From positions 129,001 to 193,000 of the forward strand of contig OY987272.1 of the NCBI GenBank assembly GCA_963920665.1: 64,000 bases of DNA, written 5' to 3'. Positions 1 to 64,000 of the stretch are shown one piece after another. The notes under the pieces are model-generated. The model saw nothing but the letters and a program-made list of their open reading frames with translations. It made no database searches and was not told where the DNA came from. Made by a program: the position numbers and the translations under genes. Within the stretch, counting starts at the first letter, position 1. Every line of letters begins with the position of its first letter. Source of the stretch: Straminergon stramineum. Lineage: Eukaryota > Streptophyta > Bryopsida > Hypnales > Calliergonaceae.

Positions 1-11
1 CTACCCAAGCT

Positions 12-930
12 TGTGAATGGATATTTGCCCACCCTTAGCAAATATAGGAGCACAACCAAATTCTTGTATTTGGAGGGGGGGGTGGTGGAATTCTATCCTA
101 ATGGGTGACTAACGTCGGTCCATTGTGCCTTTCAAGTAATGGATCTTTTCTAAGCCTCCTAAGTCCTGTAGTTCATTGTAAAATCCCAAATTATCCTAGA
201 TGTAGAGTTATTATCTTGATCTTTTGACTGTTGTGGCATCCTAATAAAGCTAAAAGTGGGATAAATATACTACTAATAGCTTGTAAATTGGTTCATGTCA
301 TTTCTAAAAACCTATGACACTCAGAAATAAGACGTTCCTACAAGGAGCTATGGCTAGATGAAGTTTAACCCTTGTACAGGCTACCTAAACTTCATCCATC
401 CTTTCAGACTTTGATTTTTTGACACTAACCCTACTCTATGAACTGGTCTACAAGTTTCAAGTTTGGGCGTGGATGGATGAATTTCACCCTACTTCATCTA
501 TGTTGGATCCCAAACTTCATCCACTCATAACTTCCTCATTATCAGTCGGTTTGAGGTGTATTTTATACCCATGGAACCCCCTTGATGTCTTCTCTGTGAT
601 TCTAATGCTATATCTAACCTAGCCTCTGGATCTAAAGGTGCTACCCACTCCTATGTCTCGGTCTTATTCTATGGTTGTGGAAACGAGCAAGCTAAATGGA
701 AGGAGAAGCATTAGTGTCATACCTCAGCTCAAGGTTCCTCATCTAGGTGCCCAAGACTTTCCTTCAACACATCCCTTGCTGCCATGTCACCTTCATAGGG
801 TTGATGAATGTTTGGATGAATTTCGTAGGTTGGATGTGAATACATTTGGTGAGCCTAACTCACCATCTTTTCCTTCTTTGCCTTCCTTCCTTGTATCCTC
901 ATTCCATGTAAAGTGAGATGGTCGGTTGGC
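12..930 (-). mobile_element. Long-LTR retrotransposon fragment, LTR 3' part
   Basis: Read on the minus strand, this stretch aligns by eye with the 3' part of the long LTRs at 24,737-28,800 and 51,770-55,789. Shared landmarks are 'tcttggaaggca..gtggacc', 'acttggttgtgttc', 'ccaagggtgggtaa' and the paired 'ggatgaag..cttcatcc' blocks. The LTR end (TTCACA on the minus strand) falls at about position 12. The 5' part is missing and similarity fades after about 930. Short open frames here are not coding. Confidence 0.65.
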
Positions 931-1079
931 CAAGGTTGCTAAAGTGTGATGGGGGAGCAACGAGCAATGAGCAATGAGCGGTTGCATTTGAGCAGTAAGC
1001 TTTTTTTAATTAAATTTTTTTAATTTCATAATTACCATTAATTCTATACTTAGAAATGAAATTTTCAAAAAAAATAAAA

Positions 1080-1700
1080 AATTGGTTGTAGGTCGCTTAT
1101 TTCATCCATTGCTTTGGATGGATGAAGATGATGGCAAATGAAAGTAGATGAAAGTTTTTGGATGAAAAAATTTTCATCCTAGAATTTTTATATTAGAAGA
1201 AATCAATGGCATCTTAAAAGATCTAATGTAAAAGCAGATAAGGTGCATTCATTTGATATCGACACAAGTGATGTAAATTGTTTGTATTGTAATGCACACA
1301 TACCGGCCTTTTGTAGGGGGTCTTAAGAACCTCTTCGGTTTTAAGGAGGCTCTTAGTGAGACAATAATCATAAGTATGGATGGCTTGAATTAGATTGTTG
1401 AAGTCCCAAACTCACATGCATTTTTCTTTGGATTGGCAAAGCCCTTTCAAACAATCATTCCAAACACTCCTACAAATTGATTGGGTAGTAAAATCATCTA
1501 ACATACCACATTTTCAAGGGGGCCTTAAAAGCTTGCTTGATTTTGAGGAGGCTCATAAGGAGATGATGATAATGAGTAAGGATGGCCTAAACACCTCCTT
1601 GGTTTCGAGAAGACTCTTACAAGCACATATGGATCTATGAGCTTCCTTGATTCCAAAGAGGCTCTTAGTGAGTTGCAAAAATCTTAACAATTCAGAAATT
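1080..1700. repeat. Degenerate short repeats, no gene
   Basis: A block reading roughly 'cttccttgattttgaggaggctcttagtgag' recurs about four times (near 1,335, 1,530, 1,600 and 1,645) in diverged form. Open frames are short and show no recognisable protein. This is probably an old tandem or nested repeat. Confidence 0.4.
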
Positions 1701-2420
1701 GAAGACTATGCTTTGTTAAATGGAAGGCTCAAAGATAGGAAAGCGAAAAAATTATAGTCCTTCATCCATCATTGGATTTGAAGATGCAACATTGCAAAAG
1801 TATAAGCAGGGAGCAACAAATATAAAGCATTGAGAAATGATTGATTAGCGTTTTTAGAAAAACTTGTGAAAATTTTAAAACTTCTCAACATAAGAATGAT
1901 GTTTATATTTGTGGTTTCGTGTTCAAAAGATATGGCTATGAATGAGTCTAAAGAGGATGAATGGAAATGAACGGATTTGAATGAGTTTTTTGTAGTTGAC
2001 TTTGTTGGATGAAATAAATATATTGTTCATTGCATTACATGATGGATTACTATTGAATGGGACTAAAAACTTAGTTGTTTAAGATAAGGGTTGATGTCCA
2101 AGTACCTTAAATTGGCAATAGAGAGATTTTTGGAAACTAGGGACTTGTATTTATATGGCACTATAAAACCATTTAACATCATCTTCACTAAAATGGGAGT
2201 TTTTCAGGGAAATGAGAGTTTTTATAAGGGCCACTTCTCACTACGGCACAAGGGCGAGAGTCCATCGATTTCAACCAATGAGATTGCAGAAACCCAAGAG
2301 TTTGGCCTCTTGAGCCTTCACACAAGGAGGCACAATCCAAAGTCCATCGCCCACTTGTCTACCTACATGGCAACCAAATGCCTACATGGCGACGGCTGAC
2401 CCAAACTCTAATCGAGAGTC
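1701..2420. other. Intergenic, nothing recognised
   Basis: AT-rich sequence. The longest open frame (2,091-2,399) has no motif and no coding character that I can see. No repeat copy was recognised elsewhere in the window. Confidence 0.4.
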
Positions 2421-2424
2421 TGTC

Positions 2425-2550
2425 ATAGAAATAGGTAGGATGCCCCTCCCTTGTTTATTTGTTTATTTGTGTCCCCATTGGGATTTGAACCCTAGTCTCC
2501 ACCATTACAATGGAGAGTCTTTGCATTCTATGAACCTACTTCCCTTCAAT
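2425..2550 (-). mobile_element. tRNA-derived SINE-like repeat
   Basis: On the minus strand the sequence contains a good RNA polymerase III B-box (GGGTTCAAATCCC, near 2,472-2,484). About 40 nt upstream is an A-box-like stretch (TAGGTTCATAGAATG). It ends in an 'ataaacaaataaacaag' tail. No cloverleaf can be formed, so this is a SINE head rather than a tRNA gene. Confidence 0.45.
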
Positions 2551-2798
2551 GTTTAATGCCACCTTTTTATTCTATTTATATCCTTCATATTCCTTCTTTA
2601 ATGATGAAAGCATGTGCTGTAATTATTTTTCCAAGGCCATTTTTGACTCCTTTCTCATGTTTTTTAACCTTTTGCTTGAAATAATTGTTACATGGGTGAC
2701 AATTTATTGAAAATTTCAGAAATTGGATGGATTAGAAGTCAAAAAAATGGAATAGGTTTGGACTTTGGGCTTGGACTTTGGACTTTGGCCTTTGGAGG

Positions 2799-2932
2799 CT
2801 TCACACTATGGCTGGCCGAAGGCTCCAATTCCTAGTTTCTTTGGCCTATTTATTGCTCATTTCCTTGGACTCTCACCAAAGTTTGGCCACTCAATCCCAT
2901 GGCCTCTCGACTTGGACAGCCATAGTGTGAAG
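2799..2932. mobile_element. Small MITE with 16-bp terminal inverted repeats
   Basis: CTTCACACTATGGCTG at 2,799-2,814 is perfectly inverted at 2,917-2,932 (CAGCCATAGTGTGAAG). The whole is 134 bp. I could not fix a target-site duplication, so the superfamily is unassigned. Confidence 0.55.
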
Positions 2933-3174
2933 AGGCCCTAAGTACTACAACCATAAGCTAAAGAGAATTTGTACCCTAGAAATACAAAATAAGCAATGCA
3001 ATGACAAATACTATACATATGCAATTGCAATATATCCAAATACCATGCATAGAAATATCTGAATTCAATGCAAAATGTTCAAAGTACACTTCAATTTATA
3101 GAAAGTAATCATTGAATGATATATACATATTGAAATTTTGAATGTATACTAGTACTCAAGAGTCTATGGGAGCA

Positions 3175-3676
3175 CTTGAAGCCATGAATTCTTGCAATCA
3201 TAGTGGCAAAGTAAATGTTGTTTGGAGATTGCATTGAAAACATCACCACCATTGCAAGTGGATTGCTTGGGAAGAGAGCACAATATACAAAGGATGAAAA
3301 TGATAGAAAGCTTAAGTACAACATAAATCATCAACACGCAAAAATTCATGGAAGGAATTAAATATGAAATGTTTAGAAACAAAATCCAGCCCCCACTTTG
3401 AGAAGAACTCTCACACACCACATTGTTACAAGAGTAGTCTATGAGGGTCCTTCTCAAAGAAGGGGCTCGATTTTTTTTCTAAACATTCCATATTCAATTC
3501 CTTCTATGAATTTTTGTGTGTTGATGACTTGAACGATACCTATCACTTTCCACCAATTTCATCCTTCTAAAATCTTGATGCCTTTTTTCCCAGATCCTAC
3601 TTACAAAGGTGCAGATGATTCTAGCACAATGTCTAAACAACATTAACTTTGCCACCATGATTGCAAGAATTCAAGG
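3175..3676. repeat. Large inverted duplication (hairpin) at 3' end of the minus-strand transposon gene
   Basis: The left arm (about 3,175-3,409) and right arm (about 3,442-3,676) are reverse complements over roughly 235 bp with moderate divergence. Matching blocks include 'gaattcttgcaatcat', 'tggcaaagt..atgttgttt', 'catcaacac.caaaaattcat' and 'gaaatgtttagaaa'. The loop is about 30 nt. The right arm abuts, and may include, the last coding exon of the minus-strand gene. A transcript through both arms would fold into a long hairpin. Confidence 0.7.
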
Positions 3677-3756
3677 TTCCACTAAGTAACCACTGTTTTT
3701 AATAGCTAGAAATATGTGAGTGAAACTATCCTAATATCCTAAATAGAAGTACTACA

Positions 3757-4096
3757 AATGCGACCTATTCTTCAACTTTTGTATTGCCTTCAATGTCTTT
3801 GGCCCTTGACTGTATCTACTACTACACACAAAATTTTGCCCAACAATGTCCTGCACTTGCTTCTTCAAGGACCTCCACTCCCAAGCATCCTATGGACGGC
3901 AATTCAAATGAGGCCGAGGTTGCCCTTCATGGGTTTTGCATTGGCGCCTTGCAACCCCCAATGAATGACATCGAGGTAGAGGGGGTCGAACGACCAAGGA
4001 TGTTGTGGTTGATGCGTCATCATTGGAATTCTAAGGCTAAGTCTTCGACAATCCGTTGGGGTTGATAACAATGCCTTTTGCAAGAATGTCAATTTC
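3757..4096 (-). pseudogene. Exon 7 remnant of the minus-strand transposon gene
   Basis: It starts at a clear acceptor (tttttgcag|GAA) in phase 0, matching the GAG|gtatag donor of the preceding exon. The frame stays open apart from three TAG codons, all CAG-like, and reads basic text such as WRSLKKQVQDIVGQ. It reaches a further TAG at about 3,757, beyond which the sequence runs towards the inverted duplication. The function is unknown. The 3' limit is uncertain because the frame may continue past this TAG. Confidence 0.45.
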
Positions 4097-4192
4097 CTGC
4101 AAAAACAAATCAAATTTGAGATTCACCTTCTAAAATATGAGAAAGACAAAGTCATAAAACATATCACATTTGTAAATGTAAGAATGAAACCC

Positions 4193-4526
4193 TATACCTC
4201 AAGGGCAGCCACCCCCCCCATTTCCTTGTCGTAAAGTTTTCTTTGCGTCACAATAGTCAACCTTGAACAATCCCAAGGGGAGGTCGATTGTGGACGACTC
4301 TTCAATGGAGAAGGGGAGCTCACAGGGTGAGTGCGCTTCCCTCTATTCGGAGGAATGTTGACAACCCCATCATTGACCGGCAACATCGAGAAATCCATCG
4401 TCGATTGTGTAGTGGCTGCAGAATACGTGATGTGCCCCAATCCACCTTGCGAGATGGCGAATTGTCCATAGTCAGAGAAGGAATTAGAAGAGGCAGTACA
4501 CTTATTGTGACACTCTATTTCAGTGA
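4193..4526 (-). pseudogene. Exon 6 remnant of the minus-strand transposon gene
   Basis: The acceptor ctacttcag and donor GAG|gtatag bound an uninterrupted frame of about 111 codons rich in Ser, Thr and Pro. No domain is recognised. It needs one base from the previous exon. The matching donor just past 4,770 is not certain, so the join to the phosphatase-like exon is the weakest in the model. Confidence 0.4.
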
Positions 4527-4769
4527 CTGAAGTAGCATGCAAAGCTTGGAGACAAACATAGAATGGTTGTCAAAACAACGCTTCAATGTGTTCAACAATT
4601 ACGCATATGCAATGATTCAAGGTAACCATATATCTTCCATTCTCTCCACAACATGTAAAATACGATGAACATTAAAAATAACTTGCAATTCAACACAAGC
4701 AGTACCTAAAATTTCCAATCAATTCAAACCACACACATGAGTGAAAAGTAAGGAGACCTCCTCCACCCT

Positions 4770-6110
4770 CTAATTTCTGTTCCATGGCTTTAGAGAATCC
4801 TCAGAAGACATTATGCGATTTGGATTTATCTCTCTCCACTCCATGAAAATGCCATTGGACTTGTCAATTGCTAAGTCTAGCTCTATGAACTCAGTTAAGT
4901 TCGGTTCACCGAGAAGGTGAAAGCACCCCATCACATCATCTCTTCGGAATGAGTACAATTTTGTGGGCCTTGCTTCCTGAAGGCGCCGAATATAAGGCAG
5001 AAGGTGATCGATAAGAATCCCATCCATGGCACAATATCCTTGGTATGACCACGTATCAAAGAGAATCACATTTTCTGGATTATTCGTGACTTGCTTTGCG
5101 GGATTGTCATCAACTATGATGGTATTCTCTCTAGAGAAAATGGAATCCTCCATGTCGAACAACCTTTCCAACGGTTTGAGGAACAAGTCTTCGTCCATTC
5201 CCTTCACCTTGTAGTTCACTATCCTTCCACCCTTACTTCTGCACTTTAAAACGACACATTGCTCTTGTCCAAAGACATGCCTTGGGTAGTCTATGCCCCT
5301 AAAGAGGGCATTGCACACTTTGACGACCGTGGCCCTTTTCATGGAGCTCCATACTGAGATGTTTGCAATCACGGATAACTTGCAGAGAAATGTGAGACAG
5401 TGGGGCTGCATTTTCACGAATTTCACACGAACGGTGAGACATTCTAAGTCTGGATCAAAATCATCAATTTCAGTGAACTTCCTTTCCCTTGCGTGATATC
5501 TCTTATCCTCATAGATACAAAGTAAACCATTCAGATCCAGGATGACATTGAGCCACTTCTCCATCACCCTCGACGGGAATGGGTGGAGGACCTAGTCCTC
5601 CGCCTCACCAACTAGAACACATGCCTGACTGCTACCCTATTAAAGATTTTATAGCCAAAACGTGGAGACCGTTAAACCCATGCACTACCCATCACATTAA
5701 GAACACCAAAATGGAACAAGAAGAACAAATCACAGAATTGAAAAAGCCAAGGGCTCGAAAAGAGACACAATGAACTATAGAACGCTAAAATGAATTACTC
5801 ACCACATCAATTGATTGATTAAGTGGAGAAGAAACTATTGCATCGACCAACTCTTTTGAAAGAGGGATATCCAACTCCAAAAGTGCCTAGTCAGAAAGAT
5901 TGTCATCAACCTTTTCCTTGATAGCTTTAAATATGTTGACATCCTCTTCTTCCTCCTCAAGCATTGCGGAATGCATTGTGTCTACATCTAAGAAGGCATT
6001 GCTATGTGGAGAAAGTGGCTCTGTGTAGACACATTGAGGACTAGATGTGGGCGCAAACTCGACAGCAAGAAACGGAACAAGGAGCAGAATTACATCAATA
6101 GTCATAGAGC
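4770..6110 (-). pseudogene. Exons 4-5: FCP1/NLI-like HAD phosphatase domain
   Basis: Exon 4 is 6,110-5,803 and exon 5 is 5,624-4,770. Exon 5 contains VILDLNGLLCIYED (HAD motif I position), VWSSMKRATV (motif II region) and IIVDDNPAKQ with FDTWSYQGY (motif III/IV region). This order is typical of FCP1-homology (CTD/NLI-interacting) phosphatases of plants. The second motif I aspartate of DxDGT is Asn (DLNGL), which should cripple catalysis. A TAG at 5,592 interrupts the start of exon 5 and another at 5,887 interrupts exon 4. From a later ATG (5,564) exon 5 alone is open for 264 codons, so it could also be read as a free-standing gene. Confidence 0.65.
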
Positions 6111-6281
6111 CTGTGGTTGTGAAAATTGTACACAACAATTATGGTGTAAGAAAAAAATTTTATTACAATATCTCAGAATAAGAAATAATACCACAGATAC
6201 ATACATTGGATGTCTTCGTCCACCTACCTACATCTTCCTGTGCAGCGCATTCAACGGACGAACGAAAAACTGGAAGGTAGA

Positions 6282-6302
6282 TTCAACTCGATTCAAGTTG
6301 AA
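6282..6302. repeat. 21-nt palindrome, intron 4
   Basis: It has arms TTCAACT and AGTTGAA separated by 7 nt, and lies in the intron between exons 3 and 4 of the minus-strand transposon gene. Confidence 0.75.
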
Positions 6303-7296
6303 CCAAAGGTTGGAAGGTCATTAGGAAGAACCTGGTTGGTCCTCAGCCACAGGATTGAGGGACTACTCATCCGCCACGACAATCTCCTCCTCCTCTGCTT
6401 GCACAAAATCATTTACATCTTGTGGAACTGAGTCCGGTGTTTGTGCGACAAGCGTTTGGTTGGCCATTGTGGCCGTCGTTGACGGATTTGCAGACCCCTG
6501 CTGTGCCTGCCTCTCACTATCAATTGAAGCATGAGGCTGATTCCCAATACAAAGCTACTATGATTGACTAGGGGAGGGCACGATCATCTGCAGCAGCATC
6601 GAATTCGCGGCATGCATGCTCATATAAACATCTTGAGCAACGACCACACATACTTGAGGCATCATCTCGTTCATCATGTCCCTCATCATGGTCATGTCCT
6701 CCTTCCTTGCCTTCTTGTTTTCCGCTCTGTCCTCCAACAACATGCGTAAGAGCATCTCCGTCGTCATCTCCTCCTTCGGTGACTCTTCTTCGGTCCTCTT
6801 GCGAGGATCATGCTTGGACAAGCTTAGAGTGAGGCTAGGATGCTCCCCTAGTGATGCCAACGAGCCACGCATACTATTGACCTCAGTTGCATTTGTAAAA
6901 TCAATCAAATCCCCATCCATGCTCGGAAACAACTATATCATAGGATCCACCCACGTTGGAGTATGCTCTTCACCGTCATTAGCGAGATGGATTGTTGTCT
7001 AAAGGTCATCCTCGTCGTCTGAGAGTTCTTTTACCCGAGTCGAAGATGTTGCCTTCCCTTTTCTCGAGTTTGATGCACCCCTCGCCGACGTGGAGGCCTC
7101 TTTGGTTCCCTTCTGCGAGTGTACACCTTCATCCATGAAGTAGGTGGAATCAAGGAAATCGTCCTTGTCTAGGTTCTCCGACATCACGGTGAGATTCTAG
7201 AATCTGTCGTGATAACTGTTGTTCGCAATGGCGAAGTGATCCAACCCACTCATCTACATTACAAGATATGGATGTCAAATAGAAGTAATCAACCAG

Positions 7297-7317
7297 TTCA
7301 AGTTGAATCAACTTAAA
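7297..7317. repeat. 21-nt palindrome, degenerate, intron 3
   Basis: It has arms TTCAAGT and ACTTAAA separated by 7 nt, with one arm mutated. It is in the same intron as the copy at 7,399. Confidence 0.55.
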
Positions 7318-7398
7318 ACCAATTAGAAACTAGTAGAAGTTTATAATCATCAACATTTAGAAAGGACCACCATCACACCTATCTTCATGAGAATGAAT

Positions 7399-7419
7399 TT
7401 CAACTCGAATCGACTTGAA
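7399..7419. repeat. 21-nt palindrome, intron 3
   Basis: It has arms TTCAACT and ACTTGAA with a CGAATCG centre, just downstream of the exon 2 donor on the minus strand. Confidence 0.75.
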
Positions 7420-8878
7420 ATGGAATGCTTACCTAAGTAGTGGAGATAAATTTTCCACCTGCGAAGAGTGACAGGACGTCTCTTCTTGCGTTACAAAAGA
7501 GGTCTAGAACATGCACATAGAACTCCATGTAGAGCTCGGTTTCATAGATCATGTACTCCAGCTCATTGTATAGACTCGGCTTCTGCCACTTGGTGATCTT
7601 CAGGACGTTGAACTTCCTTGGAATCAATTTCGGCTTAATCCTTGCGCCTTTCTTCACCAAGAAGATCAAGTGGACAAGTGCCTTTGTGCGAGTGGCACTT
7701 GCTGCTAGGTTTTCTAGGCGTTCGACAAGCGCCGGGAAGTACTCTGAGAAATGCACTATGTATGATGCGCCAAATTCCCTAGTCCTAATATGTACCTTTA
7801 GGTCATCATCTGTTTGCTGGTCACTGCAAATCCACAGCCACACCTCTGGGTCGGTCATGCAAGGATCATCCAGCTTCATGAGCAGATCCATGAATGCAAG
7901 GAAGTAGGGAGAGTCTCAAGGAGCTGTCTCCTTGTTGATGACTCCTAGAATGTTTCAGAAGTCAATCAACGCAAGCTTGAGGGAGTCACCCATGGCTTTG
8001 TTCCATACGTTGTTGCCCCAAGACAGTAGTATGTCGTCCTTTGTATCGTAGGGTCTCAAGTATGATCTGGCATCCGGCTTCTTATACTTCCCCTTGCTCT
8101 TCAAGAAGACCTTAAAGGACTTGGCATCATAGGGTGAAATCTCCCTACAGCTTTTGTTCTTGTTCATTGGTCTCTTCACTTGCGAAAAGAACTCTTCTCT
8201 AGGAGCTGTCAGAAGGAGTTGTTTGGTGGCCTTCATAACGTCAAAGTTTTGCTTGAATGCCATCCATTGCTCCTTTTTGTAATCCCCGTCACTATTGAAG
8301 AATCCTAGGCTTGGCTTCTCAAAATACAAGTACTTCCTGACGGCTTGCTTTCGTTTATTTCGCTCAAGCCATTCCTTCGAGTTGTAGCAATCGACAATGA
8401 CTCCCGAGACCTTCTTGATGGTCACTTTCGAGTGAGGATGCTCCCTTCTCGGCGTTCTATTCAACAGATGCAACGCCAACTTCTTGAGATCAGATTCAAG
8501 CGTATTGCCTAACCATTTGAAGAACTCTTGGCTTATCACCCTGTCTTTCTCCGCATCCCAGTTCTTCATATCCTTGAATGGCAACAAGGATTCCGGATCT
8601 ATCAATAGTCCCTATGACTAACTGGATATGACGTCTTTCCATAGACCATGCACTTCATTTGAAGCGGTCATGATCTTTATTTCATTGTAGATGGATATAT
8701 CCACCATTTTCTTCTTGTTCAATGCGCCCTAGGACTTCTTGACATCGATCATTGCAAAACAAAGTTTCATAGCGTCATGAATCTCCTGTACCAAAATAGT
8801 AAAAGGGGAGAAGTCAGTCACAACAGATCAATGATACAATGTATTGGTGTCAGTGGCCCTTCGAAAGACTAGGATTCA

Positions 8879-8900
8879 AATCAAGTCAATACGAGTTGAA
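8879..8900. repeat. 21-nt palindrome, degenerate, intron 2
   Basis: It reads TCAAGTCAATACGAGTTGA with flanking A/T, and lies in the 128-nt intron between exons 1 and 2. Confidence 0.6.
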
Positions 8901-8913
8901 TGGAGGGGCATAC

Positions 8914-10353
8914 CGTCCACTTCTTGGCCATGACCAAGTCTCGAGGGGTCCGACTTCGGACGGCCACAGTTTTCCCCAACTCCGTCGGCTCTTTTGGAGG
9001 AGGTGGACGGTCAAGGCTGATCCAAATGTTTCTTGCACTCAGTATGTTCATCACCCACGTTGGCATATAGTTATGGAAATGGTTCACCCTATTATAATAT
9101 GCCGAAATTTTCCGAATGATTCTCTCGTCTTTATTTCAAACAATAAAATAGTCCTACTCCTTGAACTTCTCAAACTTCTGCTCAGCCTTCGGAATGGCCT
9201 TCATTCTCTCCGATGCCTCAATGCTATGCTAACCATTCACCATCCAAAATTTTCCGAACTTCACGTCTCTATAGTCCGAGGGCCTGGATGTGAGATCCTG
9301 AGGCATTGCGTAAAGGGTCATCTTCTTGTTTGGATCGGGCATCTCCAGGAAGAACTTTAGTGATGACATTACCCCCTTCTCTTTTAGTCCTCGAATGTTC
9401 AAATTCTCGGGAGGGGTCTCCAGCTGTTCAATGGGGATGGTAAATTTCTTGTCTATCTCGAAGACATTAGAGTCCATATAGGATGTCCAATATTCTTCAT
9501 AAATTTTCTTGGACTCGTCGTAATTTAGCTCTTCCTAGCTTCCCTATATATCCTTCAGAAGCATAGTAAGTGCAAACACCATGTTATCTTCCTCCAGAGG
9601 CTTGGCAGCCGCGTCTGCAGCAGCCTTTCCCCGAGTCTTTGTGCCCACAATGGCGTTGGTGGAGGGTGTACCCCTAGTGTCTTTTTGGGTAGTTTTCTTT
9701 TTTGTCTTACTGCGCCTAGTCTCCGTCGTCTCAATGACGAGAGAACTGTGGCTCCCTCTAGTTGTGTTGTAGGACTTCATTATGGAGAGAGGCTTCATAT
9801 TTTTTGCTCTCTCCACATTCTTTAGCTTCAGTTGCTCAAATGCTTTGAAAGCAACGTTGAGTTGTGACGCTAGTGCCTTTGGCAGTAAGGGCCCTCCATT
9901 CTTGGAAACCTATCTCTTCTCCTCAATGTGATTCACAATATTTTTTTGAAGCTCATTGAAGTCTGAGTCTTCAAGGTTTCGGCATGTAGCGGATATCAAA
10001 AAGATGGAGACCTTTGGAGGTACGACATAAGAGAAGATGTATTCCTTAGCTTAATCAGGGTTAATTGTCTTGCACGACACAATCAACATATTATTAGGAC
10101 CAGTACTGACTTCCATCACAGTTTCATATAATGGAACCGGAAGTGTTGTAGGACAATTCTTGTACTTCGTTGTCAAGCTCAAGTGACCAGACGTTGGCGT
10201 CAAGATGATACTCCAACACTCGATGTGTTCTAGCTCATTCCACATCTAGCACTCGTCGAGGACGACTTCATCTCCATAGTCCTCGAGGTTCTTGTCGCCT
10301 TCTATTATGAATCTTCGGAAGTGTGTCTTCAATTTTAGAATTTGGTCCTCCAT
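8914..10353 (-). pseudogene. Exon 1: ParB-like NGQHS segment
   Basis: The 480 codons start at an ATG. Around codon 375 the text reads FWMVNG-stop-HSIEAS; with Gln at the TAG this is NGQHS, like the DGxHR/NGQHR signature of ParB-like nuclease domains. In many phage and bacterial proteins such a domain precedes an N4/N6 DNA methylase (family knowledge, not proof). A basic Lys/Arg/Thr-rich stretch lies around codons 215-255. There are eight internal stops (10,246, 10,051, 9,910, 9,544, 9,535, 9,229, 9,154 and 9,136; lowest base given) and no frameshift. The ParB assignment rests on this short motif only. Confidence 0.45.
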
Positions 10354-10529
10354 TTCAGCACATTTATTGATTCTCTATTTAGAGTTTAACTTGGTAGGAG
10401 TTGAAATTAAATAACACTCACAATTATCTATGTCAAAATCTAATTTTCTTCGTTTGTTGGACTTGTTTATCTTGTAATATATATTTTGATGAGGTTTAGA
10501 GTATTTACTTTAAGTCTTCCTATTACTGA

Positions 10530-10550
10530 TTCAAGTCGTATCGACTTGAA
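10530..10550. repeat. 21-nt palindrome, 5' intron
   Basis: It has arms TTCAAGT and ACTTGAA around CGTATCG, in the region upstream of the minus-strand ATG that I read as a 5' intron. Confidence 0.75.
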
Positions 10551-10703
10551 CGTTCAAGTGTTTCATGGGCTTTTAATAGAGTTGATTTTTCTATGTAATA
10601 TTTATCTTGATTCGAGTTAATTTACGTAGTTTTCTGGTTTGATGCTGTGTTTCAGTTGATGATGGATTGCTTATGCATTCTTACGTTATTAAATATCTTA
10701 TAG

Positions 10704-10724
10704 TTCAACTCGTATCGAGTTGAA
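10704..10724. repeat. 21-nt palindrome, 5' intron
   Basis: It has arms TTCAACT and AGTTGAA around CGTATCG. It shares its centre with the copy at 10,530 but has the other arm variant. Confidence 0.75.
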
Positions 10725-10873
10725 TTGGTTTGCGTTGCTTCGAGTTGGTTGGAATAGTTTGCTAATTTCAGCTGAAGGTTTTTTAACATCAAATGATTGT
10801 TCATGTTGAATTGAGTTGAATCTTTGAAGCATTATTCATGTTTCATACTTTTTTAGTACAGTAGATCTAGGAA

Positions 10874-11028
10874 TTCAAGTTGATGCCACTTGAATTTCTC
10901 TGGATTCCTTCTAGAGTTTTATAGTAGTAGGGTGGCTTTGAGTTGAACTAATGTCGACTTGAATCTACATCGACTTGAATTTCTGTGGACTTGTAAGCCC
11001 ACAAGAATTCAACTTGATGCCATTCAAA
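10874..11028. repeat. Cluster of palindrome copies and half-sites
   Basis: There is a 21-nt copy at 10,874-10,894 (TTCAAGT, 7 nt, ACTTGAA), half-sites near 10,941-10,979 (gttgaac, cgacttgaat twice) and a degenerate copy at 11,008-11,028. Confidence 0.6.
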
Positions 11029-11349
11029 GTTTATAATAGCTACAACTACATTAGTGCAATAGTGATCCTAGAACAAGTTTAGGGAAAATAGCAAAATGTT
11101 CATTTTTGGAAGATTTTTTTGGAATTTAACATGGAGGGCACAAAAAATTAAGTAGAAATTAAGCAAAAATTTATCTAGTTCTAGGATTGTTGCAGCATAA
11201 GGAAGTCATAAATCTTTAAATCAAATAAAATGTAGACAGAGGAAATCGACAACAAGAAGCACCTTCATAACTCTTACCAACCCTAAATGACAAGTGAAAC
11301 TTGGAAACACTGAAAACAATAATCATATGCAAAAAAAGAAGCAACTTAC

Positions 11350-12280
11350 CGTCTTTTTGAGCAAATGTTCAAATTCCTGTCACGCTCCTGTGGCTTCACA
11401 TTCTTCTACTGATTCACTAAGAAGATTGAACGGACCACAATCTAAAATGCCACATTGAAGACAATGAGGTTCATCACAATGGTAATGCGAAGTAGCAAAA
11501 AAGAATGCGTATACACAAAAGAATGCACCTACACAACTTAAATGTGGACCATAGAACTTGTCGTCTACCTATGGAAGCAAACAAAAAAGTGCATAGATGA
11601 ACACTGCAATGAGTATCTACAACAAGTTGGAGCTAAGCAACCAAAACTCCTAAACCCTACCAAATGTGGAAACACGCAAGGGAATGCATTGTACAAATTG
11701 AAAGCAAAGAGTAGAGCAAGCTAGCATATAGGAACGACATCTAGAAGTGGAAATTGTGCAAGGAAAAACAACACGATGCACTCTACATTTCAATGTACAA
11801 ATGCATAGACTACCAGAATTGAAGTATGCCCTTACAACAAAGAACTCCAACAACAAAGAAAAGGAAAGAGAAGATAGAAATTGAACTTACAAGGGCGAAG
11901 AAGCACCTGAAGGCTTTGCGACACCGCTTCTAAACCCGAACTTCTGCAACCCTAGACCTCCAAGTTCATAGTTCCGCCAACAAAGTACCTCGCCTCACAG
12001 CTTTGGTTCCAAAACTCAAAGAATGGAAGAGAACCTGCATAGAAATCTTGCAAACAAAAATCGCAACATAAAAGAGAAAGATCTGGAAAAAACAGAAACT
12101 GAAAAGCACAAGCACAAGCACAAGCGTGGAAATGAGAAGCAAGCAAGAAGCACGAGTTTGGAATGACGGAGTAGACGGGAACAAGCATTCTTGGGAAACC
12201 CTAAACCTACGGGGTACCCTATACGCGTGTGGTACTTTGAAGCACCTTTTTTTTTTAAATTCATGTACTTTTTCATCCAA
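11350..12280 (-). promoter_or_regulatory. Probable 5' leader exons and promoter side of minus-strand gene
   Basis: The minus strand here is C/T-rich with donor-like sites (CTT|gtaagttc near 11,893 and ACG|gtaagttg near 11,350). It shares the feel of a plant 5' untranslated leader followed by introns. A short stretch 'gcttgtgcttgtgcttttcagttt' resembles 'gcgtttgtgcttgtcttcagtttt' in the plus-strand leader at 18,120. I cannot place a TATA box or start site with certainty, and no convincing coding frame joins this to the ATG at 10,353. Confidence 0.35.
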
Positions 12281-12359
12281 ATTTGGCTACTTCATCCACC
12301 TTTTCAATAGAAATGGAAATGTTCTTGTGAAAAAAGATTTCTTTTATCTGGCATAAAGT

Positions 12360-13149
12360 ATACATTCATTTTGAAAATTCTTAAGTAGAAGTAGGCCCAA
12401 CATTACAAGGAGAACGGAATCATCAATACATGGCTTGAACATGGGTCCCTAAATGAAAGCTGAACATGTGGACATAAATGCAATCTTCTAGGAAAAAGAA
12501 TTTTTAAGTTTCATTTGAATATTTCAAAGATTTAGATTCAACAAAAAACTTCACTTGACCATGCACATCCACTACATGCTCGAATAAATCACTCAGCCCC
12601 TTACTGCCTTTGCCCACTTGCATATTTATAGATTTTTTCTTCTTACAGTGGCCTTAAATATTGATTGGCTTAATTTCTCTCCCAAGACTATTCACATTGA
12701 CCATTTTATGTAGGGTTTGACTTTGGCATAGTTTTTCTCTAAATCAAAAGTTCCTTTCACGTATGGAAAGAAAACTTGAAGAATGACAAGAGAAAGATAT
12801 AGAAGACTATTCAATTTTGGGGGGCATTTTGGAATTATGAAAAGCAAAGTAAACCTTGTCATCTTGTCCATTTTTTTCTCTTGGAAGTTTGTGAAAATTG
12901 AGTTACAAAATGGATCCTATACACATTATTCTTTATTAAAAAGATAAATAGATACTATAATTGGAGTACCTGCAAAAACACATGCTTCATAATTACTTTC
13001 ACAATACTAATGTAAATGAAATTAACCAATCTCTCTATATTTTGACCAAAATTTATTCTATAAGGAATCGATTAAAGAAATTATTTCAAACTTTAATTTG
13101 TGCTTTTTCTATGCATGAGCTTAATTGTTCTGAATTTTTTTTCCCAATC
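12360..13149. other. Spacer, nothing recognised
   Basis: AT-rich sequence between the two divergent leaders, with only short open frames and no recognised repeat. Confidence 0.35.
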
Positions 13150-14800
13150 ATCGATTAAAATCTTAATTATATTCCCATGAATGGAATTTGTTTTTCCATC
13201 CTAAAATGAAATTTCCAAAAATCTTGCTAAAAACTAAGATCGTAGGGACCTAATCAAACCTTGAGTTGTCTCCCAAGGGAACACTTGGGACATTTGGATT
13301 AAGGGGTTGATGAAAATAGAACAAGTAAAAGATTTTTGAACAAAAATCAGTCCACCTAGTAAAATTGAGGAATTAAAGAAGTTGTGAAATCAATTGGAGT
13401 CAATTTTTTAAGATGACCGCATTCAAATGGAAATTAAAAAAATCTTGTTATGACTTCCACAACAATTAACTTTCATATGGCTGTTTTTGTTTAGAATTTT
13501 GAAGAACTATTGTAAGCGAGACAAAGTTTTAGGGTAAAAGAGAAATTTGTATTAGTATGGCAATTACATTTGTTTGATGATTTAAAAAAATTTGAAGGGC
13601 ACTTTTGAAGGGTAACTACGAAAATAAAATTCTTTACTTTCCCCCCAAAAGGTAAAGGATTTGATTTGTGTGAGGTTTTGAAAGGCCTATATGTACCATA
13701 ATTGAAGACTCTTAAGCTTACTATTATATCTCATTTTCCAATGTTCAACAAAATTTGCCAATTTCACTTCATTTCAAATCCAGAAATTTGTCTTTTCATT
13801 ATCTATTTCCTTGGGAAATGTTCCCAACAAGTTCAGTAAAGCTTGTTCTTGTTTTTCAACATTTTGAATTTAACCCCTAAAAGACCAAGGTGATTTTCCT
13901 ATCAAAACACACTCAAAACTATCATTTCTATTGCAAAGAGAAAAGAACATTAAAAATTATTCTTTTTTGCATATCCAATTGTAAGATCTTATACTAGACT
14001 AGTATATGAATACATGGAAGAAATTTCACTTACTTTGACCGTGCAGATTGCAAGATATATGCATTTAAAGTGAAGAAAACAAGCTTTTTTGCACCTTGTT
14101 TGACTAGATTTTTTGGCTTTGAATCTTTGTAGTTCAATTTTTTTGCATTCTGGATTTTAATTTTCTACTTATTTATGTTAAGTAGTTGAGTTAAGGGTTC
14201 TACAAAAAAAATTTGGAAAAAAATCACTTAATTTTCACTCATTAAAAAATTATTAAGAAGAGGTGGGTCCAAGATTGAAGAAAAAACTAAATTGTTAATA
14301 CCTTTTAGATGGAATTGAATCCCAATAATCCCAATGGTGAGATTGTTCTAGAAAGAGAATCTAACCTTGCCTGACATTTTTTTTAGGAAAATTCAAAAAA
14401 TTGCATTCAAAAATGAATTCCACAAGTTATTTTTTCTAGAAGATGCTTAGATTGCCCAAAAAACTAAGATTGTCCATAACTTTCTCACTACTAGTCCAAA
14501 TTGAATGAAACAAAGCTTCACATGTAGAAAAAAATATAATCTTTGAGAAAAAAATTTGAAAAAAATTATTTTGACTTTATGAGATTTTTTTTGTCTAGCC
14601 TGCCAAACTCCATTTTTGCTTATTATGCCATAACTTTTGTTCCCAAGCATCAATTAAAATAAAAAAAATATTTTTTCACAAAGATCTTGTGAAAATACAC
14701 AACCTCAAAAAATTCCAAAAATTGAGACAGTAGGAACCTACCTGGACTGAAATAGTCCCCCAAGGGGACAAGTGGTCCTTTAGGGGTTAAACATGGAAGT
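13150..14800. repeat. Diverged repeat family with 'aggggttaa' end
   Basis: Positions 13,150-13,310 and 14,630-14,795 are diverged direct copies. Both have 'gtaggaacct', then 'cccaagggaacacttgg' or 'cccaaggggacaagtgg', then 'aggggtt'. Positions 14,405-14,580 are the inverted counterpart of 23,835-23,985, sharing 'tctagaagatgct', 'attgtccataa', 'cttcacatgta' and 'aatctttgag'. These look like old nested transposon pieces in the spacer. Confidence 0.55.
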
Positions 14801-15159
14801 TTTCATATAGAATTTTTTTTAGTTTCTATGAAGAAAAAATATTACATTTCAACCATTGCAACATGCATTGCATAATGAATATTATAGCTCTTCATTTCTC
14901 TAATTTGAAGTTCTTTGAAAGTGCATTTTAGTATGCTCATAGATTATTTTATTGGTCATGTCACCTCTAACTCCTAAGAACTAGTATATGCAAATTGTAA
15001 ATACATTGTGGGGAGGCACACTATACTAAAGATAGGAAAAGTATATTTCTATTGTTATGAAGTACAAACACCCAAAAGCGTCCTTCTTTCCATTCATCTA
15101 GAGTATAGGTCTATAAACTAAACCCTACGTTTTTTATGATTTTTTTTTCAATTCACATT
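14801..15159. other. Spacer, nothing recognised
   Basis: AT-rich, with no gene or repeat recognised. Confidence 0.35.
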
Positions 15160-15279
15160 CTACCAATTAGACTATTAGAAAGTTTAGTATAAAAAATAGA
15201 GTTCAATGTGGTCCTAAATCTACCAATTAGACTATTAGAAAATTCACTTTTAAGAAAATAGAGTTCAATGTGGTCCTCA
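15160..15279. repeat. 60-bp tandem duplication
   Basis: 'taccaattagactattagaa' occurs at 15,161 and again exactly 60 bp later, followed in each by 'atagagttcaatgtggtcct'. The two units are nearly identical, so the duplication is recent compared with its surroundings. Confidence 0.8.
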
Positions 15280-17650
15280 ATCATTACAAAACTTATGATT
15301 ATGTTGAACATTTACAACTTCTTAGTTCTATGTCTATGGGGAACCCTATACCATTCCATGACTTTTGGAAATTACATTTTCTTCACCCAAATACATGGTT
15401 GGTTGAATTCCTTTTCCACATTTTGAATTTTGCCAAAGAATGGAAGACTTTGATTGGAACAACCCTATTAATTACCTTTGCATTTTTGGATTTGGACCTA
15501 AACCTCAAAGTTCATTATTGTGCAACAACTAGGTATTTGAAATCATCGAATATATTTTTTGTCACACCTTCAATACACAAAGCCACATTCATTATTTAGA
15601 AGTTTTGATTCTATAACCACTTCATTTGCACATACCATGGCGTGACTTTGGCTTTAGTGAATTTTCTTTTCTTTTCACGTAAACTAAACGTAAATTGTTT
15701 TTACTCATATCAATGAATTGCGATTTTGATTTTCTAGTCTTGTAATTATTTCAGCACTCATAATTTTTTTGTTATGACTAAAATGTCATGTCCTTTAACA
15801 TTTCTGAGAATTGTCACTAAACCACCAATGTAATACATGTAATTTTATACCCTATTGACATGCATATACAGAAGAAAGAGCATGTTCGCCAAATATTTAT
15901 AACCCCTTGAGCATTGAACCTTCATTAGGAAAAATTTAAATTGGAAAAGAATATGTCGAATGAAGACACATCTTTAGTAAGGATGGAAAAATAAAGCTTT
16001 AATTCATAGTAAACCTTGTCCACAAATTTTGTACCATTATAAGTGCATATTGCCGCACTCCAACAACTTCTATCCTTTATGAATGCACAAACATTGAATG
16101 CCGCATAACACTTAAGAGATAATGGAGTGGTGCATGGGGATTAAACATCATTGATAAAGATAACTTGGAAGTGAAAGATAATCATCAACCTCATTTTACA
16201 TGATCTTCTATATAAATTTGGAAATTCCAAAATGTAGCCCTACTCATTATGTAATGAAGTACATACTTTTACATATTCTTATACATCAAATGCATATACT
16301 CAATGCAATTCCAAATTCCACATATTAGATACTTGAGCATTTATACTTTTTAGATTTGTTTAGGCATACAATTGCAGAACATATCATTGAATAGGCTCTT
16401 GGAAAAAAAGAACCTAAACATAAATATTATAATTGACATTGGAAATTAATGCCCCAAAACTATAGCATGTAAAGAACATCATATGACCTCAATCTAGATT
16501 GAAACTTATTGAAATTTACTTATATAATATGGAAACTTACTACCTATGTGTGAATGTAATTTTCCTCCAATCGGTGTCGAGGAGCTAAAGTTATGGCACA
16601 CTCAGACAACCAAAAGTTGAACTCCATTGGTACCAAAAAAATTCTAGGAGAACATGAAATGAAATTTTCAATTTGTTATCCTTAACCACTTTAACCCTTA
16701 ACCCCTAAATGCCCAAGGCACCAGATTTTGGTGTTTTAGGGTCTTTGAAATTAAGTAGAGCCCAACAAAATTGCTATTATTATTAGTTTGTATTTGTGGA
16801 AAACTCTTTTTAAAGTTTATTTTTAGGATTAAAAAAGCTAATCTTAAAAATGAAGGCTTATGATTTTTCTATTCAATCTTTTGTGCAAGGATGCCCATTG
16901 CAATTTTGGCCTCCAATAGTGTTGAGGGCTATTGGAAGTGAGCCTCAAATACATGAGATGTTCGAGTAAAAATCACATGAGAATTGTAGTTAAGAAAATC
17001 ATAGAATACATTTCGGACAATTGTAAATTAATTGGGGTTGTGCATGCTAAGCCCTATAATCTCATAATTTTTTAGTGACCAACTTTTTAGAGTTGACATG
17101 CACAAAGAGAATTGATAAATTTTCAGACTTTTAACACCCACATTATCAATCATTATAATATGTCAATCCGTATGTGATATTGTTATGTTTTGGTTTCCTA
17201 TGTGATCTCCTAACATGTCTAGTTTGAATTTGTACGGTTACAATTAAAAAAAATTGGTATACCTTAGGAAAATGTTCATTTATGGTATAATTTAGAACAA
17301 ATTTCAAGAAGCTCCAAACAGGCCTTGGGCATTTAGGGGTTAAACCCTCTACCCTAAACCCTTAAACTTTTAAACTGTATACCATATACCCTAAGAAAGA
17401 AAAAAACAACAACCCTCAAACCCTATAGTAGCAACTCATGCCATAGTAGTGCATGAACTGACAATGCACGTAGTCCACCCACATAGATTGAGCATATGTC
17501 TTTCCTAAAGTTATTTTTAACATTTGTAAAAAGTGGTCTAAAATTCCTTCCGAAATCCTTGGACAGATAAGTGGAGCATTTGAAAGGCTAATTGAAAAAA
17601 GTGTATAGCTACATTATGTTTAGGCACATGCATTTGGATAGCTAGCTAAA
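15280..17650. other. Spacer with old repeat fragments, no gene
   Basis: Open frames are short and unconvincing (for example 15,270-15,599). Fragments of the 'aacccctaaatg.ccaagg' motif lie at about 16,695 (plus) and 17,325 (minus). Positions 17,338-17,370 contain telomere-like 'ccctaaaccc' text. Confidence 0.4.
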
Positions 17651-17889
17651 GCAAGAATGCGGCCACTTTCCAGAATGAGAGTTTTCTCTTACATTAATGA
17701 GGAATATGGCTACTTTTTCGAAACAAACTATTCCCTAATAAAAATAACCCATGACTATAGCCAACTACTGGAAAGTTGTCCAGAAAAACCGAGCGGTCCC
17801 ACATGTGCCTTAATCGGAATCACTGAAGTTTGCACATTGGATGCAAGTCTCTTAAAATATGTGTGGTCCATGCGTGGATGACCGTTTCA

Positions 17890-18232
17890 ATGCCCCTCCA
17901 ACTTCTCCCACAGAGATTCTCCCGCCTACGAGCTTTGTTGTATCCAACTTCTCCCACAGAGACTCTCCCGCCTACGAGCTTTGCTGTGTCCACTCTCGAG
18001 CGAAAGACTACACCATTCTCTTCCTCATTTCTTGATCGTTCTCTGGTATCTTGTGTTCGCGTTCTATGTTTCAGACGTTGCGTTTGTGCTAGTGTGGAGT
18101 GCGCCTTTGGAGTTTGCCATTGCGTTTGTGCTTGTCTTCAGTTTTCCTACGATCAGCTACTCGGTAGTTCCACAATTTTCTTGTCCGTCCTAAACACTTG
18201 ATCCTTCAAGCTGTGCCATCTCTTCGTAGGTT
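17890..18232 (+). promoter_or_regulatory. Probable 5' leader exon of transposase gene
   Basis: This GC-richer, C/T-rich segment ends at a donor-like CGTAG|gttttc. A putative 1.4-kb intron with three 21-nt palindromes follows, and then the acceptor gtgcag just before the transposase ATG. This mirrors the organisation of the minus-strand leader. It appears non-coding. Confidence 0.35.
17898..17989 (+). repeat. 46-bp tandem duplication in leader
   Basis: 'ccaacttctcccacagaga' starts at 17,898 and 17,944, and each unit continues 'ctcccgcctacgagctttg'. There are two nearly identical units within the probable leader of the plus-strand transposase gene. Confidence 0.8.
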
Positions 18233-18581
18233 TTCTTCAAATGCACATGACCATGATAGTACTCTCTGTTGCTATGGGGACGTCTGGAATACCTTGCAGG
18301 ATCATTGTTTTTAGTAGCCGCCTGAACATTCTTTTCATATCAATAGAGTTGAAAGTAGTGTGTGTATTACATATTGATTCACATAATTTTATCGAGTACT
18401 ATGAAGTTTCTTTCCAGTGCAATTGTGGAGTTTGGCTTCCACAATTGGTTCTGTGCGTGAATTGAGAACAGGACAATTCCCGTAAAATGCGTTGAATTTT
18501 GGAGAATTCATATCCACAGGATTGCACTTCAATTGAACTACAATAATGGAAATGATAGTGGGGACAAAACCCGATGCATTA

Positions 18582-18602
18582 TTCAAGTCGATTCGACTTG
18601 AA
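18582..18602. repeat. 21-nt palindrome, perfect, transposase 5' intron
   Basis: It has arms TTCAAGT and ACTTGAA around CGATTCG, and is a near-perfect palindrome. Confidence 0.8.
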
Positions 18603-18670
18603 TTAGAAGAACTTCAGAAAAATGTATCCCTATTTACTGATTAGAAATATCAGTAATTGTATTACTGAGG

Positions 18671-18691
18671 TTCAACTCAAGTTGAGTTGAA
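18671..18691. repeat. 21-nt palindrome, transposase 5' intron
   Basis: It has arms TTCAACT and AGTTGAA around CAAGTTG, 89 bp (start to start) from the previous copy. Confidence 0.8.
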
Positions 18692-19529
18692 TCAGAGAAG
18701 TCAATAGTTGGCCAAATCGAAGAGGTCCTCCACAATAGGTGAAAGTATTAGTGTAAAATTGATACGTGAGCGAGATGTAGTGAAAATCACTACTTGATTG
18801 AATACTGGACCTAAACCGTAATTTAACTTCGAGTGACTTGGATTCTTGAGAAGATATAAAATGTCTCCGGTTCAATAAAAAGTCTTTGATATTCTATAAC
18901 AGGGTTGTTCTATCGAACGCATTTTGGGGTTCAGGTGTCGAGTTGTTCGTCTGACATCGCATGTCGTATAAGACAAGTGTCACATACACTAGACAATTTT
19001 GTCGCATTAGGCCTTATCCTAGCAACAAAGACAATTTGAAATCTCCCTTTATTTATGATCCATAATTTAGAATGTAATAAGTGATTATTAAATTGAGACA
19101 CTTCAATAAAATGAAACTCAAATATGTCAAGATTAGAAATAGAAAGAGCTTTATTTGAAAGTCAACCTTAGAGTTGACTTTATTAGACGGACAAGGGGTC
19201 TACTAGATGTGTTGGATGTTGTGTTCGTTATGTTGTTGAGTTGTTCGGCCGAACAACCATGCTCTATAAGGTAGAAAAACATTGGAGTTTTATGACTGTA
19301 ATTTAATGAGTCTTAAAGATGGTCTATGTATAAATTATTTTGAAGATTATGGGTTCATCTGACAGGACCTTAATAGAAAAAAGTACTTGCAGGATTCAAT
19401 CTTTATAGTAGACTAAATTGGGTGAATGTAGTGTTTCATAATTGATCTCTCTCAATGATGTGATTGGTCTGATTTATGATGATGAGAACAATTCATTGTC
19501 AACTATAGTGTTATATGTTTCTGTGAGAA

Positions 19530-19550
19530 ATCAACTCGATTCGAGTTGAC
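19530..19550. repeat. 21-nt palindrome, transposase 5' intron
   Basis: It reads TCAACTCGATTCGAGTTGA with one flanking base mutated on each side, about 100 bp upstream of the transposase exon. Confidence 0.75.
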
Positions 19551-19652
19551 TTATCATATGCTAGTATGCTACTATATATTGTAGCTATTATTTGATTTGG
19601 TGAATATTTCCATTGAGGTATTTGACTGTCTTCGAATGATTGTGCAGGTATC

Positions 19653-22464
19653 ATGGATGTTTTAGTTGATCCGACACGGGAGTACTCCTCCAATGAAGGG
19701 GATGTTGAGATCGTTCCTGAAGTGACTCTAGAGATTCTTGACTGCGAAGGCATCCACCAACATCTTTGGAGCACAAGGGTTGTCACCCTTCTAAATGCCA
19801 CTGGTTGACCAGTGGCAGAGGAATAGTTCACAGCATGAACTCCGACTTAGTGCAAGGTTATGATGGTCCCTTAGGAGATGCTTTTGTTGCCGTCTGGATT
19901 TCAAAGTCTTTACACATTGAAGATGTTCCAAAGGATTGGAGGTACTCTCTCCATGCATGGCCCATTCAGCAGGTGTACTTCAATGGGGCTAGCATCCGTG
20001 ATCACAAACTTCGTGACAACCACAACTATCGACAAGTTAGACTATTACAACCATCTTCTTTGCAAGCTAGACCATACACAAGCTCGATCAGGAATCCTCC
20101 TCCTCAAGCTTGTATGAAGTCCAAGGAATTGCTCACCCAAAAGTCCATCAATTCAATGCCAAGCAAAGTCTGTTGTTCGAACAACTGTGTGCAACCTTTT
20201 CCAAGAGAGAAGATTTAGGCTTTTCGTGAACGCACGTACCATAACTCAAGTTTTGAGTTTCGATACCACATGAAGTTGGATGTTCATAGGTAGGTCCATC
20301 GTGACTCCCAAGAGAAGAGGGTGGTTAGTGTAGAAGGTATTGATGTTTATTTGGCCGCGTGGAGACATATTTCGGGTGTCCCGGAATCTACCTTCCATCG
20401 TTTTTAAGGGTATGCTACTAAAAAAGAACAAGCTCATGTTCACAGTAATTTGGGTATGCAGAAGCTTCGGATGCACACATCACAAGCGACCGCGACATTG
20501 AATTGCATGCTTGAAAAGTCCGCAAACCATATGCCACATCATACACATACTCTTCTAACTAGGGAGAAGGTGGTTTCCATGGGTTTTTTGGCCACCTTCA
20601 AATGGAAGGAGACTATTCCCGAGGTTAACGTAGCGAATGCTGTGTTTGGATTGAAAGAAGTATTGGCTTCAAGCATAAGCAAGATCAAGAAATTGAACTT
20701 CCCCAAGTCTAGTGCTAAGAAGCTTGGAGATAATTTTGCACGTTGTTCAAAGTGTGATAGATTGCAAACTCTAAAAAGAACTGCAACTGTTGGGTTACGA
20801 CGGAAATGGACCCACATTTTGGAGAAACATTTGGCCATAGCTTGAGCACATCAAGATCACTACTATGCAAACCAATACAAGTCTAGTGCATATCCTCACG
20901 AATGCTTGACAATCATGCATTACAAAATGGATCATGCAAAAACTACTTCTCATGTGTTCTCACACAAGAGTAAACAACTTGATGGACAAATGAAACTGCC
21001 GATTTTAGTTACAAGTATGATTGCTCATGGAGTCATGGACATGGGGATGTGCGTTATACACATTATGGTCTTGACATCTTTCTTCATGAATCAAACTACA
21101 CAATGGGGTCATTAGCAAAGTTTTTACGAGATGTTGAACTGCCCCCAAAGTACTCATCTTGCGAATTGTTTGCTAGTTCATGCTTTGCTCCTCTTTTTCA
21201 AGTAGTGCTACAAGGAGCGGACATTTGCAAATTATTGCTTCGGCCACCGCCCGAAGTTGTAATTCTAGCGACTACCCTTCCTTTGGTGTTGAACGTTCAA
21301 ATGGACAATGCAATAGGAGACAATAAGAACAGATTTGTGTTTGCATTTTGGTCCCTTCTTGTTGCTAAGAAAAAATTTCGTGAGGTGTATGTCAGTTTCA
21401 TGTTGGTTGGTTAGACACATGACGACATCGACGTGTTGTTTGGAAGGTGGAGTATGTAGTTGAAAAAAGAGAACTTCCCCACCATCCCATCTCTTATGAA
21501 GTCCTTCATGGATGTGGATTCAGTGCCCACAATTCCTCACTTTATTGAAGAAGTGCCAGATTTCAAAGCTTTCATAGAAAGTTTGATTCTGGAAGGGGAA
21601 GATGCACTTGTTGGCCATACCAAAGCACAATATTTCAAATTTTATCTCAACTCTAAGGGGGTCCCGGTCATGAAGTACAAGAAATACTACACAGATAGTA
21701 ATTGGCTGCCTGAAGAAGTTGGAGGGATAAAATTATGGTGAGAAGACTCCGGAGGGAGGAATCTATGGCCTGGTAGGGAGTCACTGCCTGTTGTATACCT
21801 TCTAATGAGGAGTGTGGATGATATTTACAAGGGAATATATGGGTTCATCAAGTATTGGGAGTCATTATGCGATGAAGATGGAAGTGGTGAGTATAGGAGA
21901 CAGTTCGAGCATTTGGTATTCTATTGGCGGGCGGTGAATGCGGCCTTGAAGGAATCCATCGAACCTTCTACTACATTGGTAGATGGCTTTTGGCCTTCTT
22001 CTCGAGTAGAAACAATAGAGGAGGATGAAATTGATGATGATGGTGAGGTTCGTGAGGAGTTTGCTGAGGATGATGCCTTCGTGGGGCAACTTTGCAATCA
22101 TCCATTGCCATCTTTCCGAGTGGTGCGTGATCTTTTTGAAGGGTACTTAGTCGCCATTCGACCAAGTGATGGTGATACCAAGCTTGTATGGATTGCTAGA
22201 GCCTTGTCTGATCCTTTCACAAATCTAGAGCATCCTAATTGTGTGCTCATTCAATACTTTCGGTCCACATCATGAGAGTGGATTATTCAAGAATCCTATA
22301 CTAGGTGGGATTCCGCCAAAGGATTGCATTGGAAAGTCGATGACACCCAGAATCTGATGTGGAAGGAAACGAATTCTTTGATGACGGCATGGAAGTCAAG
22401 GGTGAAGAATGACACCATAGAGTGTGTCCTCAAAATCCCATCTGCTCAAGTCGATGTTATCAAT
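19653..22464 (+). pseudogene. Decayed transposase, DUF7869-type DDE-like block
   Basis: The exon follows the acceptor gtgcag at 19,648 and has an ATG at 19,653. It ends at the donor AAT|gtaagt (22,464). The middle has CSKCDRLQTLKR (20,750) and then HYKMDHAKT (20,920). The C-terminal part has NVQMDNAIGDNKNRFVFAFW (21,295) and VG-stop-THDDIDVLFGRWSM (21,405), followed by an acidic tail. This order matches plant transposase-like proteins annotated DUF7869, whose three acidic positions probably form an RNase H-type site (recalled family knowledge). Stops at 20,216, 20,291, 20,405, 20,843, 21,457, 21,739 and 22,273 are C-to-T type. The frame also shifts several times, around 19,835, 20,030-20,230 and 21,050. 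At least one 3' exon must follow, but I could not find it. Confidence 0.7.
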
Positions 22465-22985
22465 GTAAGTTTGGCTACGTATAATACTAACTGAGCATTT
22501 ATGAGGTGCTTTAAAGATAGTACCTAGTATTTGAAGCTATGTTTGATAGTTCATGTTTATTACTTTATACCCTACTGTGGTTTTGTTTTGCCTTAACTAT
22601 AATGGATTTTATATGAATTTATATCATGTACTGTAGAGTATATGATATAGATTGGCGTAATATGATTTGATTTTATACATTTCTAGATGGACTATTTTCT
22701 ATATTGTAAGTATGAAGTACTATGTGGAGCAATTGCACTAGAACTCAATAATGAATATATTGATTATTACATTATACACGTACTTGTTTCTATATGTACA
22801 TCATTTTTCCTTTTTATTGACTTTGTAAATTTGTTTTAAAAATATAAGACAATTGAAACAAAATGGTAGTGCATAAGAGCACGTTATATTTTGGTAATGC
22901 ATGAAGCACTTGTCACAGTTTGGGAATGGGGTTGGTTGGTTGTTACAACTTTCTTGCCTGAAAGGCTCACTTAGAAACCCCAAGT
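22465..22985. other. Downstream of transposase, nothing recognised
   Basis: It starts with the intron donor and continues AT-rich. The expected last transposase exon and the element terminus are not recognisable here. Confidence 0.35.
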
Positions 22986-23097
22986 CATGTTTATCTCATA
23001 GCTGCTCATATGAATTTAGTGGGATTCGAACCCGGACCACCTAAATGAGATAAATAGCTACTTACAACCAACCATTTAGCTCACAATTTGGTTTTTA
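22986..23097 (-). mobile_element. tRNA-derived SINE-like head
   Basis: On the minus strand there is an excellent B-box GGGTTCGAATCCC (23,021-23,033). About 45 nt upstream is an A-box-like TGAGCTAAATGGTTGG (about 23,075-23,095). The sequence cannot form a complete tRNA. A short inverted repeat 'tttatctcat/atgagataaa' flanks the B-box. Confidence 0.55.
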
Positions 23098-23585
23098 AAT
23101 GAGAATACAATATTCACTTATATGGAAAATCAATATTATCTTTGTTAGGAAAATTTTCTTAAGGACGCTTTGACGACTAGAAACTCTCATTTTAATAGAA
23201 ATTCCATCTTAAAACTACCAAACTGAGTTCCCCTTGACTTAAATTTACTTCAAATCTACTTCGATTTTGAGGCCTCCAAATTGGTATTATTATTTTGGAA
23301 GGTACCCAATCTCCCATTTTAATGAGTATGATGTTATTTCAAGGAAGGTATTGTTTCCAATGAAAATTTATAATTTCCTTCAAGCATTACTGAGGTCTAA
23401 GGTTGATAAATTTATTCCTATGCTAACACCAATGTTTATGAGTTCTCATTACATTTTGCCATTAGATAGACCAACTCTTGGGTAGTGAAACTTAAAAAAA
23501 TAGATTCAATCCACATGTATTCCAATTACTATCTATGAGCTAAATATATATAATTTTTTACATTGTGCATGGAACCTCAATCATA
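23098..23585. other. Intergenic, nothing recognised
   Basis: Only short open frames occur here, for example 23,267-23,485, without a motif. Confidence 0.3.
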
Positions 23586-24060
23586 TGTGTTGACCCCTAA
23601 AGTCCTAAAGTCCCAAAGTCCTTGAGATTTAGGATAGGCTTGTGTGGCCTCAATTCTTATCATGGTTTTCTAAGTTTTTTTGAAGATAGAAAATCACATT
23701 AGCTTTCTAGAAATATAATTCTTATTTCAATCATTGCCTAGGAGCAAAAGTGATGTCACTCTAAGACTAAAATGTAGTTCAAGGGATAACACCCAAAAAA
23801 TCACAAAAAGTTGAATTTTATTAATTTTTAATTTTTTTCTCAAAGATTATATTTTGTATACATGTGAAGCTTGGATTAATTCTATTTAAACTACTTTAAG
23901 GTGAGAAAATTATGGACAATCTTGTTTTTTATGGAATCAAAGCATCTTCTAGAAAAAAATAACTCATAGAATTCATTTCTAAAAAGTTGAAATAGAAATG
24001 AAATTTTTTTGTGTTTTTTTGATGAAAAAAAGGCTTTTGGACTTTAGAGGTTAAGCCACC
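23586..24060 (+). repeat. Inverted copy of the 14.4-kb repeat family
   Basis: 'ttgacccctaaagtcc' at 23,590 begins a piece that is reverse-complementary to 14,405-14,580 (blocks 'tttctcaaagatta', 'acatgtgaagctt', 'attatggacaat', 'agcatcttctagaaa'). The two copies flank the transposase gene in opposite orientation, but both are too diverged and too internal to be terminal inverted repeats of the large element. Confidence 0.5.
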
Positions 24061-24736
24061 AATAAGAATGAATAAAATTTACTTCACATACAAATCTAGC
24101 ATTCAAATAATCTTTTTCAAAGAATATAAAAAGATGAAGGATAGAATAATCTCTTCATAAAAAAAGCTATTTTTTGATAGAAGAAATAAAGATTAAAGGA
24201 TCCTTGACTCCTTGAGGGCGTGGCGTATCTATGCAACTTAGTACTTCCTCTTGCTCTTTTGTACATGCCTTCAAATAATTTTCCATACTTCTTCCTACAT
24301 TTTTCTCATTTTTGATTGAGCTTCCATTGAAACATTTGTGTCTTCTTCTTTATCCTCATAAAAATCATGGACATTGGTTGATTAAATGATTACTAGTAGA
24401 AACATGGTCTACATAGACTAAGCTTAAAGACCTACACTTGAACTAATTTTTCATTAATTGGAGATGAATGACTATTCATGGGGTGAAAACATTCCTAAAT
24501 AAGAACAAGAGTACTTGAAATACTAAGATGAAGCTTAAATACAAAATGAAGCGAGAATTTTGACTATATTACATTTAGTACTTATAAAAGTACAAACAAT
24601 GCTTAAATCAATATCCAAACTATATATGCTTTGGAATTAGTGTTGGTAGAACCAAAAAAGGGTCCCTAGGATCCAAGAGTACCTCCCTTGCACTTTGAGC
24701 CCTTCACAAAGAATTAAAGATTCTTCAAATGACACT
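24061..24736. other. Intergenic, nothing recognised
   Basis: AT-rich, with no gene or repeat recognised. Confidence 0.3.
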
Positions 24737-25630
24737 TGTGAGTCCCTAATTCGTCACCAGGGGCTCACTTTTTTTTTTTTTTTTTTCGTATTTTGTCATT
24801 TTTAATGCATTTTTTTATACAAGAAGCCCTAAAAAGAGTGTAGAACCAAAATAGGAATGCCACATTTTAATATAGTAGTTTATTTTTAGAATATTATAGC
24901 TAGAATGGCCCAACCACGAGTTGTAAATAGGTTAGAACCCAACTAATCGTAGCAAATTGGTTAATTTTGAGTGATGGGCGTATCAAGCTCAAAACCCCAC
25001 ATGGGATGGACATCTCTAGGCTAGATTTGGTCGACAGAACCTTGGTAAGGTATAGGAATCAGTCTCGGAGATAGGTTCTAGTTTCCCCATTCCACTGACG
25101 AAATAGTAGAACCTCAAATTATAGGCTTGCAAATGTCGAAAATATCAAGACGGAACCGTGGAGGAATCTAAGGTGCAAGGAGGGTAGTTTGGAGTTAAAC
25201 CCATGCCTAGGAACCAATGGTGAAATTGGTTCGCCAAGATTCCCCTCAGTGTGGAAGATTCCCCAACCACCGATAATTAAACGAGGAGGTGGATTTTGTC
25301 CCCTTGGGGTTGATGTGTAGAATAAAAACATGAGCCTACACATGTGTCGTGGGATTCCATGGGAGGTTCCACGAAAAGTTTCGGAATTTTTTGATAGTCA
25401 GAAGATGTCTTTCCGGATAGTCAACTACCTAAATCTGGAATGGGAAATTCTTGGAAATTTCCCAAGTGGCAGTAAATTCCCACTAAAAATTATCATAGCT
25501 TCATTTATGTTAATAAAATGCCCAAATAAGTTTCACAACACTCCAATAGTTAGAAGTACCCGAACTTGCAACATTTCTCGACAATTAACGGAAATTAAAG
25601 TCCACGGCGGGTTTGATCGGCGGAGCGGGA

Positions 25631-25641
25631 GCATATAAAAG
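25631..25641 (+). promoter_or_regulatory. TATA-like box of LTR copy 1
   Basis: GCATATAAAAGC is followed by 'agaatgg' and a C/T-rich stretch 'cttctctcactcccccatacc'. The same layout in copy 2 (52,640) reads catatagaag. It is likely the retrotransposon promoter. A second TATA-like site lies about 370 bp downstream. Confidence 0.5.
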
Positions 25642-26504
25642 CAGAATGGAGCGCAAGATAGGTCTTCTCTCACTCCCCCATACCTACTTAGGAGCCTAGG
25701 CTAGTCACTTTGGCTAGAAAAGTCAACCCATAAAGTTGGGATTTTCCTTGGTTTTGTCGTTAAGTTGGCGCTAGGTTTCACTATGATTTTGGAGATAGAA
25801 AAGGGGAAGGGAGGTCTCATGGGTTAAAAATGGTCTTTTGAAGCCAATGGCAGAATTCGTATGTGATTCGGAGTTAATCTCCAAAAGTTAGCTTAGTGGG
25901 CCAGCATAGAATGAAAACCTTGAGTTTTGGATGAAAATCCAAGAAGATAAGGTTAACTTAGATGAACAAGGAGAGGTGGGTGCCCAAGAAAGAGTATTAA
26001 AGGACACCCCTTTTCCTCTCTCACCACCCTCTTTTTGTGTAATTGGGTCCGTTGAGTTCAATTGATGTTGGAATTATGGCATTTGAGCCACAAACCTTGC
26101 AACGGTGTTTTTTGGGCATTTTTGGCCATTATTGTTGTTTTTGGAGTTTGCAAGGTCAATTGTAGGCCCCTTGCCTTTCTTTTTTGTTGAGTGTGGTATT
26201 AACCCATCTAAGCTTGAGCTTGGAAGTTTTTACTAACTTATTAGGTTCTTAGAGCTAGGGTGTTTACTTTTAGAAGACCCTTTCTAGTCACTCTCCTTGT
26301 GGTTTGGTGTACTAACCTTGAAGTAATCCCCTATATGACTAGCAATGCCGCTTCGGGAGGTCTTTATTTCAAGTTATTGATGTTACTAACCCGTGTTGCT
26401 AGGCCTTGAGTGTCCAAGGTCCCTTCCTTGTCGTTGTCCTCGTCCCTAACTATGGCATGTTATTCCTTAGTCGAGAGGCACGAGGGTGTGAGGGTAGTGG
26501 GTTC

Positions 26505-26690
26505 CATTGTACGGCAAAGCTTTGAACCCCTAGGGTAAAAGAATCCTCGTGGTAGGTGAGATAAGTGAAGAGATGGCAAAGCTTTGACCCCGCTATGGTG
26601 AAAAGTCTCAGCAGTGCGTTAAAAGGGGGAAACAACGGCAAAACTTTGAACCCCCTCGGGGTGAAAAGTATTAGCAATGCATTAAAACCA
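26505..26690 (+). repeat. Tandem repeat of about 62 bp in LTR copy 1
   Basis: 'ggcaaagctttgaacccc..ggg.gaaaag' recurs near 26,512, 26,573 and 26,637. The same block is amplified in copy 2 (53,680-53,870). Confidence 0.65.
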
Positions 26691-27024
26691 CCTCACGGGG
26701 GGAATGTGGAACCACGTGGCCCCTCTCCCAACAAGATTTAGTTCCCAAAACACGAGGGGAACAAACCAAGGTTTAGGTCCCAAAAAAGAGGCAATAGAAA
26801 TTAGGGGTCGAGGTTGGCATAAGGAACAATTAGTGACAAGTAGAATAATGCCTCCTTCCAAGCAAATCTAACTCATTACCTCATAGCAAAACCATGACCT
26901 TTTACCCCTCCTATTTTAGGACCTAAGCTAGGGAAAAAAAAATAACAATCCAGTAGCAATCTAAGAGTAGCCCAACAATGCAACAGTAGCCCAGCCACAC
27001 CTCCAACAACCTGAACAAGTAGGG

Positions 27025-27315
27025 GGCCAGGCATTGTGGGTTCCGGCACTGGAGAGAGGTTGGGGCTCAAGAAAGGGTCGGGACTACTGTTCCGATACAA
27101 GCAAGCCAAGTACTTGGGTTCTGGTACGGGAAGGAGCCAAGTACTGGGTGGACTTCGGGGGCCATGTATTGATTTCAGGTACTAGGGTGGGCTCTAGGGA
27201 TCAGGCTTTAGGAGTTTGGGGACTGGAGTGGGCTCTTAGGGTTGGGCACTGAAGGTTCCGCTACTAGGGTGGGCTCTGGGGTCGGGTATTGTAGGGTTCC
27301 AGTATTGGCTAGTCT
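27025..27315 (+). repeat. G-rich minisatellite in LTR copy 1
   Basis: Variable units of about 36-40 bp are built around 'ggttccggtactagggtggg' and 'gggttgggcattg'. At the matching place copy 2 and copy 3 carry other units. Confidence 0.55.
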
Positions 27316-28800
27316 TTGGTTAGCATTGGGGGGGGAAAAGGGTGGTGGATTTTGGTTGTCCAAGACCGAAGGGTACAAGAAAGCTACAATCTAAAATTGG
27401 AAGGAAGAGGAGGGAAGGCCCACAACACAATCAACTATGCTAAGCAAACCGTCGGGGTGGGGAATCCAACTCCCTGTTTCCCACAAACCACCATTGAGGC
27501 AACGAGCAAACAAATAAAAGAATGAATAAGTGACGAGAGAGAAGGACAATTTGAAGATTTGAGGTGGAGGTAGATAGGATAGGAGGAGAAAATCCTCAAG
27601 GCTCACTTAAGCCCCTTGGATTAGAAGTAGGTGATCACCCCAAGATTAAGTGTGAGATGTAAGTGTAGGATGTAAGAAGTAGCTCAACTTGGCAGAGGGA
27701 ATGATGGGTACTTAGGATTATCTTAGTAAGAAGATTAGTGTTAGTTGGGACACCTTAGAGTGTGGGAGAAAAGAAAAGAGAGGAGGACAAAAGAAATAGG
27801 GAGAGAAATCGGAAGTTAATTCCCTACACCCATTTATTTCTTGATTAGAATGGTGGTTTGTTGTCTCACGGGGTGGGAGTTCATGGCGGAGGAGGTAGAG
27901 TTTCTAGGTGGCACGATCGACGGCTCAAGTTCCGAGGTATGAGTTAGACCTCTCCACACTTTCCCTAAGGCTTTAATTAGAGTTTAATAGCTTGGGTTGA
28001 GGCCTACCCCTAAGACAGACCCTTAGGACCGTAGGTCAGGTCATTTCCAGGGGCATAAGCTTAGAGAAGAAGGTCGTGGCTTTCCAAAATCGTAAAGCAC
28101 ACCCAAATCGGGCAAAAATTGAGAAAGTTATGGCCAAATGAAGTTTAGGATGAAGTTGGATGAAGAATAGCTAAACTCCGGGTTAGCCAGGGAATTAAAC
28201 ACCTTAGAAGGAGGGTCCCACCTAGGATCCAGGGCCGAAGAGAAAAGTCAATTCCAAGTTGTAGGTTAGGAGAAATTAGCGGATGAAGTTTGGGTAAGGC
28301 TTGGATGAAAATTCAGGAGAAATCTCCAATAAGGGTCCAATCCCAGATTTGGGTTGGGGAAATCTTTGTGAACCATCCCCCAAACTATCGGATCTTTCTG
28401 AATTACAGAGCTAGGTGTAATTGATGGATGAAGTTTGAGAAACCGAGTAGTATTCAAACTTCATCCAACCATAACTTTGGCTAGGAAGGTCGAATAAGGT
28501 GGAGTCTTATATTTTTAGAAATGGCACAAGATAAACTAGAGGTTTATTAGGATAGTTCTGCCCTGGGGTGTGTCCCACCCAAATCATCCAGCGGGCCCTC
28601 CATTCGGTTAGCCCAAAACATTGGGAGTAGTTTGAGCAAATCTTGCAATTGGGGGTCACTTAGGCACTTAGTAAAAAGATCCATTTCTTGGAAGGCATAG
28701 TGGACCACGCTTAGACACCCGAAAGTAGGAGTCACTTAGTCGAAACCCAGAACTTGGTTGTGTTCACGAATTACCAAGGGTGGGTAATTTGGAGATCACA

Positions 28801-31800
28801 ACCCCCTTAATGTCTACTCTTTGATAGTGAATGCAGACTAGCTCCTGGTTCTAGGGTTGCTTCCCGCTTCTAGGCCTCGACCCTATTCCATGATCGTGAA
28901 AAGTGAACTAGCTAAAGATGAGTAGAAATGGTGGGATCATACCTCAGCTTGAAGTTCCTCTTCTATGTGCTCGTGACTCCCCCTCAATATGTCCCTCGCC
29001 GCCATGTCACTTCCATAGGGTTGGATGCATATTGGATGTAGGTTGGAAGGGAAGATGATTGGTGAGCCTAGCTCTCCACCTTTCCCTCCTTCTTTTGTTG
29101 TAGTTTTGGTAGAGAGAGTGAATGGGGGAGATCGATTGGGGACTATCCTATTCTACTTGCTATCCTCTATTAGTCTATTCCTTCCCTCCCATCCTTTTCT
29201 AATTGCCAACTCCTATTCCCTCTACTATCGTTTTAGTCTACCCTATTGGCTAATTTCTATCCTCTCTACTACCCTTTCATTCTATCCTATTTACTAACCC
29301 TTATTTTGATCGATTTTTCTTTCCCAATCGCCCGGGTTGAATCCCCCAATCCCTAGACAAACCCCCCAGTCGTTGGACGATTCCTGAGGCCAAAGTTGGG
29401 CTTCGATACCTAGCCACCGATATTTGGCACTAGTACTAGTAGTGGAGGCCTAGCTCTCCACACAAATCAAGGGTTGGAAGTGTCGGACATGGGACTCTAG
29501 GAAACACTCCTTCCTTTGATAGCTAGGACCTAGGACTGATTCTTTTTGGGTACTAAATTTTGATTTATTCCCAAAATGTTTTGGGAACTAAACTTTGGAG
29601 GTGACGGCCTTGTAAGGTCAAAGCTCCAACATTGATTTGGGTTTAATCCCAAATCTAAGATTAGGAAGACCTAAGGGTTCGAGGCTTCGCTGTTTGGTGA
29701 GACTTTTAACACACGATCTAAGACTTTAGAACCTAAAGGGTCCAAAGCTTCGCCGTCATGATGGAAACCACAACAATAAGAACAAAGTGAGGCAAGGACA
29801 CCGTATAGAACCTAGGACACTTCCTCCACGTAGCAAGACACAATGGAAGAGAGCAAATGGCCCTAACTACATTTAGAAGACTATTAGCTCAAGACAAGAC
29901 AACCCCACAAGTTCTTAAGCTTTAATAACCACGAAACAAGGGCAAAAGAACTTCAAGACCCCTATCACTTGCACTAGACTCGCTCAAGGGGAGCAAATAC
30001 TACTAAAAGAGAGTTTTGTTCCAACCAAAACTTCTCAAAATGACACTAAGAGACCACCAAAAGAGAGCAAAGACTAGCAAGGAGAGCAAGATAGCAACAA
30101 GAAAACCAACTGGCACCGCCAAGGGTTTTGGGCCAAAATGCCAAAAGTTCCAACAAATAGATCTAATGGACCCAAATACAATTATACAAATGGTATGTAA
30201 AATGGGGTGTTTTAGGAGAGAAGGGCACCCCCTTTATAGAAGGATGGGTACCCTTGTTCCTTTCAAAGTTTACAAGACGGGCAACTCCATTCCCAAAGAT
30301 GGGAACTCTAAAAATCTAGATTTCTTACAACATTTGACCCTTCATAAGATGTTGACTATCCTTGAATTGTGTCTAGATTTCCCCACATGCATAGGTGTTG
30401 ACAACTAAGCCCCTATCTCACAAGTGTCGAGAACCTTGTTCCCAAGCATGGAAACCCTAAACAAATCTAAATCTCTTACAAGATTTGAATCTAAGTAAGA
30501 TGTTGACAATCCTTGGATTGCGTTGGAATTTTCCCACGTGTGAAGGTGTTGACAACTAAGCCCCCATCTTACACATGTCAGAAACCTCATTCCCAAGTAT
30601 GGAAACTTTCTAATTCCAATCCTCCAAGATCTAGGGCTTTAATTGCACGTTGTCTTTTCCGGTTTTCTGTTGTCCATTTCTAACTTTTAGAATTCAACTC
30701 GGATTGGCAAATGGATTGCGCCATTGGCTTCAAAAGGCTATTTTTTGGCCATGAAGACCCCCTCCCCTTTTTCCTTCACAATAAAACCATCGAAACTCAA
30801 CACCATCCCTCATCAAAAAAGGGTTAAAGGTTTAACTTGTTGGTGTTGTCTTTTTTTAGCAAGGTGACCACCCAAGGTGATTTGGAAGGTCCAAGGGAAT
30901 ATGCAAAGACCTTTCATCGACTCCATTTCGAACTCATATGCTCTCAAGACGCCAGTCAAATCCTCCGATCACCCACATTGCCACATCGTTAAATATGGAG
31001 GGGATCTTCCAATTCGGGTACCTCTCGCTATCAAAATGTCACAAAACTTGTCAGGGAGCCTTATTAACATAAAAGAATCTAACCTATTTTTAGTGAGATT
31101 TTACCACCCTCTAGAGAATTTCTACAAATTTCTCATAGTGGATTTCAACGGTTGACCGTCTAGAAAGAGTATTTTTACAAGTCAGAAAATTCCGAGACTT
31201 TTGTGGGACCTTTTAGGGAGTCTCACAACGGTTGTGCAAGCTTATACTCTTACTTTGCACATGTAGGGACGAGGAGGATAAATCCTACCCTCCGCTAATC
31301 AAGTAGAAATAGGGAATCCTTTGGATACGAGGGAATCTTGGCAAAGGGATTTTGCTTCCGATCCCCTAGCATACTCTAGACTCCAATTCCACGCTCGAGA
31401 CTTGTAGATTCCTCCACCAGCCAATCTTGATATCGTAACTCCATTAAGGCTAACAATTGGGCTCTATGGTTTCAATGGTGGGATGGGGAAACAGAACCTA
31501 CTTAGGGATCTCACGAGCTTTTCTCGGTGGAATTCTTAGCTGGCTTGGGCTACTACTTAGCAGGTTTAGGCATAGTAAAGCAACCGCACTCAAATCTACT
31601 AATTTCCACCGTTTGTGGTTCTAATCTATGTACAGGTGGGCATTTAAGGGGTAGCCAGATCGAAAACCCTAAAAGCGACCAAATACCTAATTTGGCATAT
31701 GACAATCTATTTTGGCCTTAGGTTCTTTTTCATGATTTTTACACCTAATTACCTACTAAACTACACAAAGCGGAAAAAAGAAAAACTATAAGTTCCAAGT

Positions 31801-31819
31801 GATGATTTGAGAGCTCACA
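28801..31819 (-). mobile_element. Truncated long LTR of family A, minus strand
   Basis: Read on the minus strand it starts TGTGAGC at 31,819 and follows copy 1. It includes 'ctcggaattttctgac' (31,195) and a TATA-like 'tctataaaggggg' (about 30,230) followed by 'tatttgggtcc'. It breaks off at 28,801, where plus-strand copy 1 ends. The two LTRs are thus tail to tail. The missing 3' part is not on the other side of copy 1. Confidence 0.65.
30285..30600. repeat. 151-bp tandem duplication
   Basis: 'gttgacaactaagccc' lies at 30,397 and 30,548, and 'aagatgttgac.atccttg.attg' recurs at the same spacing. There are two units within the minus-strand LTR. Confidence 0.75.
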
Positions 31820-34638
31820 CTCCTCCGTGCATAGAGCTTTCTCTTCATGCCAATTTTGTGGGTTTTGGACCTATAGTGTGAAAGGTATGGAATTTTTAAA
31901 ATGAAATAATTAAATGAAATTATCTTTTATTTTGAAAAAACCATAACTTTTGCATTGCATGTCCAAATGCCACAGAACAATGTCCTTGCACTCTTTTGTG
32001 CACAAAACTTTCTAATCCTACTAAGAATACAACTTTTTACACCATTTATGGTATAAAGATTATTGAATTTTGAAGGTTTGAGTTATGAAATTATTTTTAC
32101 TTTTATTTTGGCTCTTGCAACCTCTCACACCGCAACAATGCCTTTGCACTCCTTGGTGCATAAAAGATATTGAATTTTGTAGTTTTTAAAAATTCAAAAT
32201 TTCAAAATTTATTTTTACATTTATTTTAATTGTAGCAACAGCACAAAGGCATACTAGTGTATAGTTAAGATCTAAAATGAGAAAAATGTAGCATCATAAA
32301 TTATAATGATTAACTACCCTTAAAAAGAATTATGGAATACCCAATATTAATTTTAAGTCTAGGATTCCATATTCAAATGGTGTAACTAGTATCTTTTAGG
32401 CAAAAAATACTATGTAGGAGTTGGTTTGCCTAGGACAACTGAATTTGGACATAAATTACCAAAATTGTATTAATTCTATATTTTTGATTTCATTGATTTC
32501 ATGTCATTTGTTTTTACTACTCATCTACCTTATTGTACTACCATCCTCTGTACCCAATACTTAAATATTCCCACAATATTCTCTAATACCTAGATAACCT
32601 CATATATGATTCAATACATTCATATGTCAATATATTTGTATTGTCAATTATTAATATGTACAATGAATATTTTCTACTTTCTAAATATTTTTTAGGGCTC
32701 TAGACATTCTAAAATTCTAAATTTTTAAATACTTTTAGAATGAGGGAAAATGCACAATACCCTACACTAGGGTCAAATTCATATCATATAAAAATAATGA
32801 AAATGGCATCTAATAAAATTTTCAGAAATTATGAGGTGGAATAATTTTATAGTGTAGGAAATATTAATGAAAATAATCTTAATGGATAAACATTCAAAAA
32901 AATTCTATACAATATTCCCAAGTACAAATTACAACACTTTCCATCAAAAATATTCACAAATTGCGAAAGGAAGAGAATGTAATCATCTTGTACTATATCT
33001 ATGTCCAAAATTTTAACAAAAAAAATCTCAATGACATGTAAAAAATAGAGCTTAGAATTGAAAGTCTTGTTGAAATATTAGATTTCACTTATTAAATAAA
33101 ATAATTACACCTAAAAATAAAGTATTTTGTATAGGATCCAACAAATTTTACCTTAGGGATGGTAGCATAATAACATGGTGCTTCACTTTTTAGAGTTTGG
33201 GCTTGTGTAAATAGAAAAGAGTCTTAGATTTTTAAATATTTGTTTGTTTGTTAGCTAAGCAGAAAGCCACTTTTATTTAAGGATCACTTAACAAGGATAA
33301 TTCAATAAAGTATTAGTAATAACAATACCATATCAATCATTAGAGACACAAGTGAGTACAAAAGGATATTCATGAGAGTTATTACTTTTGGTCATAAAAA
33401 GTTAAATCTCACTTATATAATGTGATTTTCAAGTACATTGCATTTTCAAAGAGGGATTTGAATTGTTTATTTAAATAATTAATTTGCATTTAAAGTATAC
33501 TATTTTATACACACATATATATAGGCATAAAAAGCAATAAATCTATATCAATTACAAAAAATAGACAAAGAATAGACAACACACATACTCATTAAAATAC
33601 CCAACAAAGGATATGCAAAAAAACAAGTCCATTAGAAAAACAAACCTTAGTAACAACAATGATATGCCATGCAATGAATTTGTTCAATCTATGTGAAGGT
33701 TTGTAAATAAGATACAATTCTAAAATATACAACTTAATCAAAAGCTATGAAATGAATAAGTGTGCATATATGGGGGTGTTGGATGAAATTTACTTACTAA
33801 TTTGTACTAAATGGAGGTCAAATTGTAATTAGGTATATGCTTAAGGAAAAATGGTTGAATATTATATGTCTTGAATTAGAGATGACATCAATTACTTATT
33901 ACATTAATATCAATTATGAAATAGAATACAACTTAGACACAATGAACAACTTTGAACTCATTCATGAATAAGTAATGTTAGAGAAAAATATGATCTACAC
34001 ATACATAGTCAAAGTTCAAGATAATTCATTTGCGCTTCCACTAAACTCATTGTTCATATATTCCTTCAAATCCAAACAAGAATCCATAATAATCCTACGA
34101 GTTGTGAAATTATTCAAAGCCACTTTGAATTTGTTCATAGATATGTATTTTTGATTAAAAAAATTGGTATGTTATACAATTGAATAACAACAATAGGATT
34201 GTAAGTAATAAAAAAATTGTGTCACACCACCTCCTTTGTTATTCGCCTACAAGGAGTAGAGATCCACCCTTGAATGGTAGAATCTACATATCTATTAGAA
34301 ATCTATTAGTTTGATATTGATGTCCATTAACACACATATGATTTTCTATATTCTTTTATATACCTATGTATAAATATAAAACTATTTATTCTTTTATAAA
34401 ATAGACAAATACCACATATACTTCAATTGTCAATGCTAGTTGACCACTATTGTATAGTGATATGCATCTTTCTACATACTAATGCATCTCATTTTGTACA
34501 AGCACACACCATGCCTACTCATTCATTGATCTTAAACATAAAAAATTGATATGTGAATTCGCATAATTCCTTTAGTTGTAGAAAAAAACTTTGAAATAGG
34601 CACAAATATCAATTGACTCTAAAAAATAACGGTGCTAG
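31820..34638. other. AT-rich intergenic stretch
   Basis: There are no open frames with coding character, and long A/T runs. A few copies of 'cactccttggtgcataaa'-type text near 31,810-32,165 hint at an old repeat. Nothing else was recognised. Confidence 0.35.
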
Positions 34639-34863
34639 TATGTGAGCCCAAGAATGTGAGCTTGTGAGCATTGAGCCTACATTACAGGTACCTATAATAT
34701 AGATACCACACACTATAGAAGGTGTATGTATCATAAACACCTATCATATGGGTATTTGTAACATATATACCCTATAATCATAGACGGTTTCTATAGTACA
34801 TACACCTATAACATAGATATGTAGTATTATAGGCTCATAGGCTCACACTCCTATGCTCACATA
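34639..34863. mobile_element. MITE with imperfect terminal inverted repeats
   Basis: It starts TATGTGAGC and ends GCTCACATA. The inner blocks 'tgtgagct', 'tgagc.t' and 'acctataatat' are mirrored towards the right end ('attataggctcataggctcaca'). The whole element is about 225 bp and folds on itself. The target duplication is unclear. Confidence 0.55.
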
Positions 34864-37810
34864 ATAGCAACCCTCCCTAAATGGATCAATCCAATCATTT
34901 TTAAAACTATGGAAAGGAATAAAGTCTTGAAATTTTCTAGGACATAAAATTTATGCTCTTATTAGACTATTGAACGGTGTTGAAAAACAAATAGAGCATA
35001 ATTATATTGTATTCATTTTATATTAAAGAATTATAGAATATGTAGAATATTATTTTATATTTCATAGGATGAAGAAGTATTTAATTTTTTATCACATGGT
35101 ATTAAATTTTTTTTAAGGGAGAGCACCCTCATTCTCAAAGTACATACTTAAAAGACTTGTTTATTTCTAAAAATTTAAGATTTTGGTGGTTAGGGTTAGC
35201 CCAAAATATTTTTATGAATATAGTAGATGATATAAAGTTTCTTATTTTATGAAAATTGTATGGGAAAATTTTTATTTTTATTTTTAGGCATTTGCCAACT
35301 TTCACTATTTGGTAGAACATGTTGAACTTAACCAACAGGTACAATATTTCCAAAAATTATATCAATCGATTGGTGAATTTAATCAGAAAAATTTATTTTA
35401 TTTTATATATTCAAATTTTGCTATAAGCACCAATAAAAACAATTGTGTTTGAGTAGTTTAGATTTATCTCACCATTTAGTGTATTGTTGTTCAATGTTTA
35501 TTGTCGCTTGAACATTGCACAAAGTCTTCAACAAAATCTATTTACAAACTAAAATACAGAAAACATATCCATATGTCAATATATATTCAAACTTTATCAT
35601 TAAGTTGAAGTATAAATGAACCATGCAATTATCCCCTAAACATCAAGATTCATCTTCAAAATTGACGATTAGAGAAAAATCATTATAAAGTGCTATCTAG
35701 AAGTATATTTTTGAATTGATATAAAAACAAAAGTTGTAGATCTTGATTTGTAGATTCCATCTGTAAGGTTAGATTCACCAATGTTATCAATAATCTTTTT
35801 GTGTAAATTTTGGAAGAGAAATTCCAAAATTCTCTCAAAGTTCAATTACAAGCAAAATATTATCATTTTGAGTAAAATTTGTTGGAATGGATTTGAAATG
35901 AGGTTCTTTTCATATGGTGAATTTTTGAAATTTTTGGGTTCTTCAAATCTATGACCTCATTTTGGCAAATCCAGTTTTGAACTAAAGTCAATGTAATTTG
36001 ACCACTTGACATCCTTGCACATTTGTAATTTAAAAAAAATATGTACTCTAGTAACACCAAATCCAATCCTTAGATAGGACAATAACTTGATAACGTATTT
36101 CTACAAATTAGAATAAATTTTATCCAAGTAGTTAGGAGGATGAAACACAAGTTCCAATTTGTTCATTGTCCAAAAAATGAACTTCAAAGCACTTAGGGGT
36201 TAATAAATCTAGCTTGTGCATTTTTAATAAACATTTAGAGCTATAAAATGCCTAAGGAGTCCTAGACAAAACATAATTGTGCCTCAAAATATACTTTTCG
36301 AAACTTTATTAAAAATTATAGTTAGATTTCATTTAGGATAATAGATTTTAGAAAGGTACTTATGGTTTTTTTCAAATCAAATATACATAATTTCGAATTT
36401 GAATATTCAACAAAATACAATTTTTAGTTTTGAAATTTGAATTTTCATTATTGGCTATTTTTAAAATTTTATTAATGAAGAAAGGGAGAAATTTGAGATT
36501 GGCCATTAATGGTTTTTCCTAGTAGAAATTTTATTATATCATGGCAAACTTGAAGTTCAAAAAGAAACTTCAATTACAAGTAAGGTATGATATAATCTAA
36601 TTTTTAAAAATCTACATCTATTGATTTCAATAACCTTACCTATATGATATGTAGAAATTTTGAAAAGACAATTAGAACCTTATATTTTTGAGATATAGGG
36701 AGAGTGGGCTTATACAACAATTGCAATAAACAATTTGAGTCCCTTAAAAGACTCAAGGCTGTAAATTTTGCTCCTTTGGCAATGGAATGAAAAGTGAAGG
36801 TATTAGGAGTGCCTTACTACCAAAGTAATGAAAACTAATTTTAGTCTCTAATTTCACTTTATTTAATTTCTATGGGTCTACAAGCAAAATACTCTAGGAC
36901 AATGTAATACCTTTGCCTTTATATTCCCTCTTCATCTTTATTCTTATGATAATGATTTTTTTAATTACATTAATATCACAATAATTTACATTCAAGAATT
37001 TTTTTTTAAATATTTCTATATCCCCCAAAACTATGTGATGTTCATCATCAATAAAAAAAATGGCCTTTTAGATAGAGTAGTGGTTAATATAATATTAAGA
37101 CAAATAATGACCCTTTTAAAATAATACTTTGTAGTATTATTGTTTATGAAAAAAGAAACATCTTGGTCATTGGAGAGCTATATAAAGCATATTTGTCCTT
37201 TATAATAGTACAATTACTAAGTCATGATAGGTGCACCAAAAAATGAGCTCTCTTTAAAACTCCACTATTTTATTAATATGGATAAAGAAAATTTGTTGAT
37301 TGTAGAGATTGAAATATGAAATTTATAAAAATATTTGAAGGCCTAAGGCAAGAAGAAAATTATAAAATAATACTGAGATAATTCCTTAGGTGAAATTCAA
37401 GTTCTTTAAAGGTTGTTTTAAGCTTGTTCCCTTCACAATGAATGAGAGCATAGCTCTCAAAATATTTTAATAATAAATAAAATGATAAATAATAGGAATT
37501 TTTTTTTTTTTTAAATATAGTATTTTTAAAAAGAAAATGAAAAATATATGAAAATTAATTAAAAAATGTTATCTAACATGACCAAACTTTGGCCATGTCA
37601 AACTAATGATGTTGTGCAATTCCTAGAGTTCCCCACAATCCGGGAACTCAAGGGAATTCACAATCTTCTTTAGCTAGTCAATCTCCTCTAATGTATTTGA
37701 ATACATTCATATTTGATTTAATACTATAATTTAATAATGTCAATAGAAACATTTGGCTTCATGGCTCTATACATATTGCTAATAGTAAATCATTAAAAAA
37801 ATGAAAAAGA
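34864..37810. other. AT-rich intergenic stretch with repeat traces
   Basis: No gene is seen. 'tcaattacaagcaa.atatta' near 35,843 and 'tcaattacaagtaaggtat' near 36,571 are diverged direct copies. An 'aggggttaa' motif lies at 36,195. Nothing further was recognised up to the last exon of the minus-strand gene. Confidence 0.35.
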
Positions 37811-40800
37811 TTATGGTTGGTATAATGCCTCATTAGATTGGTTTGGACAATATTGAGACAATCCCCTTCTTGTTCCTTGATTACCCAAGGACTCTGCAAC
37901 CATGATCTTCAACGACTGCAATAGCCCCTTTGGACCCAATCTTTCAGATGTTGATACTTGCACTGCCACTGTTTCTCTACTTGGTGCTTGTGGTATTGTT
38001 TTGTGGATTGATTCTTCTGTCGGCAATCCAACCCATTCTATGCACAATAAAAAAAAATTTGCACACTATTGCCTTAGTCAATCATTACCAATAATCACAA
38101 TTGCATAGCAATTTCAATATATGCATTTAGAAATATATAAGTTTTTCTTGGAATATTTTAAAATAAATTCAATTTTATTTGTATGTATCATTAAAAGTAA
38201 ATCACATACAACATGTTCTTAATAAATCTTAAATTTAAAGTATGATAGAATGTTTAAATCATCAATGATTTTTGGGTATAAATAGGTAATTACAAACACC
38301 TCTACTTTTATTTAAATTGGATTTTATACAACATATATATACTATACTTTAGTTACCAGGGCCATGTTCATCTTGAAAATAAAATCCATGGACCTCTTGT
38401 TGTACCTTTTCTACTATTGAGGACATTGCCTCAGTAAAGCCTATGCCTCCACCTTTTAACCGACTTCCCTAAGAAGTGACATTGATTCCACCCAAACAAT
38501 ATATAAACAAAAAATATAATTTTTGAAATCACTTCAATGCATTTTGTAAAGATTCTCCTTAATTAGTGCTATAGCTTTTTCAAATAAAAACATGACCATT
38601 AAAATTACCTTTTTGCTACCCTTTGTCATCAATTCGGGTCTAAATGTACACTCAGCCATTTCTTGGTCTTGTTTTTCCTTCCTAAGTTCTTCCACCCTTT
38701 GTTGCCTTCTTTCTTTATCTATACATATTATTTTGTACCATTGTCGGCTTGTGCTACATATAACATTATCATAGGAATAATTTGTTAGTTTTACATGTAT
38801 GTTATAAATTATAAACTAAATATTATTTAAGAAAATCAATAAATATAAGACCTACCTATCAAATTTAGAAAATAAAAATCAGAAAAAAATTAATTCATCT
38901 TTGTCAAATGAAAAATTACTTGAATTTTCTCCTCCTACAAGCAAGATTGCGAGATAAACGATCCATTTTAAATTGTTGATTAACATTGGTATGGTCAACA
39001 TGAGGCTTGTGCTTGAGGACCAAATTTATAGTCGCTCTATGGCATTTCTTCTACAAGACTTAAACTCAACAATCTTCACAATCAATTAAAATTCATAAGA
39101 AGTAATATTAGAAACATGTCAAGTCTCATAAAATTTGATGAAAGAATCATAAGATTTTTAATTCAAAAGAATGTAATATACCTCAGCACGTAGCATCAAT
39201 TCTATAAATTGAGAGCAAGTGAGAGACTTTTCAGCTATAGTTTGGTCTTTTATCACCTCCATAATGTCTTGAATAACATCAACACTCAACTTATCGTAAT
39301 TTGCAGTTGCAAGAACAACCTTGCCATCCTACCAAAAGTTATTAATTCAACCAATAGTATAGAAATAGTAAGTTACTTGAATTTCAAAAATATTAATACT
39401 TATCTTGTAAAAAAATATGGATCTTTCCAAAACATTATTTTCTATTATTATTTTAAAATATTTATAATAAAGAATGGTTTTCAATGGCCCAAGTGATGGA
39501 AAACCTTGTCTTCATCCAAGAATTCAAATATTTTCTTGAAACCTCGTTCTTTAAGACGTCCTAGTAGTTTTTGAGAAGTAGGTCCAACATAGTGGCAACT
39601 AGCTTGTTCTCTTTTAATTTTGGTATCACGTGCAGCAAGGCTTTCTTTTTTGCTATCAAAAGCAAATTTTAATTTATAGAGGTATTCTCCAATTGGCAAA
39701 CGGATCGGGTTCCTCTACAAAAGCAAAGTAGCCTCAAAATATTAATAATTCTTTTCCACTAGAATGAGCTTGGTATCAAACAAGATTGTGAAAGTAGATG
39801 AAGTGAATGTAGATCTTTAAATTAATTAAGGCTTACATCTATCTGGGGTTTTCGTCCAGTAAGGGGTTTAAAAAACCTTCTTCCTGTTGTTGGATCAACT
39901 GGCCTGTGAACTAAGTGCTCTTGCATTTGTTTTTTTTCTGTTAATTTTGAAGCATATTGCAAAAGTCTATCAAAGACGGTTCCTTCTTGTATACTGCAAT
40001 ATTCTCCATCAGTATCCATCCCTTCCACACGCACTCTATTGATGGCTGGTCGGAATGTCACTCTGTACATGTTTTTTTGTTCAAATTCATATGAATGGTT
40101 CAATGTTTGAATTAATATTCCAAACAATACAATTTTATTTAATGAAAGCATTCAAATTGTATATTATAAAAAAAGTATAATTTATTTTTATATACTCACC
40201 CTTCAGGATACCATTGTATATATTCTGCTTGTCGCCGCCTTCTATTCTCAGCATCAAGAAAAAGTTGTTCAAACCGATCACAAGAGCCATTTTTTTCATC
40301 ATAAGAATCATCTCTTTGATGGTTGATCTGAGGTTTGAAAGTGCATTCCATAAATTGAGCCTCCCACATCTGATATACATTCAACCTACAACATTTGAGA
40401 TTCTTATTATTGTGTTCAAAAATTATAACAAATATTAATATAACATCTTATCTATAATTGATGTACAAGTACCTCATTTCGAAGTTCTTGCAATTGGTCT
40501 CGCCTTGGCTTGTCTTCAAATTGATTGAGTCTTTTCCAAACCTTACCATGCTCCCTTCTTAAATTCTTAGCTCGCTTGCTACAAACAACAAATATTGGGA
40601 TTGCTTTGAGATGGAAATCTACAATAACACAAATTTGAAAAAGATAAAAGTCTTATAACATTTATATTTTTGTCATAATATATATGCATTTCAAAATAAA
40701 CAAAAAATACATATGTTTTCCAATTTCAGTTTTTTTCCAATTCATTTTTGTATCTTTAGATTCTATTGCAAACAAGAGTTGTAGAATCTAAACTTATCCA

Positions 40801-43800
40801 ATAGTCATGAAATGTTGTCTTTTTATTTTAGAATGAAGTTGTATTTTTTTAATATTAATTTTATGTCCATTTTAGAATGAAAACAAGACATGATTATAAA
40901 ATGTGCAATCTAATCACATTGACCTTTTTTTTTCTCCCTAAAGTCACATTAAGATCTTTAAGCCTCAAAAAAGGACCAAATTCTTTATGCATCCGAGATG
41001 GTGTTTATAAAGTCTTAATTCTTTTTTGTAGCTCAAAGTAGAAACAATATTAGAAAAAAATAAAATTACAAAGAAATGCCTTTAGTCAATAAAATTTTAC
41101 ACAATTATGCCCTATTGTCCTTCTCTGTTGTCCAAAAAAATAATAATTGAGAACGTTTATATACAACATGGAATAAAAATTGATAGAAGGACCAAATGAA
41201 AGGTGAAATTTTATAACGTAGTGAAAGTCTTTTGTTTTAAAAATGATCTATATTTAATCAAAATAAATTTTTTTGGCATTGTATGATACATATAATCAAC
41301 TATAATATTAAAATAAATTTATAAATTTGTTTTGAATAATTGGTCAAGAAAAAAAACATATTTATGTCCTAAAAATGAAAACTATAAGATTTAATAACCA
41401 AGAAGATTTCTATGTTTATTCTATTAAGGCAATCATTTTTTATAAAGAATCTTCTTGAATACAAAATAATAACAATAGCATTGTACAAAAAACATGTAAA
41501 AAGAAATTTAATGAACATCCAAGTAAAATTTGACATTGGAGTACAATTTTAGTAATTTTTCTACAAATAAGATTGAAAAAGTTCAAGCACTAATGAACTA
41601 ACCTGATTTGTGGTATTCCAGTTAATTCGGACAACTCTTTAACTTCATCATCTTTTCTTTTCTTTTCAATGAGTTTTTCTTGATTTTTTTTCTTGGTTAA
41701 TCCCTCTACATATAAGAGCTCTCCATAATTTCTATATTGTTTTGCAATCCTCCCTCGCATTAACATTATTCTCCAAGATTTCTAATATTAGATCCAACAA
41801 AATTATGGATAAATTCCATTGAGCCACTTATATGACAGTCTTAGCATATCTTATTTTGTTATTCATTTTACAACAACAATACAAACAATATTATAATATA
41901 GGAGAATGTGATTTTTTGGGAAGACACCCTTTTTATATAAAATATCCTTAAATATAATAACAGTTATAAAACATTTGTAAACTTTATAACAAAAACATAT
42001 GTATAAAACTGACAATTATAAACTACATTTTAAAGAAAATAAGATGATATCAACCTCTCTTTATAATTTCTAAAATTTCTAACCTTTGGAATATTCATTC
42101 TATTATTTTCAATCTTTTCTTGATATCTTTCAAAGCTACGTTTCTTTTCTTCTTCTTGTTTGTCTTTCTGTCTTATGTACTCAGTGTACAGGCGCATGTA
42201 CACAGCCTTCTATTATAAATTTAATTAATTCATGATGTTATCAATTTATAATTTAATTCCATATCTTGACAAAATAGGATGGCATTATATGAAAATTGTT
42301 CAATAAATTAGACTTAGCATCAAAATTCAAAGGATACTTATAAATCTTACTGCTTGCTCTGGATTGGGTCTTGGAATGTATGGCTTTGGCTTCTCTCTTA
42401 CATCCAAATATCCACTTTTGGCTAAACTTGTAATAGTAGGAGAAATAAGACGGTCTGAAATTTTTTTTGGTAATATGTTAGACTTAAATTTTTCTATCAA
42501 AGGAGACTTTTGACCTTTATGAAAATAATTGTTTTCTTTCTCAGACATTGCCAATCGCTTTTTTGCAATTCGATTCTTGCTTCCAAATGACCGAGAAGAT
42601 TGTTGTTCACATTGAATATCATGATGTCCTTCAGAGTTGATTGTTTCTTTACATGCCCAATTATCCTCATACAAAGCGCATTCATCTTCAGAACAAAATA
42701 CAATGTCTTTGTCTTCCTTACTACATTGACATCAATTAATTTTTAAATTTACCATTTTGAACAAAATTCCATCAATTAGTTTATTTTCAATGACAATTCT
42801 TCATTTGTTGTATTGAAAATATCACTATTTTTATAAATGTTGCATATTTTAAAGCTAAATTTTTATATCTTGAATAATAATAAAAATAAAGTTGTTTACA
42901 AATTTTTATAATACATAATTTTAAGAACATATAGATGTATGGGTGTTTACACAATTATTATTTGTCACAATGTATTGATGTGCATTGGAGTTCAAAACTT
43001 TGAAATTCATCTTTAAATATAATAATTGAATTTGGGTGTTGTTTTTTGAAGAATGTTGATACTTTGGATAGCTACATAACTTATGCAAAAATTATAGTTT
43101 TACCACATTAAATTTCCACAAACCAAGTGAATTTTTCAAAGTTTAAAATTTTAGGGCACATTAGTGCATTGTGACAAAAAAAAATTATGTATTGTAGCAT
43201 ACAACCATACATACATAGATTTTTATAGATTCTTTGTAAAAACACATACCTAATACTTATAATATTGCTAACAATATGTTCTGTAAGTGGAGCCACAAAT
43301 TGATCAGGAAGATTGTGGTCTCTACAAAATTTCACAGCTACTGCTTCAGCAGAATCACCTTCTTTCATCTCAATATGTTCAATACATCCATCTTCAATCT
43401 CCACAGTGATTGCTAATAAAACTCTTCGATCATCTATTTTATTTTCTGTCAAGTAAAAAGTGATAGACAATGTTTTAATTTTTTGAGATTAGAAATTTAA
43501 AATATATAGATTAATAGCATAGGTACAATCTAAAACCCATATTGTGAGAGACTTTTTTAAGTTTGCAATTGAAATGTCATGGAGATTAATTGCTTAGTGT
43601 ATCACCTTTATTTCCTTCACAGCCATTGTTGGATGCAAAATTGGCCTTGTTCACCCCCTTCATTTATTCATCATACTTCATTAAAACAACAGCTGCAAAT
43701 TGTAGATTTTTAATTTTGACAAATTTTATAAACAAACTAGCCTAGAATATCAATGAATATGGTATAAAATAATAATTCATGTTTTGATTATTAAAAGCAC

Positions 43801-43934
43801 ACCTGATAAAGAGGAGTGCCTTGACTATTAGTCGAATTTTTTTTTGTATCTTCACTTTGTATTTGATAGGTTGGCTTCAAAATGTCATTGTTGCACTTAA
43901 TCTTTGATTCTTTCAATACCCTTTTGTGCGACAT
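37811..43934 (-). CDS. Intact 15-exon gene: EF-hand-like conserved protein, 842 aa
   Basis: Exons are 43,934-43,803; 43,657-43,606; 43,445-43,250; 42,720-42,351; 42,209-42,084; 41,781-41,603; 40,578-40,473; 40,369-40,200; 40,062-39,837; 39,714-39,505; 39,328-39,182; 39,050-38,920; 38,753-38,609; 38,468-38,357; 38,037-37,811. All introns are GT-AG, all phases join, and the sum is 2,529 nt with a TAA stop. An in-frame TAA lies upstream of the ATG. Residues about 68-120 (VLLAITVEI..EGDSAEAVAVKFCRDHNL) look like the small N-terminal module of many protist and ciliary proteins. Then come basic coiled-coil-like stretches and recurrent T/FxP motifs (ECTFKPQI about 395, VTFRPAI 445, FFKPLTG 507, ECTFRPEL 716). 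An EF-hand-like loop DEDKDGKVV at 586-594 lacks the final Glu. I do not recognise a named gene. A role in the flagellum of motile sperm is inference. Exon 2's acceptor is the least certain. Confidence 0.85.
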
Positions 43935-45762
43935 GGTTACATGTGCTAAAAGCAAAATGCATTAAGTTGTTCTCACTTCAACACTTTTCTATCTCAATAG
44001 CATAATGATTTAAGAAAAAAGTGTATATATAATTATTTTATGTAGTATAGATATATGTATATTCTCTTCAACAATCCAAATCAAGATTTTCTAGAGAACA
44101 TTATTAGAAATTCCTTTATTGTATTTTGAAAATAAAAATATTACTTCATGTCTTCATTGAATAGGTGATTCATGCATGAGTACATGATATTCTATTATGA
44201 AAAGTATACCAACAAAATTATAATTATAATTGAAGGATGAAAAATAATTAACGCAAAAAATTTGATAAACAAAAAAAATTTCAAGAAGATATCTTGATTT
44301 TAAACTACAATAAAAACAACAAATATTAGTTATTTACTTTGAAATAAATATATGAAGCAAAATGAAACAATTTCTCTTTTGAGTTTCTAATTGTTGATAA
44401 ACATTACTTCTATATTAAAGCATTGGAGTTGTATCTTGACACTTTCTAGGTGTTAAAGTATAATATTGGCACATTAATAAAATAATATTTTGCTAAAGAA
44501 TAAAAAGTTGTTTTTGTTTTTGTCCTACGGGCTTTGTTTAACAACACACAAGTCTTAATGTGTGCTAACTATTGAAAAGGTTACAATTATTTTTTTCTCT
44601 ACTTTTTGTCACATTTTTTAAAATGATGTTTAATAGTGGGGCATAAAAGCTATAGATTCTACTAAGTGAAAAATGAATAGTTCTCTCCCAAGTCTAATAT
44701 ATCTATTAATCCACCTAAGAGAGCTACATTGAACTATATTTTTATTTGACCAACATCCTACCCTTAGGTAAAAGATGAAACTAGAGTTTTCATGTCATAA
44801 ATGAAGCATCGAGCAACTGTAATACAAAAGACTTTGGCACATTTTCTGAAGTTGTAATCTACTCAAAATTCCTCACTGTCCATGTAGTGTTCTCAATGCA
44901 AGGCTTCTTTTTCTTTGGTTTAGAGCCAATAAATGAAATTAATATTTTATATATGGATTCAACCATTGCATATCCACTTATTTTGTATGTAAATATATAT
45001 TTCCTAAAGTATTGTCTCTTAAATCACATTTCAGCTCAAAAAATGTCTAATTCAATTCAACTTCAATTAATACGAGGTAAAAGAAATTTTATCAATTTGG
45101 AAAACTTAAAGAACTCACCAAATGACGATTGCAAATAAAATTCTTTAACTTTTGTCAATCAACTTAACTATAAATGTTGAAGTTTTATTTTCAGCAAACT
45201 ACTTTAAGGAATTTTATTGCAATCTAGGTATTTAAAGTTAACAAAACTCATGTCAAATTATTGTTGTACAATGTACATGCCTATTAATTAAATAATGGAA
45301 AATATAATTTTTAGCTTTCAGTAAGCTAATTTCTTCATTCTCGAAGTATTTTTTATATTTATAAGTTGGAGCACTTCTTCATTTCTGGTGAACTTTTAGC
45401 AAAAGAGGATATATTTGTGAAATATTTTTGTAATGTAGTATGAATAGCAAGAGCAATAATACTAATTGTTAATCAAGTCAAATACCATGCAAATGTTAAA
45501 ACTAAAGAAGAAAGATGATATAGAATACCTTATAGTGCTAAAAGAAAAAAGACAAATTTCCAAAAAAATTTGGTACTGATGCAAAAAAATCAATGAGTAA
45601 GAAATAAGATATAAAGCTATAAATTATTATATTTATTTGAATTCCAATTATAGCATAAGAGGTAAAGATTGATAACATCCACACCAAACCTAGAGAAATG
45701 CGTAGGACCTCTACTTTTTTTGAGTAGACTGTAACCCTAGGGTATAATTTAGGTCAAAGTGA
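43935..45762. other. Upstream of the 15-exon gene, nothing recognised
   Basis: AT-rich and presumably including the promoter. A possible 5' UTR acceptor 'ttttag' sits about 13 nt before the ATG. The open frame at 44,887-45,138 shows no motif and is probably chance. Confidence 0.35.
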
Positions 45763-45767
45763 TCTCC

Positions 45768-46909
45768 TGTCACGCCCCTTAGTGACACTTACCACCTTAA
45801 GCTCACTTTCCAAACACTTAACACCTTAGTGCCACCAAGGTTCACGCTCTCCTAACACTGCACATGCCACGCACCCACAATGTTAGGTTCCAACTCAAGT
45901 CACGGGGTTCCCCATTCCTCCGTGACTCCCAATCCTTTCCTTCCAATACTTAACTCCCACAAGACACCGGGCATGTCATTTGATGACATGGGGCGGAACT
46001 TCCATTGATGTCCAAGCACTCGGTGAGCCACTACTCCCACCGGTACTAACCGCCCTTGAATGGGACCCAACTCCCCACTAGGCCCAACCCAACTCATTTC
46101 GGGACTCACTAATCAGGACTCACCAAACGGGACTCACACCATGGCCTAGTGTGAAGTGGGACACCACCCAACCGGTATCAAGGAGTGCACAAGCACTCTA
46201 TGGTAACACACAAGTGGTAGTGAGGCTCCAACACTAGCCTCACCACCCGGGGCCACTTAGGCTCACCATGGCACCATCCGGGAGTGAGGAGGGAGACCAC
46301 CCCTCCTCATAGTACTCTCTGCGGGATTCGGCAGCCCCCCCCCCCTTGTATGTCAAGGGGGACTCCCAAACACCCTTTGGTTTTGGAAGACCACCCATTT
46401 CTCCCGATTCGCACTAGTTTGGGACTCCCGAACTTCCACTCGGCATAACTTTGCGGTCTGGGATCCAAATCGCACATGCGACCCCATTTTCGACATCTAC
46501 GCAACGCGTAGATGCCGATGGACTACTCACTTGCTCCATTCGGACAAGTACTCGCAAAGATATCGCCCTCCAAAGATTCGGGACACTCCCAGCATGGCCG
46601 GGACACTCCCGGTGCGGCCAGGGCACTCCCGGCGCGACCGGGACACCCCCAACTTTGAACGCCCATAACTTTTGACTCGCAAGTCCAAATCATGCGTTCT
46701 TTGGACGGCTAGAAGCGTCTTCTCAAGACCTTTCCAAGCATGTATCACACGCCCTCAAATTCGTCCGGATCAAAGCGCTACCTCGCTCTGATCGCTCGGG
46801 ACTCCTAGTCCCCCTCACCTCATCTCTTGCAAGGCTTGGGGAGTCACCCCCAATGTCCCCCTTGCTCACCAAGGTGGCACGGGCACGCCTTGTGATGAGG
46901 GTAGTGACA
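45768..46909. mobile_element. Solo LTR with perfect 5-bp target duplication
   Basis: TGTCAC starts at 45,768 and GTGACA ends at 46,909. The 5-mer TCTCC flanks both sides (45,763-45,767 and 46,910-46,914). The 1,142-bp element is strikingly GC-rich compared with its surroundings. It contains short repeats such as 'gggacactcccgg.g.ggcc' near 46,577-46,640. No internal region is present. A TGTCAC-type end suggests a Ty3/gypsy LTR, but this is not proven. Confidence 0.85.
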
Positions 46910-46914
46910 TCTCC

Positions 46915-49806
46915 CAAGATAGAAGAAATTGCTTGACTTTTACAAAACAACTAAAAAACAAGAAGGATTAGGGTTTCTATTAATAAGTTGTATATATGTT
47001 AATACGTACAACAACTTCAATATATTTGGACAACTACATTTCTATTGCATTTTGCAAAACAAATAACTAATTGGCTTTGTCTTTATATGCAAATAATAAT
47101 AAGTAAAAGAAAATCCTACTATTGCCTTATGAAAATAGGGAGAATGTCATGCTGTACATGGGCCATAATATGTAAAGAAAGTACTACAATGCATAACCGC
47201 CAATGATATACAATCAGTATTTATCAATGAGCTATTGAAAAAGCCCTTGCAATGATCCTAATGACATAAAATCAAAGGACAAACAAAACATGAACAAGAA
47301 CTATGAAGGCCTACAAATTCAATGAAATAGTCAATTATAATGAAGAGGTAGCTACATAAATGAAAGATGAGCAACAAGTAGGGAGAAGCTCCAATTACAT
47401 GTACTAGACATTTTTATGAGAAGTGAAAATTGAGAGATGGCAAGATGAAGAAATTATAAAATATGGAAAATAGTGAATAGGAAAATAGTTGATGTTGAGA
47501 AACCATAGCTTCATTTTGACTATGTTACTAATGGTAATAAGTCTACTAATTCAAACTAAAAGGACTTTTCTCTTCTTAGTTTCTCCTATTAGTATATCTT
47601 CTACCTCAAATATTGTTTTGTGTTGTAACTTATATTATTGTGTTTGGATTATCTTTATTTCAATCAACTCTACAATTAGCTTCCAATTTTTTTAATTGCT
47701 ATTGTTAAACGAGCATACAAGGATTATGCATGTGTATAATTATTGGATAGAGTATAGATTTCTTCTATATTTGCCAATCATGATTTCTTAACCCCTAAAT
47801 GACTAAGGAATATTTTGAAGGCTTTTATTAGTTTGAATAAACAATTGCAATCTCAATTTTTTGATCACATGGATGGAATTTTGCACATATTAGATGCACT
47901 AAATTAAAGGATATTCTTGATTATAAGACAAATTTCAAAGAACTTGGAGTAGTGGTTACAAAGTTTTGTTCAATTTTGTCTTTTTGTTCACAACATGGGT
48001 AGGTTTAACAAGAACAAAAATATTCTGTATTTAAGTTTTTTTTCCTTCATTTTTTTTCACAAATTTTCAACTAAAATTGAAATAATTTTTTTATCTTCTA
48101 CAAATTTAAGACACATAAATTTTGATAGAATTTTTCAAAAGATGAACTATGCAAGTACAAAGTCATGAGATTTTTTCCCTCAAAGTTTCAATGTAAATAT
48201 CAGTAATTTTTTCACTTTGAAATTATGAATCAATATACTTCAATGAGTTAGATGTATTATGTTATGATTGGATGAATGAATTAATCAAAACAAACTACTT
48301 TTCTATTTATCAATGTTGAAACCAAAAACACAATTTCCCTTATAATTCTACAATTGTTTAATCAAATTGGTTACATCTTAGTATGTTGGTGACATAACAC
48401 AATATAATATCAAAAAATAAATTTTGTGACTTTGCAATGGCATGCCCTCCAAAATACAAAAAAATAAATTGAACATCTAGTTGTTTAAGACTTATAATAC
48501 ATTAATACTCATTTTCCAATGATTCTATTGGTCAAAATAATCACCCCCTCATGATTTAGTATTCATTCTATAAGCTTGAATTCAAGAAATGCTTAAAAAT
48601 TCAATATTGAAAGAAAATTTTGATGCGTCAAAGAGAAAAAAAGCAATTTGGTTTGTAATTGTATATTTTATTCATACTAAGTTTGTTGTTATCAATACTT
48701 TTGTTCACATTGTTAACAAATAAAGTAGATACAATATTGATGCACATTTGAATCAATAGATATACCTTACAAATGTTGTTTATTAGGATTGTAGATAATA
48801 CGAGTTATTTGGAGATTTGCAGATGCTGTGTAAAATTGTCAATTGAGATTGAAGAATAGTCAATGTAAAAAGTGCCCACACCATGGGATCTCATGTTGAT
48901 GAAGAGGAGATATAGACTAGGATTACCATTAAAAAAAGAATAGCACGATGCTTTTGAATTTGGTGCAGTTACCTTGGTCAATGAAATTGAAGTTGAATGA
49001 TTGAAACCAAAGTCAAAGAATGTATGACACTCCCATGGATCACTTGGTGGCATCAATACATCCATCTAGAATTTTGGATAGATCTCTAAGAGAGAATAGC
49101 AAGGAATTCTATGGACATTCCAATATTTCAAACACCATTATTTCTTAGGCAATCACAACATATGAATAGTTCAAGAAAGAAAATTACAAAAATTCGATAG
49201 TATCTGAGTACTATGTGGAATCTCGCTTTCTCTAGATTGATATATTCTAAAAGAGGCAATGAATTCAATAAGGAGGTGAATCACATAGGAAATCATATAA
49301 AACATCACAAAATGAAGCAAGCAATTATGTAAGGAATAGAGACTGAAAGATATAGTAGGTGAAAAGAATTGGCATACACCTCTAAAGAAAGTGGCAAAAT
49401 GTATATACACTTTATAAATGAAAATTTTATTTATATGTACATGAAGCCTATGAATGGTCTCCATTATTGATTGGCCAATTGCAAAACCAAAAGCAACCCT
49501 ATCCACTTAAAGTCCTAAGAGGTTGGTGGTTTGCAATTCATTAAATCAAATGATCAAAGTTAATTTGTCCTCTTGTGCACTGCACTCCAAGAATCAAATT
49601 CTCTAAGCTTGTTTCATTGTCATACTCAACAATGAAACGTTTGCAGTCCAAGTGTGTAAGGCCAAGGCTCAAATTTTCTTTATTTTTTCACTTATGTAAC
49701 AAAAATGATCTTTTATTATAAAAGCCCTCCAAATAAGTATGTTAACTCAAAGGTGAGTTACACTTACTAACACTCACTACAAGGGAATGGTATCCTTTAT
49801 GACTAA
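46915..49806. other. AT-rich intergenic stretch
   Basis: No convincing gene. 'aacccctaaatgactaagga' at 47,791 marks a piece of the recurrent repeat family. The open frames at 48,805-49,065 and 49,171-49,506 have no recognised motif. Confidence 0.35.
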
Positions 49807-49809
49807 TAA

Positions 49810-51348
49810 GGGCCGGTTTATATGTGGGGCCGGATTGAAGGCCGGCCGGAACTCTCCAAGTTTGAGCCAATAGGGTCCTTCAATTTCTCCAAATCTAGCC
49901 CAATGGCTTTATACTTTGGGCTAGCTGGAACTACAACTCATCCTACATGTTACCTTAGGTGGCATGGTTTTGCCGCCAAACCATCCGGCCCCAAGGGAGC
50001 AATTGGGACAAGGTTTTGAGTGGCTTGAACTCCCATCTAGGGCCGGATTGATCTCCTCTATTGGATTGTACAAATCTCTACAATATACCAATTCAAATTT
50101 TTTTTTTTTTTTTTTTGGTACATGAGCTCAAGAAACTTCTCTCCATCTATACTTCCTCCCATCTGTGTTGTTGAATTTCTTTTAATTTTTTAATTTTTAT
50201 TCTTAAAACACATCTATTGTTTCCATTGCAAAGGGGTTTGTTATTGAATTTTTGGGAGCACTAGAGGCTGAGTTGAAGAAGAGTGCATGTAAGCCTGTTA
50301 TAAGCTTAATGTTTAATTTAATTTAAGCTTAATGTTATGTACAATTGCTTTGACTGATATGCAATGTTTATTTGGTTTGATTGACATGTGATGTTCTAAT
50401 TTAAATTATTAATGTTTAAAAATTAAAAATAATGATAAAAAATTAAAAATATTTAAAAATAATAGTGTTATTAATAAAACTTCATACAATAACCTAATAG
50501 TTCTACCATATATTTCTGATATTGGTATATTAAAGATCTTTTACATTACCAAAGTAGATTTAAGGTACTTAGTTGATTAGTTTTTATAGTTAATTTAGCT
50601 TCATAATTAATTTTTTCAATTAATTTATAATTTTTGATGACATATACTTGAAAAAAAGAGTATGATTAAGAAAGATTATGGTACTAGAAGTAACATGTAC
50701 AATTTACGTTTATCATTGAATTCATTCAAGTTCTCATGATTAAAAATTCCATTAAAAAAAATTGAAAATATATATTTGCAAAAGAGATACAAAAAAAATA
50801 TATTTTCTCAAATTATGTGTTTATTTCTGTGATTACTTTCAACCCCCTATAGTGACAAGACAAAAATGATTTCTTCCATGAAATTCTTGAAATCCTCATG
50901 AAAATAAATGAAAACTATTCTAGAGCTTCAACTATAGTTCCAATGTCAACTCTAGATTCAACATCAAGTGAAAGGAAAAGGTTCAAAAGAAGTAAAAATC
51001 TCTATCTTCTTTTCCAAATAGAAAAAACAGGAAGAGAAAGGAAAAGGTTCAAAATAAATAAAAACACTCTTTCTTCTATTTTTGAAATAGAATAAATAGG
51101 AAGAAAGGGAAAAAAATTTAATAGAAAAGAAATGAAGAGAAAGATAAACATGCGTGTTTTTATATTTTTTTAATTGAGCATTGAGAAAATCCAAGAGCAT
51201 ATGAATTGAAAATTGGGCCTTAGAATCCAACCCAAAGGCTTTACATTAATTGGGGCTGGATGGAAAAATTATGACCAGATTGAAGGCTAGATTGAGGGCA
51301 AATCCGGCTGACCTTCCATCTGGCCCCATGTGTAGTATAAACCTAGCC
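49810..51348. mobile_element. Non-autonomous PIF/Harbinger-like element
   Basis: Its left end GGGCCGGTTTATA and right end TATAAACCTAGCC are inverted. Further blocks 'tgtggggccgga' and 'tggccccatgtg' extend the inverted repeat. TAA flanks both sides (49,807-49,809 and 51,349-51,351), the three-base duplication usual for PIF/Harbinger. The 1,539-bp body has no transposase frame. Confidence 0.75.
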
Positions 51349-51351
51349 TAA

Positions 51352-51769
51352 GAATTGATAAGGATTTGTCCAAATCAACAAAAAGACTTCTTGATCCTAT
51401 AATTTTTGACGATTTGGTCATTTCCTTCATTTTCTCTCAAATTTTCATCAATTCAGACTTTTCTTCATTTGGGAATCTTTAGGAATCTTTGGAAATCTTA
51501 GGTATCTTTGGGAATCTTTGGGAACTTTCTCAAAATTAAAGTATTATAAAAGAATGGAGCTTCAAGGGAGTTGCCTTCCTTTCACTAAAAGAAAACAATG
51601 TTTTCTTTAATCATTGGATTCTGTGTCTTGATGTCTCGAATGATGTCTAGAAATGTCTTCATAGACATCCAAAAATTTGTGTTGGTTGAAATGTGACAAA
51701 AACACCCCAAACAACGTTGAAAATCCTCATGTTTTTAAAGAGACATCCCAAAAAACATGGGTCAATAGG
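51352..51769. other. Short intergenic stretch
   Basis: Contains 'ggaatcttt' repeated five times between 51,470 and 51,525, a micro-repeat. Nothing else was recognised. Confidence 0.4.
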
Positions 51770-53462
51770 TGTGAGCCCCCAATTAGGCATCGGGGACTCA
51801 TTTTTATTTTTATTTTTATTTATTTTAAATGCAATTTTATATACAAAAAGCCTCCAAAAGAGTGTAAAAACAAAATAATTGTGTCACATTCTAATATAGT
51901 ATTTGGTCTATATTTAGAATATTATAGCTAGAATGCCCCAACTACGAATTGTAAGTAGGTTAGAACCCAACCAATCATGGCAATTTGATAAATTACGAGT
52001 GATGGGTGTACAAGGCTCAAAATCCCACATAGAAAGGACATCTCTAGGCTAATATTGGTTGAGGGAACCCTAATGAGGCATATATTAAAGTCAATTTCCG
52101 TAGAGAGGTTTCAGTTTCTCCATTTCATCAATGAAATGGCAAAACCCCAATTATTGGCTTGCAAGTGTCAAAAATACCAAGACAAAATTGTAGAGGAATC
52201 TCTAGTCCAAGGAGGAGGATTTAGAGTTAAAACCATGCCCAAGAACCAACACCGAAGTCGGTTCACCGAGATTCCCTCTAATGTAGAAGATTCCCTGGCC
52301 ACCGATAATTAAATGAAGGGGTGGATTTTATCCCCCCTAGGCCGATGTATAGAATAAAAATATGAGCATGCACATGTATTTTGGTATTCCATGGTAGGTT
52401 CCACAAAAAGTTTCAAAATTTTATGATAGGCAGAAGATGCCTTTTCGGATGGTCAACTACCCAAACTTGTGATGGAAAATTATTAGAAATTCCTCAAAAT
52501 TAAAATAGATTTTTTTATATTAATAAGCTACCCTGACAAGTTTTCAAGACGTTCTCATAGTTAGAAGTATCCAAACCTACAAGATTCCACGACAATTAAT
52601 GAAATTTAAAGTCCATGACAAGGTTGACCAACGGAGCAGGAGCATATAGAAGCAGAATGGGGTCCAAGCTAGGACTTTTCTTACTCCCCCACATCAACTT
52701 AAGAGCCTAGGCTAGTTACTTTTGTCAAAAAAGTCAAACTCTAAAAGTTGGGATTTTTCAAATTTTGGCGTTAAGTTAGTGCTAGGTTTCATTGAGATTT
52801 TGAAGATAGAAAGAGGGGTGGAGGATTTTCCATGCATGAAGAATGGCCTTCTAAAGCCAATGGTGCAATCCGTTTGCAATTCGGACTTAATCTCCAAAAG
52901 TTAGCTTAAAGGGCCAACATAGGATGAAAACCTTGAGGATGAGGATGGAAATCCGAAAAGATAAGGTTAACTTAGATGAACGAGAGGAGGTGGGTGCCCG
53001 GGAAAGAGTATAAAAGGCACCTCTTCTCCTCTCTCACCACCACCATTTTGTGTATTTGGGTCCATTGGGTCCAATGGATCCAATTTATGTTGGAATTGTG
53101 GCATTTTAGCCACAAACCTAGCAATGGTGTTTTTTGGGCACTTTTTAGCTGTTGTTCTTTTTTCAAGCTTGTGAGGTCTTTGTGGGTCCCTTGCACCTTG
53201 AGTTGTGTTTAGTATAAACTCCCTCAAGCCTTGAGGCTTGAAGGTTTTTTACCTTTCTGTGTCACCAGAAGTTGTGTTGCATTTATCTTTTAGGGGTTCC
53301 TCAGTCACCATCTTTGTCTTGCCATTGCACTAATCCTAGAGTAATCCCCCATATGACTTGCAATGCCACTTTGGAGGACCTCTAGATTAAGTCTATTATT
53401 GTATTAACTCTGTGTAGTCAATCTTTGGGTGTCAAGGGTTCATTTCTTTTGTCTCCTAATAC

Positions 53463-53614
53463 CACTAGAAGAAACTGGCGTTGGTTTCAACATAAAATTA
53501 GTTGATACAAAATTTTGCATTCTGCTAAAAAATGCAATTTTTGTGTTTATTGGTAAAACACAGAATTTTGTGTCAATTGGTTTCTATTGAAACTAGCGTT
53601 GGTTTCTTCTAGTG
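53463..53614. mobile_element. CACTA-type MITE inside LTR copy 2
   Basis: It starts CACTAGAAGAAAC and ends GTTTCTTCTAGTG, with inverted repeats of about 50 bp (imperfect). The three-base duplication TAC flanks both ends (53,460-53,462 and 53,615-53,617), as in CACTA/EnSpm elements. The matching site in LTR copy 1 (about 26,447) is empty. Confidence 0.85.
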
Positions 53615-53679
53615 TACTAACATGGGCTTCCTAAAGAAGGCCAAAAGAATGTAAGAGTTGGTAGGTCCTGTTGTGATGG

Positions 53680-53870
53680 CAAAGCTTTGAAGCCCTTACG
53701 GGTAAAAAATTTTAGTAATGTGTTAAAAGAGGGAACCACAACAAAGCCTTGAACTCCCTTAGGGTCCAAAGTCTTAGCTGTGTGTTAAAAGAGGGAACCA
53801 CGACAAAGCTTTGAACCCCCTTGGGATCAAAAGTCTTAGTAGTGTGTTAATAAAAACCACCCAATGGGAG
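53680..53870 (+). repeat. 65-bp tandem repeat in LTR copy 2
   Basis: 'ttaaaagagggaaccac.acaaag' occurs at about 53,724 and 53,789, and each unit ends 'aaagtcttag'. There are three units. It matches the 62-bp repeat at 26,505-26,690. Confidence 0.7.
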
Positions 53871-54254
53871 AATTTTAAGCCCCCATAGTTCTTTTCCCTA
53901 CAAAATTTAATTCCCAAAACATGTTGGGAACAAACTATAGTTTAGGCCCCTAAAAGTAGGAATTAAAGGTCAAGATAAGTATGAGGAGTAGCTAGTGAAA
54001 GGTAAAGGGAGGCCCTACACCTCCGTGAATCTAGCCCCACCACCCACTAACCATAGACATAGCTCTCCTAAGCCTTCCTTAGAAGTTAGCACAAAATCAA
54101 CCAAAGGGGGAGACAGTCCCAACACCCAGCAACTCCAACACCTTAGGCCAACCCTAATACCCCAATAACTCGATACCCGGAAAAGGTTAGGGCCGAGTAC
54201 CACTGGACAAGTTGGGCACCTTAGGGCAAGACACCAGGTTGGGGTCCAGTAATA

Positions 54255-54450
54255 ACAACAAGGGTTAAAAGGTTCAGTAATTAGAGAGAGGAGTCGGGGG
54301 GGGCAATAATTAGAGAGAGGCTAGGGAAGCTAAATAATTAGGGAGAGGGTCAGAAGTTCAGTAATTAGAGAGATGATCGGAAGTCCAATAATCAAAAGGA
54401 GAGGGCCAAGGGGGTTCAGTAATCAAAAGAGAGGGTCAAGGGTTCCAATA
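54255..54450 (+). repeat. Minisatellite of about 30-35 bp in LTR copy 2
   Basis: Units contain 'cagtaattagagagag' or 'caataatcaaaa.gagagggtcaag'. At least six variable copies are present. Confidence 0.7.
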
Positions 54451-55790
54451 GTCGTTGCAAGGGGAGAAAAAAATCAACAAGTCCAAGGGTAAAAGGAGGG
54501 GAGAAGAGACTGACAAGAGACTCCCCTTACACTAAAACAACCCTTGGGGTGGGGAATCCAACTCCCCGTCTCCTATAAACATCACCAAGGCAACAAAAGC
54601 AAGCAAGAGAAAGAAGGAGTGAAGGCGACAGAAGGCTAGAGGAATGATGGAATGACAAGAAGGAGGGACTATTTGGAGGAGGAATTTAAAAGGAGATAAG
54701 ATAGGAGAAGAATCCCCAAGTCTTATTAGGGCCCTTAGATTAAAATTAGTTGATTTACATGAGATTATACATAAGACATAGGACGTAAGAGATAGTTCAA
54801 CCTTGTAGGAGGCCATGATGCATCCTTTGTTAGCCTTGTAGGTAGAAATGAGGATAGTTGGGCTACTATAGGACATAAGAAGGATGGTGTAGAAGGGAAA
54901 GAAGGAGAGAAAGAAATAAGACAAAGCCAACCAATTAATCCTTGAATTTAACTGTTTTATGATTAGAACGATGGTTCATTGTATCGCGGCTCGGTATTGT
55001 GGTCCATGGCGGAGGAGGGAGAGCTTCTAGTCGGCCCGGTCAATGATGCAATTTTTGAGGTACAAGAAACCCCATCCTTGACTTTCTAATTTCTTCCATT
55101 AGCATTTCGTAGACCCTGGCGCCTAGCAAAGGCCCATCCCTAGGTCAGACCCTTGAGGCCATATGTTAGTTCAATTATTAGGGTAGAAAAATATTGAGGA
55201 GGTCTGTAGTTTTCCAAAACCCTAAGGCACGCCCCAATCGGAGCAAAAACAAGAAAGTTCTCACTGGATGAAGTTTAGGCAAAGTTTGGATGAGAAATCT
55301 GTGGGAGTCTTCAATTAGGTTAAAACTCCAGATCTAGGTAGGAACAAGTCTTTTGACCCAACCCTAGAAATTTCAAACTCTTTTGAATAAGGGAACTAGG
55401 CTCAATTCATGGATGAAGTTTGAGGAACTAAGTAGTGGTCAAACTTCATCCATTCATAACTTTGGCTAGGAAGGTCGGATAGGGTTGAGTCTTAGGTTTT
55501 TAGAAATGGGTTGAAATGAACTAGGTTTTTATTAGGTTATTTCTTCCTTGATGTAGGTTCCATCCAAAACATACAACAGCCCATCCATTCGATGAGCCAA
55601 AGACACTAGATGTAGATTAAAAGAATCTTGCGTGTTTGGGGTCACTTTAGGCACTTAGTAAAAAGATCCATTGCTTGGAAGTCACAATGGACCATGATTA
55701 GATACATGAAAGTAGGATTCACTTAGCCAAAACCCAAAACGTAGTTGTGTTCACGATTTACCAAGGGGGGGGGTAAATTAGCGCTCACAA

Positions 55791-55803
55791 TGGTGTCGAA
55801 AGC
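55791..55803 (+). promoter_or_regulatory. Primer-binding-site-like sequence
   Basis: TGGTGTCGAAAGC follows the LTR end by one base. It resembles the plant initiator-Met primer site TGGTATCAGAGC (known). Downstream, recognisable retroelement coding sequence is absent. Confidence 0.55.
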
Positions 55804-56895
55804 ATGGCATTACATCATGTCCTACACTACCAGACTTGGAAGAAGAAGTTATGAGTTGCTCACTCTAGGTTTGTACTTGTGAACAAAGTATCAGAACTTA
55901 TGAGGTAGAAGGTTACATTTGAATAAAGAGGTCTCTAACTCCCAATCCAAGAAGTGTCTCTAAAAATGTTTGTAGCTCTCTTAAAACAACTTCGAGAATA
56001 TTCTTTCATCTCTAAACATGTCTATAGAAATGTCGTCATGTCTTTGCCAACGACTCGATAAGCATCTTAACGTTTAGCACCTTATCTCCAAAAACATCTA
56101 TATGTCGTTGCAGACATCTCCATAATAACTATAGAATATGTAGAGTGTAGACCCTCTATGTTGATGTAGCATGCTATGTCAATATTAATTGATGCCACAT
56201 TAATCAATTTCCATGTAGAAGGCCATGTAATCTACTACATCATCGTCTCAAAAGGTTAAGGCTACCCTTTGATTGCTTGTCTCTTTTTTTTAGCTCAGTT
56301 TGACGTTTTATCCCAAATCAAAGTAATTTTTGCAAGTTTATCCGTAGTAAAAAGGGATCAACAAAGTGGATGTGGCAATCGATGTTTTTGATGACAATTG
56401 CCAAGACATCAATATGTCTTTACCAATGTCATCAAATACTTTAGATGTCAATAAAAACACCAACTTGTTTTCACTATAATTTGCCACCATCATCTACAAC
56501 ATCCACTCAAATCTACTCGAAATCGCAATCCATCCTTCAAACATCTTAATGTCCCTATGAACACCATATATTTTGCCTTGGATATCCAATGTTTTGGGTT
56601 GGACACTAAAAAAAACATTGTTTTTTTGTAGTGTTTGCTCATCCAAATTAAGCTCGGAACAATAGAGAACAATAGGCCATAATTTATTTTTAAATTCATT
56701 TTTTTTAGATTATTTTTAGATTTAAAAAAAATAAAAAATCGCAATCTAATGTGGTCAATTTTGGCCATGTCATGTTGTAATTTCATAATCATTTTCATGT
56801 TAATTTCTCATCACATTTTTTCATAATTATTTGATTAATTCTTTTAAGCAGTCTCACACAATTAAGGTGCTTTGAATCGCATAGTAGATTTCAGG
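55804..56895. other. Remnant internal region and intergenic sequence
   Basis: No gag, protease or polymerase frame is visible. 'tttttttgtagtg' at 56,620 could be the end of another CACTA-like element, but no matching start was found. Confidence 0.35.
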
Positions 56896-57030
56896 TTGTT
56901 TTTTTAATTTTTTTTATGAATTTTAATTTTTTTGTCCGACCTCGATTTCTAGCTAGAATTTCTCGTATGGGAACTCACAACCTCCTATGTAAGCCCCATA
57001 GTTAACACTTGGGCCTCAGGTTTTTTGGAG
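56896..57030 (-). mobile_element. SINE-like repeat
   Basis: The minus strand has an A-box-like GGCCCAAGTGTTAACTATGG and, about 35 nt later, a weak B-box-like GGTTGTGAGTTCCC. An A/T-rich tail follows. The assignment is tentative because the B-box is poor. Confidence 0.35.
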
Positions 57031-58309
57031 GGGTTCTTTGCATTTGCTTACATTTAATATCACTTATAGTTACAAAGATTGAAAAAGAGTATTTACAGCA
57101 TGTTCTGTAGAAGTCCCTACAAATGCAGTAAATGCATTGTGTTAGTTTTTAAAGTTTAGAAAGTGCCTTAAACACTTTCCTTCCTAAGTTCTAGTGTCCA
57201 GATTAATTGTTTAGTGCAACAATTAGAAGTTTGGAATAGTTTAAGCCTTGTTGGCAAGAATAGGTAAAACCACCTAATTTGGGTTTCAGTGGGCCAAATC
57301 TTTGGGAAATGGTGATAAAGGGTTAGATTATAGGAGTTAGAAGGTCAAGGTGGAAATTGGTTCCCTAGGTCCTAGAAAAACACATAGGTAACCCACGTAG
57401 AGACCACCATCCAATTTGCAAAGAATTGAAAAAATTACTTTTATTCCTTGTGGGTAAAATCCACAAATTTGATGATTATACAACCAATGGATGGAGAGAG
57501 GTGTTTTTAATTGAAAAACATACCAAGACTGCAATGGCAAAGTTGGTTCGTGAAGATTGCCTAGTATGAGAATGATTCCTCCCTAAAGGAATTAATTTGA
57601 TGGGTGTGAATTTAACACCCTTAACATAAAGTGCAGCATAGACATGGAAATTTGCAATTATCATTTGGAAGCTTCCTAGAAGCTTCCCAAAAAGTTTCAT
57701 AATTTTTTGGTTTACAGAAGATGACTCCATGGGAAGTCAATCGCATTTACCGGCATTTGGAAATTCATAGAAACTATCAAGGTAGCGATTAAATCCCACT
57801 AAAAATTAGGATAATGTGTTTCAGTATAAATCATCTCCCCACAAAAATTCAAGACATTCTAACACCAAGTACTAGAATCGGACAATCGGTAGCAACAACA
57901 ATTTTTAACGAAAATCCAAAATTTTCAATGAGTTGCCCAACATTTCTGGAGTGTACAACATCCGATTAAGGTCAACGTGGACTCTTTTCTTAATTTATTG
58001 AACCTTATAAATAACCTTGGCTAATCAAAACTTTGAGAAAAGTCAAACTCCAAGTTTTGAGTTTTTAACCTTTTTTACTACTTTTCAAAACTCTAGCTTT
58101 CACTTGCGAAATGGGCCAGGATTAGGGGTAGGGGACTCTTTAGAGTAATTTGGATCTTTTGAAAACAATGGTGTAATCCATTTGGCATATGGAGCATATC
58201 TCCAAAAGTTAGAATGGCTACAACAATAGACTAGATTTTTAAACGTTATTTTATAGTTTTCCGTAGGTTAGTTTTTTAGGTAATTTGACGGGGGAGGAGG
58301 CCTCGGAAG

Positions 58310-58320
58310 AGTATAAAAGA
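58310..58320 (+). promoter_or_regulatory. TATA-like box of LTR copy 3
   Basis: GTATAAAAGA is followed by 'cctccctctcccctcac', at the same place as 'gagtataaaagg' in copy 2 (53,007). Confidence 0.45.
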
Positions 58321-59486
58321 CCTCCCTCTCCCCTCACTTTGCACCCCCGTTTCTTCATTTTCTTGTTTGGGCCAACTTGAGACCTTTCGTGCTTGTTTTG
58401 TAACTAGCCAAACCTTTGCCACATTATTCGGATTTTGGTCATTCTGCCAAAACTCTAGTGTTTTCATTGCTATTGAAGCTTTTATGATTATTGTTGTATT
58501 TTTGAAGCTCTTTCCAAAGGATGTTGGGGGCCCTTTGGAAGAAGCCATGCTTTGCATGCCTACTTGTCTTCGTTACTAACCAAACTTTGTTTTTGTGAGA
58601 TTATTGGAATACTAAGTAACAAGCTTATTGTGTGGTTGAGTCTTTGGTGTTTAAGTACTAACCATGGGCAGCCAAGCTTTTGCGAGAGATTTCTCGACTC
58701 TAAGTTGTAGAAAATCCCCCTTGAGTTTGTTACCAAACCAAGTGTTTGAATTTGAACATTGATGTGTCTTTTAAATTCCATCCAAGTTCCTTAGAATGAG
58801 ATCTCATACTTTGGTATTGAAAATCCCCCCTAGAGCCTTGACAAAGGAATTTGTGGTCTTAAATATAATTATGTCATTTTGAGAGTTTGGATGAGAACCA
58901 AACTTCAACCATTTGTACTAACCACTTTGGGGGAAATTTGCCCAAACATTGGCGCTAAGCCACTATATAGCGAAGCTTCGCCCTTGGACACAATTTTCCT
59001 TTAAGCTATTTATGTTTTGGGGCTTTAAAATTCACACTTAACACCCCGGACGACAAAGCTCCACTCTTCACTATAACTTTTCCATGTTTCCTTTTATTGA
59101 AGGGTCCCCATACAGAGACCTAAAGTACTGGTGTGATCACCAAAATTTAGTGAAAGTGACCAAAAAACTTGGCAACCACCGCCAATCGAGTTTAATGGGT
59201 CTAGCCAACAATAAGCCAGTACCATAAGGCAGGCGGGCCAACAAGTAGGCAGGGCCAATAAAGCAATACGTTCATCGAGGGAGCCAATTAGTATGGGGAG
59301 TCGGGTTGCTCTTTAATTAAGTTCTGAACCAGTTCAACCAGTTTTAGCATGCACATATATGTGCAAAAGATCAAAAATTAGATGCCCTCTCAAGGTTTCT
59401 TCTTATTCCGATTTTTGATATTTGAACACTCTACTTGACCATTTTCCTCTCACCTTTGGAATTCCATGGTTAGCTCATCAATCAAA

Positions 59487-59790
59487 TTTCAGAATTTGAG
59501 AGGGTCCAGAGTCAAAGGAAATTTTAGAATTTGAAAGGGTCCAAAGCCAAGCAAATTTCAGAGTTTGAGAGGGTTTAGAGCAAAGAAAATTTCAGAGTTT
59601 GAGAAGGGTCCAGAGTCAAGAAAAATTCAGAATGTGAGAGGGTTCAGAGTCAAGAAAATTTTAGAGTTTGAGAGGGTTTTGAGCAAAGGAAATTTCAAAG
59701 TTTGAGAAGGGTCCAAAGTCAAGGAAAATTCAGAAATTGAGAAGGTCTAGAGTCAAGCAAATTTCAGAATTGAGAGGGGTCCAAAGTTAA
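59487..59790 (+). repeat. 34-35 bp minisatellite in LTR copy 3
   Basis: Nine units of 'tttcagagtttgagag', 'ggtccagagtcaag' and 'aaaa' have starts spaced 34 or 35 bp apart (59,491, 59,526, 59,560, 59,594, 59,629, 59,663, 59,697, 59,732, 59,766). Confidence 0.85.
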
Positions 59791-61680
59791 TTATTCCAAC
59801 TCAAGGAGGCCAGATTGGTGGGTGTACACCTCAATTGCTCCAAAGTCAACAGGGTTGACTTGCCTTGTTGTTCAGCCTCAATTCCAACTTCAACTCCAGA
59901 TCAAGCTTTTCGATTCTGAATTCCAACTGATTTTGTTGCCTAGCTCACAAATCTCACACTCTAGCTCTACAACTTTGGAACTTAAACTCATAAAATGAAG
60001 TTGGGTTATGTCAATTGATGACTTAAGCTTATAAAAAGGAGGTAGTAGTACTAGGGGAGCCATCCCTTAAGCATATTTGACTTTGAAAACCATAGTTTAT
60101 TTAGATTAGGAGACAGATAGAAAAGACGAACCAAAGAATATCTTAACTTTAGAGAAGTTCTAGATTTAGTTATAAGTGAGAAAAGGTTAGAAGGCTTGTT
60201 TGGAAGCCTTAGTTGACTTTCAACCTATGTAACATGCATTTAGAGAGATTAGATTCTATTAGATTTTTTAGTATTTGACTTGGAAAAAAAATTGAAAAAG
60301 AAAATAGAAAATTAGAAGATAAATTAAAATCAAAGAGCATTTAGAAGAAGGGAGGAAAGGTTGGAAGACAGAGGAGGAAAAACTGGAGTAAATTGGCCCT
60401 TGTATTGCATTCACATTACAACACCAAAACTCACCAAAACTACAAATGGAAGTTGGAGGGAACCATATCAAAAATATGGAAATGGAACATGAGGATGTGT
60501 TCATTCAACCCATGGAATTTGAGGTTAGTCTTTGAATACTTTTCTCCCCATTGCTCATCTTTTACAAAAAATAGTCAATTAAAGTCAAAGTAGATTCAAA
60601 CCATTAGGACTATTAGAAAAGTAAGATTTGAGCTTAGAAGTAGTTAGGAAAAGCTAGTAACTTTCCGAAAAGTCATTAAAATTCAAAAATAGACAAAAAC
60701 TCTTAAAGTTACGCTTGAATGAAAAGTAGTTGAAAAATTGGATGAAAAGTTAGGTAAAAATCCAAAAGGATCACAAGAGAAATCTTAGAATGTAGAATAG
60801 AAATAAAAGTAAAGAATAAAAAGAAAATTCAATTTCCAAAGTAAAAAGTAAAAGAAATTGATGGATGAAGTTTGATGAACTGGTTGCTAGTTAAACTTCA
60901 TCCGTGAATAACTTTTGCTAGGAAAGTCAAAAGTATAAGTGTTTAACGTTTTCCTAAAGATAAATTTAGTGAATTTTTACTTTAAATTTACTTAGACCTA
61001 AAAATAGCAAGTAGGATTCAAAATTAAAAGACGTAGTTAAAACAATAAGGAATTAAACGGAATCTTTTGAAAGAATATTAGGAAAAAATAGGGATTAGAA
61101 TTTTTTAAAGCATAATTTCAGGGGTCCTAAACTTGTTTAACATTAGGAAATAGATTAGTAGCAAAGAAGTTAGAGTAGGATGAAGAATTGATCATGGTTA
61201 GGGAAGATTTGGATGAAAGTCAACCCGAGTAGACCAAACCAAGTGGATTCCAGAACTTAGGAAGAAGATAAAAAATAAAAAATAAACCAAAAACTAAAAG
61301 TGGATTTCAATAGTTAGCATAGAAGTAAATGACTAATGAAGTTTCAACCATTAGATTAGAACCCAAACTTCATTTGCAATTATCTCATTGTAGGAAAGTT
61401 GGATTTGAAAGTTCTTTATCAATTTGGAAAGGGTATCAAAACCCCTATAACCTGACCTACTTTGTTCTCTTGATTTATTAATCTTCTTTGGGCCTAACTT
61501 GGGAAATAAATTCCAAGGCCAAAAGCCATTTACTAATTTGTTTGAAGTGGATTAAGTTTCCAATTAGGGAATTCAAAGTAGAACTTTCATACTAAATATC
61601 CATTGCTTAGAAGTCATATATTGGATTTGACGTATAGACACCCATAGGGAAACTTGACAACACAAGAACCTGGTTGTGTT

Positions 61681-62720
61681 TGCTTAATTTTAACCCCTAA
61701 AGGACCAAATGGTGTTTTTTTTGGCAACATAGCGATTTTGGGCAATTCACTACAAATGGAAATTTTATTTTTTTTCTTTCAAATTTTCAGACAACATATG
61801 CCCAAGGAGTATCTCGAAGGCCCAACAATTTTCATAACTTTTGAAGACATGGTTAAAAAGTTATTGTATGATATGTAGTTTTCATTGCTTAGCGGGCAAG
61901 TTGGGCATCAAAAAAAACTTCTTTAAAAATCACTTTTTTTTAAAATAAAAATTTGAAATTGGTTTTCTAGATTTAAATATACATGGAAAGCTTTGAATCA
62001 TTCCATTTTGATTTGTGAGATGAAAGTTATGAAGAGTTTCAGTTGTGGGTAGTTTGTGGGTAGTTATGAAATCTCCAATATAAAATAAACTTTGAAGATC
62101 TTTCTTTAACTCAATTTTCAATATTTTGGGAAAAAAAGAAAAAATTTGATTTTAGATTGTTTATTACAACATTACAACCATTGGAATTGGCATATTTCAA
62201 TTCCATAACTGAATTGTTGACAATTTAGTATTTTGAATCATTCTCTACTTCTTTCTACTTACTAATTTTTTCCTACATGTTGTACAATGCCAAATGATCT
62301 AAAATTTTTCAAGCATGTGGAAAACTTGACTTGAAGAATGAATCCAAAGAGTTACAACCATTTTGGACATTTTTTCGTAATGATCTGACCTTGTGAAGTG
62401 CAGCTGCCCGGGGTTTTGAAGGGCCAAAAAATGTTTTTTTGTCTATTTAAACCCTAGTATCTTGCAATCTACACAGTGAGAATTTCTGAAATTTTTTCCA
62501 AATCTTCTCAAACCAGCATACTCTAGATCTTACAGTCACATGTGTCCAAAAAAGTATTTTTTTTCTAAACTTTGGTACTTGTACTAGAAATGACAGTTTT
62601 GGAGCATTTTTGGTGAAAACATAGTCAAATACATTTAGGGTTTAAGGGTGGAAATCAAGCGCCCACACACTTCAAGCTTCATTTCTTTTTTAATCTTTAT
62701 CTTGTAATGTATGAATAGTA
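61681..62720. repeat. Repeat family with 'aacccctaaaggacc' start
   Basis: 'tttaacccctaaaggaccaa' at 61,688 directly follows LTR copy 3. The rest is AT-rich sequence in the style of the 13-14 kb and 23.6 kb repeats. No gene was recognised. Confidence 0.4.
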
Positions 62721-63056
62721 GACTTTGGTGGCTGTTTTGGCATAGTAAAAAAAACTTCAAAAAACTTCAAACTAAAAAAAGTTGGAAAATAAAGCTAACT
62801 TTCATCTCTAAAAATCCTTTTGGAATTTGGAGTCTCCAATCAAAATTTATGAATTTAATTCAAAAAGGGGTTGGAATGGACATTTTATTTGTCATTGTTA
62901 ACATCCTTTTTGAATTTAATTCATAATTTTTGATTGGAGACTCCAAATTGCAAATATATTTTTGAATATGAAAGTTAGCTTTATTTTCCAACTTTTACTA
63001 GTTTATAGTTTTAAAAAAAATACTTTACTATGCCATAAAGGCCACCAAATTTTTTT
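62721..63056. mobile_element. Fold-back element (arms about 150 bp)
   Basis: 62,721-62,870 is inverted at 62,907-63,056. Matching blocks are 'tttggtggc', 'ggcatagtaaa', 'agttggaaaataaagctaac' (20 nt), 'atttggagtctccaatcaaa' (20 nt) and 'aattcaaaaagg'. The loop is about 36 nt. No coding capacity. Confidence 0.8.
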
Positions 63057-63114
63057 GAGTTAAAAAACAAAGGAAAAAAATACTTAAATAATAACTAACT
63101 CTCACTATAGTCAT

Positions 63115-63320
63115 CAAAGTTGAATGGTGGTCCAATGGTGGAGCCTTTGAATCTCAAGCAAGATGTGCAAGGTTCAAACCCTTGCAACCACACTTGATTG
63201 AAGGTTGCTTAGATGGCTTTGCCACTTGGTGGGCTATGTAGGTGCTTTAGGTGGCTTTGCCACTTGTCAAGGAACTTAGGTGGTTCTAAGTGGCCTCAAC
63301 CACGTGGTAGGGTTCTAAAT
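63115..63320 (+). mobile_element. tRNA-derived SINE head
   Basis: A-box-like TGGTCCAATGGTGG (63,128) is followed by a B-box GGTTCAAACCC (63,171) at normal spacing, then 'ttgcaaccac'. No complete tRNA fold. Downstream text 'ggctttgccacttg' is duplicated at 63,213 and 63,253. Confidence 0.6.
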
Positions 63321-63321
63321 G

Positions 63322-63546
63322 GCTGGGAATGGTTGGGGTCTTATATGTAGATGAAATTTGCCATTTGTTGTCCAAATTGATAGCATAGTTGATTTTCAAC
63401 TACACTTTCTAAATGGTTGGGGTTCTAAATGGCTAGAGTCTTATATGTAAATGAATGAAATTTGCCAAGTCATTTGTTGTCCAAATTGACAGCGTAGTTG
63501 ATTTTCAACTATACTCTCTAAATGGTTGGGGTCTTATATGTAGATG
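63322..63546 (+). repeat. Tandem repeat of about 110 bp
   Basis: 'aaatggttggggt' with 'cttatatgta.atgaa', 'catttgttgtccaaattga.agc.tagttgattttcaacta' recurs starting near 63,322, 63,412 and 63,520, with small length differences. Confidence 0.7.
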
Positions 63547-63587
63547 AAATTGACAGCATAGTTGATTTAAAACTATGCTGTCAATTT
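63547..63587. repeat. Perfect 17-bp hairpin
   Basis: AAATTGACAGCATAGTT at 63,547-63,563 is perfectly inverted at 63,571-63,587 with a 7-nt loop. It sits at the junction between two tandem arrays. Confidence 0.85.
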
Positions 63588-64000
63588 GGACAGGGTGATT
63601 CATACAATTAGCTAACAAAAAATTTGTCAATTCATACAAATTGACAACAAAGTTGATAGAATTGTGTCACATTTTTTTGAAGTATGCTAACAATTTGGAC
63701 AAGGTGATTCATACAATTAGTTAACAAAAAATCTGTCAATTCAGACATTTTGGTTGTCAATTCGGACAAAGAATGACATGTCACATTTTTGTCAACTATG
63801 TTGTCATTTCAGAGGAGGTGATTCATATGATTTGTTGACAAAAAAATTGTCAATTAAAACATTTTGGCTGTCGATTCAGACAAAGAATGACATGTCACAT
63901 TTTTGTCAACTATGTTGTCATGTCAGAGGAGGTGATTTGTATGATTCGTTGACTAAAAATCTGTCAATTAAAACATTTTGGTTGTTGATTCAGACAAAGA
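63588..64000 (+). repeat. 114-bp minisatellite, runs off the window
   Basis: 'gacaaagaatgacatgtcac' begins at 63,765 and 63,879, and the start of a third copy is at 63,993. 'ggtgatt' marks lie at 63,594, 63,703, 63,817 and 63,931. The period is 109 and then exactly 114 bp. At least four units are present and the array continues past the right edge. Confidence 0.85.

Follow-up and report, generated by a model that had tools for sequence, protein, structure and literature searches.

A decayed 21-kb moss transposon probably pairs a likely DDD transposase gene with a divergent gene predicted to bind the element's own palindromes

The window, a 64,000-nucleotide stretch of contig OY987272.1 from the moss Straminergon stramineum, carries at positions 2175-23335 a single DNA transposon of 21 kb in a decayed copy. 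This transposon with terminal inverted repeats (TIRs) probably combines a likely DDD transposase gene (gene A) with a divergently oriented ParB-like/FCP1-like gene (gene B), whose product is predicted to bind palindromes within the element itself. The extent had previously been put at 3175-22464, and comparison of the ends corrects it outwards on both sides. A 25-bp TIR (AACATCATATTCATTAAAATGGGAG) is found as imperfect copies at the two ends, with two mismatches on the left (2175-2199, + strand) and one on the right (23311-23335, − strand), and the target site duplication (TSD) ATTT lies directly outside (2171-2174 and 23336-23339). Six of six further copies from the subfamily have the same left end, and all six lack a later insertion present here at about 2227-2938. 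For four of six retrieved copies the right end was never read. The TIR was present at both ends in all 13 copies read there, nine of them having zero mismatches at either end, and the TSD was 4 bp long, being identical in 11 of these copies and differing by one base in the other two. With its terminal inverted repeats and a TSD of fixed length, the element fits a cut-and-paste (TIR) DNA transposon.

Both gene remnants were recovered by profile searches: a match to Pfam NIF on the − strand at 4773-5591 (3.6e-12; 46.7 bits against a cutoff of 21.8) and a match to DUF7869 on the + strand at 20983-21738 (2.9e-36). The motifs quoted in the original prediction, namely NGQHS (with Gln at a TAG), LFAGGKF, LDLNGLL, VDDNP, MDNxxxxNKN and THDDID, are all present in the sequence. 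Across the genome, for 50 of the 85 scored DUF7869 genes the nearest scored FCP1-like exon is divergently oriented and no more than 20 kb away, where random placement gave a mean of 1.6 and a maximum of 5 such pairs (500 placements); many of the spacings are near 14 kb. Six further DUF7869 genes have a near but not divergent partner, and 29 lack any scored FCP1 exon at that distance. These 29 copies would suit two separate elements that became adjacent by chance or nesting, a reading that the 50 divergent pairs contradict and that the shared ends refute, leaving it next to no probability: one common TIR pair with its 4-bp TSD lies outside both genes in 13 copies, rather than each gene having terminal repeats of its own or the two never being adjacent. 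The proposal of one large plant DNA transposon that holds DUF7869 and ParB/methyltransferase/FCP1 genes in divergent order is thus supported.

The remnant of gene A spans 19653-22491 on the + strand and likely derives from a DDD transposase. Asp418, Asp421, Asp543 and Asp585 are conserved in 28 moss-type DUF7869 proteins, in five of eight fern-like ones and in one marine protein; in the window copy, the position of the first Asp is occupied by Tyr (IMHYKMDH). A structure model of moderate quality shows an RNase H-like order. The Foldseek list for this model was headed by the Argonaute PIWI domain, Tn5 and Mos1, the best E-value being 2.6e-3 and none reaching E<=0.001, with low TM-scores of about 0.1 by query. 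Proteins of Physcomitrium and Ceratodon named DUF7869 domain-containing are direct relatives of gene A. The DUF7869 profile matched 28 of 28 proteins and no KDZ model was among the ten families listed, although an absent profile match is no proof. KDZ elements are recognised by a TSD of 7-8 bp, and the TSD here is 4 bp. DUF7869, a family of unknown function, thereby gains a role: it is likely to supply the transposase for elements whose ends are defined.

Gene B is read from the − strand. Its exon 1 (8914-10374) carries a ParB-like box near 9232, NGXHS with X at a TAG; the reading of this codon as Gln was borne out by NGQHS in copy C3 and in moss proteins. Exon 2 (7433-8785), reached across intron 1 (8786-8913), encodes a degenerate region resembling a methyltransferase, with the motif LFAGGKF close to the end, and its alignment to the fern-like gene described below is not significant. 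Intron 2 (7254-7432) is followed by exon 3 (6366-7253), an acidic low-complexity linker, then by the FCP1/NIF-like exon (4773-5591) and a tentative C-terminal exon (4192-4569). The box region and FCP1 lie within one protein in 12 of 20 homologues (precomputed Pfam), and NIF is found in 14 of 19 aligned gene B proteins. Physcomitrium and Ceratodon proteins named FCP1 homology domain-containing have the same fusion and are direct relatives of gene B. Some proteins among its moss relatives bear the Ceratodon locus tags UG and VG.

The domain assignments of moss gene B differ in strength. The catalytic motif of FCP1/NIF phosphatases is DxDx(T/V). The HAD phosphatase-like domain foreseen in the original prediction stands as a fold family, given the NIF match above cutoff and VDDNP at motif IV, but motif I reads LDLNGLL, with Asn at the second catalytic Asp. 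Of 139 proteins examined, 80 allowed the motif to be read, and 79 of these show the D-x-N form, which makes phosphatase activity doubtful. No ParB-family profile matched in Pfam, NCBIfam, PHROGs or PDB sequences, and the ParB assignment therefore rests on the motif: G-x-H-S, together with a short hhalign match to the fern-like gene (P 0.002-0.011 over 24-25 columns, probability 4-16%). Neither a PF01555 match nor catalytic methyltransferase motifs were found in 19 moss gene B proteins; the methyltransferase region aligns collinearly with the fern-like gene at a level that is not significant (hhalign, P 0.2-0.3). A structure model of gene B was useless (pLDDT 37).

Contigs that are likely from ferns show the same divergent layout. 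In five of them a ParB-like partner occupies the same divergent position relative to the DUF7869 gene, and here gene B joins a ParB-like box to a clear N6/N4 DNA methyltransferase. The N6_N4_Mtase profile (PF01555) matched the joined exons at 1.8e-13 and 51.4 bits, against a cutoff of 26.7, and a single exon at 33.9 bits. Motifs IV and I (DIPYGF and FSGTG-GTT) are present behind the ParB-like box, and the best solved relative is CcrM (8.6e-8). The earlier ParB/methyltransferase guess thus lacks support in the moss sequence itself but finds it in the fern-like partner gene. Six moss gene B proteins had no match on the fern-like contigs by tblastn (1e-3), nor did their profile (E<=1). Nevertheless, moss gene B is likely related to the fern-like methyltransferase gene in the same position. 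TIRs occur on fern-like contigs as well. On L055 there is a 4-bp TSD, AACA, and joining its flanks restores an open frame; on L056 TIRs are present and the TSD does not match.

Capture of host genes is common in plant DNA transposons. Gene B could accordingly be a fragment of a host gene that was captured passively (transduplication) and has no function for the element; its FCP1 part resembles a fused domain. We regard this as very improbable: gene B occurs in copies of different families whose FCP1 exons share about 40-45% identity, as well as in Physcomitrium and Ceratodon, and the ParB-like partner recurs in the same divergent position on five fern-like contigs.

The noncoding parts of the element contain arrays of a 21-bp palindrome with 9-3-9 geometry, numbering 13, 20 and 18 in three copies when up to 3 mismatches were allowed. 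None lies outside the element in these copies, and a spacer of 3 is the only one found. In the window, palindromes are located 5′ of gene B (10385, 10530, 10704, 10800, 10874 and 10943, within 10385-10963), 5′ of gene A (18582, 18671 and 19530, within 18582-19550), inside gene B introns 1 (8880) and 2 (7297 and 7399), and at 6282-6302. The pattern has 224 exact matches in the genome and its reversed form has 0, so that the shared palindromes noted originally are real and far above chance. Among the 50 of these 224 sites that were listed, 47 have an element exon no more than 20 kb away and three are away from scored exons. The flanks of the sites are mutually unrelated, and 4 of 17 sites in C7 have unequal arms at a variable position. 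The fern-like contigs have 9-3-9 palindromes of their own, lying between the genes where a contig holds both. Palindromes are found 5′ of the DUF7869 gene on seven of eight fern-like contigs and also on the marine contig L060. L059 has no perfect palindrome.

Palindromes thus occur with both genes, and gene A could be their binder, gene B having some other role in the same transposon. The sites 5′ of DUF7869 in moss, on the fern-like contigs and on L060, where gene B was not seen, would fit this reading. We consider it rather unlikely: a transposase has to bind at the TIRs, but the palindromes lie elsewhere, many of them in the introns and 5′ region of gene B. L060, moreover, begins just upstream of its sites, so that a divergent gene may lie beyond the contig end. 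Several palindromes are near gene B intron ends, as would be expected if they acted as RNA hairpins in introns or leaders, for example in splicing. This is improbable given the 3-nt loop and strict geometry, the clustering of most sites 5′ of the genes among unrelated flanks, and the position of the fern-like sites between genes. Recognition by gene B is our preferred reading: its product may act on the DNA of the element, with the palindromes as candidate target sites.

The window copy is dead and shows methylation-type decay. In four gene B copies, C>T or G>A make up 64-76% of copy-unique changes, with rates of 0.11-0.23 at CG and 0.12-0.20 at CHG versus 0.035-0.058 at CHH, i.e. two to five times higher at CG/CHG; the shared decay type noted before is therefore real. 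As a working analogy, we model the mechanism of gene B on VANC of the Arabidopsis VANDAL elements. Gene A would cut at the TIRs and insert with a 4-bp stagger, and gene B would be a regulator recognising the palindrome arrays in noncoding parts. The fern-like protein may methylate adenine or cytosine (N6/N4) at the palindromes. In mosses the methyltransferase part has probably decayed; there the FCP1-like domain might be anchored to sites of the same type and act on transcription, e.g. on the RNA polymerase II tail. The element would thereby be kept expressed against CG/CHG methylation by the host.

More tentatively, and with somewhat less than even confidence, we propose a transposon lineage of mosses and ferns with a ParB-parS-like epigenetic module, i.e. 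a ParB-like binder and its cognate 21-bp palindromes. In ferns a CcrM-like methyltransferase would mark control regions; mosses would have lost methylation and gained an FCP1-like transcription phosphatase, and the element would withstand CG/CHG silencing and accumulate on a single chromosome. Of the 141 scored FCP1 exons, 75 are on contig C11; together with the Ceratodon UG/VG tags, this suggests that the element may help to explain the repeat filling of moss sex chromosomes.

Among known sequences, the Physcomitrium and Ceratodon kin of genes A and B are listed as plain proteins. Fusions of ParB and methyltransferase exist in bacteria, and the fern-like N6_N4_Mtase behind a ParB-like box resembles these and the CcrM type; it differs in that the gene is spliced and lies inside a eukaryotic-type transposon, its ParB part having found no match in any library. 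A plant transposon with a bacterial-type DNA methyltransferase would be an unusual case of a mobile element in a eukaryote that supplies N6/N4 modification itself. In the account of fungal TET/JBP-carrying transposons (Kyakuja, Zisupton, IS3EU and others), a DNA-modification enzyme likewise adjoins the transposase gene (PMC12730594). The TSDs given there are 7 bp without TIR for Kyakuja, 8 bp for Zisupton and 6 bp for IS3EU (PMC12730594), whereas our element has a 4-bp TSD and a 25-bp TIR and, in place of a TET/JBP dioxygenase, an N6/N4 methyltransferase (fern-like) or an FCP1-like domain (moss). For VANDAL21 of Arabidopsis, binding by VANC and hypomethylation are reported as shown, VANC21 recognising the 9-base motif YAGTATTAY, in one orientation and in high-density arrays (PMC5735166). 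Although the Pfam hits for 19 gene B proteins included no VANC-type family and our motifs are 21-bp palindromes, the likeness to this described system is that a transposon protein acts, here by prediction, on many short motifs concentrated in the noncoding parts of its own element, and that the motifs vary between related elements (PMC5735166). The palindrome arrays offer a concrete candidate for what an element-encoded regulator would target, and VANC-type anti-silencing gains an independent case to be compared with.

The genome search covered 326 Mb in 59 contigs, in which the window is C10:129001–193000. In the window, Pfam places a NIF/FCP1 match at 4773–5591 on the minus strand and a DUF7869 match at 20983–21738 on the plus strand. 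Both genes have their closest named proteins in two mosses, Physcomitrium patens and Ceratodon purpureus, which makes a moss the likely source. Genome-wide, at least 141 FCP1-exon matches (526 candidates) and at least 85 DUF7869 matches (880 candidates) were scored. For 50 of the 85 DUF7869 matches, the nearest scored FCP1 exon lay less than 20 kb away in divergent order; the remaining ones were on the same strand (5), convergent (1) or farther away (29). Random placement, using estimated lengths for contigs C1, C4, C6 and C8, produced a mean of 1.6 and a maximum of 5 divergent pairs in 500 trials. The pairing of the DUF7869 gene (gene A) with the FCP1-containing gene (gene B) is retained in families only ~60% identical in gene A and 40–45% in the FCP1 exon. 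As a separate observation, contig C11 (17.4 Mb, ~5% of the genome) holds 75 of the 141 FCP1 and 37 of the 85 DUF7869 matches and may be a sex chromosome; UG and VG locus tags occur among the Ceratodon homologues.

The left terminal inverted repeat (TIR) of the window element, AACATCATATTCATTAAAATGGGAG at 2175–2199, is common to six other copies of the subfamily (one with a mismatch), in four of which the right end was never read, and its inverse lies at 23311–23335. Both ends were read in 13 copies, mostly picked for closely paired genes: the window and C7 copies, the C3 copy (L029–L031) and ten others, for one of which the left end came from the set of six. All 13 possess the inverted repeat, perfect at both ends in nine, while the copy at C2:45.96M has a variant form, with 3 mismatches at one end and 5 at the other. 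The four bases on either side are identical in 11 of the 13 and differ by one base in the other two. The C3 copy spans 18.4 kb (C3:114383–132752), and its subfamily is 92–98% identical over ~800–860 bp of the left end. We regard it as virtually certain that one element has these ends and both genes; a single element with both genes is what the original prediction had proposed. The left TIR lies outside a MITE-like insertion of ~710 bp (window ~2227–2938; termini GGGCC and GGCCC) that is absent from all six other copies. A foldback unit close to the gene B 3′ end (3177–3681) contains two nested inverted repeats with arms of 83 bp (80%) and 97 bp (86%). Outside the element, tandem arrays occupy 59479–59787 and 63338–64000, with periods of 34/69/103 and ~109–114 bp.

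Gene A is in all likelihood the transposase. Asp418, Asp421, Asp543 and Asp585 are invariant in an alignment of 28 moss-type proteins, and all four are retained in five of eight fern-like proteins and one marine protein. In the predicted structure (mean pLDDT 67.8), the strands and helices surrounding these residues follow the RNase H order. The top Foldseek rows, the Argonaute PIWI domain, Tn5 and Mos1 (E ≥ 2.6e-3, TM-scores ~0.1), give this model-based assignment weak but consistent backing. The window copy is dead, since its first Asp position reads Tyr and its frame contains stops; several gene A frames elsewhere in the genome have none.

Exons 1–3 and the FCP1 exon of gene B were traced by eye using splice signals. 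The fusion is seen in independent records: PF03031 occurs in 12 of 20 homologues (precomputed Pfam; lengths 1291–1551 aa), and hmmscan matched NIF in 14 of 19. Of 139 proteins examined, 80 have a readable FCP1 motif I, and 79 of these show D-x-N there; at motif IV, 88 of 98 show D-D. Because motif I reads D-x-N, we doubt that the domain would have ordinary phosphatase activity.

Scanning contigs of bacterial and archaeal genomes turned up 11 with DUF7869 relatives, eight of them from one bin labelled Trichormus (ERR2144891). As Trichormus azollae inhabits the fern Azolla, we infer that these eight are host fern DNA. In five (L053, L055, L056, L058, L059) a second gene runs divergently and carries the box VIGGSHSAEARRQL, whose moss counterpart is IINGQHSVAASRMM; the other three start shortly upstream of the DUF7869 frame. 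Searches using moss gene B proteins or their profile did not find this second gene, and hhalign aligns precisely the two boxes, weakly (P 0.0016, probability 16%). Further exons encode ADIPYGF and VLDLFSGTG-CVGTTLACALKTFRNCISLEKDE. Pfam N6_N4_Mtase matches the joined exons at 1.8e-13 and a single exon at 4.1e-8, and among solved proteins CcrM is the nearest (8.6e-8). By family, the fern-like gene B is almost surely a DNA methyltransferase. NIF had no match in five scanned gene B pieces of L055. The moss protein carries FAGG and IDFR-x-x-P collinear with the methyltransferase motifs, in an alignment that is not significant; it probably descends from the same ParB-methyltransferase. Fern-like TIRs begin AACAC. 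The L055 element (391–8114) has TIRs and a 4-bp AACA duplication, and its rejoined flanks (1–390, 8119–8811) form an open frame running into integrase domains; L056 has TIRs without a matching duplication. The gene disrupted in L055 is a gypsy-like pol gene, with H2C2 and rve integrase domains at 8055–8810.

The moss elements contain 21-bp palindromes of two 9-bp arms and a 3-bp spacer (9-3-9). The window element has 13 sites that match TTCARSTCG-NNN-CGASYTGAA with at most three mismatches, and the C3 and C7 copies have 20 and 18, respectively; outside the elements, 42.8, 9.6 and 4.1 kb of window, C3 and C7 sequence contained none at up to four. Alternative spacers (0–6) gave 0 or 1 site, and block-shuffled controls averaged 0.4–0.6 at up to four mismatches. 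Most half-sites read TTCAGGTCG in one subfamily and, in the other, TTCAAGTCG or TTCAACTCG, and 13 of 17 C7 sites have equal arms at the variable position; the arms thus tend to co-vary, and the flanks are unrelated among sites. Exact matches to the pattern occur 224 times in the genome, and matches to its reversed form not at all. Among the 50 matches listed of these 224, 47 have a scored element exon less than 20 kb away, where random placement gives 0.8 (with an estimated length for C1). Fern-like 9-3-9 palindromes lie upstream of gene A, between both genes where a contig holds both, and differ in sequence from those of moss (AGTCGATGC-NNN-GCATCGACT; GGTCGATAC-NNN-GTATCGACC; ATCCGATGC in L057). 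Perfect examples number 8 in L053, 10 in L058, 3 in L057, one each in L052, L054, L055 and L056, none in L059, 2 in the marine L060 and 1 in the moss-type L051. L060 and L061, of equal length with identical frames and palindromes, belong to two differently named MAGs (Planctomycetia, Flavobacteriaceae); their 1068-aa DUF7869 protein has its two palindromes directly upstream.

In four gene B copies, C>T and G>A make up 64–76% of copy-unique changes, at rates of 0.11–0.23 in CG, 0.12–0.20 in CHG and 0.035–0.058 in CHH contexts. Such context-biased decay is the expected mark of CG/CHG methylation in plants, and the element is therefore a likely target of silencing. The noncoding interior (window 12452–13887) is 91–95% identical between copies versus 84–90% in coding parts, which may reflect slower decay of DNA poor in CG and CHG sites.

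Judged from sequence, the lineages would share three components: the DUF7869 transposase, a partner of ParB-like type and palindromes with an odd spacer. The partner, gene B, would read the palindromes, and the effector would vary by lineage, a methyltransferase in the fern-like line and an FCP1-like domain in mosses. We give the predicted binding an even chance, and anti-silencing is a tentative, somewhat less probable purpose. A functional analogue is VANC of VANDAL21, reported to bind YAGTATTAY arrays in noncoding parts of that element (PMC5735166); for gene B, palindrome recognition is the predicted equivalent. A parallel for DNA-modifying cargo is offered by TET/JBP-carrying fungal transposons (PMC12730594).
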